A program made the position numbers and the translations under genes. Below are positions 1-64,000 of a stretch of DNA of 64,000 nt, in pieces. The notes under the pieces were generated by a model that worked only from the letters and a program-made list of their open reading frames with translations, was not told the origin of the DNA and ran no database searches. Within the stretch, counting starts at the first letter, position 1; each line of letters starts with the position of its first letter. Origin of the DNA: Panorpa germanica (taxonomy: Eukaryota; Arthropoda; Insecta; Mecoptera; Panorpidae); contig OY783208.1 in assembly GCA_963678705.1 (NCBI GenBank), positions 4,030,001-4,094,000 on the forward strand, in the 5' to 3' direction.

Positions 1-348
1 TATTTATTTATTGAATAATATATTTATTAATCTTAAAATAAAAAAACAAATTATTTATAATTAAAAACAAGATAAGGGGTTTTATTTTATTTTTAGTGTT
101 AAGCTTCATTCACAGAAACTGTTTTGATATTTAATATTTTAATCTAGATTTTAGCTTAGCATTCCTTGTCACATTCGTATTTTTATTTGAGTTGGTGCGC
201 ATGAGTCACGCGTGTAACAATTAAAATAGCTATTTTCAATAACAATTAGTAATAGAAATTGTTTTTCCTTCTTTATTTTTGACAAAATGACTGTGAACTT
301 TCTATTGTGATAATTTAAAGCATAAAAACTTGAAAATGAATTGTTCCA

Positions 349-517
349 TTATTCACATGAAAAAGGATTAACGTCTAAATGCGTATTTTTATGTTGGTTT
401 AAAGAGCTTGAGTTTGAAAATGTTTTGTTACAAACGTCACACGAAAATGGACGTTCCCCGGTATGACTTCGTTTGTGAATAAATTCTTCTAAGTGAAAAT
501 TATTTCTTCTATTAGAT
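349..517 (-). pseudogene. 3' terminal fragment of a ZNF-A gene
   Basis: The minus strand reads the end of one finger with a canonical HTGERPF linker, then one full C2H2 finger ([17 protein letters not shown]) and the family C-terminus LDVNPFSCE followed by a stop. There is no N-terminus and no start; upstream the reading runs into a Helitron-like sequence near 518. Near-identical fragments lie at 28626-28795 and 36058-36311, each in the same place relative to a full ZNF-A copy. It is therefore part of a duplicated unit and is probably not a gene. The call as a remnant is secure; whether it is transcribed is unknown. Confidence 0.75.
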
Positions 518-835
518 TTTCTTTTTCGGTTTGTAAATTAGGTGCCAAAGTTAGCCCATATACAGAATTTTAACTTTCTATCACCATTTTTATTTATTTT
601 GGGCAAAAACCGCGCCCGCGCCCAAAAATATTTCTTTTAAATTTTAAATGTGATATTCAATTCAAAATTTGAGCTTTCCCCATTTTCTCCAGTTATATAG
701 CAAAAAGTAACATTTCTTTTCGCAGTTTTTTCAAAATTACAGGTTTCCAGGAAATTAAGGAAAAAATCCGGGGACGTCAAAAGTCTTAGAATTTTTTGCT
801 CAACGAAATAAGAAATTTTCGAAATAGAAATAGAA
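518..835 (-). mobile_element. Helitron-like element fragment, 3' end missing
   Basis: This stretch matches the interior of the Helitron-like elements at 12799-13505 and 51860-52535, starting at the shared block beginning ttttcggtttgtaaattagg and running through the conserved A/T-rich segment. The hairpin plus CTAG terminus seen in the longer copies is absent here. The 83-codon minus-strand reading at 637-888 lies inside it and is not supported as a gene. Confidence 0.5.
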
Positions 836-960
836 AAACATGTAAGAAAATAAACATATACAGTTGGAACATTATAACAAACGATCATTTAGCATAAAAC
901 TTAGAATTAGAACAAAAAATTAGATTGATAAGCATAAAAACTTGAAAATGTTTTATCCCA

Positions 961-3207
961 TTATTCACATGAAAGAGGATTAGACTTTGAGAAATGAGAC
1001 TTTTTATGTTCCTTTATAGACTTTGAACTTGAAAACGTTTTGTTACAAACGTCACATGAAAATGGATTAACGTCTAAATGCGTCTTTTTATGTTCCTTTA
1101 AATAACTTGAACTTGAAAACGTTTTGTTACAGATGTCACATGAAAATGGATTAACGTCTAAATGCGTCTTTTTATGTTCCTTTATAGACTTTGAACTTGA
1201 AAACGTTTTGTTACAAACGTCACATGAAAATGGATTAACGTTTAAATGCGTGTTTTTATGTTCCTTTAAATAACTTGAACTTGAAAATGTTTTGTTACAA
1301 ATGTCACATGAAAAAGGATTAACGTCTAAATGCGTGTTTTTATGTTCCTTTAAAGAGGTTGAATTTGAAAACATTTTGTTACAAATGTCACATGAAAAAG
1401 GGTTAACGTCTAAATGCGTCTTTTTATGCTCCTTTAAAGACCTTGAACTTGAAAACATTTTGTTACAAAAGTCACATGAAAAAGGATTAACGTCTAAATG
1501 CGTCTTTTTATGTTCCTTTAAATAACTTAAACTTGAAAACGTTTTGTTACAGTTGTCACATGAAAATGGATTAACGTCTAAATGCGTCTTCTTATGTCCC
1601 TTTAAATAACTTGAACTTGAAAACGTTTTGTTACAGATGTCACATGAAAATGGATTAACGTCTAAATGCGTCTTTTTATGTTCCTTTATAGACTTTGAAC
1701 TTGAAAACGTTTTGTTACAAACGTCACATGAAAATGGATTAACGTTTAAATGCGTGTTTTTATGTTCCTTTAAATAACTTGAACTTGAAAATGTTTTGTT
1801 ACAAATGTCACATGAAAAAGGATTAACGTCTAAATGCGTGTTTTTATGTTCCTTTAAAGAGGTTGAATTTGAAAACATTTTGTTACAAATGTCACATGAA
1901 AAAGGGTTAACGTCTAAATGCGTCTTTTTATGCTCCTTTAAAGACCTTGAACTTGAAAACATTTTGTTACAAAAGTCACATGAAAAAGGATTAACGTCTA
2001 AATGCGTCTTTTTATGTTCCTTTAAATAACTTAAACTTGAAAACGTTTTGTTACAGTTGTCACATGAAAATGGATTAACGTCTAAATGCGTCTTCTTATG
2101 TCCCTTTAAATAACTTGAACTTGAAAACGTTTTGTTACAGATGTCACATGAAAATGGATTAACGTCTAAATGCGTCTTTTTATGTTCCTTTATAGACTTT
2201 GAACTTGAAAACGTTTTGTTACAAACGTCACATGAAAAAGGATTAACGTCTAAATGCGTGTTTTTATGTTCCTTTAAAGAGGTTGAATTTGAAAACATTT
2301 TGTTACAAATGTCACATGAAAAAGGGTTAACGTCTAAATGCGTCTTTTTATGCTCCTTTAAAGACCTTGAACTTGAAAACATTTTGTTACAAAAGTCACA
2401 TGAAAATGGATTAACGTCTAAATGCGTCTTTTTATGTTCCTTTAAATAACTTAAACTTGAAAACGTTTTGTTACAGTTGTCACATGAAATTGGATTAACG
2501 TCTAAATGCGTCTTTTTATGTTCCTTTAAATACCTTGAATTTGAAAACGTTTTTTTACAAATGTCACATGAAAAAGGATTAACATCTAAATGCGTCTTTA
2601 TATGTTCCTTTAAATAGATTGACCTTGAAAATGTCTTGTTACAAACATCACACGAAAATGGACATTCCCCGGTATGATTTCGTTGGTGAGTAACTAAATT
2701 GAACTTACTAGTGTAGGATTTGTCACATTCATTACAGGAATATAACTTCCTGTCAGAGTGAACACGCAAATGTTTTATTATGTTCGGTGCCTTATCGAAC
2801 TCCATGTTACAAACATCACAGATGAATTTCTTCTGATTAGAAATTAATTCTTCTATTTCCGATTGTCCACTGCCTTGTGGTTCCGAGAATCTTCTATTAT
2901 CATCACCATCCACCGGTTCTTTTGTCGTTCCGGTTCCTCGGCAGTCCGACGCAGCGTGCAGATGCTCCTGCAATTTACAGGAATCTTGAAACACGCCTCC
3001 GCAATATTTACACAGGACAACAGGTGAACTATAGTCAGGTTCATATTTAATATGAACCTCTAGCCAATCTGCTCCTCTATCGGAAGTAACGTTGACCTCC
3101 TCTTTGACTTGTGGTTCGAATTGAACAATGCATTCCTCTTCTGGTTCTACTTTCATGTTTTCTATTTCCGGTGTTTCATTTAATTCTGATTTTATTTGCT
3201 GTGCCAT
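961..3207 (-). CDS. ZNF-A1: C2H2 zinc-finger protein, 23 fingers, 748 aa
   Basis: Likely a nuclear nucleic-acid-binding protein. The N-terminus (residues 1-60) is acidic and carries four psi-K-x-E motifs (K6, K19, K35, K54), the consensus for SUMO attachment. A degenerate CCHC-like finger starts at C66. Two fingers of ordinary sequence follow, then a junction with TGEC in place of TGEK. From about residue 185 there are 20 fingers on a strict 28-residue period, each of the form C-x2-C-x12-H-x3-H and joined by LDVNP instead of TGEKP. The start is fixed by an in-frame TAG six codons upstream and by conservation of MAQQIKSE in the paralogs. The finger array carries a six-finger higher-order repeat. 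No ZAD, BTB or KRAB domain is visible. The gene appears intact, and its target is unknown. Confidence 0.88.
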   Translation of the reverse strand: MAQQIKSELNETPEIENMKVEPEEECIVQFEPQVKEEVNVTSDRGADWLEVHIKYEPDYSSPVVLCKYCGGVFQDSCKLQEHLHAASDCRGTGTTKEPVDGDDNRRFSEPQGSGQSEIEELISNQKKFICDVCNMEFDKAPNIIKHLRVHSDRKLYSCNECDKSYTSKFNLVTHQRNHTGECPFSCDVCNKTFSRSIYLKEHIKTHLDVNPFSCDICKKTFSNSRYLKEHKKTHLDVNPISCDNCNKTFSSLSYLKEHKKTHLDVNPFSCDFCNKMFSSSRSLKEHKKTHLDVNPFSCDICNKMFSNSTSLKEHKNTHLDVNPFSCDVCNKTFSSSKSIKEHKKTHLDVNPFSCDICNKTFSSSSYLKGHKKTHLDVNPFSCDNCNKTFSSLSYLKEHKKTHLDVNPFSCDFCNKMFSSSRSLKEHKKTHLDVNPFSCDICNKMFSNSTSLKEHKNTHLDVNPFSCDICNKTFSSSSYLKEHKNTHLNVNPFSCDVCNKTFSSSKSIKEHKKTHLDVNPFSCDICNKTFSSSSYLKGHKKTHLDVNPFSCDNCNKTFSSLSYLKEHKKTHLDVNPFSCDFCNKMFSSSRSLKEHKKTHLDVNPFSCDICNKMFSNSTSLKEHKNTHLDVNPFSCDICNKTFSSSSYLKEHKNTHLNVNPFSCDVCNKTFSSSKSIKEHKKTHLDVNPFSCDICNKTFSSSSYLKEHKKTHLDVNPFSCDVCNKTFSSSKSIKEHKKSHFSKSNPLSCE
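1200..2550 (-). repeat. Higher-order repeat of 504 bp (six fingers) inside ZNF-A1
   Basis: The block of finger types with CDNC, CDFC, CDIC(M), CDIC, CDVC and CDIC starts recurs. The stretches around 1292-1525 and 1796-2029 are identical at 504-bp spacing. The block nearest the N-terminus has five fingers, offset by 420 bp, and lacks one member. This is the pattern expected from unequal exchange in steps of whole 84-bp fingers. Confidence 0.85.
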
Positions 3208-4511
3208 TTTATGCAGAAACTAACAATTTACTGAAACCAAAGAATATTTATATTTAGCAATTAATAACACTAAGATTTAATTAGGCCTGCCCTAATTCAC
3301 TCCTGAGCAGAATTGTCTGTTTTTCTATTCATTATGATTATGTGAAACAGGCACACGGCTTCTTCATTTAATGCCAGATAAAAATTTAATATAAAAACAT
3401 AAAAGGAGACCCTTTGAAATAAACAACTTTTATAAAACTGTGCTAAATTGTTTGCCACAAACAACAAAGACTAATGACCAATTAACAAATACGTCATAAA
3501 TTAAATTTGAAATAGTAAAGTACTTCATGAGTTTGTTGATTTTAAAAGAAGTTCAATATGCAATGGACATGTTTCAGAAAACATTGCAAGTGTTTTACAA
3601 GCAACATACATATTGCAGAATATTAAATTTATTAGAAAAGACTGAGTGAACAACATAACCTAGAAACCAAATAAGTTAATGTAATCTTTAATAAATAAAA
3701 TATTAATCGGAATTCTTAATAATTGTAACTGTAGTTACAAAATGTATGTACAGAAATTGTAGTTATTCTTATTTTATTATTTGTGTCGGTTGTAAGGTTT
3801 TATTCAATTTGTTAGGAATGAAAGGTCAATGGTAATTATTCAATACACCTACGTTTTCTTGTTTTGAGACTTGTAACAGAAACTTTGTATATTTCATCGA
3901 GCTATTAATTTACTATTACCATTTTTAATAAAGAAATACACAATATTAATGCTTATTGTTTACCAATAATGTGAAATAAACCCTTTTCACATCTAGATGA
4001 CATATTGCTCTAACCAATTTGAAATTTCAACTTTAACCATTAATATTGAGTATTTCTAAAATAAAACTAGTTCGACAGAATGTGGACTAATTAAAATTGT
4101 AGTTTTTTATAACAATTAGAAATAAAAATTGTTTCTACTTTTTATTTTTTGACAAACTCACGTTGATCTTCCTTTAAAAGTAAATTCTATCGTCTGTCAA
4201 TATGTAGGAATCCAGGAAAAAGTTCGTTGCTTTGTCCTAATTGTTATCAAAGGCGCTACCCTTTTCAATATAATATTATTAATTAATTAACTATACAAAA
4301 ACTAGTAATAATAAAAGTATCTTTACATATTAAAACGAATAATGTAAACACGGTTATAACATCCTTTGTCTTACATTATATATATTATGATTATTAATAA
4401 AATTTTATTATATGTCAAAGTACAAACCATTTAAAAAAGGCATCTTTAACTCCTGAAGGTTTGCGTCTTGGGAACCTCTTGGCAAGTTAGCTACTGGTCC
4501 TCAAAATGTGT
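3208..4511. repeat. Upstream flank of ZNF-A1, part of the duplicated unit
   Basis: No open frame of note. The stretch is closely repeated upstream of A2 (14579-15400), A3 (31038-32333) and A4 (37815-39061), including the marker gtcaatatgtaggaatccag and a poly(A/T)-rich tail. It presumably holds the promoter and 5' leader of the ZNF gene, but no TATA box or initiator can be assigned with confidence. Confidence 0.6.
3225..3250 (-). other. Putative 3' splice site of a 5' UTR intron upstream of ZNF-A1
   Basis: Reading the minus strand, tattctttggtttcag ends about 24 bases before the MAQQ start codon, a good pyrimidine tract plus AG. The same tract stands at the same distance in A2, A3 and A4. 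A conserved acceptor so close to the start suggests a spliced 5' leader with a promoter further upstream. No donor was identified. Confidence 0.45.
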
Positions 4512-5646
4512 AATGGGTTTGTGTCCTATGTCTTAATATCTATAAAAGTGTACTATATATTGATAAAGTGGGTTACTAGAACCTCAAATGTCCAATTATT
4601 CGTTAATAACTCCTTATATGTTAGCAGATCTTAACAATTAAAAAAGACGTTTTTTCTTCTAAATTTTTAAGGGGGATCAACGTTGTACAACATTCCAAAT
4701 GCATGTGACATAACAACCGCTAGTTACTATCTCTTTTATCAACAGAGCGTAAAAGAGATACATTCTTGACAGAACTCTGACAAGTTGACAAGTTACTAAC
4801 CTTACAGCTCATAAATCTCTGCGATATGTATTTATACTAGTATATCAAAATATCAAATATTATTTATAGCTATTTCAAGGAACAATAAAATTCCAATATT
4901 ATGTCTGCCTTAGCAGGGTTAAATATTATAAAGTAGTCCTCATTTTTTAGTGGTCGATTTTTCAATTGTTAAATGAAATTGATTTTAATAGATGTGTATT
5001 GGCGTGTCTATTTTATTAAATATCTAAATGTTGACGGAGATATAACATTTAAAAATTTGAATTCTTGTTTTTGCACAAAAGATGGTCGGCCATTTGTATG
5101 ACGTGAAATGCATTTTAATAACAATTATTTGTTGATTCTATCAGTACTGTGGTAATGTTTTGTAGGACACAAGCCCATTGTAATTTTAGCGCTAGAAATG
5201 GTCGACCATATTTGTATGACGTGAAATGCATTTTAACGTCAGTTATTTGTTGAGAATATTTTGTAGCTGTTGGTAGTCGAAATAATCAAGTAAAGTCAAA
5301 GAATAATAAGTTTATTTATCTCTGTTACGACAGACCTAATGTTGGAACTTTATTGTTTTTTGAAATAGCTGTAAATAATATTTGATATTTTGATATATAA
5401 ATACATATACCAGAGATTTATGAGCTGTAAGGTTGGCAGCGGTTGTGATGTCACATGCATTTGGAATGTGTACAACGTTGAATCCCTTTAATAATTAAAG
5501 AGACAAAATGACTTCTTTAATTGTTAATATCTCTTAACATATAAGGAGTTATTAAAAAATAAGTGGACATTTGAGGTTCTGGTAACCCACTTCATCAATA
5601 TATAGCACAGTTTTATAGAAATCAAGACATAGGACACAAGGCCATT
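4512..5646. mobile_element. Inverted composite of a TIR/MITE family (AATGGGCTTGTGTCC ends)
   Basis: The left part (to about 4933) is the right end of the family in reverse orientation. The right part (from about 4937) is a plus-oriented copy ending in ggacacaaggccatt. Both outer ends therefore carry the same terminal sequence, and the arms can pair over several hundred bases. The element has no coding capacity. The same arrangement occurs at 32334-33261 and, with its right end cut, at 39062-40093. Confidence 0.65.
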
Positions 5647-7222
5647 AAAAAAACGACCTCTTAAAAATGATTTCACGCTCATTCTATTGAATGAATTTTT
5701 TTTGAGTCTGGCAGCACTATTTTTCATTTCTGATTGTGAACTGACGTATCATTGTTCATATTCAGTCCGTGTTGTATTTGTTTGACAGTTGTATGCGTTT
5801 TTCGTTTTTAATTTTTATAATATGTTAAAATAATAATGTTTTAATAAGTGTTGTGTATTCATTCTATATTTAAAACAATAATAAATGTCAAACTGCATTA
5901 GTAAATATTATCTATTTTGTCGCATGTATAAATAAGCAAGGAAAATATTGTAAGTAATAGCTGAACGAAAAATAAAATTATTACAAAAAGCACAAGTTAT
6001 ATATGTAAGTAAGTTCATTTCTTTTATAATAAATATAACTTTAATTAGCAATATTTAATAAATTTTCTAAATCAGTCCAGTTTACATATTTTCGTATGCT
6101 CATTTTTTTGAGGTTAGCTTACTATAAAGTAGCTGTCATTTTTTGCTAAATTATTTTATCAATTAAATTGTATTTTATAGTATAATCAATATGTTTATTC
6201 ATTTAATAAATAGCAATTACAATTGAAAATTTCGTGATAAACTTACAAGAAAAGCCTTTTTGTTTAACACTAATATTTAGTAATTAAAGTAAAAATTACT
6301 CCGTTGTTTTTCATAATTTTTTCATTGACCATAGTTATTTATTTATCAACTTACTAATGAAATGTTTCTAATATAAATCTACAGAACATTGGTTTGCCTA
6401 AAAGGTCAAAAAAGAAGTAGTTGATTTTCTGGGGTCGGTATAAAGTCAGTTTAATGTACAAAAGTCATGCAGGGCGGGTTTGCCCCCAGCAGAAATGAGT
6501 TATATATGAAAACAGTATTAGAAATTAGATATATGGTTGAAGTTACGAGAGTTCGGCGGTGACTCATATTTAAAACAAGTTGTGGGGTATAAACTGCTGA
6601 TATAACTAAAAAGCACTGACTCATTTATTTTTCTATAATGTATATAGAAACGAATAAGACAAAATTCATTATCGTATTATAAATTTATACCGCTCTTATA
6701 ACCTCTTTTAAGTATAAGTCACCGCCGATCTACCGTGATTTGGACTATACATAAATATATAGTGCAGTAATAGGAGAGATGATCTCATATAAAACAAATA
6801 CTATGTATATCCATATAAGTTGTATCAGGGTGTTTTATATGAGATGATTCCTTTATATATTACATAGGCAATATATCCTGGGAAACCTTAGTTTGACAAG
6901 GGTCTATTGTTCAGATCTATTTAATTTGTCTATTTAAACATAATTTTTAATTATTTTTATTTATTTACTAAACACAATACAAATTTACCAAATAATACTG
7001 AAGACTGATTAAATACTCGACCCTTTTGTTCGAGATCACACGCAAAACCGCAATTCCTTTAGACGTTCCGACTTAGGATTGATACATTTTTATTTCATAA
7101 AAATACTACCTAGAATTTTAAAAAAATAGCAAACGTAAGTGTTTTATTAGTGTCGCATGTTTATGTCGCTTTAATTGCATTTTTTATTTTCAGATTACTG
7201 TTTGATATTAACTGTAAAAGAA
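5647..7222 (+). promoter_or_regulatory. Probable promoter, 5' UTR exon and first intron of the HTH gene
   Basis: No coding exon seen. Two overlapping good donors (gtaagtaagtt) lie at 6005-6015 and a strong acceptor (ttttattttcag) ends at 7193, thirty bases before the ATG. A 5' UTR intron of about 1.2 kb would join them. In the paralog near 45157 the first donor reads gcaagt but the second gtaagtt remains. Transcription start is not determinable. Confidence 0.4.
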
Positions 7223-7614
7223 ATGACTAACAGGAAAGAGAAAACGCAGTGCGTCTCATGGTTTATAGAGACAAAATCTGTTTCCCAGACTCAGTTAAAT
7301 TATAAAAGCATTTATGGAAAAGAACCACCATCAGAATCGCTGATTCTCAAGTGGCACAAAACTTTTGTAGAAGCAGGAACATTTGCAGATAAAGATGAAT
7401 CAAAAATTGCAGATGAAAACGACGCAATTTGCACAGGTTGTTATAAATAAAAATAGTTGATTTTTTAAAATACAAATAACGTTTTTACTTTTGTGTTTTA
7501 GATATTAAACAGGAAATTATTACGGAGGATGCATGTTCTAGAGAGGATCAGGATGAATCACTGGATTCTCCTAACGCAGAAACATCTACAAGAATTAAAA
7601 TTGAAGGTTTCTAA
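7223..7614 (+). CDS. Small HTH (DUF4817-like) protein, two exons, 108 aa
   Basis: Exon 1 is 7223-7436 and exon 2 is 7502-7614, separated by a 65-bp GT-AG intron in phase 1. Residues 1-55 match the helix-turn-helix type annotated as DUF4817 in insects: KEKTQCVSWFIETKSVSQTQ, a YGKEPPSES turn, then a LKWHKTFVEAG helix. Related domains occur in mariner-type transposases and in host proteins. The C-terminus from exon 2 is acidic and has two psi-K-x-E motifs (IKQE and IKIE). Start choice rests on the first ATG after a strong acceptor; two upstream in-frame codons for M lie before that acceptor. Function unknown; a DNA-binding regulator or domesticated transposase N-terminus is possible. The paralog at 46321 is broken. 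Confidence 0.6.
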
Positions 7615-7725
7615 AATAAGATATCCTCTCATCCTAAAATAGCACCTCAGGATTGAGATTTTTCAAACTTTGCCACTAGAAATGAAACTTTACTTGACAT
7701 TATTATCATCATACGAATTAAAAAC

Positions 7726-8373
7726 AATGGGCTTGTTTCCTCATTTTTTAGTGGTTGATTTTTCAATTGTTGATTGAAATTGATGATAATAAATGTGTAT
7801 TGGCGTGTCTATTTTATTAAATATCTAAATGTTGACGGAGATATAGCAATTAAAAGTTTGAATTGTAGTTTCAGCGCTAGAAATGGTCGGCCATATTTGT
7901 ACGACGTGAAATGCATTTTAACGTCAGTTATTTGTTGAGTAGGTCAGTGCTATGGTAATGTTTTGCAGTTGTTGGTAGTCAAATAATCAAGTCAAATCAA
8001 AGAATAATAAGTTTTTATTTTATTTAACCCTGCTAAGGCGGACATAATATTGAAATTTGATTGTTCCTTGAAATAGCTAATAGAATAGTAAATAATATTT
8101 GATATTTTGATATATAAATACATATAGCAGAGATTTATGAGCTGTAAGATTGGTAACCGTACACAAGGATTGTGATGTCACATGCATTTGGAATGTGTAC
8201 AACATTGAATCCCTTTAATAGTTAAAGAGGCAAAATGACTTTTTTAATTGTTAATATCTCCTAACATATAAGGAGTTATTAAAAAATAATTAAACATTTG
8301 AGGTTCTAGTAACCCACTTTATCAATATATAGTACAATTTTATAGAGATTAAGATATAGGACACAAGCCCATT
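7726..8373 (+). mobile_element. MITE, TIR AATGGGCTTGTGTCC family, 648 bp
   Basis: Begins aatgggcttgtttcctcat and ends ggacacaagcccatt, giving an inverted repeat of about 15 bases with one mismatch. It is non-coding and AT-rich. Related copies lie at 10687, 27305, 34809, 46808 and 49756 and in the inverted composites. No clear target-site duplication was found. The copy at 46808-47441 is the same insertion carried by the segmental duplication. Confidence 0.7.
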
Positions 8374-9001
8374 AAATTTCTATAAAAGTGCACTGTATGT
8401 TGATAAACTTGTCTATCAAATCTCAAATATACAATTATTTTTATTCAATTCGCAATATTATAGAAGTTATTAACGATTGAAATAATCATTGCTTCCTCAC
8501 TACCTTTTACCATCACTTTTAAACAAGAGAAGTGCAAAAGAGATGCAGAATTAAACGTCAAAGCTATAGCAGCTGCTGCGTCGACCCATAATGTTTCAAT
8601 ATAATGTCGTGATGTAAAACGAAAAATAAATAACATTATTTCAGGAATATTACGCAGAAAACTTTAAATAGATATATCTCCGTAAATTTTTGGATATTTA
8701 ATAAAATAAAAACGCCAATATACGTTTATTAACTAATATTTCAATAAATACTTAAAATATTGACCCGTAAAAATGAGTTCACAACCCAATTGTGCCAGTT
8801 GTATTGCCTTTATCAAATTGAACTAACATGAAATTAAATTTAACTTATTTTCTACTTCCCATAAATGTTTATTCTTCTTCTCTTGTCGACCACTATATTG
8901 TCAAGTTTGCTTCATTTTTAACTCCGTGGTTTTCTTTAGCATCTTAGCTATTAATATTTCTGTAGTTCTTTTAATTACAGTAGCACTGCCCTTTGTTTTA
9001 G
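8374..9001. other. Intergenic or intronic DNA, nothing coding seen
   Basis: AT-rich sequence between a MITE and the putative alternative exon at 9002. It holds a pyrimidine-rich stretch before 9001. The short minus-strand reading at 8445-8636 resembles no family I recognise and is probably chance, although the paralog at 47514 conserves it through recent duplication. Confidence 0.5.
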
Positions 9002-9204
9002 AGCCCTCTGACGACGAAGATGTCAAAAATGATTTGGTAGGTCAGTCTTCATATACTCAGGATGAAATACATTTATATCCAGTAGAGATTAAACAAGAAA
9101 TCAAAATGGAAGATAATGCAGATGAATATTCAGAAGAGGCTGATATCAATAAGGATGACATTGCTGAGGACCAAGAAATAAGACAATTGGAAATATGTTC
9201 ATAG
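9002..9204 (+). CDS. Putative alternative terminal exon of the HTH gene (acidic tail)
   Basis: The acceptor ctttgttttag ends at 9001. Read in phase 1 from the exon-1 donor at 7436, the frame continues E-PSDDEDVKND and stays open for 67 codons to a TAG at 9202-9204. The tail is strongly acidic and includes VEIKQEIKMED, two further psi-K-x-E motifs, mirroring the composition of the exon-2 tail at 7502. Matching phase, matching composition and a good acceptor argue for a mutually exclusive last exon. An alternative reading is a separate small protein starting at 8926. The duplicate copy is at 48071-48273. Confidence 0.45.
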
Positions 9205-9371
9205 TTTGCATTTCTTTTATAGTGAAGAGTCGCTATATTCAATAACAAATTTTAAATTTGTTGCACATTCTGTGATTAATTCTGTGATAAAAAAGGCTTG
9301 TGCACTATGAAAACTGTTCAATCCTATATTATAAGTTCCAGGTGTATATTTATGATCTTATATTCTTATAA

Positions 9372-10615
9372 GTTTGGTACTGAATTTTGTATGGTAGCTC
9401 GAAAACGGCTCCAGGGAAGTTTTTGAAAATTTCCTGTTTCGTAGAAAAAGACTTTTGGCGTCTCCGGAATTTTCCCTGATTATCCTGGAAATCCGTAATT
9501 TTCGAAAAACTGGAAAAAAGTGGTCCCTTTTTTGCTGTATTATCTTTAATTCGTAAAAGATAGAAAGTTGAAATTTTGCATGTGTATTACGGTATTAAAT
9601 GTGAATGTATTTCAAAATTTTATAAAAGGGGCACCGTGAAAATTAGAGGGTCCGGTAGGAAACTTTGAAAAAAAGCTCAAATTTTGAATTTTGTAATAAT
9701 TGAATATCATATTAAAAAAAAATTTATTTGGGTCAGGGCGGCAGTTTTTGACGAGGGTAAAAAATGTACTAGAAAGTTGAAATTTTGTATGTATTTTAAT
9801 TTTGGTACCTCATTTACAAATCGAAAAAAAAAATTTGAAAAAAAGTTTGTCAAATATTTATTATTTGTTTTTATATGTGAAATTTATATAGAACGAGTTT
9901 AATATTTCAATTTAAAAATGGAATTAAAATTTGAAATGAAATTTAATTCACATATAAAGGACAGTCGTCGCTTGCGACGGGGGTAAATTCTAGTATATTG
10001 ATACTTGCGTTCTTCTTAATGCGTATGATTTGAATTCAACAAAATAATTCGTAATTTCATTTTCAAATTGAAATATTTAACTCGTTCTTTATTTAAATAA
10101 TTTTTCATATAAACTGATTAAAAAAAAATATAATTTTTTTTTAATAATCATAATTTGAACAACTTTTTTTCATAATTTGGAAATTTTTTTTTTGATTTGT
10201 AAAGTATGCATTCAGGTTAGCCTATATACAAAATTTCAACTTTATAGCACAATTTTTACAGGCGGAAAAAATCGTCGCCGTGCTCCCAAACAAAATTTTG
10301 ATTTTCTTTTTGTTAATAATATATTCAAGTATTACACAATCCAAAATATGAACTTTTTCCAAAGTTCCCTACGGGGCCCACTAATTTTCTTAACGCCCCC
10401 TTTTTTAATTTTCGAATAATGTTAGTATTGACGACAAGTTATAGAGCAAAAAGGTGCCGTTGTTTTTTCCAGTTTTCCAAAAATTTCGGAAAGTTTCCAG
10501 AAAATTCAAGGAAAAATTCGAAGACGCCAAAAGTCTTGAATTTTTTTCTCTACGAAATAGGAAATTTTCAAAATCAAGCCGTTTTCGAGCCACCATACAA
10601 AATTCAGTATCAAAC
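9372..10615. mobile_element. Tail-to-tail inverted dimer of a Helitron-like element
   Basis: The plus-oriented arm (9372-9993) ends with a six-pair hairpin at 9966-9979 (CGTCGC, TT, GCGACG), ten bases of spacer, then CTAG at 9990-9993 followed by T. This is the layout of a Helitron 3' end. The second arm (9994-10615) is the same family reversed and of equal length, with a degraded hairpin. Outer edges both read towards tactgaattttgtatggt. The arms carry no Rep or helicase sequence. A Helitron 5' TC end is not clear, so the class is tentative. The copy at 48441-49684 is its segmental duplicate. Confidence 0.55.
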
Positions 10616-10686
10616 AAATAAACAAGTCAAAGTTGGTTACCAGGACCTCAATGTCCATATATTTTTTAACAACTCCCTATATTTCC

Positions 10687-11241
10687 AATGGGCTAGTGTC
10701 CTCATTTTTTAGTGGTCGATTTTTCAATTGTTGATTAAAATTGATGTTAATAAATGTGTATTGGCGTGTCTACTTTATTAAATATCTAAATGTTGACGGA
10801 GATATAGCAATTAAAAGTTTGAATTGTAGTTTTAGTGCTATAAATGGTCGACCATATTTGTATGACAGTTATTTGTTGAGAAAGTTTTGTAGCTGTTTAT
10901 AGTCGAAATAATCAAGTCAAATCAAAGAATAATAAGTTTTTATTTTATTTAACCCTGCTAAGGCAGACATAATATTGAAATTTGATTGTTTCTTGAAATA
11001 GCTGTAAATAATATTTGATATTTTGAGATATAAATACATATAGCAGAGATTTATGAGCTGTAAGGTTGGCAGCGGTTGTGATGTCACATGCACTTGGAAT
11101 GTGTACAACGTTGAATCCCTTTAATAATTAAATAGACAAAATGACTTTTTTAATTGTTAATATCTGCTAACATATAAGGAGTTATTAACAAATAATTGGA
11201 CATTTGAGGTTCTAGTAACCCACTTTATCAATATATAGTAC
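10687..11241 (+). mobile_element. MITE copy of the AATGGGCT family, right end lost
   Basis: Starts aatgggctagtgtcctc and follows the family to the block acccactttatcaatatatagta, where it stops short of the terminal repeat. The same truncation is seen at 40093 and 50312, so it predates the segmental duplications. Confidence 0.6.
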
Positions 11242-11450
11242 ACGACTTTATTCAGTTCTATTTTAACGACACATAAACACAGTTGCTTTTGAGATTTTTA
11301 AATATTTAAAATGTTAAATTGTTAATGACGATTTTCTACTATTGTTAGCAGTTTTTATAGTGCTGTGGCCTCATATATGTTGACTACACTACTGTCTTAA
11401 TTGTTGCATATTAAGAGGTAATTAATTTTATATTTTGTTTTATATTTCAG

Positions 11451-11500
11451 GCGCAACTGAGCAATACCGTTTTCCACTTGCTATTGTAGTAGAAAATTGA
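11451..11500 (+). CDS. Possible short terminal exon of the HTH gene
   Basis: A strong acceptor (ttgttttatatttcag) ends at 11450. Spliced in phase 1 to the donor at 7436 it would add GATEQYRFPLAIVVEN and stop. The acceptor and exon are conserved at 40304-40353 and 50520-50569 with one residue change (T to A). The evidence is phase and conservation only; recent duplication explains some of the conservation. Confidence 0.3.
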
Positions 11501-12798
11501 AAAGTCAAAGCTTTCTAAATTAAAAAACTAAACTACCTAAAAACTAATTAAAACAATATTCAGTGTAATAACCTTTTTGTAGCAACTTGTTTAAAATTAC
11601 AATAAAAATAATTATATTTCATATTATAATTTATAGCATATAGCATTTATTACAATATATCGAACTACAAGCGTAAAATTATATAATTATGTAAAGACAA
11701 TGAAAGAACAGGATAATATAACTGCAGGTAAATTAAATCGTGTAGAATAAAGGAATGTAGTACTATTAAGACCATAATCTTGTGAGTTCTGTACAAAATT
11801 TTAGGGCCCTAGAAATACCTACTTTATCAGCTGTTGAAATAAGAATTAAAAAAGACATTGCAGCTCTACTAAGTGTTCTAGTAGTTGCATTGAATTATTT
11901 GAAGGGGTTTCATTATAACCGTTGAATAATATTACAATCATGATAATCCTGATTTTAAGATTTAAAGTGAAGCAGCCTACTTAATGTTTCAAGTCTGTTG
12001 ACGACGGGGTGCCAAATTTCTACACTTTCTCTAGGATTATATAAATAAAAGTAGCCCCTTTAAAACTTCAACAGTATTGAAATCAGTTTTCTGTATGATG
12101 TCGAAATTATCGAAATTAATAATATTTTTTCACAAAAATCGCAATATAACATAAAACTTGATGAAATGTACGACCCAGCTGTAAGTAGTAAATGACATAA
12201 CACACACACTCTCGTATGCGTCTCTGTTGTATAAAACAGACCTAATAAAAATAATTAGATATTTGAGGTTATGTTAGCCAACTTTATCAAAATATTGTGC
12301 AGTTTTATAGAAATGAAGACATGGCTCATCGAAAATACACTGAAATAAGAAATATACAATTTATAACAATTTTAATTATTTATTTATTAAATTATATATT
12401 TATTAATCTTATGATATAAAACAAATTATTTATAATTAAAAACAAGATGAAGAGTTTTATATGGGTTCACCAGTTTGTTTTCACGCTATCCTAGTGCTTA
12501 ATAATGCATCATTCCCAGATACTGTTTTAATTTTATTTTTAGTGTTAAGCCTCATTGCCAATCACTGTTTTTATTTAATAATTTAATCTAAATTTTAGGT
12601 TACGCATTCCTTGTCACATTCGTGTTTTAATTTGAGGTTATTTAATTTAGTTGGTGCGCATGCGTCGTTAGTAATATAAATTTTGACAGTTCGATTGAAT
12701 GTCGAATAATTATAATTGCTGTTTTTAATAACAATTAGTAATAGAAATTGTTTTCACTTGTTCATTTTTGAAAACAGACATCGAACTTTATATTATAA
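11501..12798. repeat. Repeated non-coding block leading to the ZNF-A 3' flank
   Basis: Contains a repeat of about 300 bp (around 11975-12330, with gacgacggggtgccaaattt and an acacacacactctcg run). That repeat is found in the same orientation near 40825 and 51030 and reversed near 27960 and 35350. From about 12340 (ctgaaataagaaatatacaa) the sequence joins the flank that precedes every ZNF-A 3' end. No gene is visible. Confidence 0.6.
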
Positions 12799-13505
12799 CT
12801 AGAGTTTACCCCGTCACAAAGCGACGTCTCCTAGTGTGTAAAGTTTAAATTCAATAAAATAATTTGTAATTTCAATTCACATTTTAATTCCATTTTTAAA
12901 TTGAAATATTTAACTCGTTTTATAATCATTTTACATATAACAACAAATAATTTTTCACACAAACTGACAAAGAAAATTACATTTTTTTGACTAAATATAA
13001 AATATTTCCAATTTATTCGTCATTTGCCAACTTTTAATCAAAATTTAAGATTTTCTTTTTCGGTTTGTAAATTAGGTGCCAAAGTTAGCCCATAAACAAA
13101 ATTTTAACTTTCTAGCACAATTTTTACCTTTTTGGACACAAACCACCCCCGTGCCCCAAAATATATTTTTTTTAATTTTGAATATATTATTCAAATATTG
13201 CACAATACAAAATTTAAGCCTTCTCCATAGCTCCCTACCATGCCCCCCAATTTTCTGGACGCCCCATTTATTAATTTCTGAGTTTTTATATTTTGAAATA
13301 TGTTTCCATTGAATAGCCACAGGCAAAATTACAACTTTCTACTTTTTACGGATTAACAGTTATATAGCAAAAAGAAACCATTTTTTTTCGCAGGTTTTTC
13401 AAAATTACAGGTTTCCAGGTAATTGAGAAAAAAATCCGAAGACGCCAAAACTCTTTTGAATAGGATTCATGAAACCGATTTCGAGCAATCATACAAAAAT
13501 CACTA
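12799..13505 (-). mobile_element. Helitron-like element, about 0.7 kb
   Basis: On the minus strand the element ends in an imperfect hairpin (GTCGC, TTT, GTGAC), a short spacer and CTAG at 12799-12802 followed by T. The body contains the family blocks caattttctggacgcccc and ttttacggattaacag. It is non-coding. Copies with the same terminus are at 41672 and 51860. It lies just downstream of the ZNF-A2 stop. Confidence 0.55.
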
Positions 13506-13611
13506 AAAAACATGTAAGAAAATAAACATATACAGTTGGAACATTATAACATACGATCAATTAGCATAAAACTTAGAATTAGAACATAAAATTAGATTGA
13601 TAAGCATCCCA

Positions 13612-14578
13612 TTATTCACATGAAAAAGAATTAACGGCTAAATGAGACTTTTTATGTCGTTTTAAATTACTTGACCATGAAAACGTTTTGTCACAAATGT
13701 CACATGAAAAAGGATTAACGTCAAAATGCGTCTTTTTATGTTCCTTTAAAGACCTTGAACTTGAAAACGTTTTGTTACAAATGTCACATGAAAAAGAATT
13801 AACGGCTAAATGAGACTTTTTATGTCGATTTAAATTACTTGACCATGAAAACGTTTTGTTACAAACGTCACATGAAAAAGGTTTAACGTCTAAATGCGTG
13901 TTTTTATGTTCCTTTAAAGACCTTGAACTTGAAAACGTTTTGTTACAAATGTCACATGAAAAAGGATTAACGTCTAAATGCGTGTTTTTATGTTCTTTTA
14001 AAGACCTTGAAGTTGAAAACGTCTTGTTACAAACGTCACATAAAAACGGACGCTCCCCGGTATGATTTCGTTGGTGAATAACTAAATTGAACCTACTAGT
14101 GTAGGATTTGTCACATTTATGACAGGAATATAACTTCCTGCCAGAGTGAACACGCAAATGTTTTATTATTTCCGGTGCCTTGTCAAACCCCATGTTACAA
14201 ACATCACAGATGAAATTCTTCTGATTGGAAATTAATTCTTCTATTTCCGATTGTCCACTGCCTTGTGGTTCCGAGAATCTTCTATTATCATCACTATCCA
14301 CCGGTTCCTCGGCAGTCCGACGCAGCCTCCAGATGCTCCTGCAATTTACAGGAATCTTGAAACACGCCTCCGCAATATTTACACAGGACAACAGGTGAAC
14401 TGATGTCAGGTTCATATTTAATATAAACCCCTGGCCAATCTGCTCCTCTATCGGAAGTGACGTCGACCTCCTCCTTGACTTGTGGTTCGAATTGAACAAT
14501 GCATTCCTCTTCTGGTTCTACTTTCATGTTTTCTATTTCCAGTGTTTCATTTAATTCTGATTTTATTTGCTGTGCCAT
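13612..14578 (-). pseudogene. ZNF-A2: C2H2 zinc-finger gene broken by a 17-bp deletion
   Basis: The MAQQIKSE start is at 14578, and the N-terminal acidic, psi-K-x-E-rich region and the degenerate first finger read normally. After DCRGTG the frame is lost. Compared with A1 and A4, 17 bp are missing between two gaaccgg copies (near 14296), so translation stops after 94 residues. The rest continues in another frame to 13612, with seven fingers including SRSLKEH and SWSSNLNRH types and the family end VNSFSCE. An intron is unlikely because the paralogs have no intron here and no GT-AG fits. An internal start at MGFDKAPE could still yield a short finger protein. Confidence 0.8.
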
Positions 14579-15590
14579 TTTATGCAGAAACTAACAATTT
14601 ACTGAAACCAAAGAGTATTTATATTTAGCAATTAGTAACACTAAGATCTAATTAAGCCTGCCCTAATTCACTTCTTCATTTAAGGCTAGATAAAAATTTA
14701 ATATAAAAACAAAAAGGAGACCGTTTGAAATAAACAACTTCTATAAAACTGTGCTAAATTGTTTGCCACGAACAACAAAGACTAATGACCAATCACCAAA
14801 TACGTCATAAATTAAATTTCAAATAGTAAAGTACTTCAAGAGTTTGTTGATTTCAAATGAAGTTCAATAAGCAATGGACATGTTTCAGAAAACATTGGAA
14901 GTGTTTCACAAGCAACATACATATTGGAGAATATTAAATTTATTAGAAAAGACTGAGTGAACAACATAACCTAGAAACCAAATTAGTAAATAAATAAAAT
15001 ATTAATCGGAATTCTTAATAATTGTGACTGTAGTTACAAAATGTATGTACAGAAATTGTAGTTATTCTTATTTTATTTTTTGTGTCGGTTGTAAGGTTTT
15101 ATTTAATTTGTTAAGAATGAAAGGTCAATGGTAATTATTCAATACACCTACGTTTTCTTGTTTTGAAATGTTTTCTTGTTCTCTTGTTTTGTAACAGAAA
15201 CTTTGTATATTTTATAGAGCTTTTAATATACTTTTACCATTTTTAATAAAGAAATACACAATATTCATGCTTATTGTTGACCAATAAATGTGAAATAAAC
15301 CCTTTTCACATCTACATGACATATTATTCTAACCTCAAAATTGAAATTTCAACTTTAACCATTAATATTATGTATTTCTAAATTAAAACTAGTATAACTA
15401 ATACAACGCAGTGATTTTTACATGTTTTAAGCATAGAACAAACGCAACCTACTAAAAATTATTTATAAAAATTTGTTTACAACTTTCAAACCAAAAATGT
15501 AGGTGAACCGATTAATTACCCGAATATCTACAGACAATAAAATAAATATAAAAATTATAAAATATAGAAAACATAATACCTGATTAATAT
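14579..15590. other. Upstream flank of ZNF-A2 up to the LTR insertion
   Basis: Matches the upstream flank of A1, A3 and A4 for about 800 bp, including the UTR acceptor ttggtttcag, then diverges into AT-rich unique sequence near 15400. No gene seen. It ends at the ATAT target of the LTR element. Confidence 0.55.
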
Positions 15591-16366
15591 TGTTGTAAAA
15601 TGGGTGTGTGTATTTCGTTCTGGAGGAGATTACTCAGCTTACTAGTACATTCTGCAGGGATGCTAGCTTCTGGTAGTAGATTCTTCAGTTGACGACTTCC
15701 AACACCAATTACAGTAGTAATCGAATAACTTTCTTAAGATGATTAATAAGATTCTTGTTTAGACGGTGTATTGTTGCAATTAGAGAATACTTGAGCGGTC
15801 TAAAGTAACCTCGTTGCGACATACGACGGTTGAACAATTAGTATCTTTTTATTACTATTAATACAAACACTTTTATTAAAATATATCATTTATTCGTTGT
15901 AATATTATATCTGCTTACTTAATTACAATAGTATTTTATTAGATTAACGAAGATGACAGATATAAAACAAAATGTAATTCTATAGTGTTATAATTTGATT
16001 AATAGTTGAAACACGCTTACATGGTACACTTTGATGTTACAATTAGAGTAATTGTACGAACGAAGTTATGAATAGTAATGCTTGCTTTGAGACTCACGAG
16101 AAGACTGGCTTTCAGCGTCTTGTGCAATTTAATATATAATAATTTATTTCACATCACAGAACGCCAATACTGAATTACCAGCATTAAAAACAATATTAAT
16201 CTCCACAGACCAGAGACAATATTTATAAGCGCTAAACTTAAATAATTATTCATTACAATATTAATACTAATACAAAAACTGTTGACATAATATAATTCTA
16301 TTACATAATTAACATTTAATATCATTAAAAATAAAAGGTAAGTGCGACATATGCGTACTTACAACA
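15591..16366 (-). repeat. 3' LTR of the retrotransposon
   Basis: It is 776 bp, equal in length and nearly identical in sequence to 22580-23355, bounded by TGTTGT and ACAACA. Just inside it (about 16340-16530) is a diverged tandem duplication of the LTR edge and adjacent purine-rich tract, a possible second polypurine priming region. Confidence 0.9.
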
Positions 16367-16646
16367 CTCCTCAACCAAAGAAAAGGAACGCATATAAAAC
16401 AAAACATGCGTTTCTGCTCTAAGGAAAAGAAAAAGGAAAATGAGATAGGGACGATGTCGTACATATCACAACACCCCCCTTCAAAAAAAAGGGACACGTA
16501 TAAAAACAAAATATACGAGTTACAATTCTAGAAAAAAACAAAAAGAGAAGCAAAGTGTCGACAACGATTCTGATCCCATCGTATAGAGCTAACACTGCTT
16601 CACAAAACAATCATCCCTGACAAAATCCATTTCATTCGTCAAGTTT

Positions 16647-19600
16647 TTATTCATTGGTACAAAATCTCTTCAACCTATTATTATGAACTACCGTATGTTT
16701 TTTACCAATTAGTATTTCTGTATTAACAGGGGATATAATTTTAGTAACTTTATACGGTCCTACGTATAAGGGTAAAAGTTTTTTTGACTGTCCTTTAGTT
16801 GGTAACTGTTCATTTCTTAATAAAACTAATTCGTTTACTTCAGGTGTGAAAAGAGAATTGACCCTTCTATCAAAATATAATTTTGTTTTTTCTTTGCTTT
16901 TAACCAAGTTATTCATAGCAAGTTCCCTCGCTACTTGTAACCTGTGTTTGAGTTCTACTATAAAATTATTATAAGTATTTACCTCAATTGGTTCTTTATA
17001 AAAAATTGAAGGCAGATTTGCCTTATGTCCATAAATTAGTTCGAAAGGAGTAAAATTGGTCGCTGTATGCGGAGTTGTGTTATACACGAACATTGCATAG
17101 GGAATCCAATTTATCCAATCATCCTGTTTTTTACAAAAATTCCTTAGATACTCGGCAAGGGTTCTATGAACTCTTTCTAAGGCACCGTTGGTTGCTGGTC
17201 TAAATGCTGTTGTTTTTAATTGTTTAATTTTTAACAATTTGCATATATCTTTAAAAATTTTCGACATGAAATTTGTTCCTTGGTCTGTTAAGATCATATT
17301 AGGAACTCCGTATCTACAAATAACGTTAGTTACTAATGCTTTCGCGACAGTATTTGCCTCCTGGTTTATAATAGGAATAGCTTCCGTAAACTTAGTAAGG
17401 TCATCCTGTATTGTTAGTAAGTATTTGTATTTGTCATTGTCGTCTTTCTTGGGAAGATATACTATGTCCAAAGCCAACCTTTCGAAACTATGTTTCGAAG
17501 TCGATGTAATTGTTAATGGGCATTTATTTAATTTGCACACTTTATTCTTTTGACATGATACACATTGTCTAATAAAATTTTTAACTTTTCTAATCATACT
17601 TGGAAATTTAAAGTGTGATTTTAATCGTTTAATTGTTTTAGAAACTCCTAAGTGGCCTGCTGTGGGATTAACATGAAATTCCGAAATTACATTGTTTATT
17701 AACTCAGGGTCACTAATTTTAAGTATATTGTCATTATAAATGTGTACTATTATATTTGTTTTATCGAAGATATGTCTGAGCATAGTTCGTATCTGGGCAA
17801 AATCTAATTTACTTAGTTCAGACTCGAACCTGTTCATAGCTATGTTAGTAATTTTGTGTAAAGTACAAAAGTTTTTCAGATTCACTAATGCCAAAAATAT
17901 TTCTTTATAATTTGGTAGATTAAAATGAAATTCCTTAATTATTAAACAGATAATAAATCTAGTATCAATTTCAACATATGCAATTTCTGATACTTCTTTT
18001 TCTTGTATTAGAAATGCATTGATATCACTAAATTTATTGATTAATTCAGGAGAATTTCCAATTGAATTTTTAAAATCTTTTGATACAAAATCTACTAATG
18101 AAAATGACGTCGGTGCGTCATATAAACTTTTATCATGTTCAATTACTTTATTGTTTATGATAATTTTATTTTTAATTATTTCTAAATAATTTTCGTATGT
18201 GACATCCATTGTTTCAACCTGAAGTGAGTATACGCGGTTTAAAGCATCTACGTGTGGAATCGAACTACCTGGTCTATATATTACTTCGTAATTATATTCT
18301 TCTAGTTTTATCCGCCAACGCATAAGTCTAGAACTCGGGTCCTTAATACTCATTAACCAAGTCAAGGCTTGATGGTCTGTTACGATACTAAAAAACTTTC
18401 CATAGAGATAGGGTCTAAAATGAGCCACAGCCCATACTACTGCTAATAACTCACGTTCAGTAGTTGTGTAATTTTGTTGTGCCTTATTTAGAGTTCTTGA
18501 AGCATATGCTATTGGGTGGCTTTCCTTAGTAGTACCTTGTGAAAGGACTGCACCTATAGCATATTTACTTGCATCCGTGGTTACAACGAAATTTTTACTA
18601 AAGTCCGGGTATTGCAAAACAGGTGATATGGTTAATTTATTTTTTAAAGTTTTAAATGATTCGTCGCATTGGTCTGACCATTCTAATACTTTAACATCAC
18701 TGTTTGCTGCATTATATAGTGGTTTGGCTATCTCTGCGTAATGCGGTATATGTCGGCGATAATAACCAGACATACCCAAAAATGTTTTAATTTGTTTAGG
18801 ATTGTTTGGTATGGGGAAATTCTTTATTGCTTCTACTTTAGAAGGATCTGGTAGAATACCTGTTTCATTAATAACGTGACCTAAATAAATCAAATCTTTA
18901 TGTAGAAAGTTACATTTGGATGGTTGGAGCTTCAAATTATGTTCCCGTAATTTAGAAAAAACGTTTTTTAATCTTTGGTTGTGCTCAGAAATGTTTTTTC
19001 CAAAAATGACTACATCGTCCAGATAGATTAAGCAATCTATTCCTTGCAAACCTGTGAGAACGTGAGACATAAGTCTCTGAAACATGGGGGGGGCTCCTTT
19101 AAGTCCGAATGGCATTCTTACAAATTGATAGTGTTTAAAGTTCGCACTAAATGCTGTTTTCTCTTTATCTTCGGGAAGCATAGGGACCTGGTGAAAACCG
19201 CTTGCTAAGTCAAGGGTAGAGAAAAATTTTGCACCACTAAGTTGGTCCAGTATATCATGTATAAGAGGCAAAGGATAGGCGTCACTTGTTGTCTGCTCGT
19301 TAAGTTTACGGAAATCGACTACTACGCGGAATTGTTTGTTACCTAACGCATCTGGTTTTTTAGGTACTACTAATAGAGGTGCGTTATAGGGTGATTCGCT
19401 TTCTTCAATGATGTTGTTGACCAACAGTTCCTGAATATGCTTTTCCACAATCTCTTTTTGCGCATGGGGCAATCGATACGGTTTAACGTTAACGGGTTTA
19501 GAAGAATTAATCTTTATCTTATGACTTAATGCGCTCGTACAAGATAACTTGTCTCCCGGTAAAAAAAATATGTCATTAAAGCTGTCACAGATTTCTATTA

Positions 19601-21596
19601 ATTCTGTTACTAATTCTGAATTGACATGTGAAAGATTTAAATTGTTTAATAAAAGTTCCTTACGGTTGTTAGGACTTGATTTTGAAAAATGGTAAATACT
19701 AAATTGATCTATCGGTATGATATTCGGTTTGAAATTACTAAGTATTATATTTTTTATTGAAGAATTTATTATTGAAATATAGAAAATATTTTTGACGGGC
19801 TTGATTAATGCATTAGCTAAAAAAACTTCAGGTAACAATTCCCTGGCTACACAAACTCCTACTGTAGAACCTGACATAGGAATTATTTTCCTCGTACGTG
19901 CTGGTAAAACGATATTGTTTATATTTATAAGTGGGAGCTCAATTACTTTGCCACATTCTGAGAATTGTACACTGTTCATTTTTAGATTAATTACTGCATT
20001 TAGTTTCCGTAAAATATCTAACCCTATAATTCCATCGTGTTTAATGGGGAAATTTTCTGACACAACCTGTAGAGTTTGTTTCGACTTATTACTATCTAAA
20101 ATTATAGAAGTTTTTAGTGAACCTAAAGTATAAGGCGTGCCTTCAGAAATACCCTTTAATAGAATTTTAGATTTATTATTAATTCTGACATTGTTATTTA
20201 AAATATTTTGTTTAATCAAGGAGATTTGAGAACCAGTGTCTAATAAAAATGATACAGTTTTAGCTTTGGCTGCGACCATCTTGAATTGGACAGTGTCAGC
20301 TGTTTGCTTAGCCTTAACATTTTTATTTTTACTGTCAAAACTTAGAATATCATTATTATTTTGTAAATTACCCGTATTGATCTCATCAAAATCATAAAAA
20401 AAACATAATTCATCATTTGAATTGTGTTGTGTCTTGTTAGTAAAAGATACTTGAGAACCATCAGATATAAGATGTTTCGATCTTTCACAACAAGTAGAAG
20501 GTTCTGATAAAATTGTGGCCTCCCTACAAGTATTAACTTGAGCAATAGGGTTAACCGTATCTAGATTTTCCTTCTTTATAAAACAATACTTTTCTATATG
20601 ACCACTTTTCTTACAATGGTTACAGAACAAATTTTTAGTTTTTGTTTCGACCTTATTAGGAATTTGCTTGCTTGAAACTGGTTTACTACTAGAATTAGGA
20701 AGGCTTGGATATGTTTTGACTTTAATATGCCTTCTTCTTTCTAGATTGCGCCACCGTCTCTCCAGAAACTCTGTAAATTCATTTAAGGTTGGTAATTCAG
20801 AATTATTTCTGTTTTCCCATTCCTTTGACGAATTAAAATCTAATTTGGTCTTTAAAATATGTATTAACATAAAATCTGAATGATTAGAATATATCCCCAA
20901 TTCGGTTAATGCTCTAATCGATTCATTAATTTCATCTAGTAGTTTTTTGATATTGATTTCGGACTCTAAACGTATAACATTGTAGTTTATTAAATTGTTT
21001 AAACAGGTTTCAATAAGTGCTACCTTGTTATCATAACGTTTACAAAGGATGTTCCAAACAATTTCGTAATTATCGTTTGTTAAAGGATAATGCTTTATGA
21101 GTTTGAGTGGTTCTCCTGACAAATTTAACTTTAAATAATGCATTTTTTCAATGCTTGATAGTTTACTATTATTACGAATTAAATTTGTAAATAATTCCAT
21201 AAAACTTTGCCAATTAATATATTCTCCATCAAAAACGGTTAGTTGCATTGGACTTAAGTTCAGATTTTTTATTGAATCTATACTTTTTGAGTCGTCTACA
21301 ATATGTGTATCATTCTCAAATGTTTGCTTATAATTCAACAAGTAAATAAGAGTGTCGTCATAAATACTTTCAACTTCCATAGACTTACTAACGATAGCCG
21401 AAGCTTCTTCATTTTTTAGAGTTGGAAGCAGTGCTTCTACGATACTACTATATTTAACCCAAGCTTTGTCTAAGTTTTTGATTTTTAATTCAACTATTGT
21501 TAAGGATGTTGATTGGACTTCTAGATTTTTTGAAAACTCATTAATTAGATTGATTGTATTCTCAACTAATGTGAGGGAATGAACGTTCGGTGCCAT
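16647..21596 (-). CDS. Gag-Pol polyprotein of the LTR element, 1649 aa
   Basis: One uninterrupted frame. Residues about 110-290 resemble the DUF1759 Gag-like domain usually met in BEL/Pao elements (FDGEYINWQSFMELF). A CCHC knuckle lies at 325-338 and an aspartic protease DTGS at 453-456. Reverse transcriptase of Ty3/gypsy type has YLDD at 858-861. RNase H starts near 1002 (TTDASKYAIGAVLSQG). Integrase has an HHCC zinc site at about 1308-1349 and a D-D-35-E core at D1377, D1438 and E1474. Domain order PR-RT-RH-IN is that of Ty3/gypsy. Gag and Pol share one frame, so no frameshift site is needed. This is a mobile-element gene, not a host gene. Confidence 0.9.
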   Translation of the reverse strand: MAPNVHSLTLVENTINLINEFSKNLEVQSTSLTIVELKIKNLDKAWVKYSSIVEALLPTLKNEEASAIVSKSMEVESIYDDTLIYLLNYKQTFENDTHIVDDSKSIDSIKNLNLSPMQLTVFDGEYINWQSFMELFTNLIRNNSKLSSIEKMHYLKLNLSGEPLKLIKHYPLTNDNYEIVWNILCKRYDNKVALIETCLNNLINYNVIRLESEINIKKLLDEINESIRALTELGIYSNHSDFMLIHILKTKLDFNSSKEWENRNNSELPTLNEFTEFLERRWRNLERRRHIKVKTYPSLPNSSSKPVSSKQIPNKVETKTKNLFCNHCKKSGHIEKYCFIKKENLDTVNPIAQVNTCREATILSEPSTCCERSKHLISDGSQVSFTNKTQHNSNDELCFFYDFDEINTGNLQNNNDILSFDSKNKNVKAKQTADTVQFKMVAAKAKTVSFLLDTGSQISLIKQNILNNNVRINNKSKILLKGISEGTPYTLGSLKTSIILDSNKSKQTLQVVSENFPIKHDGIIGLDILRKLNAVINLKMNSVQFSECGKVIELPLININNIVLPARTRKIIPMSGSTVGVCVARELLPEVFLANALIKPVKNIFYISIINSSIKNIILSNFKPNIIPIDQFSIYHFSKSSPNNRKELLLNNLNLSHVNSELVTELIEICDSFNDIFFLPGDKLSCTSALSHKIKINSSKPVNVKPYRLPHAQKEIVEKHIQELLVNNIIEESESPYNAPLLVVPKKPDALGNKQFRVVVDFRKLNEQTTSDAYPLPLIHDILDQLSGAKFFSTLDLASGFHQVPMLPEDKEKTAFSANFKHYQFVRMPFGLKGAPPMFQRLMSHVLTGLQGIDCLIYLDDVVIFGKNISEHNQRLKNVFSKLREHNLKLQPSKCNFLHKDLIYLGHVINETGILPDPSKVEAIKNFPIPNNPKQIKTFLGMSGYYRRHIPHYAEIAKPLYNAANSDVKVLEWSDQCDESFKTLKNKLTISPVLQYPDFSKNFVVTTDASKYAIGAVLSQGTTKESHPIAYASRTLNKAQQNYTTTERELLAVVWAVAHFRPYLYGKFFSIVTDHQALTWLMSIKDPSSRLMRWRIKLEEYNYEVIYRPGSSIPHVDALNRVYSLQVETMDVTYENYLEIIKNKIIINNKVIEHDKSLYDAPTSFSLVDFVSKDFKNSIGNSPELINKFSDINAFLIQEKEVSEIAYVEIDTRFIICLIIKEFHFNLPNYKEIFLALVNLKNFCTLHKITNIAMNRFESELSKLDFAQIRTMLRHIFDKTNIIVHIYNDNILKISDPELINNVISEFHVNPTAGHLGVSKTIKRLKSHFKFPSMIRKVKNFIRQCVSCQKNKVCKLNKCPLTITSTSKHSFERLALDIVYLPKKDDNDKYKYLLTIQDDLTKFTEAIPIINQEANTVAKALVTNVICRYGVPNMILTDQGTNFMSKIFKDICKLLKIKQLKTTAFRPATNGALERVHRTLAEYLRNFCKKQDDWINWIPYAMFVYNTTPHTATNFTPFELIYGHKANLPSIFYKEPIEVNTYNNFIVELKHRLQVARELAMNNLVKSKEKTKLYFDRRVNSLFTPEVNELVLLRNEQLPTKGQSKKLLPLYVGPYKVTKIISPVNTEILIGKKHTVVHNNRLKRFCTNE

Positions 21597-21912
21597 AGTA
21601 CTTAATTAAAGTTATATATAATATACAGACTAAAGATTATTTTGTACCAATAAACGACTCTCCGAAGAATAGGATTCTGACAAGGAAAAATTGCTAGCGA
21701 AAACAGTAACTCACAGGAAATTTCCGATGGGGCTCAGACACCGCAGTTGTAACAGGAAGGTAGTCTCTCTGATTGAACAGACTGCTATCTAACTGCTTCA
21801 GCTCTTTACTTCTCCTTTTCAAAATTCTTTCTCGTTCATAAAGATGTTCTAAAAATATTAAACATGAATTAATATAATTGTAGAAACAATTATAGGAAAT
21901 ATTATAGTAGAT

Positions 21913-22140
21913 ATTCAAAAGTATTGGATATAATACTAAAAATATTGAACAATGATGCTACAAAATTGTTATTTTATAACAAATATTCAAAAGTATTGAA
22001 TATAATACTAAAAAAATGATAGCTTCAATGAATTACAAGGATGCTACTAATAGTTAGGTTATAGCAAATATTCAAAAGTATTGAATATAATACTAAAAAA
22101 ATAATAGCTTCAATGAATTACAAGGATGCTACTAATAAAA
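21913..22140 (-). repeat. Short tandem repeats in the LTR element leader
   Basis: The block attcaaaagtattg(a/g)atataata occurs three times, starting near 21913, 21985 and 22070, spaced 72 and 85 bp apart. The last two share the longer tail with gcttcaatgaattacaagg. It lies between the primer site and the Gag start, where packaging or insulator-like repeats are found in other gypsy-type elements; the role here is unknown. Confidence 0.7.
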
Positions 22141-22561
22141 AAATACAATTATCAATTTATGATAATAATTGTATACAAGATAAAAAGATACTGTCTTATT
22201 ATACTTAACAAAAAAATCTTTCGATTTTGATCTATGTACAGCTGTGTGCAGGGTTCTGGAAACGATTAACATCAGTTTAGATTATTCCATTTGTTCTAGA
22301 AGCATCCATCCATTCGCTGGGGGCAAAAGATTTCTTTTTTTCTGGTTCAGCGGGCTGTTGTTTTACATCCACCGGACTTGTAGAAAATTATGAGAAATAC
22401 AGATGAATTGACGTTCTATCTCGTACTCTTCGGCAATCTTGGAAATAATCGATCGACGTAGTGGTATCCAGAATAATTGATCTGCATCCAGGTGTAGAAT
22501 ATATAGAAAAAATTTTTGGGCGTACCTCTTGGATATTTTTGTGTAGGAATATCTCTTCAAG

Positions 22562-22578
22562 CCTCACATCTGACACCA
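22562..22578 (-). other. Primer binding site, tRNA-Leu type
   Basis: On the minus strand, one base after the 5' LTR, the sequence TGGTGTCAGATGTGAGG is nearly complementary to the 3' end of insect tRNA-Leu, allowing for about two mismatches recalled from the usual tRNA-Leu primer sequence. This confirms orientation, with the right LTR being the 5' LTR. Confidence 0.7.
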
Positions 22579-22579
22579 A

Positions 22580-23355
22580 TGTTGTAAAATGGGTGTGTGT
22601 ATTTCGTTCTGGAGGAGATTACTCAGCTTACTAGTACATTCTGCAGGGATGCTAGCTTCTGGTAGTAGATTCTTCAGTTGACGACTTCCAACACCAATTA
22701 CAGTAGTAATCGAATAACTTTCTTAAGATGATTAATAAGATTCTTGTTTAGACGGTGTATTGTTGCAATTAGAGAATACTTGAGCGGTCTAAAGTAACCT
22801 CGTTGCGACATACGACGGTTGAACAATTAGTATCTTTTTATTACTATTAATACAAACACTTTTATTAAAATATATCATTTATTCGTTGTAATATTATATC
22901 TGCTTACTTAATTACAATAGTATTTTATTAGATTAACGAAGATGACAGATATAAAACAAAATGTAATTCTATAGTGTTATAATTTGATTAATAGTTGAAA
23001 CACGCTTACATGGTACACTTTGATGTTACAATTAGAGTAATTGTACGAACGAAGTTATGAATAGTAATGCTTGCTTTGAGACTCACGAGAAGACTGGCTT
23101 TCAGCGTCTTGTGCAATTTAATATATAATAATTTATTTCACATCACAGAACGCCAATACTGAATTACCAGCATTAAAAACAATATTAATCTCCACAGACC
23201 AGAGACAATATTTATAAGCGCTAAACTTAAATAATTATTCATTACAATATTAATACTAATACAAAAACTGTTTACATAATATAATTCTATTACATAATTA
23301 ACATTTAATATCATTAAAAATAAAAGGTAAGTGCGACATATGCGTACTTACAACA
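22580..23355 (-). repeat. 5' LTR of the retrotransposon
   Basis: Equal in length to the 3' LTR with about one difference seen over 776 bp. It presumably carries the element promoter. The flanking base run after it is ATAT, matching the four bases before 15591. Confidence 0.9.
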
Positions 23356-24429
23356 ATATATTTATTAATATTGCAGCTTTGTTTTATGTAAGATATAAAT
23401 GTGTATAACTTTTACGATTGTGTAGTACATTAATGCAGATAACAAACTGCAATGGCGATGAGTTATTTATTTGTCATGGGGCTAATGTCAGTAAAGTATT
23501 TGTTGAATTTTTCATTATTTCTCTATTAAGAGACAAGTACGAAATAATTAAACGTTTTACTAATATAATCAATCGATTAAGTATCATTCCCACTCACTAA
23601 TTAAATTTTGTGTTTAATGTTAACTTCAATTCTGCGGTATATGGTGGGAAATGCTTTCCACTTGTCATTGACGTTTGTAGTAAACACATAAATTTCGTCG
23701 TCAAGTGATGATCAGTTTAGTTGAAGCGTGTGAAACTTAAATCGTTCAGTTATTTTAATTTTTATTATCGATTAACCAAAATCGTTCAATTGAAATCGCC
23801 TCATGAGAACGCAGTTTTACATAACAAAAAGTTGTTGACAACACAATTACAATTACATTAGCAACGATAGAAGCGTTATAATGTTGTCATTTACCATTAA
23901 TTAACATTATTAGGAACAGGTTTAGACACGCTTGCTCAAGCCATTATACGCAGCTAGTGAAGTAGCAAGATATTTTTATTTGAAAACCAGTCAATTGTTA
24001 ACATTATTAGTTTATATCATATATTTCCAATTTTATTATGAATTATACGTACAGAATTATTATACTATAATAAATTAGTTGCAATACATGTTGTATTTAT
24101 TTTCCTGTAACTCTAGGTGTCTCATTGTTATTTTCGCATTTTATCATTAAATCAATTTTAATACAAACGTTTGTACTGTTAAATACAAGTGTATTTTATT
24201 TATTAATCAAAACATTTTGAATTTAAAAAGGACTTTTTTTTGTTAATATTTTAAATTTTTGTTGGTAACTTCACCTATGTTTTCAACCAATCGACTCAGA
24301 CGTCTGATAGTTACCAAACACTTCCGACGGGGCTTTCACAATACCTAAATCGATGGCACGACACCAGACCGTCGTGAAACAGCCCCGTCGGATACAAATA
24401 CGAACGCGACGCCTGGTCTCTACCCGACG
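23356..24429. other. Unique intergenic DNA
   Basis: AT-rich until about 24280, with no supported gene. From 24280 the base composition becomes more balanced. An 11-bp inverted repeat with an extra paired segment lies at 24324-24334 and 24381-24391 (CCGACGGGGCT), a hairpin of unknown origin, perhaps part of another eroded element. Confidence 0.5.
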
Positions 24430-25735
24430 AAGCTGCAAAATAAGCGCCTATGTCTTTTTAGTCCTTTGAAGTCAGACGTATGTTTATCTAGTAAAGTCAC
24501 AGCTAGATAGTTTGGATGATTGTTCAGTCGCTGCTGGTATCTTTAGATGAATTTGTTCATTTCTTCTTTCACAGTTTTAATGCCGAAGTCATGCTTGATG
24601 AACTACAGGATATCCATAATGGTTCTGACTGTCCTTGACTTGAAACCTTTCTAGTATTTCTATGTTTGAAACACTAGATGTTTCCCAGAGTTTAATGCTG
24701 GTTCATTAGTTTGCTGCTATTGGATAAATGCGTTAGGCCTGTCTCAGTATGGCACTGTATTTAAGCGAATTTCTGCCGGACGTATTCGGGCTACTACGCT
24801 TTACCTATCCGAACCATGTAAATGTAATGAGATCGCTCTGGAGCTCTCAGACTGCACGCTACAAAGCCGTCCGAATACGGGCGGCACTACCTCGCACATT
24901 AGAACCGTATAAAGGCGAATTTTATCCAAGCGTTATCACTACTACAACGATATCCTATCTGAACCTTTGTAAATGCAAACAACCGCCTCAGGCTGGAGGG
25001 GATACCTAACATCGCTTGTTGTTACGCTGCAATACGGCGACATACGGACACCGATAAATTAATTCTTTGAATTCAAGAAAGAGAGCCAACCAGAACTCAG
25101 ATATATAATAAATGCTAAAGTCCCTTTAATACCAGTAGTGTATCGATAAAAATTAAAGTTAAAGTTTGCTCTCATAATAAATTATATAAGTGCTAAAGAA
25201 CTCCAATACACCCCCTAATACACAACTACAGACATCTGTGACACACATAGGCGGTTTGCTTTGTAGCTCATCCAATCCGCCGATTTACGTACGAATACAC
25301 CGTCGCTTAAATACGGTCCCATACTGAGACAGGCCTTACGTTATTTCGTGATGTGCTTTTTTCAGGTTAGACGCCGATCTAAATGCATGCATAGATACTT
25401 AGCCTCTTCACATTGTTATTTAGTTGACTTCGTCTCGTTTGCATTAACCCTACAAAAAACGCTGACCAGAATCGGATCAGATTCGAACCAATTGAAGCGA
25501 ATCGTATCATAATCGTATTGGATTCGTATAAGATTCGTACGCCACTTCTTTAGCCAGTCTTGAATCTCGTCTAGGATAGCTTTTACTTGGTGTGATGCAA
25601 CATATGGGGTTCCATGCATAGTTAAAATTGTTGCGTAATCTGCTAAAGTTGCTGTTGTAGTCTGGCTATTAGTGGATAGGTCTGTATTATACAAAATAAG
25701 GCCAAGAACACTGTCTTGTGGAAATCCAGTCATTA
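24430..25735 (-). mobile_element. Jockey-type LINE remnant, interrupted by a MITE
   Basis: On the minus strand from 25733, TGFPQDSVLGLILYNTDLST matches the RT block GVPQGSVLGPLLY of Jockey-clade elements, followed by TTTATLADYATILT, where the active-site FADD is degraded to LADY. Further on, near 25400-25345, EEAKYLCMHLDRRLT is followed by a stop where family members have W. After the MITE (below 24736) the C-terminal region reads KTVKEEMNKFI and RLNNHPNYLAVTLLD, typical of the Jockey C-terminus. Several stops and frame changes make it non-functional. No poly(A) tail was identified. Confidence 0.7.
24736..25335. mobile_element. PIF/Harbinger-like MITE, 600 bp, TTA target duplication
   Basis: Ends are GGCCTGTCTCAGTATGG and its complement, with inverted repeats of over 30 bases and two mismatches. 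TTA flanks both ends (24733-24735 and 25336-25338), the 3-bp target typical of PIF/Harbinger. The interior is GC-richer than its surroundings and holds degenerate repeats of the subterminal motif (tttaagcgaa, tataaaggcgaa). It carries no transposase; the 86-codon reading at 24749-25009 falls inside the repeats and is not a gene. It inserted into the Jockey remnant. Confidence 0.8.
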
Positions 25736-25868
25736 TTGTGTAAAGATAAGTAGTTTTGTCTTAAAATTTAACCGTGAAACATCTGTCTTGAACGTAAGAA
25801 TAAAGTATCCTGTAAAATGTCTTCTTTATTTTATAAAACAGTCCCGCGTGGCATACTTTGTCAAACGC

Positions 25869-26663
25869 TTAACGCACATGTAGTTTTTTGTGTCGTTTTA
25901 AACTTGATGCTGTACTATACGATTTTTTACATTGTTCACAAGGAAATAGCTTCAAACCCAAATGTGAATGTATATGTCGTTTTAAATCAATTGCTTGACT
26001 AAACATTTTACCACATCGATCGCAATTAAATGGTTTTATACCTAAATGTATATTTTTATGTCGTTTTAAATGCGTTGAATGACAAAATGTTTTAGTACAT
26101 TCATCACAAGTAAATGGTTTTATACCTGAATGTATAGTTTTATGTCGTTTTAAACAATGTGCGTTACTAAACGTTTTACTACATTGGTCACAAGAGAATG
26201 GTTTCAAACCTAAATATCTGTTTTCATGTTGTTTTAAATTATATGGATCGCTAAATGTTTTATTACAATGGTCGCAAAAAAGTGGATTTATATCTAAATG
26301 TATGTTTTTATGTCGTTTAAGTCCTAATGGGTACTTAAATGTTTTATCACATACATCGCAAGAATATATTTTCTTTGCTGAATGACCACGCAAATGTTTT
26401 TTGATATCATTCTCCTTGTCAAACGATTTATTACAAACGTCACAAATATAAGGCTTCTTTGATTCACTTTGTAGTTCTTTACAAACGGATAAAATAATAA
26501 TGGGCTCATATTTCATAACGTACTCATTGCCCACTGGTGAAATCGCACCTTCCCCTGGACTATCGTATGGTTCATCTTTAATATCTGTTTTTATTTCATC
26601 ACATACTTCTAGTACCTCTTCTTTTATTTCGATTTTGACATCTTCTACCTTTACTGTTTCCAT
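25869..26663 (-). CDS. ZNF-B1: C2H2 zinc-finger protein, 7 fingers, 264 aa
   Basis: A different subfamily from ZNF-A. Residues 1-70 are acidic and dense in psi-K-x-E or -D motifs (K5, K10, K14, K25, K29, and later MKYE). Finger 1 begins near residue 72 (YICDVCNKSF). Seven fingers follow on a 28-residue period, with linkers LDINP, LGLKP, SGIKP and LGIKP, closer to TGEKP than in ZNF-A. Finger 3 has Tyr in place of the last zinc-binding His (KQHENRY), so it should fold poorly. Likely a nuclear DNA-binding regulator with an unknown target. The paralog B2 at 33440-34213 is broken. The frame is otherwise intact and the start is the first ATG. Confidence 0.85.
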   Translation of the reverse strand: METVKVEDVKIEIKEEVLEVCDEIKTDIKDEPYDSPGEGAISPVGNEYVMKYEPIIILSVCKELQSESKKPYICDVCNKSFDKENDIKKHLRGHSAKKIYSCDVCDKTFKYPLGLKRHKNIHLDINPLFCDHCNKTFSDPYNLKQHENRYLGLKPFSCDQCSKTFSNAHCLKRHKTIHSGIKPFTCDECTKTFCHSTHLKRHKNIHLGIKPFNCDRCGKMFSQAIDLKRHIHSHLGLKLFPCEQCKKSYSTASSLKRHKKLHVR

Positions 26664-27304
26664 TGAGATTTGTAGTACCTTATTAAAGTATAAATTTTTA
26701 TGAGTTTACTAAAAATAAAAATAGAAAATCATTAACACTATAAAAAATATGAGCAGTGTGTTAAAAAAAAAGTAAAACATATACATGCTCTGCAAACATA
26801 TATAAGTGAGGTTAAGTTAAATTAATAAAACATTTTTGTAATAAATGAGTGTTTTGTAAAACACAAAGAAAATAAATAAAGCAAGATCTTATACTCTATT
26901 AAAGTATTTAAACCATTCTACTTAAGTGTGTGTTTATTATTTTTAAAATAAAATGAATTGAAAAGTAAAATTCTACAAAACTACAATTTCATTATAAAAT
27001 TAAAATGTTAAATTACCTTTAAATATTAATGTATGTTGTTGTCTAATATTTGTGGCTGTCTATTTTTGTTTATTATTAAATAAATCAAACTTTAAGATGA
27101 ACGTATTTCTGATAGTGACATTAACTGACATCTTAAATGAATCCAAGGTGTTTTCCTTTGCTAATGAACAAATACTTTTTTTGGTGGGATTTATGAACAT
27201 AGATATTCAATACAGATTTCATTTTTAATTTGACTATTTCTAAATGAATATTTACATTAATTGTAAACCATTATGATGAATGATTCGGTTGTACACAGAC
27301 TTTT
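26664..27304. other. Upstream flank of ZNF-B1, shared with ZNF-B2
   Basis: From about 27015 to 27304 the sequence is nearly identical to 34530-34808, including tgaatccaaggtgttttcc. The rest is AT-rich with no gene. The ZNF-B promoter is presumably here. Confidence 0.55.
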
Positions 27305-27936
27305 AATGGACTTGTGTCCTGTCTTAATTTCTATAAAAGTGTACTACATATTGATAAAGTTGGTTACTAGAACCTCAAATGTTCAATTATTTGTTAATAA
27401 CTCCTTATATGTTAGGAGATATTAACAATTAAAAAAGTCATTTTGTCTCTTTAATTATTAAAGGGATTCAACGTTGTACATATTCCAACTGCATGTGACA
27501 TCACAATCCTTGTGTAAGGTTGCCAACCTTACAGATCATAAATCTATGCTATATGTATTTATATATCAAATTATCAAATATTATTTACAGCTATTTCTAG
27601 GAACAATAAAATTTCAATATTATATCTGCCTTAGCAGGGTTAAATAAAATAAAAACTTATTATTCTTTGACTTGACTTGATTATTTCGACTACCAACAGC
27701 TACAAAACATTACCACAGCACTGACCTACTCAACAAATAACTGACGTTAAAATGCATTTCACGTCATACAAATATGGCCGACCATTTCTAGCGCTAAAAC
27801 TACAATTCAAACTTTTAATTGCTATATCTCCGTCAACATTTAGATATTTAATAAAATAGACACGCCAATACACATTTATTAACATCAATTTCAATCAACA
27901 ATTGAAAAATTGACCACTAAAAAATGAGGACACAAA
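27305..27936 (-). mobile_element. MITE copy of the AATGGGCT family
   Basis: Starts aatggacttgtgtcctgtctt (family right end reversed) and ends aaaaatgaggacacaaa. It is reversed relative to 7726-8373. The same insertion, with an internal deletion, is at 34809-35346 beyond ZNF-B2, so it is older than that duplication. Confidence 0.65.
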
Positions 27937-28625
27937 CATTCAAATATTTTTAATAAGTCTATTTTTAATGCAAGTGTGTGTGTGTGTTATGTCATTTACT
28001 TCTTACAGCTGAGTCGTACATCCCATCAAGTTTTTATTGCGATTTTTGTGAAAGTAATAAATAATCTCGATAATTTCGACATCATACGCAAAACCGATTG
28101 CAATACTGTTGAATTTTTAAAGGGGCTACTTTTATTTATCCTAGAGGAAGTGTAGAAATTTGTACCCTGTCGTCAACAGGCTTGAAACATTAAGTATATT
28201 GTAGTTTTATAAGAATTATGGCATGCCTCACAAAAATTCACTGAAATAAGAAATATACAATTTACAACATTTTTAATTATTTATTTATTGAATAATATAT
28301 TTATTAATCTTAAAATAACAAAGCAAATTATTTATAATTAAAAACAAGATAAGGGGTTTTATTTTATTTTTAGTGTTAAGCTTCATTCACACAAACTGTT
28401 TTGATATTTAATATTTTAATCTAGATTTTAGCTTAGCATTCCTTGTCACATTCGTATTTTTATTTGAGTTGGTGCGCATGAGTCACGCGTGTAACAATTA
28501 AAATAGCTATTTTCAATAACAATTAGTAATAGAAATTGTTTTTCCTGCTTTATTTTTGACAAAATGACTGTGAACTTTCTATTGTGATAATTTAAAGCAT
28601 AAAAACTTGAAAATGAATTGTTCCA
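27937..28625. repeat. Repeated non-coding block
   Basis: Contains the roughly 300-bp repeat also found at 11975-12330, here reversed, with a gtgtgtgtgtgtg microsatellite. It then enters the common ZNF-A 3' flank from about 28245. No gene is visible. Confidence 0.55.
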
Positions 28626-28795
28626 TTATTCACATGAAAAAGGATTAACGGCTAAATGCGTATTATTATGTTGGTTTAAAGAGCTTGAATTTGAAAATGT
28701 TTTGTTACAAACGTCACACGAAAATGGACGTTCCCCGGTATGACTTCGTTTGTGAATAAATTCTTCTAAGTGAAAATTATTTCTTCTATTAGATT
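28626..28795 (-). pseudogene. 3' terminal fragment of a ZNF-A gene
   Basis: Same structure as 349-517: partial finger, HTGERPF linker, one C2H2 finger, then AVNPFSCE and a stop. N-terminal parts are absent. Confidence 0.72.
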
Positions 28796-29115
28796 TTCTT
28801 TTTCGGTTTGTAAATTAGGTGCCAAAGTTAGCCCATATGCAAAATTTTAACTTTCTATCACAATTTTTATTTATTTCGGGCAAAAACCGCCCCCGTGCCC
28901 AAAAATATTTCTTTTAAATTTTAAATGTGATATTCAATTTAAAATTTGAGCTTTCCCCATTTTCTCCAGTTATATAGCTGAAAGTAACATTTCTTTTCGC
29001 AGTTTTTTCAAAATTACAGGTTTCCATGATTCAGAGAAAAATCCGAGGACGTCAAAAGGCTTAGAATTTTTTGCTCAACGAAACAGGAAATTTTAAAAGG
29101 GATTCATGGAACCGT
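28796..29115 (-). mobile_element. Helitron-like fragment
   Basis: Matches 518-835 and the interior of 12799-13505, and lacks the CTAG terminus. It sits between the ZNF fragment and the 3' end of ZNF-A3. Confidence 0.45.
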
Positions 29116-29212
29116 TTTCAACATTAAAACATAGGATTATTTAGCATAAAACTTAGAATTAGAACATAAAATTAGATTGATAAGCATAAAAACTTGCAAA
29201 TGTTTTATTCCA

Positions 29213-31037
29213 TTATTCACATGAAAAAGGATTAACGTCTAAATGCGTCTTTTTATGTTGACTGAAATTCATTGAATTTGAAAATGTTTTTTTACAAATG
29301 TCACATAAAAAAGTATGAACATCTAAATGCATCATTTTATGTTCCTTTAAATAACTTGAATTTGAAAACGTTTTGTTACAAATGTCACATAAAAAAGTAT
29401 GAACATCTAAATGCGTCCTTTTATGTTCCTTTAAATAGGCTAACCTTGAAAACGTTTTGTTACAAATGTCACATGAAAAAGGCTTAACGTCTAAATGCGT
29501 CTTTTTATGTTCCTTTAAATATCTTGAACTGGAAAACGTTTTTTTACATACGTCACATGAAAAAGGTTTAAGACCTAAATGCGCGTTCTTATGTTCCTTT
29601 AAATTGCATGAATTTGAAAATGTTTTTTTACAAACGTCACATGAAAAAGGTTTAACGCCTAAATGCATCATTTTATGTTACTTTAAATAATTTGAATTTG
29701 AAAAAGTTTTTTTACAAATGTCACATAAAAAAGGATGAACATCTAAATGCGTCATATTATGTTGCTTTAAACACCTTGAATTTGAAAATGTTTTTTTACA
29801 AACGTCACATGAAAAAGGTTTAACGCCTAAATGCATCATTTTATGTAACTTTAAATAATTTGAATTTGAAAAAGTTTTTTTTACAAATGTCACATAAAAA
29901 AGGATGAACATCTAAATGCGTCATATTATGTTGCTTTAAATACCTTGAACTTGAAAATGTTTTTTTACAAATGTCACATGAAAAAGAATTAACGTCTAAA
30001 TGCGTGCTTTTATGTTCCTTTAAATAGATTAACCTTGAAAACGTTTTAAAACAAATGTTACATGAAAAAGGATTAACGTCTAAATGCGTGTTTTTATGTT
30101 CCTTTAAATAACTTGAACTTGAAAACGTTTTGTTACAAATGTCACATAAAAAAGGATTAACGTCTAAATGCGTCATATTATGTTGCTTTAAATACCTTGA
30201 ACTTGAAAATGTTTTTTTACAAATGTCACATGAAAAAGGATTAACGTCTAAATGCGTGTTTTTATGTTCCTTTAAATAACTTGACCATGAAAACGTTTTG
30301 TTACAAATGTCACATGAAAAAGGATTAACGTCTAAATGCGTCTTTTTATGTTGCTTTAAATAACTTGAACTTGAAAACGTTTTGTTACAAATGTCACAGA
30401 AAAAAGGATTAACGTCTAAATGCGTGTTTTTATGTTCCTTTAAATAGCTTGAACATGAAAACGTTTTGTCACAAACGTCACACGAAAACGGACGCTCCCC
30501 GGTATGATTTCGTTGGTGAATAACTAAATTGAACCTAGTAGTGTAGGATTTGTCACATTCATGACAGGAATATAACTTCCTGTCAGAGTGAACACGCAAA
30601 TGTTTTATTATTTCCGGTGCCTTATCGAACCCCATGTTACAAACATCACAGATGAAATTCTTCTGATTGGAAATTAATTCTTCTATTCCCGATTGTCCAC
30701 TGCCTTGTGGTTCCGAGAATCTTCTATTATCATCACCATCCACCGGTTCTTTTGTCGTTCTGGTTCCTCGGCAATCCGATGGGGCCTCCAGGTGCTCCTG
30801 CAATTTACAGGAATCTTGAAACACGCCTCCGCAATATTTACACAGGACAACAGGTGAACTATAGTCAGGTTCATATTTAATATAAACCCCTGGCCAATCT
30901 GCTTCTCTATCGGAAGTGACGTCGACCTCCTCTTTGACTTGTGGTTCGAATTGAACAATGCATTCCTCTTCTGGTTCTACTTTCATGTTTTCTATTTCCG
31001 GTGTTTCATTTAATTCTGATTTTATTTGCTGTGCCAT
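29213..31037 (-). pseudogene. ZNF-A3: long zinc-finger gene with a frameshift and a nonsense codon
   Basis: The start at 31037 is the conserved MAQQ codon; here the upstream UTR happens to be open for 21 more codons. The frame runs 398 residues: the acidic psi-K-x-E region, the degenerate finger, then nine further fingers including the rarer SWSSYLKEH and SRLIYLKEH helices. It is lost in the next finger, where a run of eight T (near 29874) replaces seven in the sister unit at 29704. A second lesion near 29676 turns a KEH codon into TAA. About seven more fingers continue to the family end VNPFSCE at 29213. If translated it would give a 398-residue protein with ten finger units, so loss of function is not certain. 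Confidence 0.8.
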
Positions 31038-32333
31038 TTTATGCAGAAACCAACAATTTACTGAAACCAAAGGGTATTTATATTTAGCAATTAGTAACAC
31101 TAAGATTTAATTAAGCCTGCCCTAATTCACTCCTGAACAGGATTGTCTGTTTTCCTCTTCATTATGATTTTGTGAAACAGGCATACGGCTTCTTCATTTA
31201 ATGCCAGATAGAAATTTAATAAAAGGGGGCCCTTTGAAATAAACAACTTCTATAAAACTGTGCTATATTGTTTGTCACAAACAACAAAGACTAATGACCA
31301 ATTAACAAATATGTAATAAATTAAATTTCAAATAGTAAAGTACTTCATGAGTTTGTTGATTTCAAAAGAAGTTCAATAAGCAATGGACATTTTTCAGAAA
31401 ACATTGGAAGTGTTTTACAAGCAACATACATATTGCAGAATATTAAATTTATTAGAAAAGACTGAGTGAACAATATAACCTAGAAACCAAATTAGTAAAT
31501 GTAATCTTTAATAAATAAAATATTAATCGGAATTCTTAATAATTGTGACTATAGTTACAAAATGTATGTACAGAAATTGTAGTTATTCTTATTTTATTTT
31601 TTGTGTCGGTTGTAAGGTTTTATTTAATTTGTTAGGAATGAAAGGTCAATGGTAATTATTCAATACACCTACGTTTTCTTGTTTTGAAACTTGTAACAGA
31701 AATTTTGTATATTTCATCGAGCTATTAATCTACTTTTACCATTTTTAATAAAGAAATACACAATATTCATGCTTATTGTTGACCAATAATGTGAAATAAA
31801 CCCTTTTCACATCTAGATGACATATTGCTCTAACCACAAATTTGAAATTTCAACTTTAACCATTAATATTGAGTATTTCTAAAATAAAACTAGTTCGACA
31901 GAATGTGGACTAATTAAAATTGTTGTTTTTTATAACAATTAGAAATAAAAATTGTTTCTACTTCTTATTTTTTGACAAACTCACGTTGATCTTCCTTTAA
32001 AAGTAAATTCTATCGTCTGTCAATATGTAGGAATCCAGAAAAAAGTTCGTTGGTTTGTACTAATTGTTATCAAAGGCGCTACCCTTTTCAATATAATATT
32101 ATTAATTAATTAACTATACAAAAACTAGTAATAATAAAAGTATCTTTTTATATTAAAACGAATAATGTAAATACGGTTATAACATCCTTTGTCTTACATT
32201 AAATATATTATGATTATTAATAAAATTTTATTATATGTCAAAGTACAAACCATTAAAAAAGGCATCTTTAACTCCTGATGGTTTGCGTCTTTGGAACCTC
32301 ATGGCAAGTTAGCTACTGGTCTTCAAAATGTCT
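31038..32333. repeat. Upstream flank of ZNF-A3
   Basis: Closely matches 3208-4511 and 37815-39061. Contains the conserved UTR acceptor (ctttggtttcag read on the minus strand). No other gene is seen. Confidence 0.6.
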
Positions 32334-33261
32334 AATGGGTTTGTGTCCTATGCCTTAATTTCTATAAAAGTGTACTATATATTGATAAAGTGGGTTACTA
32401 GAACCTCAAATGTCCAATTATTCGTTAATAACTCCTTATATGTTAGCAGATCTTAACAATTAAAAAAGACGTTTTTTCTTCTTAATTATTAAGGTGAATC
32501 AACGTTGTACAACATTCCAAATGCATGTGACATCACAACCGCTACCAACCTTACAGCTCATAAATCTCTGCGATATGTATTTATACTAGTATACCAAAAT
32601 ATCAAATATTATTTATAGCTATTTCAAGGAACAATCAAATTCCAATATTATGTCTGCCTTAGCAGGTTTAAATATTATAAAATAGTCCTCATTTTTTAGT
32701 GGTCGATTTTTCAATTGTTAAATGAAATTGATGTTAATAGATGTGTATTAACGTGTCTATTTTATTAAATATCTATGACGGAGATATAACATTTTTAGCG
32801 CTAAAGATGGTCGGCCATTTGTATGACGTGAAATGCATTTTAATATCAATTATTTGTTGATTCTATCAGTACTGTGGTAATGTTTTGTAGCTGTTGGTAG
32901 CCGAAATAATCAAGTCAAGTCAAAAAATAATAAGTTTATTTAACCCTGTTACGGCAGACCTAATGTTGGAACTTTATTGTTCCTTGAAATAGCTGTAAAT
33001 AATATTTGATATATAAATACATATAGCAGAGATTTATGAGCTGTAAGGTTGGCAGCGTTGTGATGTCACATGCATTTGGAATGTGTACAACGTTGATTCC
33101 CCTTAAAAATTTAAAAGAAAAAACGACTTTTTTAATTGTTAATATCTTTTAACATATAAGGAGTTATTAACAAATAATTGAACATTTGAGGTTCTAGTAA
33201 CCAACTTTATCAATATGTTGTACAGTTTTATAGAAATTAAGACATAGGACACTAGCCCATT
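32334..33261. mobile_element. Inverted composite MITE (AATGGGCT family)
   Basis: Starts aatgggtttgtgtcctatg and ends acataggacactagcccatt, with an internal junction near 32685 where a reversed right end meets a plus-oriented copy. Same architecture as 4512-5646, with which it shares flanks, so it belongs to the duplicated unit. Confidence 0.62.
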
Positions 33262-33439
33262 CAGGATAGAAACTATACGAATGACATTTTTAAATTATTA
33301 ATTAATTAGTGCTATGTTATAAAAATAGATGCCACTATGACAATTGATAAGTGTATATTTTATTATTATTAATTAAATAAACATAAATGTAAAGCGTCTG
33401 TAAACATAAACTACAATCAGGATGTGATAATAAATAGAA

Positions 33440-34213
33440 ATAACTCAATCGTAAGTTTTTATTACATTGTTTACACGAAAATATTTTTAACCCAAATGTA
33501 GGTTTGTGTGTCGTTTTAAACTTGATGCTTTACTAAACGTTTTTTTACATTGTTCACAAGAAAATAGCTTCAAACCTAAATGTGTGTTTATATGTCGTTT
33601 TAAATCAGTTGATTGACTAAATGATTTACCACATTTGTCACAAGAAAATGGTTTTAAACCTAAATGTATGTTTTTATGTCGTCTTAAATTATAAGCATCA
33701 CTAAATGTCTTATTACAAAGGTCGCAAAAATATAGTTTTATGCCTAAATGAGTGATTTTATGTCGTTTTAAACTTTGTGCGTTACTAAACGTTTTACTAC
33801 ATTGCTCGCAAAAAAGTGGATTTATACGTAAATGTCTTTTTATGCTGCTTTAAATGTGATAGGTTATCAAATATTTTATTACGTTCATTACAAGAATGCA
33901 TTTTCTTTGCTGAATGAATCCGCAAATGTTTTAAAATATCAGTGTTATTGTCAAACGATTTATTACAAACATCACAAATATAAGGCTTCTTTACTTCACT
34001 TTGTAGTTCTTCACAAATGGATGAAACAACAATTGGCTCATATTTCATAACATACTCATTTCCCAGTTGTAAAGTTGCATTTTCCTCAGTATCATGGTCT
34101 GGTTCTTCTTTAATTTCTATTTCTATTACATCACACAGTTCTGTTTCTTTGACGACGTCTTCCTTCTTTATTCCTATTTTGACAACTTGTCCTTTTACTG
34201 CTTCCATTGGCAT
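33440..34213 (-). pseudogene. ZNF-B2: decayed paralog of ZNF-B1
   Basis: It opens with MEAVKGQVVKIGIKKEDVV and the family block NEYVMKYEPI, then finger 1 (YICDVCNKSFDNN). Finger 2 reads CNER where the second zinc Cys should be. Two bases are then missing near 33834, so the frame ends at 33797 after 138 residues. In the shifted frame four good fingers follow, including CEQCSKTF, CDLCNKTF, CDKCGKSF and a final CEQCKKTF, ending with a stop near 33490. A further one-base loss there separates a short remnant of another finger. The flanks match those of B1, so this is a duplicate that died. Confidence 0.75.
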
Positions 34214-34808
34214 TTAACTCTTTACTTTATTTATTTGTTAAAATTTGCAATTGTTTATTTAAGTAAAACCAATTTTGAGTTTACTTAAAAAGAAAGAAAA
34301 TTATTAACACTACAAAAAATATGAGCAGGGTATTAAAAAAAAGTGAAAGAAAAATAAGTGCAGTTGAATTAAATTAATAAAACATTTTTGTAATAAATTA
34401 GTGCTTTGTAAAACACAAAGAAAATAGAAACTAGAATTTCCGCTATTAATGAATTTACCATTCTAATTTGTGTAATAATCTAAAAAAAATAAGTCTTAAA
34501 AAACATTTCACAATAAAATTAAAATGTTAAATTACCTTTAAATATTAATTTATTTCTTACTGTCTATTTTTGTTTAATATTAAATAAATCAAACTTTAAG
34601 ATGAACGTATTTCTGATGGTGACATTCACTGACATCTTAAATGAATCCAAGGTGTTTTCCTTTGCTAATGAACAAATACTTTTTTTGGTGGGATTTATGA
34701 ACATAGATATTCAATACAGATTTCATTTTTAATTTGACTATTTCTAAATGAATATTTACATTAATTGTAAACCATTATGATGAATGATTCGGTTGTACAC
34801 AGACTTTT
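34214..34808. other. Upstream flank of ZNF-B2
   Basis: Duplicates 26664-27304 with scattered differences. No gene seen. Confidence 0.5.
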
Positions 34809-35346
34809 AATGGACTTGTGTCCTGTCTTAATTTCTATAAAAGAGTACTATATATTAATAAAGTGGGTTTCTAGAACCTCAAATGTTCAATTATTTTTTA
34901 ATAACACCTTATATGTTAGGAGATATTAACAATTAAAAATGTCATTTTGCCTCTTTAATTCTTAAAGGGATTCAAAATATCAAATATTATTTACAGCTAT
35001 TTCAAGGAACAATAAAATTTCAACATTATATCTGCCTTAGCAGGGTTAAATAAAATAAAAACTTATTATTCTTTGACTTGACTTGATTATTTGACTACCA
35101 ACAGCTACAGAACATTACCACAGCACTGACCTACTAAACTAACGTAAATAACTGACATTAAAATGCATTTCACGTCATACAAATATGGCCGACCATTTCT
35201 AGCGCTAAAACTACAATTCAAACTTTTAATTGCTACATCTCCGTCAACATTTAGATATTTAATAAAATAGACACGCCAATACACATTTATTAACATCAAT
35301 TTCAATCAACAATTGAAAAATCGACCACTAAAAAATGAGGACACAA
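34809..35346 (-). mobile_element. MITE copy of the AATGGGCT family
   Basis: Same insertion as 27305-27936, shortened by an internal deletion near 34977 that removes the block ending in gctgtaaggttgg. Confidence 0.62.
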
Positions 35347-36057
35347 ATATCTAATTATTTTTAATAAGTCTGTTTTCTACAACAGAGAACGAGTGTGTGT
35401 GTGTGTGTATGTTATGTCATTTACTACTTACAGCTGGGTCGTACATTCCATCAAGTTTTTATTGCGATTTTTGTGAAAAAAGATTAATAATCTCGATAAT
35501 TTTGACATCATACGCAAAACAGATTGCAATACTGTTGAATTTTTAAAGGGGCTACTTTTATTTATATAGTCCTAGAGGAAGTGTAGAAATTTGGTACCCT
35601 GTCGTCAACAGGCTTAATACATTAAGTATATTGTAGTTTTATAAGAATTATGGCATGACTCACGAAAATTCACTGAAATAAGAAATATACAATTTACAAC
35701 ATTTTTAATTATTTATTTATTGAATAATATATTTATTAATCTTAAAATAAAAAAACAAATTATTTATAATTAAAAACAAGTTAAGGGGTTTTATTTTATT
35801 TTTAGTGTTAAGCTTCATTCACACAAACTGTTTTGATATTTAATATTTTAATCTAGATTTTAGCTTAGCATTCCTTGTCACATTCGTATTTCTATTTGAG
35901 TTGGTGCGCATGAGTCACGCGTGTAACAATTAAAATAACTATTTTCAATAACAATTAGTAATAGAAATTGTTTTTCCTTCTTTATTTTTGACAAAATGAC
36001 TGTGAACTTTCTATTGTGATAATTTAAAGCATAAAAACTTGAAAATGAATTGTTCCA
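35347..36057. repeat. Repeated non-coding block with a GT microsatellite
   Basis: Parallels 27937-28625: a (gt)n run near 35393-35408, the reversed 300-bp repeat, then the common ZNF-A 3' flank. No gene seen. Confidence 0.55.
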
Positions 36058-36311
36058 TTAATCACATGAAAAAGGATTAAAGCCTAAATGCTTCTTTTTA
36101 TATTCCTTTAAATAGCTTGACCTTGAATACGTTTTTTTATTAACGTCACATGAAAAAGGATTAACGGCTAAATGCGTATTTTTATGTTGAATTAAAGAGC
36201 ATGAACTTGAAAACGTCTTGTTACAAGCGTCACACGAAAATGGACGTTCCCCGGTATGACTTCGTTTGTGAATAAATTCTTCTAAGTGAAAATTATTTCT
36301 TCTATTAGATT
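36058..36311 (-). pseudogene. ZNF-A 3' fragment with one extra degenerate finger
   Basis: As in 349-517 but with one additional terminal finger, CDVNKKTYSRSSYLKEY, in which the second Cys and the first His are lost. It ends FNPFSCD and a stop. Confidence 0.7.
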
Positions 36312-36790
36312 TTTTTTTTCGGTTTGTAAATTAGGTGCCAAAGTTAGCCCATATACAAAATTTTAACTTTCTATCACCATTTTTATTTATTTTGGGCAAA
36401 AACCGCCCACGTGCCCAAAAATATATTGTTTTAAATTTTGAATATGATATTCAATTAGTACACAGTCCAAAATGTGAGTTTCCTCTATAGTACCCTACCG
36501 TGCCCTCAATTTTCTGGACGACCCTTTATTAATTTTTGAGTTTTTATATTTTGAAATATGTTTGCATTAAATAGCGTAATACACAGACAAAATTACAACT
36601 TTCTACCTTTTACGGATTAACAGTTATATAGCAAAAAGTCACCATTTCTTATCGTAGTTTTTTTTAAGGTTTCCAGGAAATTAAGGAAACAATCCGAGGA
36701 CGTCAAAAGTTTTAGAATTTTCGCTCAACGAAACAGGAAATTTTGAAAGGGATTCATGGAACCGTTTTCGAGCCATCATACAAAAATCAC
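36312..36790 (-). mobile_element. Helitron-like fragment
   Basis: Longer than the copies at 518 and 28796; it keeps the blocks caattttctggacg and ttttacggattaacag, but still has no hairpin/CTAG end. Confidence 0.45.
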
Positions 36791-36920
36791 TAAAAACATG
36801 TAAGAAAATAAACACAGTTGGAACATTATAACATACGATCATTTAGCATAAAACTTAGAATTAGAACAATAAATTAGATTGATAAGCATAAAAACTTGAA
36901 AATGTTTTATCCCATTATTC

Positions 36921-37814
36921 TCATGAAAGAGGATTAACGGCTAAATGCGTCTTTTTATGTCGTTTTAAACCACTTGACCATGAAAACGTTTTCTCACAAA
37001 TGTCACATGAAAAAGGATTAACGTCTAAATGCGTCTTTTTATGTTCCTTTAAAGACCTTGAACTTGAAAACTTTTTGTTACAAACGTCACATGAAAAATG
37101 ATTAACGTCTAAATGCGTCTTTTTATGTTCCTTTAAATACCTTGAACATGAAAACGTTTTGTTACATTTGTCACATGAAAAAGGATTAACGTCTAAGTGC
37201 GTCTTTTTATGTGTCTTTAAATAGCTTGAAGTTGAAAATGTTTTGTTACAAACGTCACACGAAAACGGACGCTCCCCGGTATGATTTCGTTGGTGAATAA
37301 TTAAATTGCACCTAGTAGTGTAGGATTTATCACATTCATGACAGGAATATAACTTCCTGTCAGAGTGAACACGCAAATGTTTTATTATTTCCGGTGCCTT
37401 ATCGAACCCCATGTTACAAACATCACAGATGAAATTCTTCTGATTGGAAATTAATTCTTCTATTCCCGATTGTCCACTGCCTTGTGGTTCCGAGAATCTT
37501 CTATTATCATCACCATCCACCGGTTCTTTTGTCCTTCCGGTTCCTCGGCAGTCCGACGGGGCCTCCAGGTGCTCCTGCAATTTACAGGAATCTTGAAACA
37601 CGCCTCCGCAATATTTACACAGGACAACAGGTGAACTATAGTCAGGTTCATATTTAATATGAACCTTTAGCCAATCTGCTACTCTATCGGAAGTGACGTC
37701 GACCTCCTCTTTGACTTGTGGTTCGAATTGAACAATGCATTCCTCTTCTGGTTCTACTTTCATGTTTTCTATTTCCAGTGTTTCATTTAACTCTGATTTT
37801 ATTTGCTGCGCCAT
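36921..37814 (-). CDS. ZNF-A4: C2H2 zinc-finger protein, 7 fingers, 297 aa
   Basis: It has the same N-terminus as A1, with psi-K-x-E motifs at IKSE, MKVE, VKEE and IKYE, then the degenerate CCHC-like finger, two ordinary fingers and an HTGERPF linker. Only four 28-residue fingers follow (helices STSSYLKTH, SCSRYLKEH, SSSRSLKEH, SWSSGLKRH), against 20 in A1. The last codons read NPLS and a stop: TGT of the family end SFSCE has become TGA, so two residues are missing, with no effect on zinc binding. The frame is intact. Its SCSRYLKEH finger type and LDVNH linker are those that dominate the giant array A6. Confidence 0.87.
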   Translation of the reverse strand: MAQQIKSELNETLEIENMKVEPEEECIVQFEPQVKEEVDVTSDRVADWLKVHIKYEPDYSSPVVLCKYCGGVFQDSCKLQEHLEAPSDCRGTGRTKEPVDGDDNRRFSEPQGSGQSGIEELISNQKNFICDVCNMGFDKAPEIIKHLRVHSDRKLYSCHECDKSYTTRCNLIIHQRNHTGERPFSCDVCNKTFSTSSYLKTHKKTHLDVNPFSCDKCNKTFSCSRYLKEHKKTHLDVNHFSCDVCNKKFSSSRSLKEHKKTHLDVNPFSCDICEKTFSWSSGLKRHKKTHLAVNPLS

Positions 37815-39061
37815 TTTATGCAGAAACTAACAATTTACTGAAACCAAAGAATATTTATATTTAGCAATTAGTAACACTAAGATCTAATTAAGCCTGCCCT
37901 AGTTCACTTCTTCATTTAATGCCAGATAAAAATTTAATATAAAAACGGACCCTTTGAAATAAACAACTTCTATAAAACTGTGCTAAATTGTTTGTCACAA
38001 ACAACAAAGACTATTGACCAATCACCAAATATGTCATAAATTAAATTTCAAATAGTAAAGTACTTCATGAGTTTGTTGATTTTAAAAGAAGTTCAATAAG
38101 CAATGGACATGTTTCAGCAAACATTAGAAGTGTTTTACAAGCAACTTACATATTACAGAATATTAAATTTATTAGAAAAGACAGAGTGAACAACATAACC
38201 TAGAAACCAAATAAGTTAATGTAATCTTTACTAAATAAAATATTAATCGAAATTCTTAATAATTGTGACTGTAGTTATAAAATGTATGTACAGAAATTGT
38301 AGTTATTCTTATTTTATTTTTTGTCTCGGTTCTAAGGTTTTATTCAATTTGTTAGGAATGAAAGGTCAATGGTAATTATTCAATACACCTACGTTTTCTT
38401 GTTTTGAGACTTGTAACAAAAACTACTGCACTTTGTATATTTTATTCAGCTTTCAATCTACTTTTACCATTTTTAATAAAGAAATACACAATATTCATGC
38501 TTATTGTTTACCAATAATGTGAAATAAACCCTTTTCACATCTAGATGACATATTGTTGTAACCACAAATTTGAAATTTCAACTTTAACCATTAATATTGA
38601 GTATTTCTAAAATAAAACTAGTTCGACAGAATGTGGACTAATTAAAATTGTTGTTTTTTATAACAATTAGAAATAAAAATTGTTTCTACTTCTTATTTTT
38701 TGACAAACTCACGTTGATCTTCCTTTAGAAGTAAATTCTATCGTCTGTCAATATGTAGGAATCCAGAAAAAAGTTCGTTGGTTTGTACTAATTGTTATCA
38801 AAGGCGCTACCCTTTTCAATATAATATTATTAATTAATTAACTATACAAAAACTAGTAATAATAATAGTATATTTTTATATTAAAACGAATAATGTAAAT
38901 ACGGTTATAACATTCTTTGTCTTACATTAAATATATCATGATTATTAATAAAATTTTATTATATGTCAAAGTACAAACCATTAAAAAAGGCATCTTTAAC
39001 TCCTGATGGTTTGCGTCTTTGGAAACTCATGGCTAGTTAGCTACTGGTCTTCAAAATGTCT
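37815..39061. repeat. Upstream flank of ZNF-A4
   Basis: Duplicates 31038-32333 and 3208-4511. Contains the UTR acceptor near 37840. No other gene. Confidence 0.6.
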
Positions 39062-40093
39062 AATGGGTTTGTGTCCTATGTCTTAATTTCTATAAAAGTG
39101 TACTACATATTGATAAAGTGGGTTACTAGAACCTCAAATGTCCAATTATTCGTTAATAACTGCTTATATGTTAGCAGATCTTAACAATTAAAAAAGTCGT
39201 TTTTTCTTCTTAATTATTAAGGGGAATCAACGTTGTACAACATTCCAAATGCATGTGACATCACAACCGCTAGTTACTATGTCACATGCATTTTGTTTTT
39301 AATGGTTGTACAAACCATTAAAAAAGGCATCTTTAACTCCTGATGGTTTGCGTCTTTGGAACCTCATGACAAGTTAGCTACTCTTGTGTAAGGTTACCAA
39401 CCTTACAGCTCATAAATCTCTGCTATATGTATTTATATATCAAAATATCAAATATTATTTATAGCTATTTCAAGGAACAATCAAATTCCAATATTATGTC
39501 TGCCTTAGCAGGGTTAAATATTATAAAATAGTCCTCATTTTTTAGTGGTCGATTTTTCAATTGTTAAATGAAATTGATGTTAATAGATGTGTATTGGCGT
39601 GTCTATTTTATTAAATATCTAAATGTTGACGGAGATATAACATTTAAAAATTTGAATTCTTGTTTTAGCACAAAAGATGGTCGGCCATTTGTATGACGTG
39701 AAATGCATTTTAATATCAATTATTTGTTGATTCTATCAGTACTGTGGTAATGTTTTGTAGCTGTTGGTAGTCGAAATAATCAAGTCAAGTCAAAGACTAA
39801 TAAATTTATTTAACCCTGTTACGGCAGACCTAATGTTGGAACTTTATTGTTCCTTGAAATAGCTGTAAATAATATTTGATATATAAATACATATAGCAGA
39901 GATTTATGAGCTGTAAGGTTGGCAGCGGTTGTGATGTCACATGCACTTGGAATGTGTACAACGTTGAATCCCTTTAATAATTAAATAGACAAAATGACTT
40001 TTTTAATTGTTAATATCTGCTAACATATAAGGAGTTATTAACAAATAATTGGACATTTGAGGTTCTAGTAACCCACTTTATCAATATATAGTA
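39062..40093. mobile_element. Inverted composite MITE, right end truncated
   Basis: The left part follows 32334 onward. Near 39300-39375 a second copy of the host flank (ccattaaaaaaggcatctttaactcc) is inserted, so this copy carries a local rearrangement. The right part ends at tcaatatatagtaca as in segment S1. This is where the ZNF-A4 type of unit passes into the S-type segment. Confidence 0.55.
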
Positions 40094-40303
40094 CACGACT
40101 TTATTCAGTTCTATTTTAACGACACATAAACACAGTTGCTTTTGAGATTTTTAAATATTTAAAATGTTAAATTGTTAATGACGATTTTCTACTATTGTTA
40201 GCAGTTTTTATAGTGCTGTGGCCTCATATATGTTTACTACACTACTGTCTTAATTGTTGCATATTAAGAGGTAATTAATTTTATATTTTGTTTTATATTT
40301 CAG

Positions 40304-40353
40304 GCGCAGCTGAGCAATACCGTTTTCCACTTGCTATTGTAGTAGAAAATTGA
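40304..40353 (+). pseudogene. Orphan copy of the short HTH-gene terminal exon
   Basis: Same acceptor and frame as 11451-11500 (GAAEQYRFP after splicing), but the HTH exon is absent from this partial segment, so it has no upstream partner in the window. Confidence 0.35.
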
Positions 40354-41671
40354 AAAGTCAAAGCTTTCTAAATTAAAAAACTAAACTACCTAAAAACTAA
40401 TTAAAACAATATTCAGTGTAATAACCTTTTTGTAGCAACTTGTTTAAAATTACAATAAAAATAATTATATTTCATATTATAATTTATAGCATAAAGCATT
40501 TATTACAATATATCGAACTACAAGCGTAAAATTATATAATTATGTAAAGACAATGAAAGAACAGGATAATATAACTGCAGGTAAATTAAATCGTGTAGAA
40601 TAAAGGAATGTAGTACTATTAAGACCATAATCTTGTGAGTTCTGTACAAAATTTTAGGGCCCTAGAAATACCTACTTTATCAGCTGTTGAAATAAGAATT
40701 AAAAAAGACATTGCAGCTCTACTAAGTGTTCTAGTAGTTGCATTGAATTATTTGAAGGGGTTTCATTATAACCGTTGAATAATATTACAATCATGATAAT
40801 CCTGATTTTAAGATTTAAAGTGAAGCAGCCTACTTAATGTTTCAAGTCTGTTGACGACGGGGTGCCAAATTTCTACACTTTCTCTAGGATTATATAAATA
40901 AAAGTAGCCCCTTTAAAACTTCAACAGTATTGAAATCAGTTTTCTGTATGATGTCGAAATTATCGAAATTAATAATATTTTTTCACAAAAATCGCAATAT
41001 AACATAAAACTTGATGAAATGTACGACCTAGCTGTAAGTAGTAAATGACATAACACACACACTCTCGTATGCGTCTCTGTTGTATAAAACAGACTTAATA
41101 AAAATAATTAGATATTTGAGGTTATGTTAGCCAACTTTATCAAAATATTGTGCAGTTTTATAGAAATGAAGACATGGCTCATCGAAAATACACTGAAATA
41201 AGAAATATACAATTTATAACAATTTTAATTATTTATTTATTAAATTATATATTTATTAATCTTATAATATAAAATAAATTATTTACAATTAAAAACAGGA
41301 TGAAGAGTTTTATATGGGTTCACCAGTTTGTTTTACACGCTGTCCTAGTGCTTAATAATGCATCATTCCCAGATACTGTTTTAATTTTATTTTTAGTGTT
41401 AAACATCATTGCCAGTCACTGTTTTTGATATTTCTTTTACGTTTTTATTTAATAATGTAATCTAGATTTCAGTTTAGGCATTCCTTGTCACATTCGTGTT
41501 TTAATTTAGGTTATTTAATTTAGCTGCTGCGCATGCGTCGTTAGTAATATAAGTTTTGACAGTTCGATTGAATGTGGAATAATTAAAATTGCTGTTTTTA
41601 ATAACAATTAGTAATAGAAATTGTTTTCACTTGTTCATTTTTGAAAACAGACATCGAACTTTATATTATAA
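40354..41671. repeat. Non-coding block shared with S1 and S2
   Basis: Matches 11501-12798 and 50570-51859, including the 300-bp repeat and the ZNF-A 3' flank. No gene. Confidence 0.6.
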
Positions 41672-42618
41672 CTAGAGTTTACCCCGTCACAAAGCGACGT
41701 CTCCTAGTGTGTAAAGTTTAAATTCAATAAAATAATTTGTAATTTCAATTCACATTTTAATTCCATTTTTAAATTGAAATATTTAACTCGTTTTATAATC
41801 ATTTTACATATAACAACAAATAATTTTTCACACAAACTGACAAAGAAAATTACATTTTTTTGACTAAATATAAAATATTTCCAATTTATTCGTCATTTGC
41901 CAACTTTTAATCAAAATTTAAGATTTTCTTTTTCGGTTTGTAAATTAGGTGCCAAAGTTAGCCCATAAACAAAATTTTAACTTTCTAGCACAATTTTTAC
42001 CTTTTAGGGCAATAACCGACCCCGTGCCAAAAAAAATATTTTTTAAATTTTGAATGATATTCAATTATTCACAGTCCAAAATTTGAGCTTTCTCTATAGC
42101 TCCCTACCGTGCCCCCAATTTTCTGGACGCCCCTTTTATTAATTTTTGAGTTTTTATATTTTGAAATATGTTTCCATTGAGTAGCGTAATACACAGGCAA
42201 AATTACAACTTTCTACCTTTTACGGATTAAGGGGTCTTCTCACTTTGCAAATTAAAAAAAATCGATTTTTTTTTTTGTAATTTTGAAAGTACATATCATC
42301 AAAAATGTTATATCAAAATTTCATAAAGATCGGACGAGTCTAACTACATTTTTGGGCGACCGTTAGGTGACTACCTCAGAGCACCCGGCTGATCCCTTTG
42401 ATGCCGCTCGGACGGTCCCTGTATACAGTCGTGTTCTTTTGTTAATTTTTCAAAGGAAAATCACTTAAAATTCTTACACAAAAGAGAAAAGCTGCAAAGA
42501 AAGACGCTGAAAAACCTTCACCAAAGAAAAAAGCAGCCAAGAAAGTTATAGTAAAAAAAAAAAAGTTGTTATAAAAAAAGTTCCTGTCGTAAAAACCCAA
42601 GATTAATCAATAAAATTG

Positions 42619-43250
42619 ATGAAAGAATTATCAACAAATTACGCATTGGCAATTCGAAGACACCCGAATTCTGTCGAAGAGAGATCTGGGCAGGATACTA
42701 TCATAAAATTTCAACCAACAGCAACCCACAGCATACGTATTGTTCAGACTCATGGTGCAAGTACAAGAAAGCGGTTAACAACAATCAGATAGAAACTTTT
42801 AAACATCCTCCTGCTCTAGCTGAGGATGTTCAAGAGGTTTTGAACCCGATTTATGAAGATATGACGAGGGACGAGTTACTGGAGCGATGCCTCGGAGGAA
42901 ATACCCAAAATAACAACGAGAGTTTCAACAGCTGTGTCTGGGCAATGGCACCGAAACACGTTTTTACGGGAAGAAAAACCGTGGAAATTGCTTGCCAAAC
43001 AGCGGCATGCATTTATAACGAAGGGCTACAACCAGTTTTAAAAATTTTGGAGGTGATGGGTGTCAAACTTGGCCCTATCGCCGCTTAATACGCCGAGAAA
43101 CGCGACAGTGAACGCGTACGCGTGGGGAACCGCAGCAGCTCTAACGCTTCAAAAGAGACTAGGTTAAGACGAAAGGAAGCTATTTTGGAGGAGCACAACT
43201 TCTACGAAGAATCGGAAGGTCCATTGTATGGAGCAGGCATCGCTGATTAA
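42619..43250 (+). pseudogene. Transposase C-terminal remnant of the TTAA element
   Basis: Reads TNYALAIRRHPNSVEE, then a frame change, then IWAGYYHKISTNSNPQHTYC and SWCKYKKA. The signature LERCLGGNTQNNNESFNS follows, in which the Glu is a candidate catalytic residue, then APKHVFTG and EVMGVKLGPIAA. A TAA stop at 43086-43088 interrupts what continues as YAEKRDSERVRVGNRSSS and ends GPLYGAGIAD. A Lys-rich stretch before 42600 may be a foreign or degenerate N-terminus. Family identity is by recall of the insect sequences. Confidence 0.65.
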
Positions 43251-43401
43251 CCCGAGGTAAGGTTTTTTCATGATTTTTGTACAACCAAAACTTTAAACGC
43301 TTTTATCTGAAAACAAGATATTTCAGTGCCTTGTTGATGAAATTTCGGAAACTATCCGGCCGATTGTCATGAAATTTAAATGACATATTCTTCATAGTTA
43401 T

Positions 43402-43563
43402 GGCTATAGCGCATATCATCAGATTTTTAAAATTTTGATTTGAAGTATTTTTTTTTTACAAAAAACTGCAAAAAAACGCGTTTTTTTTGTTACTTTTTCA
43501 AAAAACGTGCGCCATTTTGTTATTTTCGCGAATATCAAAAATCTGATGATATGCGCTATAGCC
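43402..43563. repeat. 27-bp perfect inverted repeat inside the TTAA element
   Basis: The arms 43402-43428 and 43537-43563 are exact complements (ggctatagcgcatatcatca and onward), with a 108-bp loop that itself contains an aaaacgcgtttt palindrome. It lies between a possible donor (gaggtaaggt, 43253) and acceptor (tttttgtttcag, about 43605), so it would be intronic if the transposase gene is spliced there. Confidence 0.7.
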
Positions 43564-44093
43564 ACTGATTTACTGAATCTAAAACTGTTTTATTTTTTTG
43601 TTTCAGATGACCTGTCTCGGAGATACCATCAACAAGCCACGAACATAACATTTCTACACGGGTTTTTCGATGCTACTGTTTTGTTATAATAATTGTTCAA
43701 AAAAATAAAAAAAATAAATTTTCTTGTACTTGAAAGATGTGTTTATTAGATAGGATCCATTTTATCCCATAATTTTGTGCAAAAAGGCTCGAACAAAAAT
43801 CGAGAAAATAGCCTATTTTCGCGGTGCCTAAAGTGAGAAGACCCCTTAACAGTTATATAGCAAAATGTAACCATTTCTTTTCGCAGTTTTTTCAAAATTA
43901 TAGTTTTCCAGGAAATTGAGACAAGGATTCATGAAACCGTTTTCGAGCCGTCATACAAAAATAGCTAAAAAACATGTAAGAAAAAAACATATAAATTTGG
44001 AACATTATAACATACGATCATTTAGCATAAAACTTAGAATTAGAACAATAAATTAGATTGATAAGCATAAAAACTTGCAAATGTTTTATCCCA

Positions 44094-44795
44094 TTATTCA
44101 CATGAAAAAGAATTAACGGCTAAATGAGACTTTTTATGTCGTTTTAAAGTACTTGACCATGAAAACGTTTTTTCACAAATATCACATGAAAATGTATTAA
44201 CGTCTAAATGCGTCTTTTTATGTTTCTTTAAATAGCTTGAACTGGAAAACGTTTTGTTACAAATGTCACATGAAAAAGGATTAACGGCTAAATGCGTCTT
44301 ATTATGTTCCTTTATAGACCTTGAACTTGAAAACGTTTTGTTACAAATATCACATGAAAAAGGATTAACGTCTAAATGCGTCTTATTATGTTCCTTTATA
44401 GACCTTGAACTTGAAAACGTTTTGTTACAAATATCACATGAAAATGGTTTAACGTCTAAATGAGACTTTTTATGTTCCTTTAAATAATTTGAACTTGAAA
44501 ACGTTTTGTTACAGTTGTCACATGAAAAAGGATTAACGGCTAAATGAGACTTTTTATGTCGTTTTAAATTACTTGACCATGAAAACGTTTTCTCACAAAT
44601 GTCACATGAAAAAGGTTTAACGTCTAAATGCGTCATTTTATGTTCCTTTAAATAGCTTGACCTTGAAAATATTTTGTTACAAATGTCACATGAAAATGGA
44701 TTAACGTTTAAATGCGTCTTTTTATGTTCCTTTAAATAACTTGAGCTGGAAAATGTTTTGTTACAAACGTCACACGACAATGGACACAAGCCCAT
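44094..44795 (-). pseudogene. ZNF-A5: 5'-truncated zinc-finger gene, 8 fingers
   Basis: Eight fingers on a 28-residue period (helices SSSSYLKEH, SRSSYLKEH, SWSSNLKRH, SSSNYLKEH, two identical SSSRSIKEH, SSSSYLKKH, SWSSTLKRH), ending VNSFSCE and a stop. The acidic N-terminus, degenerate finger and ordinary fingers are absent. At about 44780 the finger sequence aatggaca passes directly into the MITE-type end ggacacaagcccatt that opens segment S2. The apparent first residues MGLCP come from the MITE end. A promoterless remnant is most likely. Confidence 0.8.
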
Positions 44796-46320
44796 TAAAA
44801 AAACGACCTCTTAAAAATGATTTCACGCCTATTCTATTGAATGAATTTTTTTTGAATCTGGCAGCACTATTTTTCATTTCTGATTGTGAACTGACGCATC
44901 AATGTCCATATTCAGTCGGTGTTGTATTTGTTTGACAGTTGTATGCGTTTATCGTTTTTAATTTTTATAATATGTTAGAATAATAATGTTTTAATAAGTG
45001 TTGTGAGTTCATTTTATATTTAAATCAATAATAAGTGTCAAACCGCATTAGTAAATATTATCTATTTTGTCGCATGTATAAATAAGCAAGGAAAATATTG
45101 TAAGTAATAGCTGAACGAAAAATAAAATTATTATAAAAAGCACAAGTTATATATGCAAGTAAGTTCATTTCTTTTATAATAAATATAACTTTAATTAGAA
45201 ATATTTAATAAATTTTCTAAATCAGTTCAGTTTACATATTTTCGTATGCTCATTTATTTGAGGTTAGCTTACTATAAAGTAGCTGTCATTTTTTGCTAAA
45301 GTATTTTATCAATTAAATTGTATTTTATAGTATAATCACTGATAACATTACAATTGATAATTTCATGATAAACTTACAAGAAAAGCCTTTTTGTTTAACA
45401 CTCATATTTAGTAATTAAAGTAAAAATTACTCTGTTGTTTTTCATGATTTTTTCATTGACCATAGTTATTTATTTATAAACTTACTAATGTAATGTTTCT
45501 AATATAAATCTACAGAACGTGGGTTTGCCTAAAAGGTCAAAAAAGAAGTAGTTGACCTTCTGGGGTCGGTATAAAGTCAGTTTAATGTACAAAAGTCATG
45601 TAGGGTGGGTTTGCCCCCAGCAGAAATAAGTTATATATGAAAACAGTATTAGAAATTAGATATATGGTTGAAGTTACGAGAGTTCGGCGGTGACTCATAT
45701 TCAAAACAAGTTGTGGGGTATAAACTGCTGATATAACTAAAAAGCACTGACTCATTTATTTTTCTATAATGTATATAGAAACGAATAAGACAAAATTCAT
45801 TATCGTATTATAAATTTATACCGCTCTTATAACCTCTTTTAAGTATAAGTCACCGCCGATCTACCGTGATTTTGACTATACATAAATATATAGTGCAGTA
45901 ATAGGAGAGATCACCTCATATAAAACAAATACTATGTATATCCATATAAGTTATATCAGGGTGTTTTATATGAGATGATTCCTTTATATATTACATAGAC
46001 AATATATCCTGGGAAAACTTAGTTTGACAAGGGTCTATTGTTCAGATCTATTTAATTTGTCTATTTAAACACCATTTTCCATTATTTTTATTTATTTACT
46101 AAACACAATACAAATTTACCAAATAATACTGGAGACTGATTAAATACTCGACGCTTTTGTTCGAGATCACACGCAAAACAGCAATTCCTTTAGAAGTTCC
46201 GACTTAGTATTGATACATTTTTATTTCATAGAAGAGGCATTATATATCGTAGTCGCTTTAAGGTATCTTTAATTGCATTTTTTATTTTCAGATTACTGTT
46301 TGATATTAACTTTAAAAGAA
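44796..46320 (+). promoter_or_regulatory. Upstream region of the second HTH gene copy
   Basis: Duplicate of 5647-7222. The first donor has changed from gtaagt to gcaagt (near 45157), the overlapping gtaagtt is kept, and the acceptor before the ATG (ttttattttcag) is intact. No coding exon. Confidence 0.4.
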
Positions 46321-46712
46321 ATGACTAACAGGAAAGAGAAAACGCAGTGTGTCTCATGGTTTATAGAGACAAAATCTGTTTCCCAGACTCAGTTAAATTA
46401 TAAAAGCATTTATGGGAAAGATCCACCATCAGAATCGCTGATTCTCAAGTGGCACAAAACTTTTGTAGAAGCAGGAACATTTGCAGATAAAGATGAATAA
46501 AAAATTGCAGATGAAAACGACGCAATTTGCACAGGTTGTTATAAATAAAAATAGTTGATTTTTTAAAATACAAATAACGTTTTTACTTTTATGTTTTAGA
46601 TATTAAACAGGAAATTATTACCGAGGATGCATGTTCTAGAGAGGATCAGGATGAATCACTGGATTCTCCTAACGCAGAAACATCTACAAGAATTAAAATT
46701 GAAGGTTTCTAA
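46321..46712 (+). pseudogene. Second HTH (DUF4817-like) gene copy with a premature stop
   Basis: Exons 46321-46534 and 46600-46712 correspond to 7223-7436 and 7502-7614. The HTH domain is intact (one E to D change, YGKDPPSES), but a TCA codon has become TAA at 46498-46500, ending the protein after 59 residues, before the splice junction. All acidic, psi-K-x-E-bearing tails are thereby lost. A short HTH-only peptide could still be made. Confidence 0.65.
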
Positions 46713-46807
46713 AATAAGATATCCTCTCATCCTAAAATAACACCTCAGGATTGAGATTTTTCAAACTTTGCCACTAGAAATGAAACTTTACTTGACATAT
46801 ATTATCA

Positions 46808-47441
46808 TCATGTGTCCTCATTTTTTAGTGGTCGATTTTTCAATTTTTGATTGAAATTGATGGTAATAAATGTGTATTGGCGTGTCTATTTTATTAAATA
46901 TCTAAATGTTGACGAAGATATAGCAATTAAAAGTTTTACTTGTAGTTTTAGCGCTAGAAATGGTCGGCCATATTTGTATGACGTGAAATGCATTTTAACG
47001 TCAGTTATTTGTTGAGTAGGTCAGTGCTGTGGTAATGTTTTGTAGCTGTTGGTAGTCGAATAATCAAGTCAAATTAAAGAATAATAAGTTTTTATTTTAT
47101 TTAACCCTGCTAAGGCGGACATAATATTGAAATTTGATTGTTCCTTGAAATAGCTGTAAATAATATTTGATATTTTGATATATAAATACATATAGCAGAG
47201 ATTTATGAGCTGTAAGATTGGTAACCTTACACAAGAATTGTGATGTCACATGCATTTGGAATGTGTACCACGTTGAATCCCTTTAATAATTAAAGAGACA
47301 AAATGACTTTTTTAATTATTAATATCTCTTAACATATAAGGAGTTATTAAAAAATATTTGGACATTTGAGGTTCTAGTAACCCACTTTATCAATATGTAG
47401 CACAGTTTTATAGAAATTAAGACATAGGACACAAGGCCATT
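46808..47441 (+). mobile_element. MITE copy of the AATGGGCT family
   Basis: Same insertion as 7726-8373, with the first bases of the left terminal repeat lost (atcatgtgtcctcat). Ends ggacacaaggccatt. Confidence 0.62.
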
Positions 47442-48070
47442 AAATTTCTATAAAAGTGCACTGTATGTTGATAAACTTGCCTATCAAAACCTCAAATATA
47501 CAATTATTTTTATTCAATTCGCAATATTATAGAAGTTATTAACGATTGAAATAATCATTGCTTCCTCACTACCTTTTACCATCACTTTTAAACAAGAGAA
47601 GTGCAAAAGAGATGCAGAATTAAACGTCAAAGCTATAGCAGCTGTTGCGTCGACCCATAATGTTTCAATATAATGTCGTGATGTAAAACGAAAAATAAAT
47701 AACATTATTTCAGGAATATTACGCAGAAAACTTTAAATAGATATATCTCCGTCAATTTTTGGATATTTAATCAAATAAAAACGACAATATACGTTTATTA
47801 ACTAATATTTCAATAAATAATTAAAATATCGATCCGTAAAAATGAGTTCACAACCCAGTTGTGCCAGTTATATTGCCTTTATCAAATTGAACTAACATGA
47901 AATTAAATATAAGTCATTTTCTACTTCCCATAAATATTTATTCTTCTTCTCTTGTCGACCACTATATTGTCAAGTTTGTTTCATTTTTAACTCCGTGGTT
48001 TTCTTTAGCATCTTAGCTATTAATATTTCTGTAGTTCTTTTAATTATAGTAGCACTGCCCTTTGTTTTAG

Positions 48071-48273
48071 AGCCCTCTGACGACGAAGATGTCAAAAATG
48101 ATTTGGTAGGTCAGTCTTCATATACTCAGGATGAAATACATTTATATCCAGTAGAGATTAAACAAGAAATCAAAATGGAAGATAATGCAGATGAATATTC
48201 AGAAGAGGCTGATATCAATAAGGATGACATTGCTGAGGACCAAGAAATAAGACAATTGGAAATATGTTCATAG
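48071..48273 (+). CDS. Second copy of the acidic alternative terminal exon
   Basis: Identical reading to 9002-9204 (PSDDEDVKND to QLEICS), same acceptor ctttgttttag ending at 48070. Being open after duplication is weak evidence of use because little divergence has accumulated. Confidence 0.35.
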
Positions 48274-48440
48274 TTTGCATTTCTTTTATAGTGAAGAGTC
48301 GCTATATTCAATAACAAATTTTAAATTTGTTGCACATTCTGTGATTAATTCTGTGATAAAAAAGGCTTGTGCACTATGAAAACTGTTCAATCCTATATTA
48401 TAAGTTCCAGGTGTATATTTATGATCTTATATTCTTATAT

Positions 48441-49684
48441 GTTTGGTACTGAATTTTGTATGGTAGCTCGAAAACGGCCCCAGGGAAGTTTTTGAAAATT
48501 TCCTATTTCGTAGAAAATTTTTTTAAGACTTTTGGCGTCTCCGTAATTTTCCCTGATTATCCTGGAAATCCGTAATTTTCGAAAAACTGGAAAAAAGTGG
48601 TCCCTTTTTTGCTGTATTATCTTTAATTCGTAAAAGATAGAAAGTTGAAATTTTGCATGTGTATTACGGTATTAAATGTGAATGTATTTCAAAATTTTAT
48701 AAAAGGGGCACCGTGAAAATTAGAGGGTCCGGTAGGAAACTTTGAAAAATAGCTCAAATTTTGAATTTTGTAATAATTGAATATCATATTAAAAAAAAAA
48801 TTATTTGGGGTCACGGCGGCAGTTTTTGACGAGGGTAAAAAATGTACTAGAAAGTTGAAATTTTGTATGTATTTTAATTTTGGTACCTCATTTACAAATC
48901 GAAAAAAAAAATTTTAAAAAAAGTTTGTCAAATATTTATTATTTGTATTTATATGCGAAATTTATATAGAACGAGTTTAATATTTCAATTCAAAAATGGA
49001 ATTAAAATTTGAAATGAAATTTAATTCAGATATAAAGGACAGTCGTCGCTTGCGACGGGGGTAAATTCTAGTATAGTGATACTTGCGTTCTTCTTAATGC
49101 GTGTGATCTGAATTCAACAAAATAATTCGTAATTTCATTTTCAAATTGAAATATTTAACTCGTTCTTTATTTAAATAATTTTTCATATAAACTGATTAAA
49201 AAAAAATATATTTTTTTTTTAATAATCATAATTTGAACAACTTTTTTTCATAATTTGGAATTTTTTTTTTGATTTGTAAAGTATGTATTCAGGTTAGCCT
49301 ATATACAAAATTTCAACTTTATAGCACAATTTTTACAGGCGGAAAAAATCGTCGCCGTGCTCCCAAACAAAATTTTGATTTTCTTTTTGTTAATAATATA
49401 TTACACAATCCAAAATATGAACTTTTTCCAAAGTTCCCTACGGGGCCCACTAATTTTCTTAACGCCCCCTTTTTCAATTTTCGAATAATGTTAGTATTGA
49501 CGACAAGTTATAGAGCAAAAAGGTGCCGTTGTTTTTTCCAGTTTTCCAAAAATTACGGAAAGTTTCCAGAAAATTCAAGGAAAAATTCGAAGACGCCAAA
49601 AGTCTTGAATTTTTTTCTCTACGAAATAGGAAATTTTCAAAATCAAGCCGTTTTCGAGCCACCATACAAAATTCAGTATCAAAC
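48441..49684. mobile_element. Second copy of the inverted Helitron-like dimer
   Basis: Hairpin and CTAG (49068-49071) are preserved at the centre. The arms are about 631 and 613 bp and differ from 9372-10615 by small indels. Confidence 0.52.
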
Positions 49685-49755
49685 ATATGAACAAGTCAAA
49701 GTTGGTTACCAGGACCTCAATGTCCATATATTTTTTAACAACTCCCTATATTTTC

Positions 49756-50312
49756 AATGGGCTTGTGTCCTCATTTTTTAGTGGTCGATTTTTCAATTGT
49801 TGATTGAAATTGATGTTAATAAATGTGTATTGGCGTGTCTACTTTATTAAATATCTAAATGTTGACGGAGATATAGCAATTAAAAGTTTGAATTGTAGTT
49901 TTAGTGCTATAAATGGTCGACCATATTTGTATGACAGTTATTTGTTGAGAATGTTTTGTAGCTGTTGATAGTCGAAATAATCAAGTCAAATCAAAGAATA
50001 ATAAGTTTTTATTTTATTTAACCCTGCTAAGGCAGACATAATATTGAAATTTGATTGTTTCTTGAAATAGCTGTAAATAATATTTGATATTTTGATATAT
50101 AAATACATATAGCAGAGATTTATGAGCTGTAAGGTTGGCAGCGGTTGTGATGTCACATGCACTTGGAATGTGTACAACGTTGAATCCCTTTAATAATTAA
50201 AGAGACAAAATGACTTTTTTAATTGTTAATATCTGCTAACATATAAGGAGTTATTAAAAAATATTTGGACATTTGAGGTTCTAGTAACCCACTTTATCAA
50301 TATGTAGTACAC
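49756..50312 (+). mobile_element. MITE copy of the AATGGGCT family, right end lost
   Basis: Starts aatgggcttgtgtcctcat; truncated exactly as 10687-11241. Confidence 0.6.
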
Positions 50313-50519
50313 GACTTTATTCAGTTCTATTTTAACGACACATAAACACAGTTGCTTTTGAGATTTTTAAATATTTAAAATGTTAAATTGTTAATGACGA
50401 TTTTCTACTATTGTTAGCAGTTTTTATAGTGCTGTGGCCTCATATATGTCGACTACATTACTGTCTAAATTGTTGCATATTAAGAGGTAATTAATTTTAT
50501 ATTTTGTTTTATATTTCAG

Positions 50520-50569
50520 GCGCAGCTGAGCAATACCGTTTTCCACTTGCTATTGTAGTAGAAAATTGA
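50520..50569 (+). CDS. Second copy of the short terminal exon
   Basis: Acceptor ttttatatttcag followed by the phase-1 reading GAAEQYRFPLAIVVEN and a TGA, as at 11451-11500. Unproven. Confidence 0.28.
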
Positions 50570-51859
50570 AAAGTCAAAGCTTTCTAAATTAAAAAACTAA
50601 ACTACCTAAAAACTAATTAAAACAATATTCAGTGTAATAACATTTTTGTAGCAACTTGTTTAAAATTACAACAAAAATAATTATATTTCATATTATAATT
50701 TATAGCACATAGCATTTATTACAATATATCGAACAACAAGCGTAAGATTATATAAACAAAATGAAAGAACAGGATAATATAACTGCAGGTAAATTAAAAT
50801 TTGTAAAATAAAGGAATGTAGTACTATGAAGACCGTAATCTTGTGAGTTTTGTACAAAATTTTAGGGCCCTAGAAATACCTACTTTATCAGCTGTTGAAA
50901 TAAAAATTAAAAAAGACATTGCAGCTCTACTAAGTGTTCTAGTAGATGCATTGAATTATTTGAAGGGGTTTCATTATAACCGTTGAATAATATTACAATC
51001 ATGATAATCCTGATTTTAAGATTTAAAGTGAAGCAGCCTACTTAATGTTTCAAGTCTGTTGACGACGGGGTGCCAAATTTCTACACTTTCTCTAGGATTA
51101 TATAAATAAAAGTAGCCCCTTTAAAACTTCAACAGTATTGAAATCAGTTTTCTGTATGATGTCGAAATTATCGAAATTAATAATATTTTTTCACAAAAAT
51201 CGCAATATAACATAAACTTGATGGAATGTACGACCCAGCTGTAAGTAGTAAATGACATAACACACACACTCTCGTATGCGTCTCTGTTGTATAAAACAGA
51301 CTTAATAAAAATAATTAGATATTTGAGGTTATGTTAGTCAACTTTATCAAAATATTGTGCAGTTTTATAGAAATGAAGACATGGCTCATCGAAAATACAC
51401 TGAAATAAGAAATATACAATTTATAACAATTTTAATTATTTATTTATTAAATTATATATTTATTAATCTTATAATATAAAACAAATTATTTATAATTAAA
51501 AACAAGATGAAGAGTTTCATATGGGTTCACCAGTTTGTTTTACACGCTATCCTAGTGCTTAATAGTGCATCATTCCCAGATACTGTTTTAATTTTATTTT
51601 TAGTGTTAAGCCTCATTGCCACTCACTGTTTTTATTTAATAATTTAATCTAAATTTCAGGTTAGGCATTCCTTATCACATTCGTGTTTTAATTTGAGGTT
51701 ATTTAATTTAGTTGGTGCGCATGCGTCGTTAGTAATATAAATTTTGACAGTTCGATAGAATGTGGAATAATTAAAATTGCTGTTTTTTATAACAATTAGT
51801 AATAGAAATTGTTTTCACTTGTTCATTTTTGAAAACAGACATTGAATTTTATATTATGA
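50570..51859. repeat. Non-coding block shared with S1
   Basis: Matches 11501-12798. No gene seen. Confidence 0.6.
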
Positions 51860-52535
51860 CTAGAGTTTACCCCCGTCCCAAAGCGACGTCTTCCTAGTGT
51901 GTATAGTTTAAATTCAATAAAATAATTCGTAATTTCATTTCAAATTTTAATTCCATTTTTAAATTGAAATATTTAACTCGTTGTATAATCATTTTACATA
52001 TAACAACAAATAATTTTTCACACAAACTGACAAAGAAAATTACATTTTTTTGACTAAATATAAAATATTTTCAATTTATTCGTCATTTGACCTTTTTTTT
52101 CAAAATTTAAGATTTTCTTTTTCGGTTTGTAAATTAGGTGCCAAAGTTAGCACATAAACAAAATTTTAACTTTCTAGCACAATTTTTACCTTTTTGAGCA
52201 AAAACCGCCTCCGTGCCCCAAAATATATTTTTTTAATTTTGAATATGATATTTAGTTATTACACAGTCCAAAATTTGAGCTTTCTCCATAGTTCCCTACC
52301 GTGCCCCCCAATTTTCTGGACGCCCCTTTTATTAATTTTTGAGTTTTTATATTTTAAAATATGATTGCATTGAATAGCGTAATACACAGGCAAAATTACA
52401 ACTTTCTACCTTTTACGGATTAAAAGTGATGTAGCAAAAAGAAACCATTTCTTTTCGCAGTTTTTTCAAAATTATAGGTTTCCAGGAAATTGAGACAAGG
52501 ATTCATGAAACCGTTTTCGAGCCATCATACAAAAA
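51860..52535 (-). mobile_element. Helitron-like element
   Basis: CTAG at 51860-51863, with the spacer and a weakened hairpin (gcgac against gtccc arms); otherwise as 12799-13505. It follows the stop of ZNF-A6. Confidence 0.52.
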
Positions 52536-52673
52536 TAACTAAAAAACATGTAAGAAAAAAACATATAAATTTGGAACATTATAACATACGATCATTTAGC
52601 ATAAAACTTAGAATTAGAACATAAAATTAGATTGATAAGCATAAAAACTTGGAAATGTTTTATCCCATTATTC

Positions 52674-55600
52674 TCATGAAAAAGAATTAACGGCTAAATG
52701 AGACTTTTTATGTCGTTTTAAAGCACTTGACCTTGAAAACGTTTTCTCACAAATGTCACATGAAAAAGGTTTAACGTCTAAATGCGTCTTTTTATGTTCC
52801 TTTAAAGACCTTGAACTTGAAAACGTTTTGTTACAAATGTCACATGAAAAATGATTAACGTCTAAATGCGTCTTTTTATGTTCCTTTAAATACCTTGAAC
52901 ATGAAAACGTTTTGTTACAAATGTCACATGAAAAAGGATTAACGTCTAAATGCGTCTTTTTATGTTCCTTTAAAGACCTTGAACTTGAAAACGTTTTGTT
53001 ACAAATGTCACATGAAAAAGGATTAACGTCTAAATGCGTCTTTTTATGTTCCTTTAAATACCTTGAACATGAAAACGTTTTGTTACAAATGTCACATGAA
53101 AAATGATTAACGTCTAAATGCGTCTTTTTATGTTCCTTTAAATACCTTGAACATGAAAACGTTTTGTTACAAATGTCACATGAAAAAGGATTAACGTCTA
53201 AATGCGTCTTTTTATGTTCCTTTAAAGACCTTGAACTTGAAAACGTTTTGTTACAAATGTCACATGAAAAAGGATTAACGTCTAAATGCGTCTTTTTATG
53301 TTCCTTTAAAGACCTTGAACTTGAAAACGTTTTGTTACAAATGTCACATGAAAAAGGATTAACGTCTAAATGCGTCTTTTTATGTTCCTTTAAATACCTT
53401 GAACATGAAAACGTTTTGTTACAAATGTCACATGAAAAAGGATTAACGTCTAAATGCGTCTTTTTATGTTCCTTTAAAGACCTTGAACTTGAAAACGTTT
53501 TGTTACAAATGTCACATGAAAAAGGTTTAACGTCTAAATGCGTCTTTTTATGTTCCTTTAAAGACCTTGAACATGAAAACGTTTTGTTACAAATGTCACA
53601 TGAAAAAGGATTAACGTCTAAATGCGTCTTTTTATGTTCCTTTAAATACCTTGAACATGAAAACGTTTTGTTACAAATGTCACATGAAAAAGGATTAACG
53701 TCTAAATGCGTCTTTTTATGTCGACTTAAAGTACTTGACCATGAAAACGTTTTTTTACAAATGTCACATGAAAAATGATTAACGTCTAAATGCGTCTTTT
53801 TATGTTCCTTTAAATACCTTGAACATGAAAACGTTTTGTTACAAATGTCACATGAAAAATGATTAACGTCTAAATGCGTCTTTTTATGTTCCTTTAAATA
53901 CCTTGAACATGAAAACGTTTTGTTACAAATGTCACATGAAAAAGGATTAACGTCTAAATGCGTCTTTTTATGTTCCTTTAAATACCTTGAACATGAAAAC
54001 GTTTTGTTACAAATGTCACATGAAAAAGGATTAACGTCTAAATGCGTCTTTTTATGTTCCTTTAAATACCTTGAACATGAAAACGTTTTGTTACAAATGT
54101 CACATGAAAAATGATTAACGTCTAAATGCGTCTTTTTATGTTCCTTTAAATACCTTGAACATGAAAACGTTTTGTTACAAATGTCACATGAAAAAGGATT
54201 AACGTCTAAATGCGTCTTTTTATGTCGACTTAAAGTACTTGACCATGAAAACGTTTTTTTACAAATGTCACATGAAAAATGATTAACGTCTAAATGCGTC
54301 TTTTTATGTTCCTTTAAATACCTTGAACATGAAAACGTTTTGTTACAAATGTCACATGAAAAATGATTAACGTCTAAATGCGTCTTTTTATGTTCCTTTA
54401 AATACCTTGAACATGAAAACGTTTTGTTACAAATGTCACATGAAAAAGGATTAACGTCTAAATGCGTCTTTTTATGTTCCTTTAAATACCTTGAACATGA
54501 AAACGTTTTGTTACAAATGTCACATGAAAAAGGATTAACGTCTAAATGCGTCTTTTTATGTTCCTTTAAATACCTTGAACATGAAAACGTTTTTTTACAA
54601 ATGTCACATGAAAAAGGATTAACGTCTAAATGCGTCTTTTTATGTTCCTTTAAATACCTTGAACATGAAAACGTTTTGTTACAAATGTCACATGAAAAAG
54701 GATTAACGTCTAAATGCGTCTTTTTATGTCGACTTAAAGTACTTGACCATGAAAACGTTTTTTTACAAATGTCACATGAAAAATGATTAACGTCTAAATG
54801 CGTCTTTTTATGTTCCTTTAAATACCTTGAACATGAAAACGTTTTGTTACAAATGTCACATGAAAAATGATTAACGTCTAAATGCGTCTTTTTATGTTCC
54901 TTTAAATACCTTGAACATGAAAACGTTTTGTTACAAATGTCACATGAAAAAGGATTAACGTCTAAATGCGTCTTTTTATGTTCCTTTAAATACCTTGAAC
55001 ATGAAAACGTTTTGTTACAAATGTCACATGAAAAAGGATTAACGTCTAAATGCGTCTTTTTATGTTCCTTTAAATACCTTGAACATGAAAACGTTTTGTT
55101 ACAAATGTCACATGAAAAAGGATTAACGTCTAAATGCGTCTTTTTATGTTCCTTTAAATACCTTGAACATGAAAACGTTTTGTTACAAATGTCACATGAA
55201 AAAGGATTAACGTCTAAATGCGTCTTTTTATGTTCCTTTAAATACCTTGAACATGAAAACGTTTTGTTACAAATGTCACATGAAAAAGGATTAACGTCTA
55301 AATGCGTCTTTTTATGTTCCTTTAAATACCTTGAACATGAAAACGTTTTGTTACAAATGTCACATGAAAAAGGATTAACGTCTAAATGCGTCTTTTTATG
55401 TTCCTTTAAATACCTTGAACATGAAAACGTTTTGTTACAAATGTCACATGAAAAAGGATTAACGTCTAAATGCGTCTTTTTATGTCGACTTAAAGTACTT
55501 GACCATGAAAACGTTTTTTTACAAATGTCACATGAAAAATGATTAACGTCTAAATGCGTCTTTTTATGTTCCTTTAAATACCTTGAACATGAAAACGTTT

Positions 55601-58600
55601 TGTTACAAATATCACATGAAAAAGGATTAACGTCTAAATGCGTCTTTTTATGTCGACTTAAAGTACTTGACCATGAAAACGTTTTTTTACAAATGTCACA
55701 TGAAAAATGATTAACGTCTAAATGCGTCTTTTTATGTTCCTTTAAATACCTTGAACATGAAAACGTTTTGTTACAAATGTCACATGAAAAATGATTAACG
55801 TCTAAATGCGTCTTTTTATGTTCCTTTAAATACCTTGAACATGAAAACGTTTTGTTACAAATGTCACATGAAAAAGGATTAACGTCTAAATGCGTCTTTT
55901 TATGTTCCTTTAAATACCTTGAACATGAAAACGTTTTGTTACAAATGTCACATGAAAAAGGATTAACGTCTAAATGCGTCTTTTTATGTTCCTTTAAATA
56001 CCTTGAACATGAAAACGTTTTGTTACAAATGTCACATGAAAAAGGATTAACGTCTAAATGCGTCTTTTTATGTTCCTTTAAATACCTTGAACATGAAAAC
56101 GTTTTGTTACAAATGTCACATGAAAAAGGATTAACGTCTAAATGCGTCTTTTTATGTTCCTTTAAATACCTTGAACATGAAAACGTTTTGTTACAAATGT
56201 CACATGAAAAAGGATTAACGTCTAAATGCGTCTTTTTATGTTCCTTTAAATACCTTGAACATGAAAACGTTTTGTTACAAATGTCACATGAAAAAGGATT
56301 AACGTCTAAATGCGTCTTTTTATGTTCCTTTAAATACCTTGAACATGAAAACGTTTTGTTACAAATGTCACATGAAAAAGGATTAACGTCTAAATGCGTC
56401 TTTTTATGTTCCTTTAAATACCTTGAACATGAAAACGTTTTGTTACAAATGTCACATGAAAAAGGATTAACGTCTAAATGCGTCTTTTTATGTTCCTTTA
56501 AATACCTTGAACATGAAAACGTTTTGTTACAAATGTCACATGAAAAAGGATTAACGTCTAAATGCGTCTTTTTATGTTCCTTTAAATACCTTGAACATGA
56601 AAACGTTTTGTTACAAATGTCACATGAAAAAGGATTAACGTCTAAATGCGTCTTTTTATGTTCCTTTAAATACCTTGAACATGAAAACGTTTTGTTACAA
56701 ATGTCACATGAAAAAGGATTAACGTCTAAATGCGTCTTTTTATGTTCCTTTAAATACCTTGAACATGAAAACGTTTTGTTACAAATGTCACATGAAAAAG
56801 GATTAACGTCTAAATGCGTCTTTTTATGTTCCTTTAAATACCTTGAACATGAAAACGTTTTGTTACAAATGTCACATGAAAAAGGATTAACGTCTAAATG
56901 CGTCTTTTTATGTCGACTTAAAGTACTTGACCATGAAAACGTTTTTTTACAAATGTCACATGAAAAATGATTAACGTCTAAATGCGTCTTTTTATGTTCC
57001 TTTAAATACCTTGAACATGAAAACGTTTTGTTACAAATGTCACATGAAAAATGATTAACGTCTAAATGCGTCTTTTTATGTTCCTTTAAATACCTTGAAC
57101 ATGAAAACGTTTTGTTACAAATGTCACATGAAAAAGGATTAACGTCTAAATGCGTCTTTTTATGTTCCTTTAAATACCTTGAACATGAAAACGTTTTGTT
57201 ACAAATGTCACATGAAAAAGGATTAACGTCTAAATGCGTCTTTTTATGTTCCTTTAAATACCTTGAACATGAAAACGTTTTGTTACAAATGTCACATGAA
57301 AAAGGATTAACGTCTAAATGCGTCTTTTTATGTTCCTTTAAATACCTTGAACATGAAAACGTTTTGTTACAAATGTCACATGAAAAAGGATTAACGTCTA
57401 AATGCGTCTTTTTATGTTCCTTTAAATACCTTGAACATGAAAACGTTTTGTTACAAATGTCACATGAAAAAGGATTAACGTCTAAATGCGTCTTTTTATG
57501 TTCCTTTAAATACCTTGAACATGAAAACGTTTTGTTACAAATGTCACATGAAAAAGGATTAACGTCTAAATGCGTCTTTTTATGTTCCTTTAAATACCTT
57601 GAACATGAAAACGTTTTGTTACAAATGTCACATGAAAAAGGATTAACGTCTAAATGCGTCTTTTTATGTTCCTTTAAATACCTTGAACATGAAAACGTTT
57701 TGTTACAAATGTCACATGAAAAAGGATTAACGTCTAAATGCGTCTTTTTATGTCGACTTAAAGTACTTGACCATGAAAACGTTTTTTTACAAATGTCACA
57801 TGAAAAAGGATTAACGTCTAAATGCGTCTTTTTATGTTCCTTTAAATACCTTGAACATGAAAACGTTTTGTTACAAATGTCACATGAAAAAGGATTAACG
57901 TCTAAATGCGTCTTTTTATGTCGACTTAAAGTACTTGACCATGAAAACGTTTTTTTACAAATGTCACATGAAAAAGGATTAACGTCTAAATGCGTCTTTT
58001 TATGTCGACTTAAAGTACTTGACCATGAAAACGTTTTTTTACAAATGTCACATGAAAAAGGATTAACGTCTAAATGCGTCTTTTTATGTCGACTTAAAGT
58101 ACTTGACCATGAAAACGTTTTTTTACAAATGTCACATGAAAAATGATTAACGTCTAAATGCGTCTTTTTATGTCGACTTAAAGTACTTGACCATGAAAAC
58201 GTTTTTTTACAAATGTCACATGAAAAATGATTAACGTCTAAATGCGTCTTTTTATGTTCCTTTAAATACCTTGAACATGAAAACGTTTTTTTACAAATGT
58301 CACATGAAAAATGATTAACGTCTAAATGCGTCTTTTTATGTTCCTTTAAATACCTTGAACATGAAAACGTTTTGTTACAAATGTCACATGAAAAAGGATT
58401 AACGTCTAAATGCGTCTTTTTATGTCGACTTAAAGTACTTGACCATGAAAACGTTTTGTTACAAATGTCACATGAAAAAGGATTAACGTCTAAATGCGTC
58501 TTTTTATGTCGACTTAAAGTACTTGACCATGAAAACGTTTTGTTACAAATGTCACATGAAAAAGGATTAACGTCTAAATGCGTCTTTTTATGTCGACTTA

Positions 58601-61600
58601 AAGTACTTGACCATGAAAACGTTTTTTTACAAATGTCACATGAAAAATGATTAACGTCTAAATGCGTCTTTTTATGTTCCTTTAAATACCTTGAACATGA
58701 AAACGTTTTGTTACAAATGTCACATGAAAAAGGATTAACGTCTAAATGCGTCTTTTTATGTTCTTTTAAATACCTTGAACATGAAAACGTTTTGTTACAA
58801 ATGTCACATGAAAAAGGATTAACGTCTAAATGCGTCTTTTTATGTCGACTTAAAGTACTTGACCATGAAAACGTTTTTTTACAAATGTCACATGAAAAAG
58901 GATTAACGTCTAAATGCGTCTTTTTATGTCGACTTAAAGTACTTGACCATGAAAACGTTTTTTTACAAATGTCACATGAAAAATGATTAACGTCTAAATG
59001 CGTCTTTTTATGTCGACTTAAAGTACTTGACCATGAAAACGTTTTTTTACAAATGTCACATGAAAAATGATTAACGTCTAAATGCGTCTTTTTATGTTCC
59101 TTTAAATACCTTGAACATGAAAACGTTTTTTTACAAATGTCACATGAAAAATGATTAACGTCTAAATGCGTCTTTTTATGTTCCTTTAAATACCTTGAAC
59201 ATGAAAACGTTTTGTTACAAATGTCACATGAAAAAGGATTAACGTCTAAATGCGTCTTTTTATGTCGACTTAAAGTACTTGACCATGAAAACGTTTTGTT
59301 ACAAATGTCACATGAAAAAGGATTAACGTCTAAATGCGTCTTTTTATGTCGACTTAAAGTACTTGACCATGAAAACGTTTTGTTACAAATGTCACATGAA
59401 AAAGGATTAACGTCTAAATGCGTCTTTTTATGTCGACTTAAAGTACTTGACCATGAAAACGTTTTTTTACAAATGTCACATGAAAAATGATTAACGTCTA
59501 AATGCGTCTTTTTATGTTCCTTTAAATACCTTGAACATGAAAACGTTTTGTTACAAATGTCACATGAAAAAGGATTAACGTCTAAATGCGTCTTTTTATG
59601 TCGACTTAAAGTACTTGACCATGAAAACATTTTTTTACAAATGTCACATGAAAAATGATTAACGTCTAAATGCGTCTTTTTATGTTCCTTTAAATACCTT
59701 GAACATGAAAACGTTTTGTTACAAATGTCACATGAAAAAGGATTAACGTCTAAATGCGTCTTTTTATGTCGACTTAAAGTACTTGACCATGAAAACGTTT
59801 TTTTACAAATGTCACATGAAAAATGATTAACGTCTAAATGCGTCTTTTTATGTTCCTTTAAATACCTTGAACATGAAAACGTTTTGTTACAAATGTCACA
59901 TGAAAAAGGATTAACGTCTAAATGCGTCTTTTTATGTCGACTTAAAGTACTTGACCATGAAAACGTTTTGTTACAAATGTCACATGAAAAAGGATTAACG
60001 TCTAAATGCGTCTTTTTATGTCGACTTAAAGTACTTGACCATGAAAACGTTTTTTTACAAATGTCACATGAAAAATGATTAACGTCTAAATGCGTCTTTT
60101 TATGTTCCTTTAAATACCTTGAACATGAAAACGTTTTGTTACAAATGTCACATGAAAAAGGATTAACGTCTAAATGCGTCTTTTTATGTCGACTTAAAGT
60201 ACTTGACCATGAAAACATTTTTTTACAAATGTCACATGAAAAATGATTAACGTCTAAATGCGTCTTTTTATGTTCCTTTAAATACCTTGAACATGAAAAC
60301 GTTTTGTTACAAATGTCACATGAAAAAGGATTAACGTCTAAATGCGTCTTTTTATGATCCTTTAAATACCTTGAACATGAAAACGTTTTGTTACAAATGT
60401 CACATGAAAAAGGATTAACGTCTAAATGCGTCTTTTTATGTCGACTTAAAGTACTTGACCATGAAAACGTTTTTTTACAAATGTCACATGAAAAAGGATT
60501 AACGTCTAAATGCGTCTTTTTATGTTCCTTTAAATACCTTGAACATGAAAACGTTTTGTTACAAATGTCACATGAAAAAGGATTAACGTCTAAATGCGTC
60601 TTTTTATGATCCTTTAAATACCTTGAACATGAAAACGTTTTGTTACAAATGTCACATGAAAAAGGATTAACGTCTAAATGCGTCTTTTTATGATCCTTTA
60701 AATACCTTGAACATGAAAACGTTTTTTTACAAATGTCACATGAAAAATGATTAACGTCTAAATGCGTCTTTTTATGTTCCTTTAAATACCTTGACCATGA
60801 AAACGTTTTGTTACAAATGTCACATGAAAAAGGATTAACGTCTAAATGCGTCTTTTTATGTTCCTTTAAATACCTTGACCATGAAAACGTTTTGTTACAA
60901 ATGTCACATGAAAAAGGATTAACGTCTAAATGCGTCTTTTTATGATCCTTTAAATACCTTGAACATGAAAACGTTTTTTTACAAATGTCACATGAAAAAG
61001 GATTAACGTCTAAATGCGTCTTTTTATGATCCTTTAAATACCTTGACCATGAAAACGTTTTTTTACAAATGTCACATGAAAAATGATTAACGTCTAAATG
61101 CGTCTTTTTATGTTCCTTTAAATACCTTGAACATGAAAACGTTTTGTTACAAATGTCACATGAAAAAGGATTAACGTCTAAATGCGTCTTTTTATGATCC
61201 TTTAAATACCTTGAACATGAAAACGTTTTGTTACAAATGTCACATGAAAAAGGATTAACGTCTAAATGCGTCTTTTTATGTTCCTTTAAATACCTTGAAC
61301 ATGAAAACGTTTTGTTACAAATGTCACATGAAAAAGGATTAACGTCTAAATGCGTCTTTTTATGTCGACTTAAAGTACTTGACCATGAAAACGTTTTTTT
61401 ACAAATGTCACATGAAAAATGATTAACGTCTAAATGCGTCTTTTTATGTTCCTTTAAATACCTTGAACATGAAAACGTTTTGTTACAAATGTCACATGAA
61501 AAAGGATTAACGTCTAAATGCGTCTTTTTATGTCGACTTAAAGTACTTGACCATGAAAACATTTTTTTACAAATGTCACATGAAAAATGATTAACGTCTA

Positions 61601-64000
61601 AATGCGTCTTTTTATGTTCCTTTAAATACCTTGAACATGAAAACGTTTTGTTACAAATGTCACATGAAAAAGGATTAACGTCTAAATGCGTCTTTTTATG
61701 TCGACTTAAAGTACTTGACCATGAAAACGTTTTTTTACAAATGTCACATGAAAAAGGATTAACGTCTAAATGCGTCTTTTTATGTTCCTTTAAATACCTT
61801 GAACATGAAAACGTTTTGTTACAAATGTCACATGAAAAAGGATTAACGTCTAAATGCGTCTTTTTATGTCGACTTAAAGTACTTGACCATGAAAACGTTT
61901 TTTTACAAATGTCACATGAAAAATGATTAACGTCTAAATGCGTCTTTTTATGTTCCTTTAAATACCTTGAACATGAAAACGTTTTGTTACAAATGTCACA
62001 TGAAAAAGGATTAACGTCTAAATGCGTCTTTTTATGTCGACTTAAAGTACTTGACCATGAAAACGTTTTTTTACAAATGTCACATGAAAAAGGATTAACG
62101 TCTAAATGCGTCTTTTTATGTTCCTTTAAATACCTTGAACATGAAAACGTTTTGTTACAAATGTCACATGAAAAAGGATTAACGTCTAAATGCGTCTTTT
62201 TATGTCGACTTAAAGTACTTGACCATGAAAACGTTTTTTTACAAATGTCACATGAAAAAGGATTAACGTCTAAATGCGTCTTTTTATGTCGACTTAAAGT
62301 ACTTGACCATGAAAACGTTTTTTTACAAATGTCACATGAAAAATGATTAACGTCTAAATGCGTCTTTTTATGTCGACTTAAAGTACTTGACCATGAAAAC
62401 GTTTTTTTACAAATGTCACATGAAAAATGATTAACGTCTAAATGCGTCTTTTTATGTTCCTTTAAATACCTTGAACATGAAAACGTTTTTTTACAAATGT
62501 CACATGAAAAATGATTAACGTCTAAATGCGTCTTTTTATGTTCCTTTAAATACCTTGAACATGAAAACGTTTTGTTACAAATGTCACATGAAAAAGGATT
62601 AACGTCTAAATGCGTCTTTTTATGTCGACTTAAAGTACTTGACCATGAAAACGTTTTGTTACAAATGTCACATGAAAAAGGATTAACGTCTAAATGCGTC
62701 TTTTTATGTCGACTTAAAGTACTTGACCATGAAAACGTTTTGTTACAAATGTCACATGAAAAAGGATTAACGTCTAAATGCGTCTTTTTATGTCGACTTA
62801 AAGTACTTGACCATGAAAACGTTTTTTTACAAATGTCACATGAAAAATGATTAACGTCTAAATGCGTCTTTTTATGTTCCTTTAAATACCTTGAACATGA
62901 AAACGTTTTGTTACAAATGTCACATGAAAAAGGATTAACGTCTAAATGCGTCTTTTTATGTCGACTTAAAGTACTTGACCATGAAAACATTTTTTTACAA
63001 ATGTCACATGAAAAATGATTAACGTCTAAATGCGTCTTTTTATGTTCCTTTAAATACCTTGAACATGAAAACGTTTTGTTACAAATGTCACATGAAAAAG
63101 GATTAACGTCTAAATGCGTCTTTTTATGTCGACTTAAAGTACTTGACCATGAAAACGTTTTTTTACAAATGTCACATGAAAAAGGATTAACGTCTAAATG
63201 CGTCTTTTTATGTTCCTTTAAATACCTTGAACATGAAAACGTTTTGTTACAAATGTCACATGAAAAATGATTAACGTCTTAAATGCGTCTTTTTATGTTC
63301 CTTTAAATACCTTGAACATGAAAACGTTTTTTTACAAATGTCACATGAAAAATGATTAACGTCTAAATGCGTCTTTTTATGTTCCTTTAAATACCTTGAA
63401 CATGAAAACGTTTTGTTACAAATGTCACATGAAAAAGGATTAACGTCTAAATGCGTCTTTTTATGTCGACTTAAAGTACTTGACCATGAAAACGTTTTGT
63501 TACAAATGTCACATGAAAAAGGATTAACGTCTAAATGCGTCTTTTTATGTCGACTTAAAGTACTTGACCATGAAAACGTTTTGTTACAAATGTCACATGA
63601 AAAAGGATTAACGTCTAAATGCGTCTTTTTATGTCGACTTAAAGTACTTGACCATGAAAACGTTTTTTTACAAATGTCACATGAAAAATGATTAACGTCT
63701 AAATGCGTCTTTTTATGTTCCTTTAAATACCTTGAACATGAAAACGTTTTGTTACAAATGTCACATGAAAAAGGATTAACGTCTAAATGCGTCTTTTTAT
63801 GTCGACTTAAAGTACTTGACCATGAAAACATTTTTTTACAAATGTCACATGAAAAATGATTAACGTCTAAATGCGTCTTTTTATGTTCCTTTAAATACCT
63901 TGAACATGAAAACGTTTTGTTACAAATGTCACATGAAAAAGGATTAACGTCTAAATGCGTCTTTTTATGTCGACTTAAAGTACTTGACCATGAAAACGTT
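52674..64000 (-). CDS. ZNF-A6: giant zinc-finger array, about 134 fingers in window, 5' end outside
   Basis: From the stop at 52674 one frame is open to about 63280, over 3500 codons, made almost only of 28-residue C2H2 fingers. Three helices dominate: SCSRYLKEH, SWSSTLSRH and, near the C-terminus, SSSRSLKEH. Linkers are LDVNP or LDVNH instead of TGEKP. The last finger (SRSSALKRH, LAVNSFS) is the family end, with TGT changed to TGA as in A4. Near 63279 one extra T (gtcttaaatg for gtctaaatg) shifts the frame, so reading from upstream ends HLRR and a stop at 63271. Either the gene is truncated or the base is an assembly error. By analogy with A1-A4 an acidic MAQQ N-terminus should lie beyond 64000. 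No intron or other domain is visible. Confidence 0.8.
52684..64000 (-). repeat. Coding satellite of 84-bp units, about 134 copies in window
   Basis: The whole stretch is a head-to-tail array of 84-bp units, differing mainly at four switches: helix type (ttcctttaaataccttgaac or cgacttaaagtacttgacc), N or K after the second Cys (gttacaaat or tttacaaat), P or H in the linker (aaaggatta or aaatgatta), and a rare K-M change (aaaacat). Twelve consecutive units around 55852-56886 appear identical. Apart from the single extra T near 63279 all spacing is a multiple of 84. Confidence 0.93.
57961..64000 (-). repeat. Higher-order repeats of ten units (840 bp) within the array
   Basis: The module covering 58372-58650 recurs at 59212-59490, 62572-62850 and 63413-63691. 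The offsets are 840 bp between neighbours (841 where the extra T lies) and 4200 bp between pairs. The rare aaaacat variant occurs near 59629, 60219, 61560, 62989 and 63829. Earlier in the array (53700-57800) the W-type finger plus two LDVNH units bound runs of identical LDVNP units of varying length. Confidence 0.8.

Follow-up and report, generated by a model that had tools for sequence, protein, structure and literature searches.

The last 11 kb of the window (the whole stretch of Panorpa germanica DNA that we analysed, 64,000 nucleotides) is a tandem array of zinc-finger units that reads open for most of its length. Is such an array a working gene of extreme size, the relic of a gene, or a product of assembly, and how did it become so long?

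Extent and frame of the array

52,674–64,000, minus strand: 84-bp C2H2 zinc-finger array, 134 complete units and 67 bases of another, cut by the window edge (Tandem Repeats Finder, unit scan)
52,674–63,278, minus strand: uninterrupted reading frame of 126 fingers, 10.6 kb without a stop, ending in the gene's stop codon at 52,674–52,676
63,275–63,285, minus strand: the single 85-bp unit, lengthened by one base near 63,280; the 8 fingers upstream are in a different frame
52,674–52,760, minus strand: last, diverged array finger, ending in ..KSHLAVNSFS-stop

Tandem Repeats Finder described the array as 134.8 copies of period 84 (52,675–64,000; matches 95%, indels 0%), and in the unit scan every one of the 134 complete units, without a gap in the array, carried the pattern CxxC-x12-HxxxH. 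Over its 67 bases the partial unit at the window edge matches a B-type unit without a mismatch, which shows that the array runs past the edge. An earlier note on this DNA was thus right to describe about 134 fingers in more than 11 kb of 84-bp units extending beyond the window. Chance origin is excluded by the repeat itself. Fingers are joined by a five-residue linker, LDVNP or LDVNH, in place of the usual C2H2 linker TGEKP.

Spacing between units is 84 bp in 132 of 133 cases and 85 bp in one. One copy of the motif, about 8.5 units from the window edge, has the extra base and 133 lack it; the insertion divides the array into a first 8 fingers in one frame and the next 126 in another. The earlier note had claimed one frame open for more than 10 kb; the stop-free 10.6 kb stands, but the note missed that the 85-bp unit puts the first 8 fingers out of frame, and the product of more than 3,500 residues that it envisaged runs into this frameshift. 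The program-listed ORF (52,674–62,990; 3,438 aa, 404 kDa, pI 9.24) opens on an ATG that we rejected as a start codon, because it is codon 7 of a finger, a Thr-to-Met (KKMF) variant; within the window the array therefore has no start codon.

The last 1,108 aa match PF00096 (E = 2.2e-99) and PF13465 (E = 8.3e-185), as expected of C2H2 fingers. A structure model of 195 residues placed a helix start every 28 residues (mean pLDDT 69), and PDB matches from a structure search included ZFP568, CTCF and PRDM9, with query TM-scores near 0.2 that reflect an extended chain, so that support extends to the single-finger fold alone. An antisense gene was rejected: one antisense frame is open in the commonest unit, and His-type units close it. 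Since that frame is open in the commonest unit, openness alone is weak evidence for a gene. No Rfam family matched the window at gathering scores, and the exact 55-base unit core had 0 matches in bacterial and archaeal genome contigs and 0 in viral contigs.

A cluster of shorter relatives

Within the window the array clusters with seven or more shorter relatives, which the earlier note did not mention.

961–3207, minus strand: A22, intact neighbour of 748 aa; its N-terminal region is followed by 2 diverged fingers and 20 family fingers
13,612–14,499, minus strand: B7 neighbour; 2 diverged and 5 family fingers, frame broken by a 17-base deletion in the N-terminal part
25,869–26,663, minus strand: more distantly related; 6 intact fingers fit the pattern
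29,191–31,100, minus strand: C16 neighbour; the shared N-terminus, 14 listed family fingers, broken
33,457–33,976, minus strand: more distantly related; 5 fingers fit the pattern, spread over two frames
36,921–37,814, minus strand: D6, intact neighbour of 297 aa; 2 diverged fingers and 4 of the family
44,094–44,795, minus strand: E8 neighbour; 8 fingers, without the shared N-terminus
46,267–52,495, no strand: 3′ flank of the giant array, duplicate of 7,169–13,428 (the B7 3′ flank)

Close neighbours carry 4–20 family fingers, and three of the five are broken. C16 is broken twice: its frame changes between 29,978 and 29,809, and its unit at 29,725 contains a stop. Upstream of E8, the DNA matches 5,623–7,099 instead of the shared N-terminus. 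An N-terminus bearing four SUMO-type motifs is common to the two intact neighbours: in A22, four psi-K-x-E motifs fall within the first 90 residues, a number that 0 of 20,000 shuffles reached. The neighbours' proteins start with MAQQIKSEL. In Pfam the A22 N-terminus gave a weak zinc-finger match and no other domain. Neither a KRAB nor a PR/SET methyltransferase domain appeared when six neighbour ORFs and the A22 N-terminus were matched to Pfam; the N-terminus of the giant lies outside the window.

Two bases separate the D6 finger at 37,175 from the array's His-type unit, and the neighbour fingers at 13,704 and 44,186 share the ..KSHLAVNSFS-stop ending of the array, with 4 base differences each. 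The array of A22, too, contains a repeated block of several fingers.

Recent growth and the question of constraint

The giant array is built from few parts. Setting the extra base aside, there are 19 distinct units, and two recognition helices cover 119 of the 134 units (76 CSRYLKE, 43 WSSTLSR). The whole array holds 23 distinct base changes. Of 16 minor base variants among 133 core units, 15 recur at the corresponding position in one or more of 53 neighbour fingers, in which 81 of 252 possible variants are seen (hypergeometric P = 1.8e-7, with linked variants treated as independent). Over 11.2 kb the array has only 2 private substitutions and 1 private insertion, compared with 168 substitutions that separate the duplicated flanks over 6.2 kb (6,209 aligned bases, with 16 indels). 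Exact disjoint repeats reach 1,059 bp, and the 12 longest include offsets of 10, 11, 15, 17, 26, 40 and 50 units. A simple periodic higher-order repeat was rejected, as no single period emerged (helix-type identity 0.38–0.60 at lags 1–30 over the first 122 units; random 0.465). Because the array has 19 distinct units and shares 15 of 16 core variants with its neighbours, its growth was very recent and proceeded by in-register copying of old fingers.

We consider it likely that the array is one gene of a tandem poly-zinc-finger cluster that ballooned very recently by register-keeping unequal exchange. It would have grown from the size of its close neighbours to at least 134 fingers, through exchange between register-aligned 84-bp units that copied both multi-finger blocks and runs of a single unit. 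As 84 bp is 28 codons, each exchange would add whole fingers and keep the frame, and so young an array would hold few new mutations, stops included. Unequal exchange is most simply the process behind such in-register copying, and the earlier note's proposal of exchange in the 84-bp register is well supported by the exact multi-unit copies at whole-unit offsets and the small number of distinct units. The missing 5′ end probably carries the N-terminus of the neighbours, and the putative product would act in the nucleus as a DNA-binding repressor like those of ZF271/APEZ, by way of the SUMO-type motifs. Points against this account are a start and N-terminus beyond the window, the frameshift within the array, the broken state of three of five close neighbours and a stop-freedom that is not significant.

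Near-identical units are hard to assemble, and single-base indels, such as the one private indel here, are typical of long-read consensus errors. Length or unit order could then be partly the assembler's work, by false expansion or collapse, with the extra base as a consensus error. We think this very unlikely: a false duplication would give a perfect copy of many kilobases, whereas the longest disjoint exact repeat is about one kilobase; the 3′ end of the array grades into older finger types like those of the neighbours; and block duplication is seen independently in A22. The extra base itself is either an assembly consensus error or a very fresh disabling mutation: no other unit has it, including units 17 and 57, which match the affected unit in its two block copies.

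The open frame was rejected as a sign of constraint. When 23 random single changes were drawn 20,000 times, 22% of draws contained no stop (probability 0.22 for 23 changes, 0.39 for 15), so the array is stop-free because it is young, which is no proof of constraint. With so few changes, and with nearly all core variants shared with neighbours, the homogenisation that the earlier note invoked to purge stops faster than they spread is unneeded. A shortage of indels is uninformative too: scaled from the flanks (16 indels, 168 substitutions), about 2 would be expected among 23 changes, and 1 was seen. Synonymous changes were somewhat few (2 of 23, 5.2 expected; P = 0.07). None of the 16 core variants falls on the four Cys/His codons, an outcome expected about 8% of the time by simple arithmetic; constraint on these codons is therefore not demonstrated. 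Conservation of Cys and His in the neighbour fingers was set aside as circular, since those fingers were picked by an intact CxxC/HxxxH (53 in one set; 52, of which 43 distinct, in the other). A looser listing that allowed one lost ligand yielded a single case, in a distant relative, where Tyr replaces the second His at 26,276.

Amino-acid differences concentrate at the DNA-contact residues (codons −1, 2, 3 and 6). Across the array's 19 distinct units, pN/pS was 19.5 at contact codons and 0.83 in the rest of the finger, the linker having no synonymous difference and hence no ratio; in the 43 distinct neighbour fingers the values were 2.1, 0.54 and, for the linker, 0.58. Contact codons held 25 of 67 extra amino-acid types, which 2 of 20,475 four-codon sets reach. 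Contact codons and other codons did not differ in how many extra amino-acid types they had per extra synonymous type (Fisher P = 0.30).

These results bear on two further readings. That the array stems from a gene, is no longer translated as one protein and grows as an unselected satellite, with the insertion among its first disabling hits, is a serious possibility, which we hold tentatively. Exchange alone accounts for the length, 22% of random draws were stop-free, there is a frameshift near the 5′ side, and most of the close neighbours are broken; however, the 126 downstream and 8 upstream fingers are each open, both private substitutions are synonymous (though n = 2), and the insertion is so private that it must be very recent or a sequence error. 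Rather doubtful, in our view, is a functional giant protein with 134 or more fingers (some 3,900 residues including the neighbours' N-terminus), selected for length and binding a long repeated DNA target. The dominance of two helix types, the variability of contact residues and the C-terminal end common to the neighbours are consistent with it, but it has to accommodate the frameshift, the lack of a start codon within the window and a youth by which length need not be selected; in zebrafish reporters, moreover, some tandem fingers stalled ribosomes, according to the available text of PMC11620358. More specifically, and unlikely, a putative functional protein of at least 134 almost identical fingers, with a two-letter helix alphabet, may lie along at least 400 bp of repeated DNA such as a satellite: a coding satellite recognising another satellite, with array length itself as the evolving trait.

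Known finger expansions and the meaning of the array

As a long, tandem, homogenised array the locus looks like a satellite. Satellites are non-coding; the frame here is open save for one insertion. By its features, it appears to resemble the ZF271/APEZ zinc-finger genes of Hemiptera, whose ZF271-like/APEZ proteins in Oncopeltus (the milkweed bug) have 3–45 finger repeats each in the available text of PMC6444547. In both, a five-residue linker joins numerous C2H2 fingers in tandem, and the genes lie in tandem clusters with disrupted siblings; the lack of KRAB or other domains described there is seen here on the neighbours. Unlike those proteins, the array has at least 134 fingers, 19 distinct units and the linker LDVNP. 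In the part available of PMC3890296, the PRDM9 zinc-finger array is called a coding minisatellite, with 8–17 fingers in the mice sequenced; it shares with our array tandem coding units, changing copy number and mostly non-synonymous variation at contact codons, but PRDM9 has a methyltransferase domain and none was found in the neighbours. Human poly-ZF proteins, as far as PMC2604467 was available, average 8.5 fingers, some with at least 30, and many carry KRAB, SCAN or BTB, which were not found in the neighbours here; tandem clusters, contact-residue diversification and finger gain and loss are common to these vertebrate poly-ZF/KRAB-ZNF expansions and the present cluster. For fly and mosquito expansions, the same text reports no positive selection.

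The author of the earlier note did not know a protein class of this kind to have been described. The closest described family is that of 3–45 fingers, and phrase searches of the literature for proteins with 100 or more zinc fingers gave no paper, which does not prove that none exists. Searches for 36–40-finger proteins and ZNF91 returned no paper combining two such terms, none combined four of five terms on aphid genomes, tandem arrays and unequal crossing, and the available text of PMC10547256 and PMC12513265 gave no finger number per protein.

The array is thus an extreme case of a known kind, far above the 4–20 fingers of its close neighbours. It also carries a caution: a 10-kb open frame of young repeats is by itself no evidence of a gene. 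Here a protein-coding repeat has been caught shortly after its growth ran away, with intact and broken siblings next to it, and the duplicated flank gives a clock for it. The locus makes testable the speed at which finger arrays grow, selection on their length, and the handling by ribosome and nucleus of a product with more than 100 fingers, and so offers a test case for the ballooning of protein-coding repeats.

The giant array and its reading frame

52,674–64,000 (window edge), minus strand: giant array of 84-bp units (TRF: 134.8 copies, 95% matches)

A unit scan counted 134 complete units in this array, each encoding a C2H2 finger of 28 residues (the 28-letter translation of the commonest unit is not shown), in agreement with the earlier note, which had put the number at about 134. 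As that note also claimed, the array extends past the window edge: all 67 bases of the partial unit there agree with a B-type unit, and the array therefore continues beyond the window. The single open frame of more than 10 kb holds for 126 fingers, which are stop-free from 63,278 to a terminal stop at 52,674–52,676. The 8 fingers upstream are intact, but an extra base in one unit at about 63,280 (1 of 133 unit spacings is 85) puts them in another frame. The corresponding units in its two block copies lack this insertion; thus, either it is a sequence error or it postdates the most recent duplication of a block. The listed ORF begins with the ATG at 62,990, which by arithmetic is the Met of a KKMF finger variant, so the true start of the array gene lies outside the window.

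A duplicated cluster of finger genes

The giant array belongs to a duplicated cluster of finger genes, and finger pattern matches in the window number 207 on the minus strand vs. 0 on the plus strand.

Neighbouring finger genes, minus strand. Each label ends in the number of fingers counted by pattern; family fingers are from a separate listing.
961–3207: A22, intact, 748 aa, 20 family fingers; common N-terminus at 2600–3207
13,612–14,499: B7, 17-base deletion, 5 family fingers
29,191–31,100: C16, frame change and stop, 14 family fingers; common N-terminus at 30,430–31,100
36,921–37,814: D6, intact, 297 aa, 4 family fingers; common N-terminus at 37,210–37,814
44,094–44,795: E8, without N-terminus, 8 family fingers

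In the intact neighbours, A22 and D6, the N-terminus and fingers lie within a single open reading frame, and a likely splice acceptor, read by eye, is found ~25 bases upstream of the ATG. The common N-terminus (MAQQIKSELNE...) carries all four psi-K-x-E motifs in the translations of A22, C16 and D6. The A22 N-terminus has four such motifs in 90 residues, compared with a mean of 0.23 in shuffles and four in 0 of 20,000, figures to be read in light of the motif having been picked after sequence inspection. A Pfam search with the A22 N-terminus returned nothing but a weak finger match. The giant array and B7 have duplicate 3′ flanks (168 substitutions and 16 indels in 6,209 aligned bases); thus, two flank-sharing loci differ more than 10-fold in finger number.

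Other elements also lie in the window, where G+C is mostly 28–30%:

15,591–23,355: BEL/Pao-type LTR retrotransposon, upstream of B7
42,227–43,849: G+C-richer insert between the 3′ flank and E8, bounded by 20-bp inverted ends and containing an open stretch of 177 codons
5177–5649, 7733–8376, 10,698–11,242, 27,302–27,934, 32,333–33,261, 34,972–35,345, 39,531–40,095, 46,811–47,444, 49,767–50,312: dispersed repeat copies, both orientations

The retrotransposon is a very young insertion, with two 776-bp LTRs that are 1 base apart, a 4-bp target duplication (by eye), and an ORF (16,647–21,596; 1,649 aa) with Pfam matches to protease, reverse transcriptase, RNase H, integrase and DUF1759. The G+C-richer insert is probably a decayed DNA transposon. 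The dispersed repeats form a family of about 0.4–0.6 kb between the finger genes. The base composition, the BEL/Pao element and the family resemblance of the finger genes make an insect the likely source of this DNA.

Growth of the array

With the extra base disregarded, the array contains 19 distinct units, and two recognition helices account for 119 of the 134 fingers (76 CSRYLKE, 43 WSSTLSR). Non-overlapping exact copies, the longest of 1,059 bp, are spaced 10 to 50 whole units apart, and runs of one identical unit are also present; together, these form the pattern expected from repeated unequal exchange in blocks. The whole-unit offsets and the small set of distinct units lend good support to the earlier proposal that register-keeping unequal exchange drives array length. 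Older, neighbour-like finger types are retained at the 3′ end, as expected were exchange mostly internal to the array. A22 has a block duplication of its own, the finger order SSLSYLKE, SSSRSLKE, NSTSLKE occurring three times (961–3207), so an intact gene has undergone the same growth process.

Across the 133 core units (the diverged last unit excluded) there are 16 minor base variants, 15 of which have a counterpart at the equivalent position of neighbour fingers, although these show only 81 of the 252 variants possible. New-looking changes are few and comprise one shared variant (6 units) absent from the neighbours, two private substitutions and one insertion; both private substitutions are synonymous, and both bases also occur in neighbours, hence within the fifteen. 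Two private substitutions in 133 × 84 bases amount to ~1% of per-lineage flank divergence (arithmetic), an apparent age that gene conversion would make too young.

Selection, predicted function and known relatives

The between-unit constraint test suggested in the earlier note gave a mixed outcome. The 126-finger frame has no stops, yet 22% of random sets of 23 changes, the number of distinct base changes in the whole array, are also stop-free. Synonymous changes (2 of 23) compare with 5.2 expected (P 0.07), and the invariance of Cys and His codons has a chance of ~8% given 16 core variants (arithmetic). Array pN/pS is 19.5 at the DNA-contact codons, vs. 0.83 for the remainder of the finger and 1.3 at other helix positions; the linker has zero synonymous differences and hence no ratio. 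For 43 distinct neighbour fingers, the ratio is 2.1 at contacts and 0.94 at other helix positions, compared with 0.58 for the linker and 0.54 for the remainder. Amino-acid types are concentrated at the contacts, as in only 2 of 20,475 four-codon sets, but extra amino-acid relative to extra synonymous types show no difference between contacts and other codons (Fisher P 0.30). Taken together, the sequence comparisons make diversifying selection on DNA contacts likely in the family's past, with current constraint on the array unsupported.

A structural model covering the final 195 residues shows a helix starting every 28 residues (mean pLDDT 69, pTM 0.21), and the units as modeled fit the ordinary finger fold; the nearest solved structures by sequence and fold search include ZFP568, CTCF and PRDM9. 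ZF271-like genes are proposed to be repressive DNA binders without KRAB (excerpts of PMC6444547). By analogy, the array product would bind DNA via its fingers and perhaps recruit repression via SUMO; at three bases each, 134 fingers could cover about 400 bp if all engaged. Because some tandem fingers stalled ribosomes and set off mRNA decay in zebrafish embryos, long arrays may be costly; in human cells, stalling was seen with some fragments, with no clear effect on decay (excerpts of PMC11620358).

The closest known kind is ZF271/APEZ, a hemipteran subfamily with 3–45 repeats in Oncopeltus, 4–8 genes per tandem cluster and probable pseudogenes (excerpts of PMC6444547). PRDM9, known for coding minisatellite behaviour and contact-site variation, has 8–17 fingers in mice (excerpts of PMC3890296), and vertebrate poly-ZF genes have a mean of 8.5 in human, some with 30 or more (excerpts of PMC2604467). 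Judged from these published descriptions, the kind of array is already known; what is new is its size and youth.
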